The notes under the pieces were generated by a model that saw only the letters and a list, made by a program, of their open reading frames with translations, made no database searches and was not told the origin of the DNA. Source: Branchiostoma floridae (taxonomy: Eukaryota > Chordata > Leptocardii > Amphioxiformes > Branchiostomatidae). From it: a stretch of DNA of 64,000 bases. Location of the stretch: assembly GCF_000003815.2 (NCBI RefSeq), contig NC_049996.1:16045308-16109307 (forward strand), in the 5' to 3' direction. Both the position numbers and the translations under genes were made by a program. Of this stretch, positions 1 to 64,000 are shown piece by piece; positions within the stretch are counted from its first letter, which is position 1, and the number at the start of each line of letters is the position of its first letter.

Positions 1-69
1 NNNNNNNNNNNNNNNNNNNNNNNNNNNNNNNNNNNNNNNNNNNNNNNNNNNNNNNNNNNNNNNNNNNNN
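1..69. other. Assembly gap (N)
   Basis: Run of N at the left edge of the window. Confidence 0.99.
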
Positions 70-254
70 NNNNNNNNNNAATCTTTATTGAACATCTTTA
101 TTTCAACATCATAATCTTTATTCAGGTCTTTATTCAACATCTTTATTCATGTTTTCATTAATTCATTTCAGGAGATGATGGTTGCTCCCTAGGTGGTCAG
201 TTGTCACATCTTCAGGAATGGCTCGGCAGTCCAAGTGTGGAATAGCATCTCTTC

Positions 255-490
255 CACGCGTGCTCCGAATCTTACTTCAATATCTTCATTCCGGGATAGA
301 TACTAGTTTGTCTTCTCTCTTACAAGACATGAAAGATATCTTCAAAATGACAACTTGGATAAAGTATTTACTTCCTTCACGCGTGCTCCGAATCCTACTT
401 CAATATCTTCATTCCGGGATAGATACCAGTTTGTCTTTTCTCTTACAAGACATGAAAAATATCTTCAAAATGACAACTTGGATAAAATAG
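255..490. repeat. 123 bp tandem duplication, two copies
   Basis: The stretch beginning CACGCGTGCTCCGAAT at 255 is repeated at 378 with few differences. The period is 123 bp, divisible by three, so a plus-strand frame stays open through both copies. I do not recognise the peptide. No splice or start context makes it convincing as coding, so it is called a repeat. Confidence 0.85.
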
Positions 491-1476
491 TTACTTGCAA
501 GATGGACGAATGATTATGAGATACTGATTTTAAAATCCGTCTTCTTCCTTGAAAGATGAGTACAAAAAAGTCCTAACATACAGTTGTATCTAATTTCAAT
601 TACGAACGAACTTAAGATGAAGCATTTTTCAATCTTCTCCTTACAAGATGGTTGGGTAACATTCAGAACACTGGTACATAGTTTTGCTTCTTCACTTCTT
701 TCCAGATATATTCCATACAGTTTTGTCGTAATGATTGTACAAGGCTCAAATGTACAGTAACATGATATTGCTTCTTATGAACTCCTCTTCCTGGTATTCT
801 CCTTGTAAACTATACCATGAACATCTTAACAATTCTATCCCTGAGCCCCATTTATTTTATGCAAAGATCTTCTGAAAGATCTTTGTCACAAGGCATACTC
901 TTTCCAAAATGTTCCCTACATTTAACTCATTTAGAGAGCCAAACCAAAGTAGGGTTTGACTCAAGTTCCCCATATGCCCCCCACCCTTACTCATTCTATA
1001 TCATCAGCAAAAATAAAGGATATCTACATACAAGTCCTATTTGTCTTCTTCCTGTGGTCAAGATACTTCCTTCCTTCCTTCCTTCCTTCCTTGCTTCAAG
1101 CAGCCTGGAAACAGTAAAACTGATGGGAAGATGTTCTGAAGAAAGGAGAAAGGGGAAGAGAGAGAGAGAGCTATAAAGTCCTTGGTTTCAGAAAGCCTGC
1201 AGTTACAAAACTGGTGAATCAGGTGTAACCATCTGAAAGCAACTAGGCTGCCTAATTGTACACACCTGCAAATACTTTGACATAGTCAAATCAAACACAG
1301 GTACAGGTGTATTGCCCTAATTAAATAAACACATTTTTAATCAGTGAATGGTTTTGTAAATGAGAATTCTCAGCACTTGTTCTAGAGATCATATGAAGAC
1401 AGAAGAAAGTACTTTAAGAAAGCACATCATTTGTTTTCAAAAGAGCTTTTAAAAGTGGGTGAAGACACAAGCTTAC
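491..1476. other. No gene seen; short CTTC microsatellite
   Basis: AT-rich sequence without a convincing exon. A (CTTC)n run lies at about 1068-1093. Short open frames here have no recognisable content. Confidence 0.5.
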
Positions 1477-1561
1477 CTGGTTTACATTTATAAATGCCTG
1501 CTGGTCTTCTGTCAGTCATGTTCTGCAGTTTGTTTCTGCTGAGCCAGGCGGCGCTGCTGAG
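1477..1561 (-). CDS. Orphan candidate internal exon, 85 bp
   Basis: Read on the minus strand this is bounded by a good acceptor (CTCACTTCTCACTTCCAG) and a good donor (AACCAG|GTAAGC). One frame is open throughout (28 codons plus one base). The peptide includes MTDRRPAGIYKCKP, which I cannot assign to a family. No partner exon is recognised to the left before the window edge. It may be one internal exon of a gene lying mostly outside the window, or a chance pairing of splice signals. Confidence 0.28.
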
Positions 1562-1639
1562 CTGGAAGTGAGAAGTGAGCAACAGGTGTCAGAATACTTA
1601 GTGCCAATTTTTATGTTAAACTACAAGGTGTCCGGATAT

Positions 1640-3100
1640 TTTCTTGACAGTTTTGATGAACATATAAGGAATAACACTGTTTTCTGTGCAAATTCTGACG
1701 TAACATCTACTACTACACCCCATTCCTGTACTCGGGCGGTTTTAAAAACCCGGCCGGAACATGGCCACTTGTCATGGCCGGCCAAAGCACAAGGTGAACC
1801 CGATGAACTAATTATCCGTAAATTTCAAGAACGATGCAGGTACATCGCACTACTAGTTTACAGAATATCTTTCGCGACAATTCCGAGGAAAATGTGCGAA
1901 GGAACATTGTTCTAGTGCAAATTCTGACGTAACATCTACTTCGTGGGTCATGTATCGATGTCAAACCCGGGCGGGCCCGTGCCACCTGTTATGGCCGGCC
2001 GCGACAGAAGTTGAACCCGGTAAACCGGATTTCCCCCCAAAATTAAAAGAAAGACATAGTCAAAAGCTGTACTATTATTTACAGGGATATTTTGGTAACA
2101 ATTTTGAGGTAAACTTGTGCGAAAACTTGACTTTTTGACTAACAACTATCTCCAGCAGTCCCTATACATAGGATGATTGACAGCTCCGTCGGACGGTGAG
2201 CTCGAGCCACTGTCGTCCCGTGGTACAAATTGACAATCCCGAAGAGCAAAAACGACAAAAATTACGAGAAAAATGACGTGATATCCACAGGAATGTTACA
2301 ACAATCATAAAGAAATGCTTTTGATATGCTGCTGTGAATTTCAGCTAGACACGGAATCCGTACCGGGCACTACGCACTTACGCACGGGGCTATGCCCCGC
2401 TGTCCCCGGGCCCAACTACGAAAGGGCCGCTATGCAGTTTTTCTCAACTTTTCACGGATAAAATAGGTAAACAATTACACTAGTACATGCCTGAACATTT
2501 TTTCTAAACATTCTGAGGTAAACTTGAGAACTTCCTATGAATTTTCGGACTGAGACCGACTGCGTCAGATACGGGCATTGCCTAACATTACACACGGGGC
2601 CATGTTCAATGCTATCCCGGGGCCAAGCTACGAAGGGTCGCTACGCAATTTCTCTCAATTTTACACTGATAAAAGAAGGTAAAAGTCAAACTACTACATG
2701 CCTGGTGATTTTGTCTGAAAATTCTGAGGTAAACTTGAGGAAAAATAAACAATTTATGTGAATTTTCGGACTGAGACCGACTGCGTCATGTTAACGTTAC
2801 GGACATTGCATGACATTACAACCGGGACCATGCTCAATGCTGTCCCGGGGCCAAACTACGGAGGGGCGTTGAACAATTTTTCTGAAAGTTTCACTGGTGA
2901 AAAAGGCTAAAAGCGACACCATTACACTTTGGAACATTTTGTCTGAAAATTCTGAGGCAAACTTGAGGAAAACTATGCAGTTTACAGGAGATACACTGAC
3001 AGAAAAATGTAGTACGTGTTTTGTATATGTTGACTTACGCAATCCCAGCCTATACCTTATCGTACTTCACATATCTAGACATTTTGAGAGAAAATGCGTA
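1640..3100. repeat. Degenerate tandem repeat, period about 220 bp, about six units
   Basis: Blocks recur at regular spacing. GGACTGAGACCGACTGCGTC occurs near 2545 and 2767. TTCTGAGGTAAACTTGAG or a close variant occurs near 2513, 2730 and 2948. A GC-rich core ending in GGCCAAGCTACGAAGGG or degraded forms recurs near 1745, 1965, 2200, 2400, 2625 and 2845. Left units are more diverged than right ones. No coding frame is conserved between units, so satellite-like DNA is the best description. Confidence 0.75.
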
Positions 3101-4870
3101 TGAAATATCTTGAAAATCAATCAGGACAAATAGGAACATGTTCTACAGAGACTATACAAGGTAAAAGTTGGATAAAACTTGGTATTTTCCCGTAAAAACA
3201 TGGAAAATTCTTACCTCAGTTCTAACGGGACTCCACATGTTCGCGCTCCTCTCAATGTGTAGTGGCGCCAAAAGTTTGTATGAAAAATTCTTACATCCGA
3301 ACTTGAACGTGATTGGTGGTGATAGTGAGGGACGTACCATTTTGTTGTCCGGGTGGAATACAACACAGAAATAATGTCTGTTTTCTTGTTTTGGGGTGTC
3401 TTCTTCGAAAATTGATATGCATTACAAAAGAAATGTATCTGTAAAGTCAATCTGATTGTACAGTTGAGACGAACTCAAAAGTCCATCGATCCAAAGGGGA
3501 AAAGGCGATTCAAAAATACCTCTCTCGGTCGATCTCATTGCCGCCCTGACAGAAACGGGACACTCCATTTTTAGACAACAGGTCACCGGTCGCCACCACC
3601 GTCTTGTAGGGGATACTTCGGTGTAAACTTGGGGGAAGGACGGTTAGACGCGTACGTTTTTTCACATTTGTTTGTTATTGTTAGTTTTAAATGCTGAAAC
3701 AAGGTTGTTGTAGCGACGGAAAGGCCAGGAAATAGAAGTGCAAATCTTACAAGCGAAAATGGGAAAGAATACTAGTATCTAGAATCAAATAAAGATTTTT
3801 TATGGCATGTATTTGATTGGCTGTGTAACTTTTGAAGTCGATATATTTATCAGTGACTGTTTATTGTCCATAAAACCATAACCATTCTAGAGTAAGCCTT
3901 TAGACAAGAGTAGTAGCTATACTAATACTAGTAGTATACAGTTTACCATAGTCGCTTAGTATACAATTTACCTTAGTCGCTTAGTATACAGTTAACCATT
4001 ATTTGTCTGTCATATCCGTTAGTGTTCGTCACTTGCAATGAGCCCCCGGGCAAGAATGTTATTATTATTACGTTTTACGATTCCAAAGCATCGGAACAAG
4101 AGTCCATGAAAGCGTGACGTATTGTTTATTCACATGTACACATAAACAGCAAGCTAGACTGTCCGTGGGGAGGTGACATGTAGACGGAACAGCCGCTTCG
4201 GGATGTGACATGTTGTCATCCCATCACCTCTTCTTGAACAGTTTTCTTTACGTCTCGAAAGAAATCGGCTCTTACAGTTCCGAGGCATCTATACCAAATG
4301 TTGCTTCAGTATCGTGAAAAGTCTTGTGATGACTTTTACTTTCATTCTCATTCTCTGTAACGAATGGAAACCCTGTATCAAACAACACAGAGAAGTACAG
4401 GACGCTTTGACCAAACGAATGGACACTAAGACTTCCGTTTTTAACAGTTTCAAAGTAAATGTGCGTTTCCTATTCTCAGGCCTGTTTATTCACCATTTTC
4501 ACAATCTGAAACACAGACAATTAAGTCTGAACACTGCACATAAAAAGGGGATATGAAATAGAAAAACATTCCAGCTCAAAATGAAGTTGTTTGATCTTTA
4601 CGCCGTGTATATTACTTTGTGGCCGGTAATTGTGTGCGCTCCAGTTTGTGGTATTTTTCAATTGTATTTTTGAATAGCATGATTACATTCAATAGTTGGA
4701 ATAGGGAAAGCCAGAATTGAATGAAATAGCTGAATAAATAACAACACAAAAACTAACATGGATGTGAAAAAGGTTTGAAATAACAAGGCGTTGTAAGGAG
4801 TTGTATCGGGCTGCTGTATGAATAGGGAATAAAACTATGAAGAAGGATGGCGTGTCTCCGTATCTCTCTC
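3101..4870. other. Intergenic, no gene seen
   Basis: No supported exon. A short triplicated motif (CTTAGTATACA) lies at about 3930-4000. A GGGCAAGAATG motif near 4040 resembles the end of a dispersed element seen at 42035, 48490 and 51950. Confidence 0.5.
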
Positions 4871-4874
4871 TCAA

Positions 4875-5000
4875 ATGCTGTTTGTTTTCGTTTGCTCTTT
4901 TATCTCCCTCTCCCTCTCTCTCTCTCTTAAGGCTGTATGTTTACGTGTGCGCTTTTTCTGCCTCATGTACTCTCTCTCTCTCTCTCTCTTTCTGTGGCTA
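4875..5000. repeat. CT-rich simple repeat
   Basis: Long runs of (CT)n and TCTCTC on the plus strand. Confidence 0.9.
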
Positions 5001-5399
5001 TCTATCTTTCCCCATCTTTCTCCACCTTCCCCTTTATTCTCCACTTACAATGAGCAAGTTGATGAATTCCCAAAATATTAGCTTTTCCATTTAATACTAT
5101 TGCACTATCGTAAGTTAAACGGAAATGTGTTTTTCAGACTCTGTCTGCATTTTCTTTCCATCCGTCAATCCTTTGAGATCCGTTACAAATTTCCATGGAA
5201 AGGTGGACACAGAGCCGTCTAACTGCTAATGATGGTAGCAAAAAATTTCATTTGAATGTTTCAACTTTCCGCCACCCCATTTGCGACATAGCATACCGTA
5301 GGACTGACGTCTGTAGCGTTGCCATGGCTACGGACCGAGAGGTCTGATGAAAAGGAGTGCTCTTTGTTCTGAAGAACAGACCAGAAACAGGAAAGTGCA

Positions 5400-5483
5400 G
5401 AGACGACATCTGTCCTTTTTATGATCCGAGGAACGTAAAGATGCAGCCATGAGAACAAACAACCTCCGCCGCCTGATCCACCG
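5400..5483 (+). other. Candidate 5'UTR exon 1 of the LRR gene (start unknown)
   Basis: A consensus donor (CCACCG|GTAAGT) ends a GC-richer stretch at 5483. The upstream border is not determined. It is linked to the LRR gene only by order and orientation with the exon at 6815. Confidence 0.4.
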
Positions 5484-6190
5484 GTAAGTCTCTCCACCGG
5501 ACACGATGAGAACTACTTCATACTCATAGGTTCCGCTCCGGCTGTTTTTGTAGTGTTTTAAGGCGTTTTTTATCAGGCTTTCTATTTTGTACCGTTTATT
5601 ATTTTACTTCATGTCCACCGGCCGAACGCTGTCAGATATATGAACCAACGTCAAAACAGCCCGAGCCGAACCTCTGCTTGGAGAGTAGATGCGTTCAAAG
5701 TATCACTTTTAACAACGGATATGTCGATACTGTAACACAGATAGAATAGAAAATGAACCGTTTTTTTGTTGTAGAATGTAGTTTATGCAGCAACGAGAAA
5801 ACTAAACTTAAGAAACTGATAGAACATATGTGTACCTACTTCTTACGCCTAAGTGATACAGGCAAGTCATATTTCTAATGAATTTAGACAAATCTTTGAT
5901 TTGAAACATATATTTGCTTACATTTTCGCCATCACAAAGAAGCGCTCATGAAGCTTTGTATCGGTTTGAGATTACAGTAATGCTACTCGTATGTGGATCA
6001 CAATAATGTAACTTTCGAGGCTTTTTTCTTCTTTACGTTGTAGTATTATAGTATGATTAGTATTATTTGAATAAGCGGCATATCATCTGCAATGATGCAA
6101 ACATACAGGCTCCTTTTGAGCTTGATAAAGAAGCGAGAAGAAGTCGAATTCACAGGTAGACTTGGGCTGTTAAACTTAACATTGTATATA

Positions 6191-6368
6191 CAGTCAAACC
6201 TGTCTATAGCGGCCATTCAAGGGACCGGACAAATTTGGCCACTCTAGACAGGTGGCCTCTGTATAGAGGTGGTAACTTGTAGATAGAATACCCAAGGGAC
6301 CGACAAAAAGTGGCCACTATGGACAGGTGGCCCCTCTGTAGAGGTGGCCCCTAATACAGGTTTGACTG
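6191..6368. mobile_element. Tc1/mariner-type MITE, 178 bp
   Basis: Perfect inverted ends CAGTCAAACCTGT ... ACAGGTTTGACTG are flanked by TA on both sides (6189-6190, 6369-6370), as expected for Tc1/mariner insertions. The interior holds two diverged copies of a block around GGCCACT..ACAGGTGGCC. There is no transposase frame, so it is non-autonomous. A fragment of the same end (CAGTCAAACCTG) occurs near 32100. Confidence 0.85.
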
Positions 6369-6454
6369 TACATCATGTATCCGTAAACTATGCTTTTTGT
6401 GCGACCTACACTTAACCAAGTGGGTATATGTATATGTGAATGTGTAAAATAAAG

Positions 6455-6554
6455 NNNNNNNNNNNNNNNNNNNNNNNNNNNNNNNNNNNNNNNNNNNNNN
6501 NNNNNNNNNNNNNNNNNNNNNNNNNNNNNNNNNNNNNNNNNNNNNNNNNNNNNN
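6455..6554. other. Assembly gap (100 N)
   Basis: Run of exactly 100 N, a typical placeholder for a gap of unknown size. Confidence 0.99.
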
Positions 6555-6814
6555 GTTTCTTCTGTACCGTTTTTCTAATATAATATCCATCAATTTGTTA
6601 ACGTTTAACCTATCGTGAAAATGTAATTCCAAAATACTCAACTTAATGTGAAGAAATGTATCTCCATACAACCCTTTTTCTTGACACGTGAGGCTAAAAG
6701 TGCGAACTACTTTTTGTATTCATCAAGTCAATAAATGTATCTCCATACAGCGCCATTTCATGGCACGTAAAGCTGATGGTGCGAACTAATTTTTGTATCC
6801 TTGTTTATTTCCAG

Positions 6815-6908
6815 GGACTGCTGGCCATTTTCCGGGCTGTTCCAGTCGAGACGCAGCACCCCTGACGCACAAGGCCGTGGTGGACGGGAGGGGCGACCGC
6901 CTTAGCCG
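6815..6908 (+). other. Candidate 5'UTR exon 2 of the LRR gene
   Basis: A 94 bp exon between a good acceptor (TTGTTTATTTCCAG) and a good donor (AGCCG|GTAAGG). It contains no ATG, so it fits an untranslated leader exon. The next acceptor downstream, TTTTTTCTTTCAG at 8760-8772, opens the coding exon. Confidence 0.5.
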
Positions 6909-7149
6909 GTAAGGACTCTTCTCACTTAGCCTCCTTCGCAGACTTCGGGATTTGCAGCGAAACGTGATAAAATTCGTTCTTTCTCAATTAAATTCGTTAA
7001 ACGATCTCTAAAAAGTTTAGTCATTCAGCGGTCGCAACGAAGTCGCCGTCTTAAGTGGAAGGGGTGTGTAACCATAGTAACAGCCTATGTTTCCAGTCGG
7101 CCTTTTTGTCTACTCACTACTATCGCCACAAAACTCTACAGTGTAATAT

Positions 7150-7325
7150 ACATATTTTACAAGATCTTTACAACAGTCGGTCTGTCTGCATGTCTTTCGG
7201 TTGGGTTATATAGTGTACATTAATTGTCGTCGCAAATTCCTGCAGTTTAATGGGTGTATGTATACCAGATAACAGTATATATTTTACAAGATATTTACAA
7301 CAGTCGGTCTGTCTGTCTGTCTGTT
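7150..7325. repeat. Local tandem duplication, spacing about 120-130 bp
   Basis: TTTACAACAGTCGGTCTGTC occurs near 7167 and again near 7289 with similar flanks. It lies in the 5'UTR intron of the LRR gene. Confidence 0.75.
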
Positions 7326-8886
7326 TTATCACCTTGTTATGGTACGGTCACATTTCCAATCCGGGCCGATCGGGCAGCTTTCCGGAACGAAAATCACGAT
7401 GTAAAAGACAACAGAACACAGAACGTAAAGAAAAATAATCATCTACATACTTTATGCATATTCCTGGATAAACACTTTCATTTTTGCTTCCGTAAACATT
7501 CTGGTTGGTCCTTTAGAATTACATGTCGTTTAAATCATTTGTATTCAAGTAAAAGTAACGATCCAATTTGTCTTTGTGTAGATTTTCTAGTTCCATGTTG
7601 ATCCCGTATTGCCCTGGTGTATTTGATTGTAGACTTTATTTCACGGGTGATGCATATGCAAGTAGATTTTTGAATAACATGAATTTTAATTCGCCGTTCA
7701 AAAGCCTGGTCGTAGTGTTATAATGCTTGTGTGTATCAAAGGCTATGTGGATTCATTTCTTTTGATGACATCCATGCGCCCAGCAATTTTCGTCCGTTAC
7801 CCCAAATTTGTAAATCTTACAAAGCAGTTGCAAAATGAGCAAATATGTGCCGATAATAGAGAAAAATATATAGGAAAACGGATGCTAATGTCGTAGAATG
7901 CCAGTCTCAAACAAGATGTGAAAGAACAAAGCTGAAGAATCTATCGTTCGGTATACCATACTATGTGTGTTTAGTAATTTGTTCAACCACTTGGATTTCA
8001 TACTGAAGTTAACTTTTTATCATTCGCATGCTTGCGCGCGCTGGCGCCAATTTTGGGGTTCCTAGAGGCCGTCCATACCTTACGCTAAAGAACTTTATTG
8101 AATCATAGACTGGACTATGTGATAGGGACCTAACTGTAATGATGAGTGATAGATCACACTGGAAGCGGAGCTGTGTTAATTATACAACTCGATAAGAGTA
8201 TGACTGTGTATGTGTATGTATGTAGAGGCTGCCATCTATATCAAATCCATATGGCCTAAGTTCTTATCACGAAACTAGAAATTTTCCCAATATATGTATA
8301 TTTTTATTAGTCTCTACCAGACTCCGGCCTGGCCGAATAGTAATAGGGGACTCCGTTCAAGTTAGGAATAAAAGCCTAGTGGGAGTTACATGTAATTGGC
8401 CTAGGATTGAATGGACCGGCCGACGGATAGCTGGATAGACCGCAAAAGACTAAAATCCCATGGCAACAAATTCTTCTCTTTGCCATCCAGCTGACACCTC
8501 TGGTTTGGTAAGGGGTTGTAAAACGAAGGTCAAGTTCGATGACAGGCATTATATTGCATTTTTTCATAGTACTGCAGCAGAAATTCCCGTTTTGATGCCC
8601 CGTGTTCTGGACATGCTATGGGTATGATTTGTCTGGAATTGCAGGGACCGACTTGGAAAATAGAATAACACAAGAAGGGGTTGACGGATCGTCGTGATTT
8701 TTGTTATATTTTGTCAATACAGTCGCATGGTGAAAATAATCATATTATAAAAAATACACTTTTTTCTTTCAGGTGAGCCAGCCGGCTGGTTGTTCGCCCT
8801 CCCGACTCGGGGATAACAACCCTGCAGCAGACAGCGGCACAGACCGTTTAGAAGTAACTTAGCTGTTATATAGTTTCATATCTAGC

Positions 8887-11834
8887 ATGTTTAATGTAGT
8901 ACAGCAGGTGGTAGTTGTTTTCACCATCCTTGTGAGTTGTGCAAGTTTACAGCCGGCATGTTTTCCTGGGTGCAAGAACACAAACTCATGGTCATCATGT
9001 ATTCCCAATAGTAAACCAAATCACCGGCCCAACCGTCAGGATGACGCCTGTATACTATGCCCCACGCAGCTACAGCAACAGCCAGGGCTAAACTTCTCCC
9101 AGCCAACCTCACCATGCCTTCCTAACAAGGGCCATGTAGCCGTTCGGGGGTTCTCGTTTGGGATACTGTCAGTTCAGAAACTACGACCACCACAGCAATC
9201 GGAAACATACGACCTCGCTCTCATTCAATGTGGAATCACAGATTTGGAACAGGGGATTCTGGCAGAGTTTCCTAAATTGGCATCCTTGCAGCTCGACTTC
9301 AACAACTTAACTCACGTCAAGGGAGCCTGGTTTGACGGTTTAAAGTTTCCCGCGTTATTCTGGGCTCTGTCATTGTCACACAACCGCATAAGTGATTTGG
9401 AATCGAACTGCTTCCAAAACCTCTCTTACCTGCTCATATTGAAACTTGACAATAATGTTTTGCAAGTTATCCAGCCATCTTGGTTTCACAATCTGATAAG
9501 GTTAGGCAGCCTTTCCTTGAGATCTAATTCTATTGAAACCATCCCCCCACAGGCATTCAAGTCACTGCCATTGCTGTCAGTCCTAGACTTGAGTAGGAAT
9601 ATGTTGACGTGTTTGTCAAGGGAAACTGTAGAGGGGCTACACAAACTAGGAAGACTGTCACTGGGTGGGAATAGGTTGCTTGCTCTCGATGATTCTTTTA
9701 GCTTGGTAATGACCTGGAAACTGAACTACCGTTATCCTCCGTTTGGCGGCCAGCGCGTTGCAGTCAGGGTTAACGAAGCGCTTTTCTGTATCACTGAGCT
9801 TAACCAACTGAGGCAGTTCTATCATGTCCAGATGCAACATGACATCCGCACACAGACAGCTCGGCCAAGCGTGGAACCACTCAGTCAATGTACTTATCTT
9901 AATTCTATACTAGAACTAGAAGCAGCAAGCCAACACAGCCTGCCACTGGTTATCGTATCATTTAACACGACATCATGCCCAGACAAACATGCTAAAAACA
10001 TCGCCAACTTGTGCAAACGGGCCTGGGAAGATGTGTCCACTGTAAAGGTAGCGTTGCGGGGAGACATTACTCTGCAGATTGTTCCCATGGGTGTAGACAG
10101 GTCCTGCAATCCCCAAATCGTTGCTATAGTTCTATCTAATGCCATATCTAACGAAAACAACACTAAGCTGTATGCTGATAGACACAGTAATAATGTCAGT
10201 GCGTTTGGTCATGAAGAAATGAAGAATGTAACATGCTTGGTCAACACTTGGGAGGAGACATACCAACATGTCTTCACGACACCATTGTCCAGCACTCCTG
10301 ATGACACCGTGTGCGCAGAAAACACCCAAGCCACAAGGACCGTGTCCAGCACCCCTGATGGTACGAGAGAGGGGATGCCTCTGACCACAAGAGGGCCTGA
10401 GATCGAAACAACAAAGTCAACCCTGGACAAGACAGATGCCAGTACAGAAGGAACTGTGAAGGAGAAATCCCCACGTCGAGCGATCATCACAATGGTAACG
10501 ATAGTAGTGGTAGTACTGGTAGCACTGTTTGTGACGTATGTTATCAGAAGACAGCGCTGTTCACGAGGCCACCTAGCAGGAGCCCACGGCACTGCACCTG
10601 ATAGGACTGCACAGCAGTCTTCATCTTCAGGTGATGATCCCCAATACAGCGAAATCCCCGACGAGTACTTCGACCGGCAAAACACTACAGCTTCGACGAC
10701 GCGACAGACTGCTAATGACTATAATCTAATCAGATTCCTGACGAGTACTTCAACTACTACAACACAAGACCAGGGACAGAAAATCCTTACTGGGAAATTC
10801 CAGATGAGTACTACAACCGCTACAACACATACCCTCCGAGACGTCGGGTGCCTCAAGCTGAGGTGGCCCTTCCTTCATCAACCAGGCTGGGCGGCCAACA
10901 TCCATCCTACGATACAGCCCCTCAAGTCTGGAGAGACCCACAGAATTACCAGATACCTGCACGTGGCCGTCAGACTAACATCAGATCTCACGACAACAGT
11001 GACCAACGATACATGGGTTTGACTGGTAACCGCAGATTATCTTACCCTCAAGACAACGTGGACTACTCTGTAAGATTTAACACCGCTGCAGCTGAGGTGG
11101 CCCTTCCTTCATCAACCAGGCTGGGCGGCCAACATCCATCCTACGATACAGCCCCTCAAGTCTGGAGAGACCCACAGAATTACCAGATACCTGCACGTGG
11201 CCGTCAAACTAACATCAGATCATGCGACTTGTCCCACTCAGACAACAGTGGCCACCGATACATGGGTTTGAGTGGTAACCATAGATTATCTTACCCTCTG
11301 ACACTCCGAGTGCCTCAAGACGACAGGGACTACTCTGTAAGATTTAACATCGCTGCAGCTGAGGTGGCCCTTCCTTCATCAACCAGGCAGGGTGGCCAAC
11401 ATCCATCCTACGATACAGCCCCTCAAGTCTGGAGAGACCCACAGAATTACCAGATACCTGCACGGGGTCGTAACACGAACATCAGATCATGCGACTTGTC
11501 CCACTCAGACAACAGTGGTCACCGATACATGGGTTTGACTGGTAAGCATGGATACAGCAGGAGACCCCTATCATACCCTTCGACACTTCGAGTGCCTCAT
11601 GACGACAGGGACTACTCAGTAACATTTAACACCGCTACAGCTGAGGTGGTCCTTCCTTCATCAACCAGGCTGGGCGGCCAACATCCATCGTACGATACAG
11701 CCCCTCAAGTCTGGAGAGACCCACAGAATTACCAGATACCTGCACGTGGCCGTCAGACTAACATCAGACCACATCGAGCGCCTGTAGCAGGCAGTAGTAG
11801 TGTGCCCGGATACATGAATTTGACTGGCAACTAA
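8887..11834 (+). CDS. LRR transmembrane receptor-like protein with repeated tyrosine-rich tail
   Basis: The first ATG after the acceptor at 8772 opens a frame with a signal peptide (residues 1 to about 21, hydrophobic core VVVVFTILVSC). It is followed by a Cys-containing segment (CFPGC at 25-29), about six LRRs (roughly residues 95-270, e.g. LSLSHNRISDLESNCFQNL), a Thr/Ser-rich stalk with N-glycosylation sites, and one membrane span near residues 531-553 (TIVVVVLVALFVTYV). The cytoplasmic tail has YSEIPDEYF, then four repeat units with YDTAP, NYQIP and YMGL, ending in YMNL. The tail repeats lie in a different frame from the ectodomain. Either one base is missing near 10725-10735 (about 982 residues after correction), or a 173 bp GT-AG intron (10631-10803) restores the frame (about 924 residues). 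A role as a cell-surface receptor signalling through phosphotyrosine is inferred from architecture. I know of no specific ortholog. Confidence 0.8.
10857..11834 (+). repeat. Coding tandem repeat of the LRR receptor tail, four units
   Basis: GCTGAGGTGG starts units at 10857, 11091, 11358 and 11640 (spacings 234, 267 and 282 bp, all multiples of three). Each unit encodes AEVALPSSTR, SYDTAPQVWRDPQNYQIPAR and a YMGLTGN-type end. The block from CCTTCCTTCATCAACC to CAGATACCTG is nearly identical in all four units, which suggests recent duplication or gene conversion. Confidence 0.95.
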
Positions 11835-13360
11835 AACAAAACAATGAAAGCTGCAAAGTTCAAAATACAGACAATGCCTCTGTACAACAAATAATCCCTC
11901 TGACCAGTCAATTAGACATCAGTGCTGTGCAAAGTACCAGTCAGTTTACACTCACAGTTAAACCCTCAGAAAACAAAAAATCCCCTCAACATGCCATGTC
12001 AAAAGGGACCAGTGCCATTTTTCAAGGTCACAAGAGTAATAGGCCAAGTTCACAGGTCCAGAACTCTTGGCACGAACGAACGTAGCTGAGTTAATGAATG
12101 AAGAGTCCACAAACAAGGCAAGTCTTAATTGCTAGAGCGTTTAGGTCATCTCAGGTCACCAGAACAAGGTTGGGTATGACCACAGGTCATCTCAGGTCAC
12201 CAAAACTAGACACTTTCCCGATACCACACTGGTTTAACCCTCCCATTGCTCCCTAACCCCAGAACCAACACAAATCTGTGCCAAACTGCTACCTTAGGTA
12301 GCTAGAGGTTAACTTCCTATGTTTTACTTCATGCTGAGGAAACGAAGTTGAAAAGTTGTAAATTCTGACCCCTCACCATGTTGCGCCAGTGCTACCCGAG
12401 GAGTTTTGGACACAGAGAGCAAGCTGTTCACACTAAAGGTTTAAGTGATTCTCAATCAAATTTACCCCTTCCTTTATTACTGATGATGCTGGCTGCATTT
12501 CATTCGACTGTCTTATCTGTACAACCAACGATATTAATGCCCCTCATGTCTAACCCCTGGCTGCTGCTGCGTTAAAAACAAGGAAATCATAAGCTGTAGG
12601 TATTGCTCCTAACATTAGCTAGGGAATCAAAAGAGAGTTATTCTTGCACCCAGGAAATGTGGAAGGATGTGGATTGGTCTCTTGCTGAAGACATTTTTGT
12701 CTAATGACGTTAAGCGTAAGAGAAGGTGTTATATTATAATATAACTGGGATGAGGTCCAATAATTGTAGTTTCGTAAAGGAAAACTCGTGGCTTACATAG
12801 ATGTCAAAGAATCTTGTAATTTGCATTCAAAACGTGTAACTTGTGACTTCAGTGTTGCACCATTCTAGGTTCTCTTGCCTTTCAAATATGTTATGTGATT
12901 CATATAGAAATGTATGAAAATATTTTGTCCTGTCAAAGTTGCCAACACTATCATAACAAAATGCTCACATCACTGGGGCGTTGCTAAAACAAAGATGAAT
13001 GTACAACCATATTTCCAAATATTCTTGACACCACATGTATAGTCTGTGGAAAGTATTTTTCAGTATAATGGTGTTGAAAAGGTTTTGTACATCACCCCTG
13101 TGGTGTTGCCAAAATAGACGAAATCAATATCATCTTTGTACAAGGATTTGATTCGTTCACGACTGGACATAAGACCGGCATTTGTAACTTGCTCATTATC
13201 ATTGCTGTTGCTCCGACCTATACTAGGTCCGGCTGTCATTAATTACAAAAGATGAGTCCACAGCAGAAAGTGTTCAAGCCGTCATGGCTTCGATTTTCAC
13301 GGCCATTTTGATCGTGTACTACTGTGATTCTCGTGGGATGTGAGTGGCTAATAAAGTACA
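11835..13360 (+). other. 3'UTR of the LRR gene with polyadenylation signal
   Basis: No other exon is seen downstream of the stop at 11832-11834. A canonical AATAAA lies at 13350-13355, followed by a GT-rich stretch. A short AGGTCATCTCAGGTCACC motif is repeated near 12145 and 12187. UTR extent is inferred. Confidence 0.5.
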
Positions 13361-13729
13361 CATATAGAAATCACGTTGATGTTCTTGTTTTTTCCAATGT
13401 TTCAATTACATAAAATTGGATAACAGTTGTCTCATTAATATGAATCAATCATAAATTGCTCGAAAACGATTTTGTGGGAACAGAAAATGCTTCTTAAGAA
13501 GGATCCCACATTCAGCACCAAGGACAGGCAAAGTAGTGAACACATCGGCCTTCTCTCCTGGTTTGGTCCACTGTACAAGACGGCTACAGACTTGAATAAT
13601 GCTGTATTGATTGAGTCATACCAGAGATGTAAGCAAACCTTATGAGGTCTTTTTATTCTTAAAAAAAAAAAACAGACAAGATTACAAAAAAAAAATAAGT
13701 TATCGTGATAGTATATAGACCAATACCAG

Positions 13730-13998
13730 TGGAATGGCCAAGTGGGTAGAGTGTTGCAGTCAGTAGAGTGTGTGTTCAATCCCCAGCCGAGGCAAACTTA
13801 AGACTTCAGTTGCAAGAATGAAGCTTTGTCTGCTTAGTACTCAACATTTGACATTAACTTATCTAGTTAACCACACACCAATAGTGCTAGCTCCCTGCTG
13901 TAGTGACTGCACAAAGCTGTGTGGCCCAGGGCTACTGAAACAGAGATGGGCACCGCCTGATGCACCTTCTGTGTGGAAAGGACTTAAACTTAACTTTG
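13730..13998 (+). mobile_element. tRNA-derived SINE
   Basis: The head has an A-box-like TGGCCAAGTGGGTAGAG and a B-box-like GTTCAATCCCC at tRNA-like spacing. The tail includes CAGAGATGGGCACCGCC and ends near AAAGGACTTAAACTTAAC. The head cannot form a complete tRNA, so it is a SINE rather than a tRNA gene. Confidence 0.65.
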
Positions 13999-14302
13999 GG
14001 AAAGGAAAATAATGTCCTAAACCCCAAAGGAATTAATCACAACAGTATACTTGTATGCTGTAGTTTATTAAGCATGAAATCATGTATAGGTGGCAGTTGA
14101 GACTGCTGCAATCCTTTATTTTTTTTTCAAATCGGAAAAAATAGGGTCGGGAAATCCGAGAAACAACAAACAAAATTGGTGTGGCTAGAGGTTGATTATG
14201 CAACATTTACAGTGAAGTCCCCAAGCTTAGCGATGAAGCTAGGGTGGTGTGAAAAGAGTCTCTTTATTCATTGCAATACAAACCTATTCCATGAAGTAAG
14301 GG

Positions 14303-14680
14303 GGTTATAGCTCACAGCGGTATCATAACACTTCCACTCAATATTCAACACTGTCCATGCAGCTAAAATCAGGAGAAACCAGACTTATGCGCATGGCAGA
14401 AGAAAAGCGGATCTTGCAAAAAGAGCTCTGCAACAGACCTGAGTCAGCTTACAGATGTGCCCTATGTGGCAGAGACTGTCATTCTCGTATAGGACTGTTT
14501 GGCCACAGTCGACGCTGTAGGGCTGATATCAATTAGGATTTTACCATGGTCAATATTGACCGAAGGAAGATATCAATTAGGATTTTACCATGGTCAGTAT
14601 TGACCAAGGAGGCCATATACATGTATAGTAAAGCTCACAGCAGTATCATAACACTTCCACTCAATAATCAACAGACTCAA
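14303..14680. repeat. Direct repeats of about 43 bp flanking the LINE fragment
   Basis: AGCTCACAGC(A/G)GTATCATAAC and the following CACTTCCACTCAAT occur at about 14306 and about 14634. They lie on both sides of the LINE 3' fragment. They could be a long target-site duplication or an older tandem repeat. Confidence 0.6.
14340..14536 (+). pseudogene. 3' fragment of a non-LTR retrotransposon ORF with C-terminal zinc knuckle
   Basis: The frame from the ATG at 14393 to the TAG at 14534-14536 encodes CALCGRDCHSRIGLFGHSRR followed by Cys. This is the Cys2-His-Cys type motif often found at the C-terminus of LINE reverse-transcriptase ORFs. The frame is open a little upstream but the RT itself is absent, as expected of a 5'-truncated insertion. 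A 40 bp direct repeat (GATATCAATTAGGATTTTAC) straddles the stop. Confidence 0.6.
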
Positions 14681-15189
14681 GAGGCATTTATCCTTAAAGT
14701 GGCCATTTTTATTATGCAAGATGTACAAAAGTGATGTTCATTTGGACTATGTTTTTTTTTCTAACATCCTTTTAATATAACAATTCTACAGGAATGCATG
14801 GAGCCACACAACTGTGCTGAAAAACCCTCACAGAGCCCAATATCAATCCAACAGCATTTCCTATACCCCTTTTATAGCCTCAATTGAAGTTGACATGGTT
14901 TGGGTTTGGTTACCAACTACAACCTGTGCCAATGTGAAGTACAGGTCCTGAAAACTTGGGAAAAGTTGGGAAAAATAAACAAAGCTATGACATCCAGAAC
15001 AGGGAACAATTATTACATCGGGCAAGAAACACAATTAGGATATAATAATTCAACTTTCAAACGGCAAGAATGGGTGTGTTCTGTTAACGACTTTCACTTG
15101 TCATGTTTCAGCTTCTGGAAGAAAGGTGTTTTACAAACGGAGAACATAAAAATGTAGTGAGCGTGCCGAAAAGTAGAATAAGGGTTGTA

Positions 15190-15770
15190 TTTTACTGTGT
15201 GTATAGCACAGGTAAGGTGTGCAGGTACAGGTATGATAATTTATACAGGTAAGATAAGTACCAAGTAAGGTAAAGTATACAAGTAAGGTAAGGTGTACAC
15301 AGGGCTCGAAATAACAAAATTAAAGCTGTGCAGGTATTTCTGGTGTCTACCTGCACCTAACCTGCATTGGTCCATGTAATGGGAGTATATATACATGTTT
15401 CATGATGTGGTCTTTTAATAGCTCCATTGACTGCTACCACCTATGACGGACGTATAAAAGAAATAATGACAATGGTTTCTGAACAGATTTTAGTATGATC
15501 AATACTTCCTTGACTCTGAGTAATGTAGGTAAAATTTGTCTGGTTCAGGTAATTTTCAATCTTACCTGCACCAGTGCAGGTATGCAGAAAAAGTATTTCC
15601 AGCCCTGTGTACAGGAAAGGTAAGGTATAAAGTAAGGTATGCTGGTTCTGCAAAGTACTAAGTCTACATTTGAGGTAAGGTAAACACGTAATGTATACAA
15701 GTAACGTAAGGTGTACAGGTGGTATACACTCAGGTAAGGTATCCAGGTATAATTCTTATGTTATACTTGT
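15190..15770. repeat. GGTAAGGT-type short tandem repeat, interrupted
   Basis: Imperfect units such as GGTAAGGTGTACAGGTA recur at 15205-15300 and 15610-15740. They are split by the TIR element at 15300-15607. Confidence 0.7.
15300..15607. mobile_element. TIR element, 308 bp, ends CAGGGCTCGAAATA
   Basis: Left end CAGGGCTCGAAATA and right end TATTTCCAGCCCTG are inverted copies with one mismatch. Both ends are bordered by TGTACA (15294-15299 and 15608-15613). Internal CTGCACC/GCAGGT blocks are also inverted. Ends of the CAGGGCTCGAAAT type are common in hAT-like non-autonomous elements; that assignment is by resemblance only. Confidence 0.7.
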
Positions 15771-16065
15771 ACACTTATGCTGACTTATGTTATTTGATTG
15801 TTTTGTAATCTTGATGGACTCCAGGAAGAATAGATTTTGCAAATATAGTGTAAAATCTAATGGAGATCGAAATAAACAAACAACCAACTAAAGGTAACAT
15901 GAGGTATCCAGGAATAATGCTCATGTTATACTTGTACACTTATGTTGACTTTTAATAATATGTTATTTGATTGTTTTGTAAACTTGATGGGCTCCAGGAA
16001 GAATAGATTTTGTGAATATATTGTAAAATCTAACGGAGATCGTAATAAACAAACAAACAAACAAT
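15756..16065 (+). repeat. Two tandem copies of a LINE-like 3' end
   Basis: A block with TTGATTGTTTTGTAA, CTCCAGGAAGAATAGATTTT and a terminal AACAAACAAAC run occurs at about 15756-15885 and again at about 15926-16065. GATGGACTCCAGGAAGAATAG followed by short AAYAAA repeats is typical of 3' ends of Jockey/CR1-type LINEs. Confidence 0.6.
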
Positions 16066-16559
16066 TTAGAGGTAACATGAGGTATCCAGCCCAGTTGTGT
16101 GGCTCCAGCAATCCTGACTATCTAATAGTTGACGTTACTTACATAATATGCATGTAGGTCTGATAATAGCTGTCCATGACTCATGTCACAATAATAGTAG
16201 CCATAAAAACTTTCTCATCATTACACGGTAGACACAAGAGAACTTGCACAAAGATATCAGTTCCTACATAACGACTTTTTTTCTTCTCTCAGACACAAAT
16301 AAAAGGCCCCATAATTTGCTATCATTTGCTGCATCTTCCATATAAATGCCAATATTTACATATTTTTTATGCAGGTATAGTATTATAATAATGTATGTAT
16401 GTATGTAACATCATAAAGAAAGACTGTGCCTTGATGTCCGATCTAAATGTTTTGCAATGATTCATGGGTCTCTTCTCTGGTATCTTTTCTTACATTGGGA
16501 ATAACAATATGCAGTTGACTCTATCTCTGAGGAGGATAAATATATAGATTGCAGTACAG

Positions 16560-17110
16560 AGGTTTTCAGACAACCCTGTGCAGGTCTGGTCAAATCACCT
16601 TGTTTTTTCAAACACTGATTTTTCTTGTTGCATACCTAGTAATGCAGAAGCAAAAAGAGCACAAAAAGTTGTTTGTTTTTTTAGTCTAAAAACAATGTTG
16701 TGTGCAGACCAAAATGATCTCATCAGTTTGGTAGAACATTGGAGTTTTCTTTTACACAACCAGTAATCTGGTCTCTCACCTAATGTTTTGATGTCTATCT
16801 TACATTCAGGATTGTATTCTGGCTGCAAATGTGCCACCTATAGCGGCTACATGTAGCCGCAAGAAGCAGCACTCCAGTGAGGAGCTCTGAGGAAGATGTC
16901 TGACAGACATCAAAACGTAAGCTATAGCTATTGAAAGACACTACTGGTTCGGTAAAAGAAAACTCCAATATGCTGTGCGAAGATAGTAAAGCTTGACCAC
17001 TGGAGTACAGTGGGTCTACAAACCCACTGTACCAATTTGGTAGAAGCCAAAAGTATAACTCGGGGAGAGATGTTCTAAAAGCACCACTAGGAGCAGTTCT
17101 GGGTGATAAC
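16560..17110 (+). repeat. Retroelement 3' debris with inverted arms and hairpin motif
   Basis: TTGGAGTTTTCTTTTAC near 16738 has an inverted partner near 16950-16968. Between them lies CTGAGGA, a perfect 7 bp hairpin (ATGTCTG / CAGACAT, 16896-16910) and CAAAACGTA. This layout resembles the 3' ends of some Penelope-like or LINE elements. Confidence 0.45.
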
Positions 17111-17274
17111 ACTGATTTGAATTGTTTGGAAAAAAGAGGGGAAAGTATCTTCTCCAGATCTGTGTTGAGACCATAGAGGCATAGACCATAAATTAGAGAA
17201 AAATTAGCGAGAAATTAGAGAATTGGTTCCCAAAGTCATGTATAGTTGTCTGAAATCCTCTGTGGCTGCAACTG

Positions 17275-17480
17275 CTATAACATAGGTACAAACGCCCAGA
17301 AACCCTCGACCTCTGACATAGGTATAAACTTCCAGCAACCCTTGACCCCTGACATAGGTCAAGACTTCCTGCGACCCTTGAACCCTAACATAGTCACAGA
17401 CTTTGAGCAACCCTTGATCCCAAATTTGGGTACAAACTTCTAGGAACCTTTGAACCCTTATGGGCAACTTAGGGGTCACT
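17275..17480. repeat. Degenerate minisatellite, about 45-50 bp units
   Basis: Four or five imperfect units built on ACCCTTGA(C/A)CCC and CATAGGTACAAAC or TAGGTCAAGAC. Confidence 0.65.
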
Positions 17481-17650
17481 GGTTAAAGGTCAGAGGTCAA
17501 AGGTACAATCTGAAAGTGGTATCAGCTGTAAGTGTCCGGATTGCCTGTACAATTAAAGGATATGAGATGGTCGAATACTGAAAATCTGGTCCCGGCTTCG
17601 CTGCCGGACAGAGGATAGTTACACCACCGGGATTTGGCATAAGGTTTTGG

Positions 17651-17927
17651 CATCCTCCTACGCAGGGACATCCAACAGCCAAACTGCCTGTCTGGATGTA
17701 CCCTTCTGTTCCAACCATCGCTCTTAGTTCCTGTGGACATCCCCCAAACCAGCTGTCAGCCAATCAGAGAATAGGCCTTTCTATTTTCAAAAGGGATCTC
17801 GCATATATGAGGGTAAGCTCATTGATATTTATGAGCAGGGCAGTCAGGAACTAACGGTGACGGTTGAGAAAGCAGGGTACATCCAGACAGGTAGTTTGGC
17901 TGTTGGATGTCCCTGCGTAGGAGGATG
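17651..17927. mobile_element. hAT-type MITE, copy 1 (277 bp)
   Basis: Long inverted ends of about 54 bp, beginning CATCCTCCTACGCAGGGACA, are flanked by a perfect 8 bp target duplication GGTTTTGG (17643-17650 and 17928-17935). There is no coding frame. The interior contains AGCCAATCAGAGAATAGG and a TATA-like GCATATATG. Other copies are at 42258 and 61373. Confidence 0.93.
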
Positions 17928-18289
17928 GGTTTTGGAAGAGGACCTCTGCTGCTGAAGCCAATGGCACAGAAGGGCTGCTTTCCTGCAACGTTTCTAATTC
18001 CCATATATAAAGAGATCACTTTGGAATCATCAAATATGCCAGCGGAACAGAAGGCCTCCAAGTAATCAGCATGAACAGAATCGAAACATCGTAGAGGGTA
18101 TTCTTTCTGCAGATTCTTCACTGTTGAGCCATTTAGAAATGTTTCAGATCTCATCTGTGGCACCCAACAAATCAGCTTGTAGGTTGATTTCAACACTGTT
18201 TTTTTTTACAGAACACTATCATACATAGCCAGTAGCCCGGTTCCCAGTCCTCCTGCATATATATATATATATATGGGACGCCTTATGCC

Positions 18290-18612
18290 TTATTGTATCA
18301 GAGGCCATGCCTTGATCACGCACAGCCAATCAGAGGCCATGCCTTGGTTAGGCACAGCCAATCAGAGGCCATGCCTTGGTTAGGCACAGCCAATCAGAGG
18401 CCATGCCTTGGTTAGGCACAGCCAATCGGAGGCCATGCTTTGGTGAGGCACAGCCAATCAGAGGCCATACCTTGGTTAGGCACAGCCAATCAGAGGCCAT
18501 GCCTTGGTTAGGCACAGCCAATCAGAGGCCACGCCTAGATCAGATGCAGCCAATCAGACGCCACACCTCCGTTAGACATAGCCAATCAGAGGCCATGCCT
18601 CTATGGGACACA
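18290..18612. repeat. 32 bp minisatellite carrying a CCAAT box in each unit
   Basis: AGCCAATCAGAGGCCATGCC recurs with an exact 32 bp period. GCCAATC starts at 18325, 18357, 18389, 18421, 18453, 18485, 18517, 18549 and 18581. Confidence 0.95.
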
Positions 18613-19074
18613 TTGCACATGAACTTATCACTACAACAGTTTCCTACCAGACGCAGACCTTAGGAATAATGTACAATACATCCTTTACACAACTGAAGGT
18701 ACAATTCTGACTCGTTATCTTACAAAAATGGCTAAATCAGTTCAAGCTACTCCTCGTAGTTTCCAAGGCCTTTTGCTGTTTATATTCTGTGGCACCCAAT
18801 TAAATAACATTTCCTTAAATATTCTCTTCTGTCTATGGACAAACTTTCTCAGCATTCCCTGAAAAGAGACTGTCAAACTTCATGGGTCCTTCCAACAAGA
18901 TGTGGGGGTGAAATTTTACTGCCTTTTTTTTCTTACTTGAGGATCATACCCTCTAGAACCATTCTTCACATACATGTATTATCAACCAGCTCATACCCCC
19001 TCCCAAAAGAACAAATGGTACAGCCTGCTAGCTAAGACCATATGACCTTCCACAGCGGAACTACTGTTTCTACG

Positions 19075-19430
19075 ATTAGGGGGAGGGGGGGGGGGGGCGA
19101 CCTTTAGCTTGACCCTGTCTGTACCAATGATATAGCACTAATACACTAGCATGGGGGAGGGGGGCACCCTTCAGCTTCAACCTGTCTTTACCAAACATAT
19201 ACACTAGCAGGGGGGAGGGGGGCGACCTTCAACTTGACCTTGTCTGTACCAAACATATAGAACTGATACACTAGCATGGGGGAGGGGGGCGCCCTTCAGC
19301 TTCAACCTGTCTTTACCAAACATATACACTAGCAGGGGGGAGGGGGGCGACCTTCAACTTGACCTTGTCTGTACCAAACATATAGAACTGATACACTAGA
19401 AGGGGGAGGGGGTGACCTTCAAATCCATCA
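19075..19430. repeat. G-rich minisatellite, composite units of about 60-125 bp
   Basis: Four or five units of a G-run (GGGGGAGGGGGG) followed by CGACCTTCAACTTGACC and ACCAAACATATA. The plus strand is rich in G-runs and could form G-quadruplexes. Confidence 0.85.
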
Positions 19431-20199
19431 ACACATAATTTTTCACATTGACCCCTAGAAGCGGCACATTTCAATTCAATGAATGCTAAAGAAACAAAAC
19501 GACTGTTTTGACTTGGATAGTTTGATTTTACCCGCCCCAAGTCCGACGGAATTTTGGGTGACCTCTGATCCTTACTCTCACAAACATTTACAAACTGCTC
19601 TCAAGGGCCACGAGATGGAAGTATTATCAATAATTTATTCTCATAAAAACCAACATATTCGCTTTGATTAAAAACCTCTGCATGGCAATGAAATGCTCAA
19701 ATAAATATACACAGGTAGTCCAAAGAATTATGTACTGGAAATTCACTTCTTCGGGACCAACCGAGCACGGAACAAATACTAATTTGCTGTTAGAAGTGCA
19801 TGGCCCCTGATCTAGAAAAAACTATCGCAACAGACAATTTGGTCTCATCTTCTAGACTGGCTGCTCTTATAATTCCTGTTGTGTCCTGTTGAATCCGAGG
19901 TCTGTTCCGCAAGAAAGGGGAAACATCCCACAATCTTTAATAACACCACAGAAAGTAGCCATTGGAACAGACCCCTGACCTGTCCATGTGGGCATCACAT
20001 GACAATCACATGACGATCACATGGGCAGCACCTGACAGCTGCATGGGCAGCACACGACCAGTCACATGGGTAGGTAGGTAGCAAAAGGCCAGTCACAATT
20101 TGGACCATTACGACAGTCACATGGGCATCACATGACACAACCTGGTGAACCTGCCTGCAGCGCCAACTGCACCTGCCAGGGGGCGCTCATCACACAGGT

Positions 20200-20428
20200 T
20201 CAGTAGTTGAAGACAAAGGAGTGCTCTAAGAGTTCCTGAGCGGACGCCCTTTGTCTGTGGTCTTTCTGGAAAATGATCCTGAGAAAGTCGTGTGCGCAGT
20301 CCGAGACGCCGGCCGGAAGCTTGGGAATGGTGGGCTGCGTGGCAATCTTGAAAATGGCTGCCATGGGCTCGTAGTCGAACCACGGGGGCTTCTCTGTCAG
20401 CATCTCCACAACTGTACAACCTATACTC
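20200..20428 (-). CDS. MAP3K2/3: MAP3K2/3 last coding exon (kinase subdomains IX-XI)
   Basis: Acceptor CTGCCCTTCCAG at 20429-20430. The first base completes the Trp codon of ADIW. The exon encodes [16 protein letters not shown] ... and ends HSFVFNY with TGA at 20200-20202. Confidence 0.95.
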
Positions 20429-23377
20429 CTGGAAGGGCAGAGATATATGGTGTTAACAATTGTGCAACATAAGAACTGTACATACAATCTATACTCCTGT
20501 AAGAGTAGAAATATAACAACTCTTTATTGGTCCCATATGTGGCCTGAACGTGAAGACTAACGATATATGGCGGGAAGACTTACCATATATGGTCTGAAGA
20601 CTTACCATATATGGTCTGAAGACTTACCATATATGGTCTGAAGACTTACCATATATGGCCTGAAGACTTACCATATATGGCCAGAAGACTTACCATATAT
20701 GGCCAGAAGACTTACCATATATGGCCTGAAGACTTACCATATATGGTCTGAAGACTTACCATATATGGCCAGAAGACTTACCATATATGGTCTGAAGACT
20801 TACCATATATGGTCTGAAGACTTACCATATATGGCCTGAAGACTTACCATATATGGCCAGAAGACTTACCATATATGGCCAGAAGACTTACCATATATGG
20901 CCAGAAGACTTACCATATATGGTCTGAAGACTAACCATATATGGCCAGAAGACTAACCATATATGGCCAGAAGACTTACCATATATGGCCTGAAGACTAA
21001 CCATATATGGCCTGAAGACTTACCATATATGACCCGAAGACTTACCATATATGGCTTGAAGATTATCATCTATGGCCAGAAGACTTACCATATATGGCCA
21101 TAACAATACCATATATGGCCAGAAGACTTACCATATATCAGCTTTTCTGCCGTAACCTTCCCCGTTGATGACCTCTGGGCTCATCCAATATGGCGTCCCC
21201 GTGACCGTGCGCATTCCGGTGGCGCTGCAGATCGTCTGGATCCGCTTCGACGCCCCGAAATCTCCCAGCTTCACGTTTCCTGAGGAGTCCCTCAATATAT
21301 TTGCACCTGGGAACAACGAGGGGACATGTTAGGGGGTAGGTTCATATATCTGTTGATATATCTATCCCTCGGAAAGGACGTTAAATGGAGGTCCCGTGTC
21401 TGGGGAGAGCCATACCCATGCACGTCAAAGATCCCAAATGTGCGATGGTGCGGTGTGCGATGGTGCAAATTCTTCTGTCTGGAGTTGGTGATTCACTACA
21501 AATCACCCGGATGGAGGTCTGGCGAACCTCCATACCGTATCAGCCACATGGTGATTTACATCATTCACCCGGACGGGAGACCTGGCGCATCGACGTCTTG
21601 TAATTAGCCAGCGAAAGGGTAAGTCACTCCGTAAGGGGCGGTATAACCCTGTCGTGTGTAAGCAGGTTGACTGCCGGATGATGATGAATATATCTAGTTT
21701 CCTAGCAACGTGTTTTGGCACTCCCAGTCAGTATAGTCCTACTGCTGGCTCTAGTGTGTCCCATGCAGATAACATGTTGCTATGTAGATAACATGTTGCT
21801 ATGCAGATATCATGTTGCTATGGAGATATCATGTTGCTATGGAGATATCATGTTGCTATGCAGATATCATATCTAGATGGCCGTACCTTTGATATCCCTG
21901 TGGACGATCATGTTGCTATGCAGATATCATGTTGCTATGCAGATATCATATTGCTATGCAGATATCATGTTGCTATGCAGATATCATATTGCTATGCAGA
22001 TATCATATTGCTATGCAGATATCATATCTAGATGAACGAACCTTTGATATCCCTGTGGACGATCATGTTGCTATGCAGATATCATATTGCTATGCAGATA
22101 TTATGTTGCTATGCAGATATCATGTTGATATGCAGATATCATGTCACTATGCAGATATCATATCTAGATGAACGTACCTTTGATATCCCTGTGGACAATC
22201 ATGTTGCTATGCAGATATCATGTTGCTATGCAGATATCATATTAAGATGAACATACCTTTGATATCCCTGTGGACAATCATGTTGCTATGCAGATAGAGA
22301 ATTCCCTCCAGTATCTGCCGTGTGTATTTCCGTGTTACATTCTCGGTAAGAGCTCCATACTGTCGGATCTGGTCCTTAACAGAGCCCTACAACAAACAGA
22401 CAAACAAACAATAGTATTAACATGTGACAACTCATAGAGGGTTAAGGTTTGAAATATGTAAGTGTGAAACTGAGTATATGTGTGTGTGAATGTGTGTGAT
22501 TCTATGCTCAAGCCAGGCATGTACTTCACATGTGTGTGCATGTATGTGTGTGTGTGTCTGTGTGTGTGTGTCTGTGTTGTGTGTGTGTGTGTGTGTGTGA
22601 CTGTGTGTGTGTGCCTGTGTGTGTGTGTCTGTGTGTGTGTGTCTGTGTGTTATGTGTTCTCGTGTGTTCTCATGTTTGTTCTCATGTTTGTTCTCATGTT
22701 TGTTCTCAAGTGTGTTCTCATGTGAGGGAAGTTAGTACTCACCCCCAGCGAAGATACAGTGCCTGTTCTCGTGTGTGCCCTCATGTGTGTTCTTGTGTGT
22801 GTGTGTGTGAGAGAGACAGAGAGAGAGTATGTGTGAGAGGGAAGTTAGTACTCACCCCCGGCATGTACTCCATGAAGACGCAGAGCCTGTTGTCTCATGT
22901 ATGAGTGTGTGTGTGTGTGTATGTGAGTGTGTGAGCATGCGTGCATGTGTGCGTGTGTACTCACCCCCAGCATGTACTCCATGAAGATGCAGAGCCTGTT
23001 TTGTGCTAGTGTGTGTGTGCATGTGAGTGTGTGTGTGTGTGTGTGTGTATGCAAGATTGTGTGAGCATGACAGTGTGTATGTTTGTGTTTTAGTGAGTGT
23101 ACTCACCCCCGGCATGTACTCCATGAAGATGCAGAGCCTGTTCTCATGTGTGTGTGTGTGTGTGAGTGTTCTAGTGTGTATGTGTGAGTGTGTGAGAGTA
23201 TGTGTGTGAGTGTGCTATAATACTCACCCCCGGCATGTACTCCATGAAGATGCAGAGCCTATTCTCGTGTGTGTGTGAGTATGTGTGCCTGTGTGTGTAC
23301 GTGTGTTTGTGTGTACTCACCCCCGGCATGTACTCCATGAAGATGCAGAGCCTGTTCTGTGTTAGTGTGTGTGTGAG

Positions 23378-23415
<38 letters not shown>

Positions 23416-26400
23416 TATGTATGTGAGTGTGCTATAATGCTTACCCCCGGCATGTACTCCATGAAGATGCAGAGCCTGTTCTCGTCCTGGATGCAGCCGT
23501 AGTACTGAACTATCCTCTCGTGCTGCAGGTTCTTCAACAGCTGGATCTCACACTCCAGAGCTTTCACTTCCTGCTGTAAACAACAAACAACAAACAACTT
23601 TCACTTCCTGCTGTAAACAACAAACAACTTTCACTTTCTGCTGCACAACACAAACAACAACTTTCACTTCCTACTGAACACAGAAAAATTCCTGTTGTAG
23701 ACAAACAACTTTCACTTCCAGATGCTGTAAACAACAAACAACTTTCAATTCCTGCTGCACAACACAAACAAAAGCTTTCACTTTCTGCTTCACAACACTA
23801 ACAACGTTTACTTCCTGCTGCACAACACTAACAACTTTTACTTCCTGCTGCACAACACTAACAACTTTTACTTCCTGCTGCACAACACTAACAACTTTTA
23901 CTTCCTGCTGCACGACACAAACAACTTTCACTTCCTGCTGCACAACATAAACAACTTTCACTTTCGGGTGCAGAACAACAACTTTCACTTTCTGCTGCAC
24001 AACAAAAACAACAAAGCTTTCACTTTCTGCTACACAACACAAACAACTTTCACTTCCAATTGAACAACACAAACAAACAACTTTCACTTTCTGCTAACAG
24101 AAATAACTTTCCCTTCTAGCACAACACTCTCAGAACTCTAACACTGCAATACCACAACCAGCAATAGCAGACTGGATCTCACACTCCAGAGCTTTCACTT
24201 CCTACTGTAAACAACAAACAACAAACAACTTTCATTTTCTGCTGCACAACACAAACAACTTTCACTTCCAACTGAACAACACACAAAACTTTCTGTTGTA
24301 AACAAACAACTTTCACTTTCAGATGTTGTACACAAACAACTTTCACTTCCAACTGCACAACATAAACAACTACTTTCACTTTCTGATACACATTAAAAAC
24401 AACTTTCACTTTCTACTGCACAACACAAACAAGAACTTTCACTTCCTTATGTACAACACAAACAAGAACTTTCACTGTCTGCTGCACAATGCAAACAACA
24501 ACTTTCACTTCCTCCCGTAAACAACAAACAACTTTCACTTTCTGCTTCACAACACAAACAACTTTCACTTCCTGCTGTAAACAACAAACAACTTTCACTT
24601 CCTGCTGCACAACACAAACGACAAACATTTTTCACTGCTTCCTGCAAAACACAAGCAACAAAAAATTTTCATTTCCTTCATAACACTCTCAGAACCCAGG
24701 CAGCAGCATCATTAACCAGCAATAACTAGACTGACCTTTGAGGCCTCCACGTTTTTGGGGTCGAGGTGGACCTGTTTGAGCGCGAGTTCTCGGCCGGTGT
24801 CGGCGTCGTAGCAGAGATACACCTGTCCGAAGGCGCCCTGCCCGAGCAGCTTGCCCTGTCGCCAGTTGGTGGGAGCTCTCGGTGCTGTGGAAACATGGAA
24901 GGTGTTAGGGACCTGCTCATATCAACACACACGTGTGACAAACTGCAGAGGGTTGGACAATTCCCGATTATCCCAGGCAAGTAAAAGTGCCCATCGAGCA
25001 AGCACAGGTCCTACACCACTTGACCGATCGGGCAAGTAAGATTTTTCCATGATTGAGATTGCAATATACATACTTGTTACATCTCAAAGTCATGGCATCG
25101 AGAATTGGCTACATGGAAACATAGAGCCAATTATAATTAGATGTGGCTTCCATTGCTGGAAGTGAAAATACATAGAAAAGAAACATAATTCAAATTTTGG
25201 GCAAGTGAAAAGTTGGTTTGGGCTAGTAGTAGTGAATTTTTTTATGTACTTGCCCAATAGGATAAGTACAAAGCTTGTCCAACCCCGCTACTGCTCCTAT
25301 AACAACTATGCAAACTGCCTAAACCACAGCTGTCACCTTTTCAATCTTGGGAGGGAAGGTCAAAGGTTAGTACATGAGCAGTCACCATGGCTACGACCTT
25401 TCACCTGCCCAGTGGCATACGACCCTTGACCCTTCACCTGAAGTTAGTCCCATTCTCCCACCAATGGTTTTACACAATAGGAAAGTCATACATGTGGCGG
25501 ATCCTCGGTTTGCTACCAGCAACATCCACGGCTTTCTCTGGTACGCATTGTACAGAGCTACTGTGGTGGAATCTCTCCCCGCTACTGCAATATAAACAAC
25601 ACTCATCACGCAGGGCCGAGCTAGCCTAGGGGGTCTCTACTGACAGACTTACCCTCCCTGCTACTGCATTACAAACAACACTCATCACGCAAGGCTCGGC
25701 TAGCCTAGGGGGTCTCTACTGACAGACTTACCCTCACTGCTACTGCAAGACAAACAACACTCATCACGCGGGGCTCGGCAGGCCTAGGGGGTCTCTACTG
25801 ACAGACTTACATGTACCCTCCCAACTACTGCAATACCACCAACATTTATCATGTAAGGTTGGGCTAGCCTTGGGGGTCTCTACTGACAGACTTACCCTCC
25901 CTGCTACAGCAATATGCGTGTAAACAACAGTCATCACGCAGGGCTGGGCTAGCCTAGGGGGTCTCTACTGACAGACTTACCCCATAACCTAGAGCTCCCC
26001 ACTACTACAATACGAAAAACACTCATCACAGTTGGCTGAATTAACTTAGGGGGTGTCTACTGACAGACTTACCCTCTCGTCTAGTGAAATACAAACAACA
26101 CTCATCATGCACTGCTGGGCTAGCCTTGGGGGTCTTTACTGACAAATTCAACCCCCCAACTACTGAAATACAGCCAACACTCATCACCCACAGCTGAGCT
26201 AGCCTAGGGTGACTTAAATGAGTCACTGACAGACTTTCCAAAGAATACAACCAACATTCATCACACATGAGCGGGCTAGCCTAGGGGGTCTCTACTAACA
26301 GACTTACATAACCATCATTCACACAACATTCACAACACTCATCATGCGGGTAATATCACCATAGGGCATCTTTTCAGACAAGAGAGGTACTACAAGCCTA

Positions 26401-29400
26401 TTTTTGCTTTTACTCAAAGGTCACCACGGAACACGACCGGAAGGTCACTTCAAGGTGTGACGCGAAGGCCATTCCAAGGTAACAGGTTACATAAGTTTTA
26501 CACCTAAGGCTAACTGAAAAACTAAAAAACTGAAAAAGCATCTCTTCTCACTTACGCATTGAGACCTGCACAACTGCTCACTAGTAAGAGTGAGGACTAA
26601 CTGACCCAATAGCCGAGTACTCATTTACATGTACTACCGACTCCTTGTTATACACTTCTGTTTCCTGTAGAAAATACAGCATGGTTACACATCAATGCTA
26701 GTTTACCTTTCTCCACTGGGTAACCTATTTCTATTGCTATTAGATGGTATTCATTGATATCAAATCAATGGACGGTTCAAATGGCAATATTTTCAAAATA
26801 TTGCAGTTTGAAACCACCATGTGCTGACGTGATATCCCTGTTTTCAAAAGCAACGGATATAGGATATAAAGCAGATAACCGGATGAACTAGCATCACAGG
26901 AGTACAATGCAAAACTTTCTTCCAACACAAAGGAATACACAGATCAAACTTTCAATGACTACTGTATCCCTTTGTGTTGGAAAAAAGTTAAGCATTGTAC
27001 TATGATAACAAAACAGATAAACTTCCATGATGGTTGAATGTAAGTTCATCTGTGACGGTAGTCAACATTATGTTACAATTTTAAGACACTATATCCGTAG
27101 GCCATTTACATCAGAGCCCACCAACCTTCCCTCAACCGAGACGGGGGCCGATACCGACTGCCAAGCACCTTTGACCCTTTAATGACGTCACACTTCCCGT
27201 ACGGATATGTGACTTAGGCTTTGGGTCATTTCAACTTGAGAAGGATCAGAGGACTGATCGAAAGCTTGTTGGTAAGCGCTTTCTTTTGTGTACGGATATA
27301 GGATCTTAATATTGTAACATACATTTGCATAATTCCACCAGGTGTCATTATACCGCCACCTCAAAAAACATTGTTATAGAGGCCTTTTCAAGATCGTCTT
27401 CAACACCTAAATATCTGAATTGTATTACATTTAGGATATTTAACATTCGGTTTCAAGACAATCTTGGGAAGACCTCTATACTAACGTTTTTTGAGGTGGC
27501 GGTATTATGGCACCTGGTGGAATTATGATAGTCGATGTTAACATAATCTTCTATGATCATGGTGTTTAAAAAAAGTAGAAAGCAGCGGCGGTGTGTGCGT
27601 CGCGGGCGCGGAACTTACATGACTTACATCTCGCCGGGTTGAGGTCCTGGAGACTCAGGACGGCAAGGTCGTAATCGCTGTCTCGTCTCTCGGAGTCCGT
27701 CACCAGCCCGCTGCTGCTGCTGCTGTTGCTAAGGGAACGCTCGCTGCCCGACCTTGGACTGAACGTGCCCACCGGTCTTCTCAAGGTCGGACTGGGCTGC
27801 GGTCTTCTCGTTCTGGGGAATGTTTTACGCCCTGCGGAGAAAAACCGGGCCGTTATACAGGTCCTGGGGCTGAAAGCATACGTTATACAGGTTCTGGAGC
27901 AGAAAACACACTTTAATTATACATGTTCTGGGGCAGAAAAACTCCATATCTATACATGTTCAGGGGCAGAAAACACCCTTATAATTGAAATAAAAATGCA
28001 GTTCTTAAATGTTGGGAGATGGACGTTTCTTAGACAAGAGAGATTCCCAGTTACACACTAGTAGTATTAATATACTAGTACATGTTCTGTAATGAGACAA
28101 GAGATTTTAAGTTATACTCTTGCATGTTTTGTAGTGAGATTCTCCATGTCGCTGTTGGGGAGGTGGTGTGGATGAATTGAGATGACTGGTAAATTAGTGA
28201 CTAGGTTGATAAGTTAGGGACATGTTTGCGAGGAAAGAAGACTAGCTTTTCTCACCGTCGCTGTAGTCGTGATGCGGGTTCGTCATGATGGTGGATCTTC
28301 TGGGGTACGTTCCACCTTTCCCGGCGCGCTCCACATGGGCCAGCTCGTGTTCTGGGCAGGGAACAATCAATTGATCAATCAATTAATCAATCAACTAATT
28401 AATCAAATAAATAATCAACCAAAACAGAAAGACAAGACACATTGACATCAGCTCGTGTTCTGGACAGGAAACAATCCAGCGATCCATCAATTTATCAGCC
28501 AATCAATCAATCATTCAATCAATTAATTAATCAACCAGAGCAGCTTACTCCACATGGGCCAGCTCATGCTCTGGGCAGGAAACAATCCAGCAATTTATCA
28601 ATGAATGAATGAATCAATCAATCAATCGTATCATGTCCAAAATCATATCCAGTTGCTTGAGTAACTGCTTTTTTTGCGTATCTTATTACCTGGATGTCTG
28701 ACCTTCATTGACCAATCACTCACTCACTCAATCAATCAATCAATCAATCAATAAACAAATTGATCAATCAATCAATGAAACCAGAAAGATAGAACAAACC
28801 TGTACATGGGCCAGGTAACAACATCTATCTTATATATCTATTTATGAATCTTTAACTAAGTTTTACGTAATGCCTTTAGTTAAGTGATTTCCAGGGAAGC
28901 CCAAGCAGACTGGAGGCATACACATCCATCATGCACCAGGGCACTGTAACACACCCAGAATGCAACAGGGTAGCAACACCCAGCATGCACCAGGGCAATG
29001 TCATACCCAGAATGCACCTGGGCAATGTCACACCCAGAATGCACTAGGGCACTGTAAGAGGACCACAAAGTTGAAGGTTGAACAAAGACACAGAGCAAAT
29101 AGTACGTGAATACTGAACAATATCTATAGATTCTTCATGTTTGCTTTCACATCTTCTTCCCTGACCTTGGAATTGATGTTGCCAATCTATGAATGTATAT
29201 GCTTTCCGATACATTTTTTCTTCGATCTACGGCACGTTTCTTAATTTTTGCAGCTGCTTTGTTCGACATTCAGTACGGTTAAAACATTCTCTTTTTGGAA
29301 ACAGCTGAAAAGTGCAGATGTTATCAATATTTTCAAAGCAACATGTCCTTAGTGTAGTTCACAACAGCCTTTGCAGAAATCAGGCTGCAGCCATTTGCTG

Positions 29401-32400
29401 TGTCCACGGTTCAGCCATATTGGGCCAGGCAAAGCTTCATGTACATGTAGTTTCTAACCACTGAAAACCACACAGACACGACACGACGTAACAAGAAGTG
29501 AGGATGTTTACCTGAGACCCAAGAACGAGGGCCTAAAAACCCAGCTGGCAGCGGAAAAAAAGACAAAGCGTAAGAGCAGAACTACGGTATCATCAGGGAA
29601 ATTTCGGCATTTTTCTACGAACCGCTCTAAAAATCATGTTACCACAAATACACAATGGTAATCGATGGGTAACAATTATAAAGGGCAATACAATTCATAA
29701 AGTGAAAGTACTGGTTTACAAAGTTTACCCTCCTTTGTTTTTCACACGCATGTGCTAAACAACATTGTCAATCTCGTTGTGTGAACTTACATAGCAGTGT
29801 GTCAGGTTGGGTCAGAAGCATGAGGAAACAGCACAACATTAGTACAACAACAACACAGTACTGTGACAATATCAGTGTTCTCGCCAGGATTTCTTTCACA
29901 GCGTATGTAGAGGCATCTTAGTACTGCAAAGCCATGTGGTGAGTAATGCAGAAGTGAGCATTGTAGGGGGTCTGGGAGAATCCTCCCCTTGGAAGTTTTA
30001 AAGTTTTTAACCATCAGAAACAACATTTTGCTATATTTTGAGAGCCAAATTTAGTAACATAAAGCCAACATTTTTAACCCTTTGTTCTAAAACAACAGAA
30101 AAGCCCCATACACTGGTTGAAACATAGCATAGGGGCCAAAATCACAACATAGAGCCAAAATCACAGCATAGGGGCAAAAATCTCAGCATAGGGACCTCAA
30201 TCACAGCATAGGAGCCAAAATCACAGTGTAGGAGCCCGCTATGCTGAAAAGGCCTGGCGAGACCACTGAATATTAGTAATATAACAACACATTACTAACA
30301 ACATATTTTGGGTTTTACATTTGTACAAGAGCTTGAATATTTGCTGCAACAACTTGTATTCAAATTGTAGATCAATCCTCACTTGAGACTTTACTTATTA
30401 CAAAGATAAGTCCCTTGACTCCTTAAGAAAACAGACTTACCGCCAAGGAACTCGTCTGAGAAGGCAGAGGAGCTCTTGGTCCGACTCATCCGTAGTCTGT
30501 TATAGTAGCTGTCACTACTGGCAGAAAGGAGAAGTCAGTCCAACGAACAGAGAACAATAGGTACAACAATACAACAAACATAATTTTACATTAATTGCAA
30601 AAGTATTTCTATTTATGCCATAGGTTCAGACCTGCACCTGAACCTCTGGACCCGAGTCCAGACCAAACATAAACAAGAGGTTCGGTATGCAGCACTTCTT
30701 CAAGGTGTTTAGGACAAAAGATTTATTACTTAATAGACAGGACTTGTGCCACTCATGTGCTTGTTTTATAAATGCTATATCAATGTTATTGACAATAAAG
30801 TTTAACCATTTTGCTTCTCTGACTCACGTGGCTTATTCAGTTATTACAGGAACCAACCATGCCTTGTGACACCATACACACCTCAAGACAAGCCATTACC
30901 CATATACTGTGCCCCCAAATTGCCCATATAAAGCGATTCCGTACCTTAGTCTGTCGAGCGAGGCAGAACTGCCCGAGTTTTCTGGACTACTGTACTCCAG
31001 AGGGTCGACCGACTAGAACAGAGAAGACATAATTAGAAATAAGGAATGCTCCTTCACACTTAAGACATCAGAAGACCCTTGAAATAAGAAAGTGGGTGCC
31101 TGCAAGACAATACAAACAAGACATTGGGTGTTTGAAAGACATTAGAAACTAGCGTGGCAACATTTTCAAGAAAATGCAGGATGTTTCCCTTACAGTAATA
31201 TATAGCATTTGGCTCAGCCCTAAGGCTTCGCCAAGAAAAAGACCACTTTACATTAGCTGCAGTATTTTGAAATTGCTGATATTTTGTTCATATTTGCTCT
31301 AACAGCTGATATGCCAATGCCAAAGGCAAATCTAAGCTCTGATGGTTCAGAACAGAACCTTCGGGAAATATAATAAGACAGTTTATCTCTGTAAGGTAAG
31401 AATCGGCAGCTCCTAGACACCATAAGATTAGACACTGGACATTAGACAGTGGGTGTCTGAAATAAGAAAGAGGGTATCTGTAAGACATTAGAAATAAGAC
31501 GTGGGCGTAAGCCAAGAATTGCCATCCCCTTACCTCTGAGTCCAGACTTGACTCAGGTATGAGGTGCCCTCCCCCTCGATGGAAGTGTAGGGGATGTAGC
31601 CCGTGTGTGTGTAAGACATTAGAAATAAGACACTGGGTGTCTGCAAGGTGAGAATTGCCATCTCCTTACCTCCGAGTCCAGACTTGACTCAGGTATGAAG
31701 GTGCCCTCCCCTTCGATGGAAGTGTAGGAACTACTGTGTCGCACTTCAGAGTCGGGGATGTAGCCAGTGTGTGTGTGTAAGACATTAGAAATAAGACACT
31801 GGGTGTCTGCAAGGTAAGAATCCCCATGTCCTTACCTCCGAGTCCAGACTTGACTCAGGTATGAAGGTTCCCTCCCCCTCGATGGAAGTGTAGGAACTAC
31901 TGTGTCGCACTTCGGAGTCGGGGATGTAGCCCGGAGGCGGAGACTGTCGATCCGTCTTCTTCTTGGTGGCGTCCGTGGTGGACTTGGACCTGGAGATGGG
32001 CACCGGTTTGGTACCCGTGGTCTGTGGGAGACAGGTTGGGGAGGTGAATACAGTTAGGTTAGGGAAGTAAATACAGTCAGGTTGGGGATGTTAACACAGT
32101 CAAACCTGACCAAGATGACCACACAAGGGACCAGTGCACCAGTTTGGTACCCGTGGTCTGTGGGAGACAGGTTGGGGAGGTGAATACATGAATGAATGAA
32201 GACCTTTATTTATTGTACATGAATGTAAGTTCATCTATGACAGTAGTCAACATTATGTTACAATTCTTAACTTTACATCCGTACACAAACTAAAGCCCTT
32301 ACCAACAAGCTTCTGACCAGTCTTCTGAACCCTATTAAGTTGAAAGAGGCCATCAACCTCACTTCCAGTCTGGATGTGTGACATAAGCTTTTGGTCATTT

Positions 32401-35400
32401 TAACTTGATGAGGATCAGAGGACTGATCGAAAGCTTGTTGGTATGCGCATTATTTTGCGCACGGATGTAAAGTTTAAAATTGTAACATAACGTCACAGAT
32501 GAACTTACATTCAAGTATTCACTTTCATTGTTACACAGTCAGACTCAGTAAAGGTATACTCTAGACTTAAGTCTTGTTTCGTTTCTACATAATAAAACCT
32601 GCACATTCACCTTTTTCACACAGCGCACNNNNNNNNNNNNNNNNNNNNNNNNNNNNNNNNNNNNNNNNNNNNNNNNNNNNNNNNNNNNNNNNNNNNNNNN
32701 NNNNNNNNNNNNNNNNNNNNNNNNNNNNNNNNNNNNNNNNNNNNNNNNNNNNNNNNNNNNNNNNNNNNNNNNNNNNNNNNNNNNNNNNNNNNNNNNNNNN
32801 NNNNNNNNNNNNNNNNNNNNNNNNNNNNNNNNNNNNNNNNNNNNNNNNNNNNNNNNNNNNNNNNNNNNNNNNNNNNNNNNNNNNNNNNNNNNNNNNNNNN
32901 NNNNNNNNNNNNNNNNNNNNNNNNNNNNNNNNNNNNNNNNNNNNNNNNNNNNNNNNNNNNNNNNNNNNNNNNNNNNNNNNNNNNNNNNNNNNNNNNNNNN
33001 NNNNNNNNNNNNNNNNNNNNNCTGTTCTAAAGAGGAATTTGCCAAAGAAATACTAGTACATTAATCGATTTAATGGACTGAATACTTACAAAAGACTAAG
33101 TTGGTAGTCTTTCGTTTTTAGTGTCGTATTTAACGTACCCACAATTTATGTACTTCTTAGACAGAGTATACATAGTAACATTTTTGCAGATCATCTTGCC
33201 AACAATGAACAAAGTAGTTTTCAATTTACAATTTTTGTGTATTCCTTGTTGTAAATATCGTAGGGTCCGGAGGATAGGACGCTAGGGGGGGTTGAATCTA
33301 CGTGTTACGGCGTCATAACCAACGTGGAACGGGGCCTTCTGATTGGTCCGCGGCGCCTGGCTATATGATAATACACAATAAAAACCTGTATAAAATAATG
33401 ACTAAACAATACAAAATAAAAACCTGTAGAATATCGTCATCAACAAAAGTTCTCAAGGAAACAAAACAACATCTCATGAGTCATAAGGAGAAAGCAAAGA
33501 AAATCGTAAGAAATGAAAAGAAGAAGAAAAAGTCGCTGTCACAAAGAGGTTATGGGAACATCAAGGTCACATCAAGGTCACGTCCACGACTTGACTAGAG
33601 TCTTACGGATTCTTCTCCGTCGACTTCTTCCCCCGCATCTTCCAAGGCCTCAGCCTCGGAACCAGCCTCCTTAATTGACTCTTCGATATCTTCTTGAGGA
33701 GGAACAGAAGACGTGTCTGAAATAGCCTCTTTCGCTGAGTCGTCAGGAATGCTGGTGTCTTCCTTGACCGAGGAAGTGTCCGAGTTGTGTTCCTTGACGG
33801 AAGAAGTGTCGGAAATTGTCTCCTTGACGTCGGCGAGCTCCTCCTTAGCGGAGGTGCTGCCCGTGTCTCCGACGGACGCAGCTTCCGAGGTGTCTTCTCG
33901 CGTGGAAACGGACACTTCCGACGCCGTGTCCTCCTTAAGGAGGGTTCCAAGGAGCAGCAGGAGCAAAGGAAGGTGTGCGTTAGAATAAGGAATAAGGCAA
34001 GAACTTTCACTTTCAGTAGGACAGACAAGAACTTTCACTTTCAATAGGTCAGGAAAGAACTTTCACTTTCAGTAGGACAGGAAAGAACTTTCACTTTCAA
34101 CAGGACAGGAGAGAACTTTCACTTTCAACAGGACAGGCAAGAACTTTCACTTTCAATAGGACAGGAAAGAACTTTCACTTTCAGTAGGACAGGCAAGAAC
34201 TTTCACAGGCAAGAACTTTCACTTTCAATAGGGCAGGAAAGAACTTTCACTTTCAATAGGACAGGAAAGAACTTTCCCTTTCAATAGGACAGGCAAGAAC
34301 TTTCACTTTCAATAGGACAGGCAAGAACTTTCACTTTCAATGGGACAGGAAAGAACTTTCACTTTCAATGGGCCAGGAAAGAACTTTCACTTTCAATAGG
34401 GCAGGCAAGAACTTTCACTTTCAGTAGGACAGGCAAGAACTTTCACTTTCAATAGGACAGGAAAGAACTTTCCCTTTCAATAGGCCAGGAAAGAACTTTC
34501 ACTTTCAGTAGGACAAGAAACAACTTTCACTTTCAATAGGACAAGCAATAACTTTAACTTTTAATCGGACAGGCAAAAACTTTCACTTTCAATTGGACAG
34601 GCAAGAACTTTCACTTTCAATAGGAGAGGCAAGAAGAGTCTTTAAGTCACAGCCAAGACGTCTTGACATCAACATTGAACAGTGTTAGTCACAGTGAGTC
34701 TATTATGGTATTTTAGAAAAGCTTGTTCAGGACAAAGTGTAGAATGAAAAAGAGACTTTGGAAACATCCTCAGTATAGCAACTGTACCTGGGTTCAGGTA
34801 TGATATAACTAATGGTGAAGGACTGTTTTCAGGTGTTATTGACAATGTTTACAATGTATTAGGGTTCTCACCAGGATTTTTTAAGGATCTTACTTCAGTG
34901 GTACAGGCATAAGCATTGTAGGGGGTCTGGGGTATTATCCCTCTGAAAATGTTTGAATTTATAACTCTCAGAGATACCATTTTCTGCATTCTTAGAGCCA
35001 AGTTTAAGCATAGGGACCCAAATAAAAGCATAGGTGATACAAATTACAGCACAGGAGGATACAAATCATAGCATAGGGCTATGACATAATGACAGGTGTT
35101 TTTTTTTTCTTTTAAGGTGTCCTTAACATGTTGTTGACAGTANNNNNNNNNNNNNNNNNNNNNNNNNNNNNNNNNNNNNNNNNNNNNNNNNNNNNNNNNN
35201 NNNNNNNNNNNNNNNNNNNNNNNNNNNNNNNNNNNNNNNNNNNNNNNNNNNNNNNNNNNNNNNNNNNNNNNNNNNNNNNNNNNNNNNNNNNNNNNNNNNN
35301 NNNNNNNNNNNNNNNNNNNNNNNNNNNNNNNNNNNNNNNNNNNNNNNNNNNNNNNNNNNNNNNNNNNNNNNNNNNNNNNNNNNNNNNNNNNNNNNNNNNN

Positions 35401-38252
35401 NNNNNNNNNNNNNNNNNNNNNNNNNNNNTTAATGGTTGAAATTTTTGTTTTCTGCAGTGCAAAACATATTTTTTTGTTTGCTTGATTGTTCCTACATTTT
35501 AGGGTGGTTAAAGAGTATGTTTTGTTTGTTTTAACATCAATGTTGTGTATAACATGTGTTCACTCTTACCTCAGTGTAAAACATGTTTGTTTGTTTGTTT
35601 GTTTGTTCTTACCTCAGTGTTAGTGTAGAACATGTTTGTTTGTTTGTTTGCTCGTTCTTACCTCAGTGTTCGTGTAGAACATGTTTGTTTGTTTGTTTGT
35701 TTGTTCTTACCTCAGTGTTAGTGTAGAACATGTTTGTTTGTTTGTTTGCTCGTTCTTACCTCAGTGTTAGTGTAGAACATGTTTGTTTGTTTGTTTGTTT
35801 GTTCTTACATCAGTGTTAGTGTAGAACATGTTTGTTTGTTTGTTTGTTTGTTCTTACCTCAGTGTTAGTGTAGAACATGTTTGTTTGTTTGTTTGCTCGT
35901 TCTTACCTCAGTGTTAGTGTAGAACATGTTTGTTTGTTTGTTTGCTCGTTCTTACCTCAGTGTTCGTGTAGAACATGTTTGTTTGTTTGTTTGTTTGTTC
36001 TTACCTCAGTGTTAGTGTAGAACATGTTTGTTTGTTTGTTTGTTTGTTCTTACCTCAGTGTTAGTGTAGAACATGTTTGTTTGTTTGTTTGTTTGTTCTT
36101 ACCTCAGTGTTAGTGTAGAACATGGTGAGTAGCTGCCCGTACGCCGTCTTCACTTTATTTTGTAAATCCTGGAAGTTGACTGGTCGGGGGACCTGGATTA
36201 TTCTGGGGTGAGGAAAAAACAACAAACAAATAAATAAAACAGCTTCTCTCAAGTCTCATGACGACATGTATATGTTTCTTACATGTGTCTAACCTAAGGT
36301 TTTGAAATGATGGTGGAAGCAAAGGTCTGTTAAGGTTTCATCATTGTCTCACTTATTTGGTAGTATGATGTTACGTATATATTGTTGTTCTTTGGTTTTG
36401 CTACAAAGAATTTTGTCCAACATTTTTAGTACTTATCTTGTAACTTTGACTGAGATGATGCATATGAATTTTGAACAAGGTTTCCCTCCTGAGACACACT
36501 AAAAAGTGCCATATGGCAAATTGTTTTGCCCAGTGTATCTGTATCTGTATCGATATAGCCGGTATATCCGCCCTTCAGCGTAACACACCAGCTTCAAACA
36601 AGCCAGTGAAACAAACAAGAGCGGTACCTTTTCTCCCCCTGGAACTCGAACTTGACCCTGACATCAGTCTGTGAGGAGGATTTGGAGCTGGAATGCGACT
36701 TGTGCCAGGCCGACTGCTTCATGCCGGCAGCCAGGTCATTCTTGATGGAGTTCAAAGCCTCTTTTTCATCTGCAACAGACACAACAGCACACTTTTAATA
36801 TTTGTTTTACACTTAAAGAAAACAATAAATACATGACAATGAAATATAAAAGAACATAAAAGTGCAAGGGAGGCCAGAGGTTTCTTCCCTTTAAGAACTT
36901 GTTACCATTTATATAAATTTTTTATTTTTTTTTTTTTTATTTACTTAGAGGTCACCGCAAAACAAGGCTCATGGAGCCACTCAAGCGTTTTGGGTTACAT
37001 TACTGAATTGTGAAGAGAGATGTTTGTTTACCCTTAATTTAAACAGTTTCAGGCTGTACCCTGTGGGGAAGCAAGTCCGTGGAAGCTTATTCCATAGCGA
37101 TGTTGTTCTAGGAAAAAAGCTCTGAGCGTGGAACTTCCTCCTGTTAGGTGGATTGTGTAGGAAAAAAGGATGATTTGTTTCCGTGGAAGTGGCTAAACGG
37201 GTTCTTGCTGTGAAGGTTCGTATTGAGGGCACAAGTGAATGAAGTTCTGCCGAGCATTTACCATGGAAGTACCGATAGAAAAGTGCTAGGCTAGCTACAT
37301 CACGCCTTTGGGCCAATGGTTGTAGTGTGGCGAATAAGTCGCTGCCAACAATGTTCCTTAACCGTTTTTGTACTCTATTGAGGCAGGTCAGGGAGTTCTG
37401 GGAGGCTCCAGCCCAAATGTGACAACAATATTCCATTTTGGGCCTTATCTGTGTCTTATATAGATAAAGAATAGCAGAGGGGGTAAGATATTTTCTGGTT
37501 CGGTACAAAGAGCCCACCATTTTCCCAGCTTCCTTGGCAACGGATTGAATGTAACAATTCCACTTAAGATCAGGTGTAAATTTTAGGCCCAAGAGTCGCT
37601 CAAAGCATGGGGCTTCTTTTAGTAGAGTCCCACCCATTTGGACCGGTGGCAGGTTCGGATCGGATCTTTTATGATGGTACGAAAGAAGGTTTGTTTTTGA
37701 AGGGTTGAAGGTCACAAGCCACGTTTTGCCCCATTGAACTGTATGATCAAGGTCAGCAGAGAGATTAGCTGCAAGGGAGCGGTCATTACATCTCTTGGAT
37801 GTGTGGCCAAATACTGAAGTGTCATCAGCATATATGTCGACAAATGATCTCAGTATATGATCAGGCAGATCATTTATGTAGATTAAAAATAATGTTGGAC
37901 CGAGGATGGATCCTTGCGGTACTCCAGCATTGATGCTATGACATTCTGATTTTTGACCATTTATAATGACCTTCAGAGATCTGCAGAACAGGAAGGATTT
38001 TATTGTTGCTAGAATCTTGCCGCAGATGCCATAGCTGGCAAGTTTATGCAGTAAACCTCTATGCCATACCTTGTCAATTAAACAAAAGAAATAAGTATGG
38101 ATAATAAATACTATGTCAGAGGTTTTCCCACATAGAGACTCACAGTACTGTCCATGGCAACATTTTATTTAACAATTCGGAAAAGGAGAAGAACAAATAG
38201 GACAAATATACAAATGTATCATGGTGACGATAAAAGTTCTATACTGACCCAT
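20200..38252 (-). CDS. MAP3K2/3: MAP3K2/MAP3K3 (MEKK2/3) ortholog, spliced CDS with one missing segment
   Basis: Joined pieces: 38249-38252, 36628-36769, 36103-36202, [gap], 31836-32021, 30945-31012, 30441-30517, 28256-28351, 27628-27831, 24736-24884, 23445-23573, 22257-22386, 21132-21306, 20200-20428. All borders are GT-AG and phases agree, giving 562 residues plus the missing part (the vertebrate proteins are about 620). The order matches MEKK2/3: N-terminal EKEALNSI, first half of a PB1 domain, [13 protein letters not shown] linker, GGTYPRR, then a kinase domain with GQGAFGQV (P-loop), ALKQV (VAIK Lys), HRDIKGANIL (catalytic loop), [12 protein letters not shown] and an XI-lobe end. The product is a Ser/Thr MAP kinase kinase kinase acting upstream of MKK5-ERK5, JNK and p38 in other animals. 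All catalytic residues are present. The second half of PB1 and the segment after it are not found and probably lie in the N gaps at 35143 or 32629. Confidence 0.95.
20563..21131 (-). repeat. 24 bp minisatellite seeded by the MAP3K exon-13 donor
   Basis: On the sense strand, about 23 units contain ATATATG|GTAAGTCTTC. This is identical to the real exon end and 5' splice site (ATATATG|GTAAGTC at 21132/21131). The array abuts the exon. Confidence 0.93.
21132..21306 (-). CDS. MAP3K2/3: MAP3K2/3 exon (DFG to activation loop)
   Basis: Acceptor GTTCCCAG, donor ATG|GTAAGT. Encodes [20 protein letters not shown], the activation loop with [16 protein letters not shown], and ends GRKADI plus two bases of Trp. 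Confidence 0.95.
21340..21700. repeat. SINE-like dispersed repeat (partial)
   Basis: CCCTCGGAAAGGACGTTAAA ... GGAGAGCC resembles the tail of the SINE at 38370-38650. The 21503-21660 part (CACCCGGATGGAGGTCTGGC, GTATCAGCCACATGGTGATT) closely matches 43500-43665. Confidence 0.65.
21762..22250 (-). repeat. Minisatellite built from MAP3K exon-12 sequence, including three donor copies
   Basis: A 20 bp unit (ATCATGTTGCTATGCAGAT on plus) equals the exon segment encoding LHSNM. Three longer units at about 21881-21930, 22036-22080 and 22172-22220 also carry CTTTGATATCCCTGTGGAC, the VHRDIK codons, plus the donor (AAAG|GT). Confidence 0.93.
22257..22386 (-). CDS. MAP3K2/3: MAP3K2/3 exon (GSVKD to HRDIK)
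   Basis: Acceptor TTTGTTGTAG, donor AAAG|GTATGT. Encodes [20 protein letters not shown] and ends [14 protein letters not shown] plus one base. It contains the catalytic HRD-Lys motif. Confidence 0.95.
22460..23440 (-). repeat. TG microsatellite interleaved with six copies of the MAP3K exon-11 end plus donor
   Basis: CGGCATGTACTCCATGAAGA with flanking CACCCC and GCAGAGCCTGTT recurs near 22848, 22958, 23102, 23222 and 23319, with a diverged copy near 22738. On the sense strand each reads [12 protein letters not shown] codons followed by GGGG|GTGAGT. Long (GT)n tracts separate them. Confidence 0.93.
23445..23573 (-). CDS. MAP3K2/3: MAP3K2/3 exon (alphaC to hinge)
   Basis: Acceptor TTGTTTACAG, donor CCGGGG|GTAAGC, 43 codons in phase 0. 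Encodes [20 protein letters not shown] (alphaC Glu) and ends [10 protein letters not shown]. Confidence 0.95.
23590..24680 (-). repeat. About 30 copies of the MAP3K exon-11 acceptor and first codons
   Basis: On the sense strand the ~33 bp unit reads TTGTGTTGTGCAG|CAGGAAGTGAAAG. It combines a polypyrimidine-like tract, AG, and the exon's QEVK codons. One longer unit at 24168-24214 includes about 45 bp of exon (CTGGATCTCACACTCCAGAG on plus). The flank CTCAGAAC...AACCAGCAATA is also duplicated (about 24128 and 24688). Confidence 0.93.
24736..24884 (-). CDS. MAP3K2/3: MAP3K2/3 exon (P-loop and VAIK lysine)
   Basis: Acceptor TTTCCACAG, donor TCAAAG|GTCAGT. Encodes [20 protein letters not shown] and [13 protein letters not shown]. 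Gly-rich loop and catalytic Lys are both intact. Confidence 0.95.
24885..25550. other. Intron, no repeat or exon recognised
   Basis: Ordinary intronic sequence of the MAP3K gene. No distinctive structure seen. Confidence 0.5.
25555..26335 (-). repeat. About eight-copy intronic repeat of ~100 bp with a donor-like site per unit
   Basis: The plus-strand unit contains CTAGCCTAGGGGGTCTCTAC, TGACAGACTTACC and ACAAACAACACTCATCAC. The sense strand has a consensus 5' splice site, GGAGG|GTAAGTCTG, in most units. I cannot find a parent exon for it. Confidence 0.9.
27035..27327. mobile_element. TIR element family D, copy A (partial right end)
   Basis: Shares TGAATGTAAGTTCATCTGTG, AGGATCAGAGGACTGATCGA and GAAAGCTTGTTGGTA with the copy at 32220-32513. 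The right end is displaced or lost where a palindromic element begins at 27328. Confidence 0.75.
27328..27527. mobile_element. Palindromic MITE, 200 bp, about 60 bp inverted ends
   Basis: CATAATTCCACCAGGTG...CCGCCACCTCAAAAAAC is matched in inverse by GTTTTTTGAGGTGGCGG...CACCTGGTGGAATTATG. The inner TATAGAGG/CCTCTATA blocks are also inverted. No clear target duplication is seen. It sits against copy A of family D, perhaps inserted into it. Confidence 0.8.
27628..27831 (-). CDS. MAP3K2/3: MAP3K2/3 exon (basic/Ser-rich linker)
   Basis: Acceptor TTTCTCCGCAG, donor GAGAT|GTAAGT. Encodes [19 protein letters not shown]..., a Ser run, and [15 protein letters not shown]. Aligns with the TFPRIRR-containing linker of MEKK3. 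A second GTAAGT lies 10 bp further into the intron. Confidence 0.9.
27845..27990 (-). repeat. Short intronic repeat with acceptor-like motif, about four units
   Basis: ATACAGGTTCTGGGGCAGAA and variants repeat about every 38-50 bp. On the sense strand each has TTCTGCCCCAG|AAC. This resembles the acceptor of the neighbouring exon at 28351 (CTGCCCAG|AACACG). Confidence 0.65.
28256..28351 (-). CDS. MAP3K2/3: MAP3K2/3 exon (GGTYPRR)
   Basis: Acceptor TCCCTGCCCAG, donor GACG|GTGAGA. Encodes [20 protein letters not shown] and NPHHDYSD. Matches KGGTYPRR...HKDYSDG of MEKK3. Confidence 0.93.
28352..28800 (-). repeat. Copies of the exon-8 acceptor plus (AATC)n tracts
   Basis: CTCCACATGGGCCAGCTC.TG.TCTGG.CAGG, the exon start plus acceptor, is repeated at about 28448-28475 and 28546-28580, with a trace near 28802. 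The copies are separated by AATCAATCAATC microsatellite. Confidence 0.88.
28880..29060. repeat. Minisatellite of about 30 bp, five or six units
   Basis: Units based on CACCCAGAATGCACCAGGGC with GCAATGTCA or ACTGTAA. Confidence 0.85.
29870..30240. repeat. Dispersed repeat, copy 1, ending in a 20 bp tandem repeat
   Basis: GTTCTC(G/A)CCAGGATTT and GCATTGTAGGGGGTCTGGG also occur at 34863-34935. Its 3' part is a tandem of ATCACAGCATAGGGGCCAAA-like units (30120-30235). Confidence 0.75.
30441..30517 (-). CDS. MAP3K2/3: MAP3K2/3 exon (RMSRTKS)
   Basis: Acceptor TTTCTGCCAG, donor GGCG|GTAAGT. Encodes [20 protein letters not shown] and DEFLG. Matches the RMSRAQSF segment of MEKK3. Confidence 0.92.
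30945..31012 (-). CDS. MAP3K2/3: MAP3K2/3 exon ([11 protein letters not shown])
   Basis: Acceptor CTGTTCTAG, donor CTAAG|GTACGG. Encodes [20 protein letters not shown] plus RL, similar to LDPLSSAENS...SLDRS in MEKK3. Confidence 0.9.
31527..31780 (-). repeat. Two intronic copies of the MAP3K exon-5 end plus donor
   Basis: CTTACCTC(T/C)GAGTCCAGACT, i.e. donor plus SLDSE codons, recurs at about 31532 and about 31669 besides the real site at 31831. The second copy extends back to the GYIP codons (about 31760). Unit length is about 140-165 bp, including AGACATTAGAAATAAGACAC. Confidence 0.92.
31836..32021 (-). CDS. MAP3K2/3: MAP3K2/3 exon (SPPPGYIP / FIPES)
   Basis: Acceptor GTCTCCCACAG, donor TCGGAG|GTAAGG, 62 codons in phase 0. 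Encodes [20 protein letters not shown] and [12 protein letters not shown], matching SSPPPGYVPE...GSYTS...GEFIPE in MEKK3. Confidence 0.95.
32128..32187 (-). repeat. Intronic copy of the MAP3K exon-5 acceptor
   Basis: TTTGGTACCCGTGGTCTGTG and GGAGACAGGTTGGGGAGG duplicate 32007-32050, i.e. first codons plus acceptor and upstream intron. Confidence 0.9.
32220..32513. mobile_element. TIR element family D, copy B (294 bp)
   Basis: Inverted ends of about 22 bp: TGAATGTAAGTTCATCTATG ... AGATGAACTTACATTCA. Further inverted blocks (TGTTACAATT / AATTGTAACA, ACATCCGT / ACGGATGT) lie inside. The interior GAGGATCAGAGGACTGATCG is shared with 27035-27327. No transposase frame. Confidence 0.82.
32629..33021. 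other. Assembly gap (N)
   Basis: 393 N within the MAP3K intron region. It may hide a missing coding exon. Confidence 0.99.
33600..33952 (-). CDS. Acidic Ser/Thr/Glu-rich exon, origin unclear
   Basis: Sense strand: pyrimidine-rich stretch then CTCCTTAAG|GAGGAC, followed by about 113 open codons to a TAA at 33600. The sequence is dominated by [11 protein letters not shown] repeats and ends [11 protein letters not shown]. It does not match the MEKK2/3 segment expected here and would end that protein early. It could be the last exon of a nested or misplaced gene, an alternative MAP3K terminal exon, or non-coding. It lies on a 2.1 kb contig bounded by gaps on both sides. Confidence 0.35.
33995..34640. 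repeat. 33-35 bp minisatellite, about 19 units
   Basis: Unit AAGAACTTTCACTTTCAATA plus GGACAGG(A/C). Confidence 0.95.
34855..35085. repeat. Dispersed repeat, copy 2
   Basis: Matches 29870-30240 (TTCTCACCAGGATTTTTT, GCATTGTAGGGGGTCTGGG, then AGCATAGGG units). Confidence 0.75.
35143..35428. other. Assembly gap (N)
   Basis: 286 N. It lies between the first PB1 exon (36103) and the PPPGYIP exon, so it is the likeliest place for the missing end of PB1. Confidence 0.99.
35567..36102 (-). repeat. About ten copies of the MAP3K exon-3 end plus donor
   Basis: CTTACCTCAGTGTTAGTGTA + GAACATG is repeated about every 50 bp, with (TTTG)n between. On the sense strand each unit is the codons for MFYTNTE followed by GAG|GTAAGA, identical to the real junction at 36103. 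Confidence 0.95.
36103..36202 (-). CDS. MAP3K2/3: MAP3K2/3 exon (PB1, second piece)
   Basis: Acceptor CTCACCCCAG, donor ACTGAG|GTAAGA. Encodes [20 protein letters not shown] and [13 protein letters not shown], aligning with IIAFSRPVKYEDVEHKV in MEKK3. Confidence 0.95.
36533..36597. repeat. Dispersed repeat with GTATCTGTATCTGTAT core
   Basis: GATATAGCCGGTATATCCGC and GCGTAACACACCAGC match, in inverse, 55186-55245. Confidence 0.8.
36628..36769 (-). CDS. MAP3K2/3: MAP3K2/3 exon 2 (N-terminus and PB1 start)
   Basis: Acceptor GTCTGTTGCAG, donor AAAAG|GTACCG. Encodes (D)[18 protein letters not shown] and [13 protein letters not shown], aligning with MDEQEALNSI and DVRIKFEHNGE in MEKK3. The first codon is split with exon 1. 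Confidence 0.95.
36905..38100 (-). pseudogene. 5'-truncated LINE (Jockey/CR1-type) reverse transcriptase
   Basis: The sense strand encodes [17 protein letters not shown], then [20 protein letters not shown] and the catalytic YADD (near 37828). The C-terminal half has [20 protein letters not shown] and TSLWNKLPR, ending ...NVTQNA at 36981. These are canonical non-LTR RT motifs. The frame is intact over about 370 codons, but the endonuclease and RT N-terminus are missing (5' truncation at about 38100). The 3' end runs into an A/T-rich tail near 36905-36925. It sits in intron 1 of the MAP3K gene in the same orientation. Probably dead, but recent enough to lack stops. Confidence 0.93.
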
Positions 38253-38308
38253 GGTAATGGTGATGGCTGTCTGTTGTGTCGCTCATCAATCTTCAGACCT
38301 GTTTAGAC
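38249..38308 (-). CDS. MAP3K2/3: MAP3K2/3 exon 1 (leader, start codon)
   Basis: Acceptor TCTCCCCACAG at 38309-38310, donor ATGG|GTCAGT. Start codon at 38252-38250, one base before the donor. Spliced to exon 2 it reads M-D-E-K-E-A-L-N, as in vertebrate MEKK3. An upstream out-of-frame ATG (near 38286) opens a 13-codon uORF that overlaps the start and stops just after the splice. Confidence 0.85.
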
Positions 38309-38369
38309 CTGTGGGGAGACAAACATCGACAAACTTCAGTTAACATGGAAGCTTATCTGTGTGCCACAC

Positions 38370-38650
38370 AATCTCACCGTGTGGTGCAATCGGCGGGGTG
38401 TTCGGTTCACAACCCAGACGTTCTGGGTTCGAATCCGATGACGTGCCACAGATCTTGTGCCCTTGGGAAAGGCACTTACACGACTTTCCTCACTTCACTC
38501 AGGTGAAAATAAGTACCTAGCTTCAGTTAGGGGCCGTCCCTCGGATAATGGAGGTCCTGTGTTTGAAGAGAGCCACAACTCAAGCACGTTACAGAACCCA
38601 CCGCACTTGTCGAAAAGAGTAGGGGACCTTCCCGGTGTGAGAGGGTCAAA
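38370..38650 (+). mobile_element. tRNA-derived SINE
   Basis: A-box-like GTGGTGCAATCGGCGGGGTG and B-box GGGTTCGAATCCG (38424-38437). Then a conserved CCCTTGGGAAAGGCACTTAC segment and a tail with GAAGAGAGCC and TCGAAAAGAGTAGGGG, shared in part with 21340-21420 and 51380-51420. Confidence 0.8.
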
Positions 38651-38804
38651 TAAGACTGTTCAGTAGAAACCTGGTGTGTTATACCTTAAGGCAGTTTACT
38701 GGGTGTGCAAAAAAACAAACAAAAACAAAACCGTCGTTTTGGAACGTCGTGACAAAGTCAAAATACTTGACACTGAACATGACTACTTTTTATGGTGTAT
38801 AACT

Positions 38805-39010
38805 TAAGGGAGGCCATATACTGTATATGCAGAACTATTTGCAGTGGTTTTATGCTTGCAGTTTTCACATTGCCAATTCGCCACAAACTTAAAACCACCG
38901 TGAACATTTGAACTGTAAGTAAGAGACCACAGTGCACGGCACTACTGCTAACTTAAAACCATCACGGACGGTCCTTTTTTCCGCTACCACGAAATTAAAT
39001 CCCTGAGAAC
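38805..39010. repeat. Degraded copy of the TTCGCGGTGG hairpin repeat
   Basis: TATGCAGAACTATTTGCAGT...ACCACCGTGAACATT...CCACGAAATTAAAT is a decayed form of the repeat at 42340-42545. Confidence 0.5.
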
Positions 39011-39269
39011 TAAATTGTATTCATAGTATATCAGGTCAGGGCACTCCAGCCATCACTGAACAGAGACGGTGGGCGTTCGACACGTATTCACAAAGTCATG
39101 TGTTAATTTCACCAAGTGTTCATAACTATCTTGACTTAATGTTCTAAAGTGATCAGTCATCAGTATTGATCCTGAAGAAGGCAACAGTAGTGGTTAAAGT
39201 TTGATCCGTGTACACTTTTGTGTTGGCAGAAAGTTTAGCAAATTGTACTATAAACTTCAGTTAAACTGA

Positions 39270-40215
39270 CAGGTCCTGATGCCTACTGCTCTGACTCTAC
39301 AAAAATGTAATCAACAGACTCTGTACGTTTGTGGGACAGTTTTAACAGAATGGTGTGTGCTTAGGAGCCAGTTCCATACGTTTGTGACACAGTTTTAACA
39401 TAATGATAATAACAGAATGGTGTGCTATGGTTAGCCAATTTTGTATGTTTTTTTTTATGGGACAGTTTCAACAGGATGGTACGTTTGTGGGACAGTTTTA
39501 ACACAATAAGTTGATAACAGAATGGTGTGCTATATACAGTATGGTTAGCCAATTCTGTATGTTTGTGGCACAGTTTTAACAGGATGGAATGTTTGTGACA
39601 CAGTTTTTACACAATAACAGAATGGTGTGCTATGATTAGCCAATTCTGTATGTCTATGGAACAGTTTTAGCAGGATGGTATGTTTAGGAACCAGTTCTGT
39701 ACCTTTGTGGGACAGTTTTAACAGAATGATGTGCTTATAGTGAAGTTCAAGTTATACTCCTGTCACATTATCCACGATCTTCGGGCGTATTGATGGAAGA
39801 TCGGCCATATTTAAGATCGACAGAGGGTTGCGCATATTTTTCACCTAAAAACCGTCCGTCACATGCCATACTTTGTACCTTGTACAATTGTTGTGCAATA
39901 AAGTTATTATTATAAGCCAGGATCGGGCGATTGCCGCAGAATCGTCGTCCGATCGATTTTCGCCAAATGTGACAGGGGTATTAGGAACTAGTTCTGTACG
40001 TTTGTGGGAGTCAGTTTTAACACAATAACAGAATGGTGTGCTATGGTTAGCCATTCTGTATGTTTGTGTGACAGTTTTAACAAGATGATGTGCGGTCAGG
40101 AACCAGCTCTGTACGTTTGTGGGACAGTTTTAACAAAATCAACTCCTTGGTTAAGGTTAGCCAATTCTGTATGTTTGTGGGACAGTTTTAACAGGATGTG
40201 CTATGCATGCATGTA
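39270..40215. repeat. Irregular minisatellite in the MAP3K 5'UTR intron
   Basis: Many copies of GTTTGTGGGACAGTTTTAAC, GAATGGTGTGCTATGGTTAG and CCAATTCTGTATG in variable order, about 45-60 bp apart. Confidence 0.9.
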
Positions 40216-40991
40216 TTTAACAGGATGATGTGCGGTCCAGAGCCAGTCCTGTGCGTTCCCGAGCCCGTAAAAACCTCCCCGGGCGGAGCCTTGCTTTGAT
40301 CTCGGCCCTCCCGGCTTCAGGCTCCGCCGCACCTTTTGTTTTGTGCCGCTCCAGTGACGCTGCTCGGGCTGGAATGTGAACGCCCCCCACCCCACCTGCC
40401 TGTAAACCCGACTCAAAATGCACCCTTAACTCACGTACAAAACAGCTCTACAAGGCTTTAACCCAACCTTAGACTGACAGAGCTAACCCTCCCGCAAACA
40501 TAGTACCCAATCCAGCCGGAAAACATACACAGGAAAAACTGAGAAACGCTGTAAGGAACTCTTACGCCAACCGACCGCAAATTATGGCGTGTTTATTATG
40601 GTACCTGGCACTGGCCTTAAGGGGGAGGGGGAGGGACGGTTTTTCTCTTCTGTAAGCCCAGGAAAAACTACTGATATGGCGGGCTAACGCGAATCGGGGA
40701 AGGGGAAGGCGACCTACGGAGGTTTGGTGGTCTGAAATGGAGGTAAAACCGAGCTGTGGAGGCGGTTCGGGGCCTGAACTGTCCTCGGAACATCCGCCAT
40801 CTTTAAACTACAAAAATGGTGGATGGTCTGAATCTTGTAGGGGCTTTAAGGAGAATTAAAAAATGTACAGAATAATGGCTATAACGGGGAGGTTTGGGGC
40901 TGTGGGAGGGTTGTTTGTTTGTTTGTATTTATTTGCTAGAGGCGTTTGAATGCATTTGTGATCACAGTAAAAACCAGTATTGCACACTTAC

Positions 40992-41180
40992 CTGACAAGA
41001 GTAAATATCCGCAGGTAATATCCACAGTGCAGTGCGCTACAGTCCCGCGTTTACAGCGCAGGTTCGCGGTCCTGTAGACGGGCCACACACACGTACAGCG
41101 CCGCAGGAAGGGTCCCACGCACTCTCGGGACGGTAGGACGGGTCCCACACACGCACAGGGCGGCAAGATGGTCTGGAACG
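40992..41180 (-). other. Candidate 5'UTR exon 0 and CpG-rich promoter of MAP3K2/3
   Basis: CpG-rich stretch ending on the sense strand in a consensus donor (TTGTCAG|GTAAGTG at 40992/40991). It pairs plausibly with the acceptor at 38309. The upstream limit is not determined. Another CpG-rich patch at 40230-40430 could be an alternative start. Confidence 0.5.
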
Positions 41181-41652
41181 AGCACTATTAAGGTTGGCTT
41201 GTCTCGATCAGTGCAAACAAACATGGAGAAATCGAGCCGCGGTAGAGGCCCGAAAAACTAGCCATATATCCACACAGAACGGCGACACAGGCGCACATCC
41301 AGGCATCCTAAGGGTGGGAAAACATCTCCCTCACTTCCACAACATTCCCAGAGACGCGATCTTCCTCAAAAACGCACAAAATCCCGCAGTTTTGCCGGGA
41401 TGTTTTTGGGTTATATGTTCTGCTAAAATCCCAGGTCTGATGCTGTCAAAAACGCTACAAATTAGTAGTTTAACTGAGATAAAAATATTAAACACCATGT
41501 ATGACAAAATGCATTATTATGATTTAATCTTTAATAGATAATATAATATATGGCCAGTAGTAGAGAGATATACTGTAATATCTAGCTGTAATAGGTTTAA
41601 ATATTCGGGATTGGGTGCGTGTTGCTGCGGTACCTTCCTTCTAGCTGAACGG

Positions 41653-41682
41653 TGACGTCACCGTGTTTACCTCATGACGTCA
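41653..41682. promoter_or_regulatory. Two canonical CRE sites (TGACGTCA)
   Basis: TGACGTCA at 41653-41660 and 41675-41682, 22 bp apart (two helical turns), about 0.5 kb upstream of the presumed MAP3K start region. Sites of this form bind CREB/ATF dimers. Function is inferred. Confidence 0.6.
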
Positions 41683-42034
41683 CCCAGCGGGTCACAGGGT
41701 TTTGGCGCGAAGGGAAGGAGGATAACTGGGCTTTTCGTGATAATAGATGTTTTACGTCAATTCTAACAACATGATTGACATGGTCATCGGCCAGTTGTTT
41801 GAAGAATAGACAAGGCGAGTAAAAAAAACGTTTGGGTGTCTCCGAACCCCGCTTTGACGTAACCAACAGTTCTGCTATTACAACATCAGAGAAACCCACA
41901 CACAATCAGAAAGGGTGCGATCCTTCTTCTTCCACTGTCTCAGAAAAAGGAGTCAAACCCAATAAATTGTATTTTAGCATTAGACTTAAGATAGTAGTTG
42001 CTGTTTACCATTGCTGAGCATTTTATGTCACTAG

Positions 42035-42065
42035 CCCTCGGGCAAGAATTTACAATAAACCTTTT
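42035..42065. repeat. Inverted copy of the GGGCAAGA..AATAAA dispersed end
   Basis: CTCGGGCAAGAATTTACAAT resembles the reverse complement of TTTATTGGAAACTCTTGCCC at 48480 and 51945. Confidence 0.5.
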
Positions 42066-42257
42066 CTCTTTGTTATTCACCTTCCAACTTCGAGTTTTGT
42101 TTTGTTTTATTAAAGATTTTACCTTGGTTTCATTCAGATCTCCGTTTATTAATAGTGTGGGCTGGAAAACATACGACCGTATAATGGTCAAAATGGTGGT
42201 GGGGATGGCCAAAATGGCATTTCCTGACCACAAACCACGCCTATTACTAAGCTTATA

Positions 42258-42302
42258 CATCCTCCTACGCACGGTCCCCAACAGGCAGTTAGTAGGAGGA
42301 TG
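42258..42302. mobile_element. hAT-type MITE, copy 2 (45 bp internal-deletion form)
   Basis: CATCCTCCTACGCA ... AGTAGGAGGATG, only 45 bp long, is flanked by a perfect 8 bp target duplication AGCTTATA (42250-42257 and 42303-42310). Same ends as 17651 and 61373. Confidence 0.93.
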
Positions 42303-42339
42303 AGCTTATAAGGAAGGACGCAGAGCACTATACGATCCT

Positions 42340-42545
42340 TTATAAATGCATTTAAGTTCGCGGGGATTTAATTTCGCGGTAGCGGGTAAAAGGATTTTCG
42401 CGGTGGATTTAAGTTCGCGGTAACACCATAGACTGCAGTCTAGTACAATGTTTGCGGTGGTTTTAAATTCGCGGTGAAGTGGTCACAGCTAAAACCGCGA
42501 ACATTAATCCACCGCGAACATTTCTGCATTTACAGTACATTTTGT
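42340..42545. repeat. TTCGCGGTGG hairpin repeat
   Basis: TAAATGCATTTAAGTTCGCG...TTTCGCGGT...TTTTCGCGGTGG is matched in inverse by ACCGCGAACATTAATCCACC and TTCTGCATTTACAGTA. A MITE-like palindrome without clear target duplication. Confidence 0.7.
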
Positions 42546-43044
42546 ACTATACTGTCAGTACAGTCAGTCTATACAGACTATGACTCTACGCAAAGGAAGC
42601 TAGACGACAATGGAGACTACAATAGTCTTTAATGTACAAAACAGAATACATAAACTTAATGTTAAAACTTAGCAATTATTAATCCAAAGTCAAAATGCAG
42701 ACCACAGTCAGTGGAGAAAGATGAAGAAAGACTGAATGCATCTACATGACCTTTCAAAGACTGTAGATGCAGAACACAGTGAATGATGATGATGATGATT
42801 ACTACTGGTTTCCATGGTTACAAGCATACCCTGCGAGACTGACGTTCCACACTCATGAAAATTTGCAAAGCTGGCTCAAATCAAACGAACCAACCACCGA
42901 CAAATGGCACATATCACTGCGGCTTTGCAATCCCGCCGAGGAAAACTGCAGTGTGCGAGTCAGCCGAAAGGGAGCAGCCTGGCACAAGGTCTACCAACAA
43001 AAATAAACAGTCTGTCCGTAACGTAAATTACTCTATTATCAAAA

Positions 43045-43310
43045 TACAATGGCTCGCTCACTCATTCACTCATTCACTCACTCGCGCACACACACCTACT
43101 CGCTCACTGTCCCACTCACTCACATGAGATTTTACTATAAGTCACTCGTCCTAAATGTGAGATTTTATTTCATGGCACTCATCCTAAATGTGAGATTTTA
43201 CTCCGTGGCACTCGTCCTAAATGTGAGATTTTACTCCGTGGCACTCGTCCTAAATGTGAGATTTTACTCCGTGGCACTCGTCCTAAATGTGAGATTTACC
43301 TTTGGGCATC
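43045..43310. repeat. CACT microsatellite followed by 32 bp minisatellite
   Basis: (CACTCATT/CACT)n at 43050-43120, then about six units of GAGATTTTACTCCGTGGCAC + TCGTCCTAAATGT. Confidence 0.92.
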
Positions 43311-43494
43311 GGTCCTGAATATTTTTCAACCTTTATTTAGCCTTGAGTACAATCCCTTCGGCTTAAGCCTGTTTTCGAGGGTTCGAGGAGGTCAAGAGGT
43401 CTTTCAATACACATATGGTTATTTACAGTAACACAATAATTCGCTATTCCATAATGAGTTTAATGAATATTCTAATGTGAGTTTTACCCTAGGG

Positions 43495-43690
43495 CACCAG
43501 TCACCCGGATGGAGGCCTGGCAAACCTCCTTACCGTATCAGCCACACGGTGATTTACATCATTCACCCGGACGAGAGACCTGGCGCGTTCCTTCTCTTCG
43601 TATTCAGCTAGAAGAAAAGGTATGCCACCCCATAATGCGGCGGTATAACCCCAACGGTGCTGTTATACACCGTGTGACTTTGACTGACTG
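43495..43690. repeat. Dispersed repeat related to 21503-21660
   Basis: CACCCGGATGGAGGCCTGGC, GTATCAGCCACACGGTGATT and TTCACCCGGACGAGAGACCT match the earlier copy with few changes. Confidence 0.85.
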
Positions 43691-43699
43691 ACCAGTCCT

Positions 43700-45560
43700 G
43701 AATACGAGTTTTTAATCAAGCGCACTATCCCTAAATTTAAGTTTATTTGGATAGCTTGATCATCCACAATTCCACACTAGGTACCTGCTGCACCGCGTAA
43801 TACGTATGCGTTGTGCTGATACGGACACACGATTCTTAGCACTTCTCATTTGCTCCGCTAGGAGTCGCAACAACTACATGAATTGCACAGGTCAGTAGAC
43901 AGACAGACCGACTAGCAGGCTTTCCCTGTCCTTGGTGCTAACTGCATCGCCTGTTCAGCAGCGATGCTGCTGAGATTAGCTTTGATTTTATTTGTATCAA
44001 CAGTTAGCATGACATTTCTGCTACCTGTATTCTTCCTGTTGCCATATAAATGAATATTTTATCATCGTCATCTTTATATATTTAATTCGCATTATTTTTC
44101 ACGTCCGACTGAATGACAAGTCATCCCTGTAAGAGCAGCTGAAAATCAGCTCACCGATGCTAATTTCTGTCATGTAAACGGCCGTCGCCTTTCCAAAAGG
44201 TCGTGGCCTTTTCATGTTTATTAGAGCGTTCCATTATCAAGTGTACATACATTAGCATTATGCTCAATCCGCGACGTTTCGTGGCGTAGTTGATAAGGGG
44301 TTCGGACTAAGTCTTTTGACTCAGATTTTAACCGTTGGCCAAAGTGATAGTTGCTGTTTTAATTTAACACGGTACTGTCGTACATTTGTAACTGAAATAT
44401 TGGCTTACATGCTGGTTTATAAAATGCTTCTTGTCAGCCCCCCCCCCCCAAAAAAAAGTTAAGAAACTCTCGGCTATGTTAAATATCGTACACCAACTAA
44501 ACTGCTGAACTGAACAAATTTTGCCCAAACCGGGAAAGCTTGCACGCTACCTGCCACTTCCTACTCAAAGGTCTCCAGATTGGGCAAAAAATTTCACGGA
44601 AAAGAAGGACTTTTGAAATGATTCTTAGGTGGCACTATAATCTATACCATGTTGAGCGCTCCACTTCACAACGCAACTCCGATATCATCCCTATACTACA
44701 ATCGGGTACAGATACACAAACAAACCCAGACGAGGTCTTCAACAATGATTTAATGATCTTCTGTGTGAGGAACGCTTTTTGAGGGATTTACACATTCCCC
44801 TACTTCTGCATCCCTCTATTGTCCATTTCTCCGGATTAATTTGTAAATTAGCACATATGTACAAATTTTGAACAATATGATAGGATTATGAGGCGTCCGT
44901 AATTTACAGATTCAGCTTTGATCCGCGGCGTCAGCCTCAGGCCATGTAGATTTGATTATACAGATGGCTTCATTGCGCATCAAACCACCCACCCCCACCC
45001 CCAATACTGTGGGTAGTACAAAGCTGCTGCAACATGAGGAAATATGCGCACATCATGCGCCGTAGATACAGAATATCGGAAAACTTGTATCAATATGTCA
45101 AAACATTCCAAGGTCTATTCCAGGTCAAAGATCTAGAAGGAAATGTGAACGAACAAAATGGGAAATCTGTTGTTCCGTACGCGTGTACCATACTCTGTGT
45201 GTCCATTTGTTCAACCTTCCTGACCAATTAGATTTTTATGATGAAGGCAACTTTTTGGCCCATTTTGTTTCATCCACACGCTCCCATCAGTTTTTGGGTT
45301 CCCAGGGATGTCATCCATATAATCAAATCAACATGGCTTCAGCTAGGAAACCCAAACCAGCGGACCCTCAACCGCAGAATGGACCCTCCCAACAATGATT
45401 TATTGAACAAATACAGAACATGTCTAAAACTAAAAAATCTCATAACATCTCTGTAACAGAAAACGTGTTCAGTACAAACCTACACCTTGTAGTGACCACA
45501 GTCGTACAACATAAATTGTTTTAAACACGAAATTAGTACCTACGGGAGATCTCGCACTTC
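43700..45560. other. Intergenic, no supported gene
   Basis: No exon recognised. A poly-C/poly-A junction lies at 44441-44457. The 45060-45300 part faintly resembles 7860-8080 (ACCATACT.TGTGTG and GTTCAACC blocks), perhaps an old dispersed repeat. Confidence 0.5.
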
Positions 45561-45562
45561 CT

Positions 45563-45662
45563 TATACAGTACCTTTATTTTCTCATCTCCACACGAAGCC
45601 AGAGCCACGGCAAAATTTGATGATGATGACTTCTTTGAGCTCTCCGTTGTGTTCTTCATTCA
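45563..45662 (+). repeat. Left arm of a ~100 bp inverted repeat
   Basis: TTATACAGTACCTTTATTTT ... TTGATGATGATGACTTCTTT ... GTGTTCTTCAT is nearly identical to the reverse complement of 46074-46175. One strand reads like a WD-repeat end (LASCGDEKIK|GT donor), the other like DDDFFELSVVFFIQRK|GTAAGT. Neither is assignable. Confidence 0.85.
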
Positions 45663-45899
45663 GCGAAAAGGTAAGTTTGTACGCGTACTGGAAACCCTGG
45701 CTGATTCTGGGCTCCAAACTATATACTCTGTCTCTGCCCATGACCACTCCCCCACCCCACGCAGAAGCAATAATATACATGTGTACATTCACAATCATTG
45801 ATGTCAGTATGGCAGTGCTGGACGTCTTTTACTTCATCCTCACCCCTGCACCAATGGAAAATCATTATAGTACATATTTACAATCATTTATGTACGACA

Positions 45900-46072
45900 G
45901 GGCAGGATGCCGTCTTCTTCCTCTTTCTGAGTCCCCTCCTGTCTTTTTCCTTGTCTTCAGTTCCCCCATCTTTTTCCCTTCCTGTACCCCCCAACCCCCT
46001 CAAATCTTTTTCCTCTTCCTGAACTCCGCCCGTCTTCCTTCTCTTCCTGCGCACAATATTGTCTTTTCCTCT
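45900..46072 (-). repeat. Minisatellite grown from the stop-codon region of the neighbouring gene
   Basis: On the sense strand four or five units of (C)AGGAAGAGGAAAAAGA. The last codons of the gene ending at 46277 are AGGAAGAGGAAAAAGACATGA, so the array in its 3' flank appears derived from them. Confidence 0.7.
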
Positions 46073-46073
46073 T

Positions 46074-46175
46074 AATGAAGAACACAACGGACAGCTCAAA
46101 GAAGTCATCATCATCAAATTTAGCCGTGGCTCTGGCTTCGTGTGGAGATGAGAAAATAAAGGTACTGTATAAGGA
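46074..46175 (-). repeat. Right arm of the ~100 bp inverted repeat, ending at the gap
   Basis: Inverse of 45563-45662 with about two mismatches. It stops exactly where the N run begins, so a mis-join at a gap is a real possibility. Confidence 0.85.
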
Positions 46176-46275
46176 NNNNNNNNNNNNNNNNNNNNNNNNN
46201 NNNNNNNNNNNNNNNNNNNNNNNNNNNNNNNNNNNNNNNNNNNNNNNNNNNNNNNNNNNNNNNNNNNNNNNNNNN
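46176..46275. other. Assembly gap (100 N)
   Basis: 100 N immediately downstream of the stop codon at 46277. Confidence 0.99.
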
Positions 46276-46276
46276 C

Positions 46277-48259
46277 TCATGTCTTTTTCCTCTTCCTGAG
46301 CTCCTCCACGGCCGCCTCGCGCTCCCGCAGAATCTCCTTCAGGCGCCGGACCCGCTCGTCCTGGATGGTCTCGTTGGGTCGTGGCGGCTCCAACCGGAAG
46401 ATCTTACTGGGCGGCAGGCTAGGGGGGCCCGAGGGGTCCTGCCCCATGGACACGGTGGACTTCCCCAGGGGGGTCGTGCGCACCATCAGCGCTGTGACCG
46501 AGCGTTTCACCTGGGGGGCGGGGGGCTCGGGCGTCTCCGCCTTGCCCTTGGCGTAGCTGTGGTACATCTCCGTCACGGATTTAGGGGTGGTCACGGATTT
46601 AGGGGAGGGCTGTTTCTCCGCGGGTTTCGGGCGTTTTATCGGGGAGGCGGGAGGCGTCGCCGGTTTGGTTTCTGCGGGCTCCAACCGTTTCGTTGCCGTC
46701 TGGGTGACGGGAGTCTGTGTTGAGGCGCGAGGTGGGGAGGGGGGCACGGCCGGTTTGTTGGGGTAAACAACGATGTACTTTTGGGGCGTATTGACGACGG
46801 CAGAGTGGATGTTTGCGATATTTTTCAGGGTGCTGGCTGCGCTGCTATTCTGCGTGATGGTCTGTGCGCTGATGGAGGGTCTACATGGGGAAGTACCCGG
46901 AGCTTTGGAGGCATCTTTGAGACTGTAAACACTGTCAATCTTCAGATTCACTGACCCTTCTCCAGCCTCGCTACTCTCCGGATCCTTAGATTCGACAGGA
47001 GAGGCTTCGGATGCGGTCTCCGTCTCCGAACCTGACCTCTCGTCAGTTCTTAAACTTCCCTCCGAGACTGACGTCACGCCCCCAGCAGTGCTGGTAGATG
47101 CGGTCACTTGGGTCTGCGTTAAGGCTGTGTTGTTGGATGCCGTCACTTGAGTCTGAGTGGCATGGCCAACAACCGCGCTAAACGTCACCGTGGTCGGAGC
47201 CACCGTATGAACGGAGGAGACCGTTACCTTGGCGGGGGCTGACGCCTTGGAGCCCGCCGAGCTGATCGGTACCTTGACGGTAGCCGCGGTCTGGACCGCC
47301 GCAGAGCTGACCGTAGCGGCGGCGGCGGTGGACTTGAGTGCGTCCACGGGGATGTGGGTGGTGGTGGGGCACGGCACCAGCTTGTAGGGTTGCCCGTTGA
47401 TCAGCACGACGTTCTCGTTCTGCTGGACCATGGACACGTGTTTGGGCGCGGCCGGGACCGTGGAAGTGCCGGAGGTTGGCACAACAACTCTGGCTGTCGC
47501 CTGGGCCGAGACTGTGCTGGTATGTGGGATGATCATGTTAGTTGTTTGTGCCGGGACTGTGGTCTGTGGCACAATCACGATCTTGTGCTGTCCCGCCGAC
47601 GTAGCAACCATTGGCTTTCCAACAGGTAGGGTCGTGTGCGTCTTCACGATAGTGGGCTTGGCCGAGGTCGTGGATTTGACGGTGGGTGTTACCACAGCCA
47701 CGCTGCCGAGGGCCGCGCTGGTCCGAGGGCCCAGGCTTTGCGTCACGCCCGTGGACGGCGCGGACACAACCACCAGCCGCGTGTTGGGACCGATCGTTAA
47801 TGTTCCGCCCGGGGGAGGAGGGGTCACTTTGATGATGTTGTAGACAGCCGAGGGACTCGCCATGGAAGTACCAGGTACCTGGATAACGGTGCTGCCGGGC
47901 TTTACCGGTGTGGTTACGGGCGCCGCCGGCGGCAAAACCACCTTACCCCCGGGAGCGATGGTCGGCGTTACGGCGATCACCTTCCCTATGGCACCAGTCG
48001 TACTCTGTCCTCCGGAACTACTGATGACTGTTCCCGGCGCTACCGATGCGACTTTCCCGTCCTTCCCCGGTCGGGCTCCACCGGCCGCTGCTGTGGTGCC
48101 GGCGGGGCTGAGCACGTGTACCACCGCCGAGGTTCCCGACGCCGCCGTCGAGCCGGGCTGCTGCGCCACCTTCACCTGCTGCAGGACGAACTTACTGTTA
48201 CCGGCCGGCAGCTGAGAGGAGGAGCTCGCGACGGGGGATCGGACAGTTGGCTGCTGCAC
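46277..48259 (-). CDS. Exon 3 of the Ser/Thr-rich gene
   Basis: Acceptor TTGTTTACACAG. Opens with VQQPTVRSP and is 660 codons to TGA at 46277-46279. GC-rich compared with its flanks, with strong codon bias towards C/G third positions. Confidence 0.9.
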   Translation of the reverse strand: MQQPTVRSPVASSSSQLPAGNSKFVLQQVKVAQQPGSTAASGTSAVVHVLSPAGTTAAAGGARPGKDGKVASVAPGTVISSSGGQSTTGAIGKVIAVTPTIAPGGKVVLPPAAPVTTPVKPGSTVIQVPGTSMASPSAVYNIIKVTPPPPGGTLTIGPNTRLVVVSAPSTGVTQSLGPRTSAALGSVAVVTPTVKSTTSAKPTIVKTHTTLPVGKPMVATSAGQHKIVIVPQTTVPAQTTNMIIPHTSTVSAQATARVVVPTSGTSTVPAAPKHVSMVQQNENVVLINGQPYKLVPCPTTTHIPVDALKSTAAAATVSSAAVQTAATVKVPISSAGSKASAPAKVTVSSVHTVAPTTVTFSAVVGHATQTQVTASNNTALTQTQVTASTSTAGGVTSVSEGSLRTDERSGSETETASEASPVESKDPESSEAGEGSVNLKIDSVYSLKDASKAPGTSPCRPSISAQTITQNSSAASTLKNIANIHSAVVNTPQKYIVVYPNKPAVPPSPPRASTQTPVTQTATKRLEPAETKPATPPASPIKRPKPAEKQPSPKSVTTPKSVTEMYHSYAKGKAETPEPPAPQVKRSVTALMVRTTPLGKSTVSMGQDPSGPPSLPPSKIFRLEPPRPNETIQDERVRRLKEILREREAAVEELRKRKKT

Positions 48260-51200
48260 CTGTGTAAACAACAATAACACACATTTAACAACAAGTAAAC
48301 AAAAAAAACAACTAGAATGACAACATTTTCCAGAAAATGCAGTAATATACCTTTTGTCAAGCTACTTGCACATAATACTATTCCATTAAGCTCGTCATTA
48401 TGTATTTCATGGTTGCTTTTTGTGCTGTTTGTGCGCCTACAATACAGAAGGCTGCTGTGTAATCTTTAGCGTTTTGCATCAACAGTTTATTGGAAACTCT
48501 TGCCCGCGGGCTGCCCTCATGGCAGAAGAACAACAAGAAAGACCAAGGAAGAAGGTCATCGTGGTTTGGAAATGTGACGTAGACCTTAATAAAAAGGAAG
48601 AAACAGCAGTTACCGCGCTTACCACCTTGACTCCCGCTGTGACGACCTTTGGCATGGACGGTACCATGTTGAGCGGCATGAGGAGGCGGCACTGCACGCC
48701 GTTCTGCACGACCGGCACCACCTGGTACAGCTGATGCGTCCCGTTAGCGGCGGGCGGGCTGGACAGCTGGGCGGTCCCGCCGGAGATGGACAGCTCGGAG
48801 GTCACCTTGGCAACGGGAGGATTGGATGGCTCTGTTTTTACCTTGGCAACCGACGGCTCGGGTGTAACCTTGGCAACCGGCGGCTCGGATGTCACCTTGG
48901 CAACCGACGGCTCGGGTACCGGTGTAACCTTGGCAACCGACGGTTCGGATGTCACCTTGGCAACCGACGGCTCGGGTTTCACCTTGGCAACCGGTGGCTC
49001 GGATGTCACCTTGGCAACCGGTGGTTCGGACAGCTCGGATGTCACCTTGGCAACCGGTGGTTCGGACAGCTCGGATGTCACCTTGGCAACCGGTGGTTCG
49101 GACAGCTTGGATGTCACCTTGGCAACCGGTGGTTCGGACAGCTCGGATGTCACCTTGGCAACCAGCGGTTCGGACAGCTCGGATGTCACCTTGGCAACTG
49201 GCGGTTCGGACAGCTCGGATGTCACCTTGGCAACCGGCGGTTCGGACAGCTCGGATGTCACCTTTCCGCCAGACGGGCTGGACAGCTGGGCGGTGCCGTC
49301 AGAGTCGGGCGGGTCGGACAGCTCGGGGGTCACCTTCGCGGCGGGCGGGGTGAACGGCTGGACGGTCCCGTTAGTGGCAGGCGGGTCGGACAACTTTGGG
49401 GTCATCTCGGCAGCGGGCGGGCTGGACAACAGGTCAGCGGAAGTGCTGGGAGGAAACAGCACAAGAAAGGATAAGAGAGATCTACTAACATGCATATGTG
49501 TGTAAAACAAGTTGCCGGAGGACTGACAGTGCAATTATTATCATATTGACGACAATCATTAGAAGAAAATGATACATGAGATTTTCTCAAAGACGGAGCG
49601 CGAATTTCAAACAAGATGTAAGGACCGGGCTTACTAATGTCGGTTTTTGTAAAAACTGTGTACTGTGTACCTCGTCCTAAAATGTAAATTTGTAGAGAAG
49701 AGTTCTAAGGGTTGTAATAACAGACTGATAACACTGAGAATGGGCCAGACGCTTTCGTCTGCGTGTGGATTAACATAACGCCGCAAAGGTCAATCAGTAC
49801 GCTACGTACGCGTCATTGTCAACACGGAAGAATACCCGGAAGTAATGATCATGGCAAAAACTCCATTTTGCACAAATCAACTTTTAAATATTTCATGGCA
49901 GATTACGAGCGTCAAACACAAATGATTGGATCCATTCGTCATGTTTTTGCCGTGCACTTCCGCGCTTTCAGGTTTCTCAATTTTTCCATTTTAGATCGTC
50001 ACCTACGCTAACGTGGTGCAATGCTGGGCGAGATGATCGTTAGATCGACGTCAAAATAAACTCTTAAGTATACAAGAACGACGTGATCTATTTATTTATT
50101 CATTGAGCTTTTCCGCAAAAGTGGACGGTATGGTGAAACAGGTGTTCCTTCAAAACGTCGCGTTTAAGGCAACCATAACGATATAAACGTAACAAACTAA
50201 TAAATATTCGATAAATAATGGTACAAAAGAAGAAACCATTTGAACTGCAACACAGCGGGACAGTTTTTGACGGAGGTGTTCGAAATAGAACAATGATCGA
50301 ACAGGGGGTGGGGTTTGGGGATCCATACCATAACAACAAATGGTACCAGGTTAACTCATCAATTTTTATCGTTTCTCGTCAGAAGAATTTTTGCTGTTTA
50401 TTACCGGGCCATGTTTAATGTAAATTTGATATTTTTGAAAAAAAGATATTGCAAAACTCCATCCAGCGAGGTCACAAAAGCGTTGGACACCAATTAGCAA
50501 GCGCATATAAATTTCTCTTGGATCAACAGCCTACGAAATATATAACACAAACAATTTTGATTTCGTTTCAAAGATTTCAATACGAGCGATCGCTCGATTC
50601 AATGTTTGTTCCTCGGAAGTTCCATGTGTCATCTTTCAAAGCACATGTATAAGGATAAGTTATTATGTAGATTGATATGTTTCTTTCACATATAACCCTT
50701 CACTTCAACGCTAGCGTTCCCATAATTCATTTTATAGATTTCAAGACCCTTATTTGTCGTCACATGTGTACGCTTAAACAAGTATATAAGAGATTTAAAA
50801 TGTTTAATTATGTAATTTAGACTTATTCCTTTGCTTACGTATGTATACCTTATAACAACAACGCTCCACTAGCACTCTCATACTCATAAGTGTTGGGGGA
50901 GACCCATGAAAACCCCTCTACTAGTTCACTACTAGTATAGGTTTGCCTCATCTGCCTATTCTTAACTTTTACTGCTATAAAAAAAAATAATACAGTTGCG
51001 CGCAAACATTTGATAACTTAAGGTGGACTCTCATTGCACTTGCGGCACCGGGGCGGCACTGCGGGGTTCGTAGATGACTCGATGTATTACATACATAACT
51101 TATGAGAACGAATTTTCTTACGTTTGGTGTATTTTGTTGTCTTCTAAGTCATACTTTTACGTATTACGCAATATCTAAATTATGAAAAGTTGCGAAAATA

Positions 51201-52697
51201 ACACAACAGTGCCGCAGTGAACGAAGCCCGCAGTGCCGCACCGGTGCCCCAAGTGCAGTGAGAGTGCACCTTTACAAAAGGAAAGTGATCTCGATCCAGT
51301 TTTAGCTCACTGAAGAGCTAGTCTTCCATTGGTCGTGACAGAGAGGACAGACTCTATGTACAGTATTTATAGGTTCATTGTACCGGGGAAATTCCCCTAG
51401 CTCTTTTCGACAAGCACAATGAACAGTGGACCACAGCTTAAAGTCCCGTCTTAAGGACTGCAACCCTTTCCGGTAGCGTGCATGTCGGGTGAGCGACACA
51501 GCCGGAATCGAACTCACGGCTTCTAGTTCCAGAGGCAGGGCTGCTAACCACTGGACTACGCGCGCTATTTCAGAGACCATGAGAACGCCGTGCGGACATC
51601 TAACGCTACAATAACATACGCGCCGCTTTCTTGGCAGCGACATCTACTGATCGCTCCCGGCAGCCGATATGACCGGTCAGGTCACATGTTTGATACGTCA
51701 CGGGGTTAACCCCCAGATTGAAACGCTCGTTCGAGGAGTTTGCTGAGGACATGTTGGAGGCTTGTGTAGATGAAGCAGTCAAAAATATGTCCTCATTTTG
51801 TAGCTTCTATTATACGAACGACAGCATCCAAAGGGTTCGCGCTAGCGCGGCGCCATTTGATACCGGGCAAAAACAACTCATATTTCCAACCTTTCGTGGT
51901 GCAGGCTGCTTAATGCTGTGTAAATCTTTAGCGTTTCATCAATAGTTTATTGGAAACTCTTGCCCGCGTGCTAATTGCGTGTAACTTGAAAGGGGACAAA
52001 ACAAATAGTGTGGAACAATATAGCATGATGTGTTTACTCTAGTCTGAATGCTATCGGTCATTGTAACATGTTGGGGTCAACTTATTTTTAATGAATGATG
52101 AGGGATGCGCTCTGCTGACGCAACCTTACTAGTTAGTCTGCTATCAGTCAAGGAAAAACTATTGCATTTCTAGCAAGTTTACCTTAGATAGTCGTAAAAA
52201 AAAAACCATGAAAATCATGATTCATGACGAACCCCTTTTCTTCTGCACCAGTGGGATATCTAAAGAAATCAAACGTATGGTGAATTGGTGATTATCAAAT
52301 ATTACTCACATATATGTCTAGGTAGAGTAGGGTGCATATTTATCAAAGTAACCGAGAAGCGGCCTTATAATTACCTGGCCATTACGGTAGTTTGCACGGC
52401 CGAGGTTGGAGGATCAGTCGTCACGTGAGCCGAGGTTGCAGCTATGGGGGTTACGTGAGCTGGTGTTGCAACTACGGGGGTCACGTGAGCGGTCACGTGA
52501 GTCGAGGTTGTAGATGTTGTATTCACGTGAGTCGAGGTTGTAGATGTTGTATTCACGTGAGCCGAGGTTGTAACTACCCGGGTCACGTGACCCGATGTCG
52601 TTGTGTTTGCCACGTGACCCGGAGTTGCAGACGTCACGTCGTCTGACGTAGCAGCGACTGAGGTCACAACTTCGGTGTCTTCATCGTTCGACGTCAT
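46277..52697 (-). CDS. Ser/Thr/Val/Pro-rich protein, three coding exons, function unknown
   Basis: Joined pieces 52375-52697, 48623-49445 and 46277-48259 with GT-AG borders and consistent phases give about 1042 residues. Exon 1 starts MTSNDEDTEVV and carries HVNTTSTTST repeats. Exon 2 carries about a dozen PPVAKVTSELSE repeats, then VVPVVQNGVQCRLLMPLNMV. Exon 3 is long, low in aromatic residues and rich in VVTP/VVAP-type segments, with two conserved-looking islands (NENVVLINGQPYKLVPCP, KYIVVYPNKP) and KRPKP. It ends in a charged helix (DERVRRLKEILREREAAVEE) and RKRKKT. The composition and basic coiled C-terminus resemble chromatin or transcription cofactors, but I cannot name the family. No signal peptide or membrane span. 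The 5'UTR intron is probably 52701-53251. Confidence 0.85.
48466..48512 (+). repeat. Dispersed element end, copy 1
   Basis: ATCTTTAGCGTTTTGCATCA + AGTTTATTGGAAACTCTTGC + CCGCG matches 51920-51966 in the same orientation. It lies in the intron between exons 2 and 3. Confidence 0.85.
48623..49445 (-). CDS. Exon 2 of the Ser/Thr-rich gene with 36 bp coding minisatellite
   Basis: Acceptor TGTTTCCTCCCAG, donor AAGGTG|GTAAGC. The 48850-49260 part is a 36 bp (12-codon) tandem repeat encoding PPVAKVTSELSE with shortened variants. The repeat also leaves the other frames open, producing long antisense ORFs that are not genes. Confidence 0.9.
49446..51017. other. Intron 1 of the Ser/Thr-rich gene, left part, no feature recognised
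   Basis: AT-rich, no exon. Nothing distinctive apart from short homopolymer runs. Confidence 0.5.
51021..51271. mobile_element. PIF/Harbinger-type MITE, copy A (251 bp)
   Basis: Inverted ends of 22 bp with two mismatches (AGGTG(G/C)ACTCTCA(T/C)TGCACTTG), flanked by TTA on both sides (51018-51020, 51272-51274). TWA target duplications are typical of PIF/Harbinger. The interior AACGAATTTTCTTAC and GTATTTTGT are shared with 61728-61972. Confidence 0.85.
51302..51575 (-). mobile_element. tRNA-derived SINE, minus strand
   Basis: On the minus strand: GCGTAGTCCAGTGGTTAGCA (A box), GTGAGTTCGATTCCGGC (B box), then TTCATTGTGCTTGTCGAAAA and AGCTAGGGGAATTTCCC in the tail. Good internal promoter boxes, but it is not a cloverleaf tRNA. 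Confidence 0.85.
51920..51966 (+). repeat. Dispersed element end, copy 2
   Basis: Matches 48466-48512 (TTTAGCGTTT..CATCAA, TTTATTGGAAACTCTTGCCC). Confidence 0.85.
52375..52697 (-). CDS. Exon 1 of the Ser/Thr-rich gene with E-box-bearing coding repeat
   Basis: ATG at 52697-52695, directly after an acceptor-like TTAGATTTCAG|AGC. Donor GGCCAG|GTAATT. Encodes MTSNDEDTEVVTSVAATSDD and then HVT/HVN-TTSTTST repeats. The His-Val codons lie in TCACGTGA-type sequence, so CACGTG occurs seven times (52422, 52482, 52494, 52524, 52554, 52584, 52611). Confidence 0.8.
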
Positions 52698-53251
52698 GCT
52701 CTGAAATCTAATTAACCAACATAATCAAGAGACTGGATCAAAATGGCTGCCGACATTTGTGGGTCGAGACTTAACAGAGAGTATTTCAAAAGATAATTTG
52801 TCTTTTCTGGTGAGTAACCCATTATCCACCGTAAACTTAATCTACGCGTGGAAGAAAAGGCATTGATGTACACCTGGAGAGAGTTAGAGGCTTCAAAGAA
52901 TGTATACAGAGAGATTTCAACCATGCAGTGCATGCCAAAACTAACAAGAGAAGAGAAGAAGAAGAAGTAGAGTACAGTAATAACAAATAACAATGTTATA
53001 AACAACTTGTTTCGTGGATAAAGGTTAGACATCCAGGTACAGTTAATATGATATGCACGCATGTCAACATTGAGTACTCAAGCGACTGGATAAAATCTAG
53101 AATCGGCCAGATGTCTTTCGTGATCCGTCAGTGATTTTGAAAGACATTGCACAGTGGATGCTGTCTAACTCTAAGACGCCGTAAGGAGATACATAATTTG
53201 AACCAAGGAGGGTTAATACAGGAAGATTAGTAACCTCCCGGTAGTCCTTAC

Positions 53252-53900
53252 CTGAAATCCGCAGTCCAGTGGCCGGACCTGGCCAGTTACGAGACTATCA
53301 GACGAGACCTCTATAATTTCTTAGACTACTAAAGAAGAATACCTCTCTTTACGAGACAAACCGACATAGGCGACCTTTCCATAAGCTTTTTGTTAGGACA
53401 GAGGTCACGAGCACTGTGGCCAACTTCAAACTTGGCAGAATAACCAAGTCACAATGATTCACCGGAAGTCAAAACCCTTTGTGCCTATGGAAAGTTCTAG
53501 ATTAACTTGTATATATGGCTACATTAGACGAATTTCGGAGGAAAATCCCAGGCTGCCATTGCAATCATGGACGCCATTCCTACAAAGCCTGACGAATAGT
53601 CTAATTCTCCCTACCAATAGGCATGTTTGCAGCTGCGCAGAAGTCCATGCGCATGACGTAGAGTGATGCGTGCTCGGCAGGATATGTGCGAAAATTGCCC
53701 CGTTTGACCAAGAAAAAAAACGCCAACACGTGCAAAACAACCCATCTAAGGTTCAGTCTTCTCATTCCTAATTCATTTCGTGTTCCTGAGAGCGACTTTT
53801 TACGTAGATATCACTCAAATATCGACATTCATCCCGCCATACTACATGTCGATGCGGACGTGACCCAACCGGAAACAAATTACGACGCGCAAAGGTCATC
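53252..53900 (-). other. Candidate 5'UTR exon of the Ser/Thr-rich gene
   Basis: Sense-strand donor GGATTTCAG|GTAAGGAC at 53252/53251 pairs with the acceptor at 52701-52702. The upstream limit is not determined. Confidence 0.4.
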
Positions 53901-53904
53901 TGAA

Positions 53905-53965
53905 ACCCACCAATCAGGTGGCGCCGAACGCGCTTGTCACGTGATAAGTTTACTTCCGGCTGCGC
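53905..53965. promoter_or_regulatory. Candidate promoter: CCAAT box, CACGTG E-box, ETS site
   Basis: CCAATCAG near 53910, CACGTG at 53938-53943 and ACTTCCGG at 53952-53959 lie in a CpG-containing stretch (GGCGCCGAACGCGC). They are upstream of the minus-strand leader exon candidate. Inferred from motif clustering only. Confidence 0.45.
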
Positions 53966-55074
53966 CTGTTTTGGGTCGTGCCATTTTTCCGTGTTACATG
54001 CAGGACGTACAAATCAGAGTGGAGAGATTTGGGCAATGGGCGCTGCAGATGGCAAATTTCGTAGTCCCGTGTGAGAGATAAAAACTTGAGTTAGATTTTG
54101 GTATGATTTTATTCCCACAAAAGGTTTAGCAAGTCATCCCCTTTTTACCCGGCGTGCCCAAGAGAAAATACGAGCGCAGCGGTACGATACACGTACACTT
54201 GTCGGACACGTATGTACACATTTCCACCTGTACTGGTGCCTCTATTTCATTTCACTAGGAGAGGCTTGTTCTAACGTTAGTGGTAGTGACTAAGTCTGTC
54301 TTCTTGGCTTCTCTGCTTTCTGCATGCCGTCGACGCGCTAGGGAAGGCTGTAGACATTATTGTCAAGAATGGATGTACGCAGACACGAAGGCCCTCGGTG
54401 TAGGGGAACCCACACATAATCATCTGTGACAATTAGATGCAAGATCGATAGCGTAATGCTTCTGATTGGAGCATCCCAAACCCACCACGTAGTTCGAAGG
54501 TTCGAAGAGGCATAGTCACGAATCATGTAGGGTAGAGTCTTCGTTCAGGTATATTATTCACCCTTTACCTCTCATTTTATAGGAGTTCGCATTACCTGCA
54601 CAGCCTTTGTTCGTGTTTTATGTTACAACTCACGTCGATGAAATTTAGATACCCACGCAATACTTTAAGACGACTGGTAAACTCTACGCTGGCTGTACTC
54701 TATATTATAGAGAGAATAAGTTGCTATGGCCACCATATATGGTTTGACCGCCGACCGGAGGGGGCAGACTCTCTCGGCCAGTCATTCCCTTTTTGTCGAA
54801 TTTTGTAGAAAGGCCTTGCCGCACAGTGACCCAACCTAAGACAATTCTGTTCTCCCTTGGCCTTACTTGAAGTTGTTTTATTTGATTGTTGTTGACCTTT
54901 GACCGCGCGGCTGAACCTTGACCCCTTGAAAACAAAAGGCGAATGTTTGAAACGCGTTTTCTGTCCAGTTGTTGTGTTAATAAGGAACACGGTTTGCTTG
55001 GGTATAACATCAAAGTGTGCAGTAAACGTAGAGTTGCGATATTTGCATTGCAAGGGTACAATGCAATATGAAGC

Positions 55075-55176
55075 CTGTGTTTACACAATCTCTCGCTGGC
55101 TGGGGTTAATGACCGTAGGGGTGGCAATTGTTGGGCCGGCCGCTTGGAGCGCGATTTTTAGTCGGGCTACAATATG
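55075..55176 (+). repeat. Dispersed repeat, copy 1 of a pair
   Basis: GTGTTTACACAATCTCTCGC + TGGCTGGGGTTAATGACC ... TTGGAGCGCGATTTTTAGTC. Same orientation as 55787-55870. Confidence 0.8.
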
Positions 55177-55185
55177 AAATATTAG

Positions 55186-55250
55186 CTGGTGTGTTACGCC
55201 GAACGGCGGTTATACCGGCTATATAGATACAGATACAGATAAATGTGGTG
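55186..55250. repeat. Dispersed repeat, inverse of 36533-36597
   Basis: GCTGGTGTGTTACGCCGAAC, GGTTATACCGGCTATAT and AGATACAGATACAGAT. Confidence 0.8.
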
Positions 55251-55786
55251 CCATGGGTGCACAAGGAAGCGGATATGTTGTGCACCACAAACATGAAATG
55301 TGCATTTGAAATGCAATGTAATACCAGACTAACTACAATGCAAATAGTTAATACAATCAGAATCAACACAGATCATAATATATTGAGTGATGAACTCAGT
55401 AAGCTGTGAAATTAAGCAACCTCTTTCCAAACTACGCATCCCTTACAAAATTAATTTCAATAATTTGTTGTGGACTGGTTTGTTTTACTTTGCTTTGAAG
55501 ACAGGATTTAGTGATTTTTTGTGGTGGCCCGGCGAAGGAAAGAGGTGCTTTATGGGACAGACGTTACAATTTGGGAAACATGATGGGAAAAATTAAGAAA
55601 TAAGTTTTATCTTTTTCGTGCAATAAAATGAAATTTTCGAAAGCATCAGAGTCGTTGGTTGTGGTTAAAGATTTTTCTTGAAGTAGCCTTTTTTTCTTCA
55701 GATTTTGCGGCGCCAGTTAACTATCTGGGGACATATCGTGATTATCATTGTGTTCAGTGCATATCTAGTGTTGAATCTCTAGCCTG

Positions 55787-55872
55787 TGTTTACACAATCT
55801 ATCGCTGGCTGGGGTTAATGACCCCCAACCCGATGGCCGACCGCTAGGAGCACGATATTAGTCAGTCTATTC
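55787..55872 (+). repeat. Dispersed repeat, copy 2 of a pair
   Basis: GTGTTTACACAATCTATCGC + TGGCTGGGGTTAATGACC ... AGGAGCACGATATTAGTCAG, 710 bp from copy 1. Confidence 0.8.
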
Positions 55873-56139
55873 AAGGTTGTTAAACCTCCTTGGTCTATTG
55901 AATCCCTAGCCACATAAAAAAATTCCAAATTACATGTAGTAGTTAACAAGTTTTAGAGTTAGCAATTCAAACAATCTTGTGTTTTTGCTTTGGTCTTGTT
56001 TATTGCAAATAGCCTTTTCCTATTGCCAACGTTAGTCTGGTATAAACTAGTTATTATACTGTATCTGTCCTACAGACTAAACCGAGACCCGCCCGCAACC
56101 GAAGGCTTCCCAGACGATTTCGACTTGCTTCCAGGAATC

Positions 56140-56345
56140 TTGCTTCCAAATTCCCGGAGTCCCGCTTCCCGGAGCCTTGCTTCCCGGAGCCCCGCTTCCC
56201 GGAGTCCCGACGGTCTCGCCCCGATTCCCGTAGTCTCGCCATTCCCGTAGTCTCGCCATTCTCGGAGTCTCGCCATTCCCGGAGTCTCGCCATTCCCGGA
56301 GTCTCGCCATTCCCGGAGTCTCGTCCCGCTTCCAGGAGTCTTGCT
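56140..56345 (+). repeat. 18 bp minisatellite in the TMEM230 leader
   Basis: TCCCGGAGTCTCGCCAT-type units, about nine or ten in two sub-arrays, end eight bases before the start codon. The sequence CTTCCCGCCATGAGG at the start resembles the unit CTCGCCATTCCCGG. Confidence 0.88.
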
Positions 56346-56352
56346 TCCCGCC

Positions 56353-57071
56353 ATGAGGATGAGAAACTCCCGCCCCAACACGGGCGGGGCGCGGTACAGC
56401 CGTCTGCCACAGGATGATGACGGATTCATCGGTAAGTATTTGTTTCATCAAGGAGGTCCTTGGTTTCATGGACACTATCTTCTTTTGAATAGCTCCACCA
56501 TGCGGATGGCTGAAGTCCTGCTATTCAAGCGGCTGTTCTAACTTCGTGTCTCCTTCCCCATGGCCAGACATGCAGTTCTAGGGGCTGTTCTAACTTCGTG
56601 TCTCCTTCCCCAGAGTTGCAGGGACGAACGGATACGGACTATGAACACTGAACTTTCGCCCTACTATATGTCTTGTACTATGTATGTGTATTGATCCTTA
56701 CCTCCCTCATGACCTCAATGAAAAGCAGCCTGTAGACCGATTTGATCTTCTCAATGAGTTCTAGCGGCTGTTCTAACCCTGTGTCTTCCTCTCCAGACTT
56801 GCAGTTCGAGAGGCCTCCCCGGAAGATCCCGTACAAGGCGATCGGGCTGGCGACCATCCTGTTCCTTCTCGGTACGGCCCTCCTGACGGTCGGCTCGCTG
56901 CTGCTGGCCGGGGTGTACATCGATCCGCAGTACGCCGACCGGACCTGGCCCGTCCTGCTCCTCGGACTGCTGGTCTTCATCCCCGGAGGCTATCACGTCT
57001 TCATCGCGTACAACGCCTGGAGGGGCGTCAAGGGGTACTCGTTCGACGACATTCCGGATTACAACGACTAG
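56353..57071 (+). CDS. TMEM230: TMEM230 ortholog, complete, two coding exons
   Basis: Joined 56353-56431 and 56797-57071 (donor ATCG|GTAAGT, acceptor TTCCTCTCCAG), 117 residues (vertebrate protein 120). The N-terminus has [20 protein letters not shown], as in vertebrate YSRL..DDGYIDLQF. It is followed by [20 protein letters not shown], a first membrane span to [10 protein letters not shown], a second span [20 protein letters not shown], and the C-terminal [11 protein letters not shown], matching GYSYDDIPDFDD. TMEM230 is a two-span endosomal/secretory vesicle protein linked to vesicle trafficking. The start has Kozak context CCCGCCATGA. No truncation or frameshift. Confidence 0.96.
56515..56796 (+). 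repeat. TMEM230: Copies of the TMEM230 acceptor in its own intron
   Basis: GGCTGTTCTAACTTCGTGTC + TCCTTCCCCA..AG + CATGCAGTTCTAG (about 56528-56583) and a second copy (about 56581-56625) precede the true acceptor unit (56765-56810: GCGGCTGTTCTAACCCTGTG, TCTCCAG|ACTTGCAGTTCGAG). Confidence 0.9.
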
Positions 57072-57500
57072 AATACAGGCTACAAAGTCCGGTGTATAAC
57101 GGCTAAAGTAAAGACTTAAAAGATCCGGACCAAAGGCGAATCTGGTGTCCTTTAGTCTTAAAGAGTGGAAGTTTGGCGTACAATGACTAAGAGCTACAAA
57201 GTCGGATTACAACGACAAAATAAAGACTTGAAAACCCGGTGTACGACCAAAGACTGCAAAACCCAGGGTCCTGTAGTCATGAAAGACTGCAAATCCGACG
57301 TACAACAAAAAAGAGATAAGAATGCAAAATCCGGAGTACAGCAACCAAAAGGTACAAAATCCGGAGTACAACGGCTAAAAGCTAAGAAGTCCGGAGGAAA
57401 CTGACCAAAGACTACAAATCCGGAGCAAAAAGACTAAAGCCTGCAAATCCGGTGTACTAAAAGGAGTAACAGCGACGAGAAAATACAAAAACCGGAGCTA
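57072..57500 (+). repeat. Degenerate minisatellite in the TMEM230 3'UTR, derived from its last codons
   Basis: Units of roughly 30-45 bp contain CCGG.(T/G)TACAACGACTAAAG and GACTACAAATCCGGAG. The CDS ends CCGGATTACAACGACTAG, and CGGATTACAACGACAAAATA recurs at about 57203. So the array probably began from the stop-codon region. Confidence 0.8.
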
Positions 57501-58179
57501 CGAAAGTCATCAATTCAACGACAACGTTGTAACGTCGCTGATCATGAGTACAAAATAGAGACTAGAAAATTCTGAATATGACAGACATCCATTGTTCCGT
57601 AGAAATACACGTAGAGTATGCGAGTTCGGCTAAGCCGCTTTTTCTCCGATTCTTGGTCAATATTCCGGGCGTTTATGAACACTCCTGAGAAGTAGATATA
57701 GATGAAGATATCTCCCAAAACATGGTAATAATCCATTGAATGAATCTTGTGTAGATTTTGAGTCATTAAAGACATAGTACTTTTGTCATTATGTGTGTCT
57801 GTTTTACTATGTCTGTCTATCAGAGATTAGCATTGAAGAAGACGAGTGAGTGAATGAGCTAGTGAGAGTGATATAGTGAGTGAGTGAGTGGGGCACGTTT
57901 GAAGGAGCCACAATGCGAGAATGGGGTTAGCAGTAAATAAATTGTGAAAATGCCACTCTTGTATCTTCCGAAGGCGGCCTTATGTGGAGTAGTGTCAAAT
58001 TTATTTCCTCTACGTACGAAGTACATGAGCTGTGATGTCATACATGAGCCGTGATAACATTCGATATGGTGTTCCGGACCGAGCTATAACTTGCCGTGTC
58101 AAATTGGGTTCTTAGTTATACCACACGGGCTTCCATGGAATAAATCGAACGCACTCCGTGCGCGCACCAAGTGCTAGCC

Positions 58180-58270
58180 TCCATTTGTACTCGGTCGATG
58201 ATTGCTGGCGTTTTCTGATAGCCGGCCTCCAATCAGTAAACGCCAGCAATCAGCGACCGAGTACAAATAG
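58180..58270. repeat. Palindromic hairpin of about 90 bp
   Basis: CATTTGTACTCGGTCGATGA + TTGCTGGCGTTT pairs with AAACGCCAGCAATCAGCGAC + CGAGTACAAAT. The arms are about 32 bp with one or two mismatches, and the loop about 25 bp. Likely a small MITE; a hairpin RNA is an alternative. Confidence 0.8.
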
Positions 58271-58849
58271 AAATGGCCAGCAAAAGTGTATTACGAGCCA
58301 AAAAAAGGCCCCAGAAAGCCTGCTATGGAGGCTACCAAGTGCGGCGTGTTCGAAAATTCAAATATCGGATTCAGAAGTTGGAATCGCTGTTGCTACACCG
58401 TGTTGTTATCGGCACCAAATTTTCTAAACTTCCGGGGCATTTCGCATTGAAACTTGTATTTTGCATGTTTTGTCGGGCGGGCGGGCATGACATGAATAAA
58501 CTAGAGTTCCACGAACACATACCTTTGCCAAATAAACCAGGTTTGTTATGTAGAATGATGTCTGTAGACATAAATGTGTTACTCATTACATTTTATTTTA
58601 TATGCCCCGAGTTGGTTCATAACATTTTGCCGTTGCTTATGCAAATTAGATACCTATTTACATCATGATATTAAATTGTATCAAGCATCACTTAAGCTAT
58701 CAGCATACCAAAATTAATGATGATCCTTTCATCCCTTCTTGACTTATTCTCTTTCAAATTAGGAAACTAAACCGGCTCCTGCAGTTCAAGAAAAGACGTT
58801 ACCGGACCCAAACATACACCTCTTAGTCTCTGCCATCTTTCTCAGTTCC

Positions 58850-59500
58850 ATATGTGTCAAGTTTGAAAGTCCTATCATGGAATGCAGTGGATTTATCAAC
58901 TTTCCGCATTAATTATGCAAATTGTTAATTTATATAATTAGTATCTCATTATGTAAGTTTTTACTTAGGATATCTACATACCGAAAATCATGACGATCCG
59001 TCAACATGTTCATATTTTGCCATTAATTATGCAAATGAGATCATCATCTGCATAATTAATAAGTATAGATATTTCTTTCTTTCTCAGCTACAAATTTGAC
59101 AAGTTTGAAAGTCCTATAAAGGAATGCAGTGGATTTACAAGCTTTCCTCATTGATTAGGCAAATTAGCTGTCGACTTGCATAATTAGAATTTCATCATGT
59201 AAGTCTTCTCTTTGGCCATCTACATAGCAAGAATCATGACGATCCGTCAACACGTTCATATTTTCTCATTCATTATGCAAATGAGTTCGTCATTTGCATA
59301 ATTAATATGGATTGATTTTTCTCTCTTTCTCATCTATATTTATGACAAGTTTGAAAGTCCTATCATGAAATGCAGCGGATTTATAAACTTTCCTCATTAA
59401 TTATGCAAAGTAGTTGCTGATTTGCATAATTAATATTCCATAATGTACATTGTTACTTGGGCTATCTACATACCAAAAATCGTGACGATCCATCAACACG
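58850..59500. repeat. Tandem/dispersed repeat of about 243 bp with (TTTGCATAATTA) palindromes
   Basis: GACAAGTTTGAAAGTCCTAT recurs near 58856, 59099 and 59344. GACGATCC(G/A)TCAACA recurs near 58992, 59238 and 59484. The palindromic ATTATGCAAAT / ATTTGCATAATTA lies in each unit. Confidence 0.88.
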
Positions 59501-59699
59501 TTCTCGAGTTATTCTCGTCCAAAGTTTGAAAGGAAATCGGCGACTGCAGTTCCAAACAAGCCGCTAGGGGGTCCAAACTTATAGTACTTACTCTCTGCCT
59601 CAAGGTCTATCTACCACTCAAAAATCATAACCACAGCATGTCCAGATCACGAGATAAAAAAATTGAGGTTCTGCTGCAGTACCTTAGCAAGCCGCTAGG

Positions 59700-59860
59700 G
59701 GCCCATTATCGAACTTGACCTTCGTTTTCCCGACCCCTATCCACCTACCAAATATCATCGGGATCCATCCAAGGCTTCTTGAGTTATGCTGTTAACACAC
59801 ACAGACAGACAGACTCACAAGCCTAAAACATAACCTTAGCCATTCTGGCAAAGGTAATTA
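59700..59860. repeat. Dispersed element tail with ACAGACAGACAG and GGCAAAGGTAAT end
   Basis: ATCCATCCAAGGCTTCTTGA, GAGTTATGCTGTTAACACAC, then CATAACCTTAGCCATTCTGG. The last part recurs at 63183-63215 (CCATAACCTTGCCATTCTGG CGAAGGTAAT). Confidence 0.7.
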
Positions 59861-59878
59861 CAACACGCGGACGGTCGA

Positions 59879-59953
59879 TTCCGCATCACCCTCAGTCCGA
59901 GGCCTTGGAGCGATACTGCAGTCGGGCTGGTACTAAGGGTGATGCGGAATACA
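59879..59953. repeat. Perfect 15 bp inverted repeat, 43 bp loop
   Basis: ATTCCGCATCACCCT near 59879 and AGGGTGATGCGGAAT near 59937. Confidence 0.85.
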
Positions 59954-61372
59954 CCATGCTTAACTCTATCGCTAGCCTTTTTACAAATGCTCCTCTGAGA
60001 CTCGATCGATTGTGCCACCACTCCGAAATGATTTTTTTTTTTTTTTTGGATAAAAAAATGGCAAAAATTATACACAAAATTTCAAAATCTCTTAAGAAAG
60101 AAAAGATAAATAATGTAATTTCTAAGGCAAAACTGACAAAATGTACATGAATGCCTAGGCGTATGGCCTGAATGTTTTCTCTCTTTAATAAAGTTTTAGG
60201 TCTTTTGGCCGAAATTCCATGGAAGGGTATATGAAGTGATTTGAGGTATGTTCGTACCACGGGTAAACAAATAAGTCAGTCTGTCGAGGTGTAGGGTTGA
60301 CGATTAAGCTTTTCAAGCCTGGGTGAACAAACCATAATCCAATTGGTGTAGCGCAAACGTCTTAGTTTTACAGCCGATAGACAAGACCGCAACGTTTTCG
60401 GGTACGTCATACCTATTGTGCAATTCTGGGAGAAGCCGACAGGTATCGCTGTGGTGCCATCACCTAACACAGTCCATTCGTACAGAAGCACAACAGAATA
60501 TCAAATATCCTCATTTCATTAGATAAAAGGGTTTCAAAGTGGGAATACTTTTGAGCACCTTTAAGAGCGATTTTTGGAGAATTTTGACCAGACCTTAAGT
60601 AAATCTCCCATGGCAACACTCACGCAGTCACTTATCCTCGCCGCTTATCAGACTTCGCTGACGCCTGCCGTCATTGTTCTCCACACTTTTCTGTCTTCTG
60701 CTGATCGTTGCACAACTTACAACTCCCAGGTGCATCCCATCTCGCTCTACAGTTCTCCTCCATGTCATGGCTTGTCCCCGGCTCTTGTCTCCAATGGCAA
60801 TAGCCCTGTATTCCCCCTGTAAGCATTCTACGACTAGAAAGGCGATCACACGATGACGTCACACACGTCCCTATCAAACATTAATGGTGAAGCCGCTCGT
60901 TCTGTCTGCTTGTTTCGACGCTGGAATTTTCCGTCTCATAAACAGTTGCCGCCTTTCCGACTGGGACACTCTAAACTGAGCTCGATCCAAGGCAGTCAGA
61001 ACTCGCGACAACATGCTCAGATCAGATGGGGCCAGGCTTCAAGTTCAGCCTACCCCTACAGCTGTGGGAAATTTGTTATTTGTTATTGGTTGGGCCGACT
61101 ACTCTCTCATGGTAACCAGGGGCTGCACTGTGACTGTGAGGAGCTTTACAAAAGGCGGTGTCTTTCTTGGGCGAAGGTACCAAAATCCACCAACTCTGGC
61201 GAAGACATTGTCATTGATACTTCCCGGACCTATTTCTTAGACAGACGGAAGAATTTTGCGTAGGGATTTCCCCATAGTCATAGAGAAGACTCTTTGATAC
61301 AAGTCATGTCAGCTACAGATAGCTACTGGTCCATCCAGACTATGTAAATTGTTCACAAGAACTTCTCCTGAC

Positions 61373-61661
61373 CATCCTCCTACGCAGGGACATCCAACAG
61401 CGAGACCGCCGGCCTGTCTGGATGTACCCTGCTCTCTCTCCCTTAGTTCCTGTGCCCCCCCCCCCCCCCAACCAGCTGTCAGCCAATCAGAGAATAGGCC
61501 TTTCAGTTTTCAAAAGGGGTCTAGCATATATAATGGTAAGCTCATTAATATTTATAAGCAGGGTAGTCAGGAACTAATGGTGACGATTGAAAGAGCAAGG
61601 TACGTACATAGTACATCCAGACAGGCGGTTTCGCTGTTGGATGTCCCTGCGTAGGAGGACG
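61373..61661. mobile_element. hAT-type MITE, copy 3 (289 bp)
   Basis: Ends CATCCTCCTACGCAGGGACA ... GCGTAGGAGGACG are flanked by a perfect 8 bp target duplication CTCCTGAC (61365-61372 and 61662-61669). The interior is collinear with copy 1 (CCAATCAGAGAATAGGCCTT, TTTTCAAAAGGG), with a poly-C expansion near 61458. Confidence 0.93.
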
Positions 61662-61727
61662 CTCCTGACTTGGTCACTGAAACACGTTTAGGACTCTCCT
61701 TCACCACCTTTAGCACCCCACGCCTAA

Positions 61728-61972
61728 AGGTGCACTCTCACTGCAATTGCGTCACTGCGGGGTTCGAAAGATACTCCACGAATTTCAGAGATAAAGAACG
61801 AATTTTCTTACTTGTTTGTGTATTTTGTCGTCTTCCAAGTAATAATTTTACGTAGTACCCAATATCTAAATTACAAAAAATCGGAGAAAATAACGAAACA
61901 GTGACGCATGCAGTCAACGAACCCCGCAGTGACGTAAGCTTGACGCAAGTGCAGTGAGAGAGCTTGGCACCT
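61728..61972. mobile_element. PIF/Harbinger-type MITE, copy B (degraded right end)
   Basis: Left end AGGTGCACTCTCACTGCA, interior AACGAATTTTCTTAC and GTATTTTGTCGTCTTC, right end GCAAGTGCAGTGAGAGAGCT then GGCACCT. Clear relative of 51021-51271. Target duplication not preserved. Confidence 0.82.
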
Positions 61973-62634
61973 CACACCTACGGGGGTTCGTGGATCATAG
62001 AATTCTGGGGGGAAAATCGGCCAGGGGTGGCCTGTGTAACACAAACTCTGCTGTCCGGGGCTTTAACTGGCCCCTCTAGGAGGCCGGCGGATGTTGGACG
62101 GGCTGCTATAATAAGAGATTTCATCAGGCTTGGCCAGGGGAGTCAGTCCACGCTTAGGTCAATGTTTTCCTGCTGCGCGGCGGGGCCAACTCCTCTGGTA
62201 GCAAAACTTCCCTAGCAAATTATTCTCCCTATAACAGCCAGCGTGGTCAGTCTGGTAGAGACTACCGTAGTGGCTACTGGGTACCGAAATGATCACGAAA
62301 AGATTGAGCCCACCACGCCAGCCAGAGAAAATATATTGCGCCAGTGGTTACTACCTAGACTCTTCATTCCAACGGCAAAGCTCAATTCGTCAGGTTCGCT
62401 TCGGCACAAAAGTGGATGGTGAAATCGCCATTTGAAAGAGCTACTGGGGCCTGGGTTCGTAACACGTACCTGGGTCAGAGAACGCGTTTTCTGTGCAAAG
62501 TGTGCTGGGAGGAGTATCCTGGCGACAACATGATTTACATTTGAGGAACATTTCAACGATCCTTAGGAGTTAGTGAATTGACCTGTCTTTTCTAATTAGC
62601 TGTACTTGTATTGAATTGTTCTGCCAGTTCATTC

Positions 62635-62700
62635 CAGTGACGCTGATCAAAGAGTGATGGATGTCACTCGAAACGTCGGAAAGTAAATCTCTAATTCTAT
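62635..62700 (+). repeat. Hammerhead-like motif in retroelement debris
   Basis: CTGATCA (62643-62649), a perfect 6 bp stem GAGTGA / TCACTC (62652-62657, 62664-62669), then GAAACGTCGG. The layout equals the CUGANGA-stem II-GAAA part of a hammerhead ribozyme with one core change. The stem I/III partners are not obvious. Confidence 0.4.
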
Positions 62701-63182
62701 CCAGTTGTAGAGATTGAATTGTATTTGAAGACTGATAAACTGTGTGCAATATCCTACTTGTGATATTCTTTATACACCGTACGGTTTGTATATACGGTCT
62801 ATGTGTTCTTGTGTGTCAATGTTTTTGTGCTTATATGTTTGTTGCTAAGGACCACAGAAAGAGTAGCTGCAATGTACATCATACTCGCTGTCAAGCTAAT
62901 CGTGAATCTGAACGAAAAACTCCTGACCTGATCAGCCTTTGAAAAACGGCGAAGGCCGAAGCGATGTATTTTTCAAGGTTAAATAAACGTCGTAAAAGGT
63001 ACAACAATTGGAAATTAAAGACAAATGGAATGTCTTCGCTTCTTGCAAGACTGCGTTAAGTCCTGGACATACTGTACTTCTCATGCTTAATGTTGACTGA
63101 AGGTTGAAAAAATACAGCTTAACTCACAACTGGCACTAAAAGACAAAGGAAGGTCATCTTGCAAGGCACAACATCATGTCTC

Positions 63183-63215
63183 TACTCAAACCATAACCTT
63201 GCCATTCTGGCGAAG
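63183..63215. repeat. Second copy of the GCCATTCTGGCGAAGGTAAT tail
   Basis: Matches 59826-59856. Confidence 0.75.
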
Positions 63216-63621
63216 GTAATGACAAAGGAAGGGTACCTTGCAAGGCTACACCAAGGACAAACTGGCGGACACGTTCTATTCAACACGTAGCATGTTTAAT
63301 TCAACAATGTGACATGACGCTGTGGACAAAGTGGCGACTTTTTGTAACAAAGTAGCGGGTTGTCTTCGACTATTTTGTGACGTTTTGATCGACAATGTGA
63401 CATTCTACTCAACAATGGGCAGTGTTTAACTCTTACACATGAACCCTGGGCTGAGTTTAACACGTAATTTCTCAGTTTACCAAGTCATTAACTGTGGTGT
63501 TTCGTGTAATTGCAGCAGTGAAGATCATGTGCAAACTTCAAGTTACAAGTAGTGTGAAAGTGTGGATGGAGATATTCGAAGTGCAAGTGTACGATTGAAC
63601 ACTGGGACTTGTGTGTGAATG

Positions 63622-63700
63622 TAGCCTGAGTACCATCCTTCGTAGCTTGCAAGCGAAAGTACTGAGCCAGCGGTCACTACGGAGGATGGTACTCAGGCTA
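63622..63700. mobile_element. Palindromic MITE, 79 bp
   Basis: TAGCCTGAGTACCATCCTTC + GTAG pairs with CTACGGAGGATGGTACTCAG + GCTA (24 bp arms, one mismatch). The flanks GTGTGAATG are identical on both sides (63613-63621, 63701-63709), a probable 9 bp target duplication, although the surrounding repeat could supply it by chance. Confidence 0.75.
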
Positions 63701-63709
63701 GTGTGAATG

Positions 63710-64000
63710 TGGGGAAATTCCCAATGTATATGTTGAGACACATCTGTGTAAATGTGAGGATTTTTTCCCAATGCAAATGAAGGACTGAACACATCTGTGT
63801 TAATGTGAGGGCATTCCTAGTGTAAATGTGAGACACTGAACACATCAATGTAAATGTGAGGATATTCCAAGTGTAAGTGTAAGACGGAACAGTGGATGTG
63901 AGGATGTTTTCAGTGTAAATGTGAGACGAAACGCTTGTGTAAATGTGAGACTGTACTGTGAACACATCAGTGTAAATGTGAGGATATTCCCAAGGTAAAT
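63710..64000. repeat. Minisatellite built on TGTAAATGTGAG
   Basis: Units such as AACACATC(A/T)(G/A)TGTAAATGTG + AGGATATTCC(A/C) of about 55-70 bp run to the window edge. Confidence 0.88.

Follow-up and report, generated by a model that had tools for sequence, protein, structure and literature searches.

Does an exon-intron border provoke the duplication of the DNA that adjoins it, or do copies of splice junctions persist in introns simply as ordinary repeats which the gene tolerates? The question is raised by a MAP3K2/3-like gene located in a 64-kb stretch of amphioxus DNA (hereafter the window, meaning the whole stretch that was analysed), for which the original prediction proposed intronic minisatellites built of copies of the adjacent splice junctions, extending across a whole gene and originating either from duplication initiated at exon borders or from selection on decoy splice sites. 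Here we describe which borders are copied, how their copying compares with that of the intron interior and of a genome sample, and which explanation accounts for it best.

The gene model on the minus strand was assembled by hand, with the E9 donor placed at 27628, and contains 13 visible exons and therefore 24 visible borders. In its product, Pfam recognises an N-terminal PB1 domain (E 2e-6) and a protein kinase domain (E 3e-73), the closest solved relative being MAP3K2 chain 9p6a (PDB, E 9e-145), which assigns it to animal MAP3K2/3. Exon 4, encoding the second half of PB1, was looked for in the visible sequence and not found; runs of N are present in the window, and this exon probably sits in an assembly gap. 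At E9 either of two closely spaced GTAAGT sites could, judging by the sequence, serve as donor, and this border with its mere 9-nt tandem donor was excluded from the copied borders counted below. Intron 1 harbours a reverse transcriptase fragment (36984-38120, minus strand; Pfam RVT_1, 1.7e-17), a retrotransposon remnant, while another coding-like open frame within the gene (33598-34062, minus strand), rich in S, D and E and having a hydrophobic stretch, adjoins a 28-bp array (33995-34635) and may be a nested gene or an unplaced exon. The search against Rfam gave no matches at gathering score.

Each border was represented by a 40-mer (20 exon and 20 intron nt) aligned to the adjacent intron. 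Border-spanning copies in the same orientation were revealed at 9 of the 24 visible borders (Table 1). Eight of them had been named in the original prediction, and all eight coincide with the model borders to the exact base, scoring 54-80; the ninth, acceptor 20428, scored 42. For the flanks of these nine, neither non-adjacent introns nor 40 shuffles of the adjacent intron exceeded 26, and the top control score over all 29 window flanks tested was 31. No copy was found by this alignment at the remaining 15 borders, where a score of 24 corresponds to self-overlap of the test, so that the extension of the phenomenon to the whole gene was too strong a statement. Likewise, the term “minisatellite” strictly fits five of the nine borders, which possess arrays of at least three copies, since the other four (31836, 32021, 28351 and 20428) have just one or two; rows of Tandem Repeats Finder cross a border at the five donors only.

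Table 1. Coordinates of the gene model, copied borders and related features in the window (copy numbers given as ranges depend on the threshold)
Feature	Border	Coordinates	Strand	Copies	Remarks
MAP3K2/3-like gene		20203..38293	-		E1-E3 and E5-E14 visible, the protein reading through each of these two blocks
E3 donor array	36103	35564..36124	-	11-13	49-bp unit = 22 exon + 27 intron nt
E5 acceptor copy	32021	32136..32188	-	1	136 bp upstream of true site
E5 donor copies	31836	31522..31933	-	2	166-bp unit, ~96 exon + 67 intron nt
E8 acceptor copies	28351	28449..28584	-	2	
E9 tandem donor		27613..27628	-		second GTAAGT 9 nt downstream, in frame, no stop; from sequence
E11 acceptor array	23573	23574..24677	-	13-33	~30-bp unit; 33 copies at 14 or more of 21 matches
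E11 donor copies	23445	22851..23485	-	5-6	5 clear, 36-49 exon nt, GT-rich surroundings; sixth copy weak, without GT, at 22504-22528
E12 donor array	22257	21763..22296	-	3	40 exon nt in the border-spanning copies; 19-bp exon-derived subunit also expanded
E13 donor array	21132	20551..21138	-	22-24	22-bp unit = 7 exon + 15 intron nt; 24 border-spanning copies
E14 acceptor copy	20428	20483..20509	-	1	68 bp upstream; absent from the original prediction
TMEM230 exon 2 acceptor region	56797	56524..56621	+	2	in its intron

As had been supposed, the repeats are copied from the junctions beside them: their exonic part (7 to ~96 nt, with intron sequence attached) consists of conserved kinase or PB1 codons, which means that copying ran from exon to intron, and the presence of true intron sequence beside these codons derives the copies from a junction that already existed. 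The copies end at scattered distances, 7-96 nt inside the exon, and not at the border itself (unit lengths in this and the family analysis below were fixed by hand), and they differ mutually by substitutions and indels. Arrays touching no border occur in the same gene too, at 25575-26307 and 33995-34635. The former has a 79-bp unit in about nine copies, displaying on the minus strand an acceptor-like AG, about 10 nt and then GTAAGT; its interpretation as copies of a hidden micro-exon was set aside, as E9 already continues into E10 in frame. The latter was rejected as a junction copy, its family touching no modelled border.

Beyond MAP3K2/3, the neighbouring TMEM230 gene on the plus strand (Pfam TMEM_230_134, 3e-17) holds two copies of its exon 2 acceptor region; the nearer one spans the border (48 bp at 83%, 8 exonic nt, score 56 versus 27 for the best of 500 shuffles), while the second is shorter and in that test reaches the border without spanning it. 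Adjacent-intron alignment gave no copies for the donor of TMEM230, nor for three borders of a gene resembling LRIF1. The exon of the latter (46286-48259; Pfam LRIF1 3e-10) is preceded upstream by an in-frame coding minisatellite (48840-49428, minus strand) with units of 27, 36 and 72 bp. The plus-strand stretch 8863-11831 comprises an LRR receptor-like frame (Pfam LRR_8) and, after it, a coding-like repeat of 267 bp that is read in a different frame, and a frameshift or an intron near 10700-10740 is possible. In these two clearest coding arrays, taken from hand-picked rows, the units are divisible by three (267; 27/36/72); among the junction arrays the 30-bp unit is divisible by three and the units of 22, 49 and 166 are not.

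Most probably, the copied borders stem from ordinary tandem duplications within a repeat hot spot, those at borders being retained as the exon-proximal site stays intact. According to this scenario, tandem duplications would arise at many places in the unusually repeat-prone MAP3K2/3 gene, and those spanning from an exon into the intron would leave the full exon and the outermost splice site intact. Since both stay unchanged, junction duplications should be tolerated at any unit length, unlike exon-internal ones, which would have to preserve the frame. Slippage or unequal exchange may then expand some of the junction copies within the intron, with the exon-proximal site presumably remaining in use and the copies being neutral passengers. 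Given a high local duplication rate, junction copies would thus be expected to follow.

The principal competitor of this explanation assumes a bias in birth or upkeep: borders seed duplications, or the protein-constrained exon copy anchors and re-seeds the arrays, so that they outlive those in the middle of introns. Per base, the borders of MAP3K2/3 are copied no more often than its intron interior: a local copy exists for 34-36% of border-spanning 16- to 24-mers and for 33-34% of intron-only ones, and in raw alignment 9/24 borders are copied, compared with 34.3% in 2,166 pseudo-border tests (P 0.45). The raw intron figure is inflated because every copy is counted, and therefore a measure based on distinct sequences is given too. 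The two disagree. By distinct sequence, a three- to fourfold border excess exists inside the gene, with P of 0.0014 or lower: alignment gives 9/24 borders versus 12.2% of collapsed intron (P 0.0014), and k-mers give 8-9 of 24 versus 8.5-9.6% of introns (P 9e-5 to 6e-4). When repeat families are counted instead, 9 of 18-22 lie across a border, whereas the collapsed intron length would lead to 1.6-2.5 (P 3e-5 to 2e-4; the run with k = 24 yielded none in 200,000), which is an excess of about four- to sixfold, the count at k = 20 having fused the E11 acceptor array with that at 25575-26307. Under uniform seeding this excess does not arise; border families would have to be retained or seeded at about four times the rate of the others or higher for it to become compatible with chance (P 0.08 at fourfold; 0.026 at threefold). 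All within-gene P values are generous, because MAP3K2/3 was chosen as striking, and the distinct-sequence excess could be a matter of chance, of gene choice or of longer life of exon-anchored arrays.

Variation among the copies also bears on biased upkeep. In the four donor sets compared, variable columns amount to 6/105 among exon-derived positions versus 12/69 among intron-derived ones (CMH p 0.023), and copy-to-copy divergence is lower in the exon-derived columns in 4/4 sets, a pattern that would not be expected if the copies were fully passive. The test took in four of the five donor sets, that of E5 being omitted owing to an indel; taken as it stands, the latter shows no difference between exon and intron. 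In the E11 acceptor array, divergence from the true site is equal in columns of both kinds (exon 0.084, intron 0.080), which also speaks against an anchoring role of the exon.

For comparison beyond the window, a sample was drawn from two contigs of the same assembly (200 kb and 80 kb), totalling 237,439 bases without N and producing 30 alignments with the window at 76-98% identity, in line with dispersed repeats shared within a single species. Its exons were predicted by a small self-made and self-trained gene finder with splice matrices. Applied to the MAP3K2/3 region, which was part of its training data, this program returned 14 minus-strand exons, nine with both borders right, two with one and three wrong, as well as one plus-strand chain (score 48) that is probably false. 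In the sample it predicted 132 exons in 12 chains, of which the low-scoring may be false; Pfam matched 6 of the 10 exons tried, mostly high-scoring ones. After removal of borders with exon score below 4, outer borders of chains, borders with N in the core and those of introns shorter than 60 nt, 187 were left (94 donors, 93 acceptors). Border-spanning copies were found at 2/187, both donors, and at 0/187 in the reversed-target controls. One of the two, a predicted donor of a kinase/Ig gene (near 9017, minus strand, of the sampled stretch L016) which we take to be PTK7-like, has a 54-nt junction copy beginning 37 nt inside the intron and is likely a further repeat of the same kind; the other, in a weak chain (score 54), may be a false one. 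Since intron interiors of the sample chains gave 2.0% and 4.9% raw and 1.0% and 1.4% collapsed, sample borders show no excess over intron interiors, within small numbers. The threshold of this count recovers all nine MAP3K2/3 borders but not the TMEM230 copies, which implies that the sample count would overlook copies of that intron-heavy type.

Compared with the sample, 9/24 versus 2/187 borders gives P 3e-8, and MAP3K2/3 is an outlier in minisatellite density as well: minisatellites cover 33.8% of this gene, 10.9% of the remaining window, 2.5% and 3.9% of the two sample blocks and 1.5% of the predicted introns. A biased birth or upkeep at borders, although consistent with the family count, the collapsed comparison and the donor columns, appears rather unlikely in view of the sample, of copy ends lying away from the border and of the way the gene was picked. 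The assumed initiation of duplication at exon borders finds no support in the copy ends, the per-base rate or the sample, and the border excess over the interior holds within MAP3K2/3 by distinct sequence and family, not per base and not among the sample borders. In its boldest form the idea would make the exon edge of repeat-prone genes a privileged seed: the protein-held copy would re-seed junction duplications that outlive mid-intron arrays, borders would nucleate minisatellites several times above the intron rate, and spare splice sites would be steadily supplied. We regard this as doubtful, though conceivable.

Tolerated duplication in a repeat hot spot remains the reading which we prefer, and the splice-site content of the copies may be considered in its light. 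The copies do put many competing sites on offer, as originally suggested: GT is retained in 46/47 donor copies, 37/47 equal or exceed the authentic donor in score by a consensus matrix, and AG occurs at either NAGNAG position in 28/33 copies of acceptor 23573. These values would suit selection for decoy or backup sites, by which copies are kept since they compete for splicing factors or buffer them, but the high scores are explained by recent copying, and use of a copied donor leads to a premature stop in 47/47 cases (for 21132 right at the first new codon). In addition, the copies in four donor sets do not vary less within the 9-nt donor motif than elsewhere in the unit (CMH p 0.81), so that selection for or against decoys is not seen in them; the E5 set, left out here too because of its indel, behaves oppositely, its motif being less variable (p 0.029). 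Authentic donors with copies (n=5) have a higher mean score than those without (n=7), in terms of plain averages, which counts against the neutral reading. Altogether, selection on decoy sites, the second mechanism originally put forward, seems very improbable.

Equally small is the chance of an artefact, that is, of arrays that a gapped assembly has created or enlarged. The N runs, the invisibility of exon 4 and a published case of an aberrantly assembled repeat of this type (PMC3087553) agree with it, but the divergence between copies, the occurrence of the pattern in two genes on opposite strands and the independent loci described in the published passages (PMC3087553, PMC3902484) argue against. 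That the copies are relics of intron birth via tandem duplication of a proto-splice site, as was proposed for globin introns in the published account (PMC3087553), is hardly credible, being contradicted at nine borders where the copies include existing intron sequence and the intron therefore predates the duplication.

Returning to tolerated duplication in a repeat hot spot, the absence of a border excess in the sample together with the three- to fourfold distinct-sequence excess in one repeat-rich gene makes the question testable genome-wide. There is also a warning to annotators: one of the three wrong exons called by our gene finder is the junction copy 31640-31534, resembling lancelet PGBD5, for which automatic annotation is described as having built an unsupported exon from repeats (PMC3902484).

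Border-spanning repeats of amphioxus have been named mirages and reported, in the passages available, for the Adh3, globin, TnC and PGBD5 genes (PMC3087553, PMC3902484, both citing Canestro et al. 2002), which bears out the border repeats originally put forward for an amphioxus Adh locus. The globin cases are BflGb6 and BflGb9, further loci being cited (PMC3087553, PMC3902484), and for lancelet PGBD5 two such repeats are described, with TnC mentioned (PMC3902484). Normal mRNA splicing and length instability are on record for mirages in these accounts (PMC3087553, PMC3902484). As described there, mirages share with our arrays the tandem copying of exon-intron boundaries on the donor or acceptor side into the adjacent intron in the same orientation, and the retention of AG/GT in many, not all, copies. 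Unit lengths are 10-72 bp in Adh3 and 150-160 bp in globin mirages, compared with 22-166 bp in MAP3K2/3. Ordinary intronic minisatellites (VNTRs) form head-to-tail intron arrays as well, but the junction unit of MAP3K2/3 includes exon and splice site. The Rogers model (cited in PMC3087553) likewise invokes, as presented there, tandem duplication involving splice signals; unlike such intron gain, in MAP3K2/3 the intron came first and its sequence belongs to the duplicated unit, so that instead of an exonic unit preceding the intron we found units containing intron sequence beside the border. The portion of PMC3488318 (spliceosomal introns) considered holds nothing on mirages, and the titles and abstract openings searched, a scope with most subscription papers outside, announce no genome-wide mirage count. 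The published passages, which give no border number for Adh3 or TnC, report one border each in two globin genes and two in PGBD5, versus nine in MAP3K2/3. Thus the kind is already known, and what the present analysis adds is the location of nine mirages in one gene, along with one in its neighbour, and the comparison of borders with the intron interior and with a genome sample.
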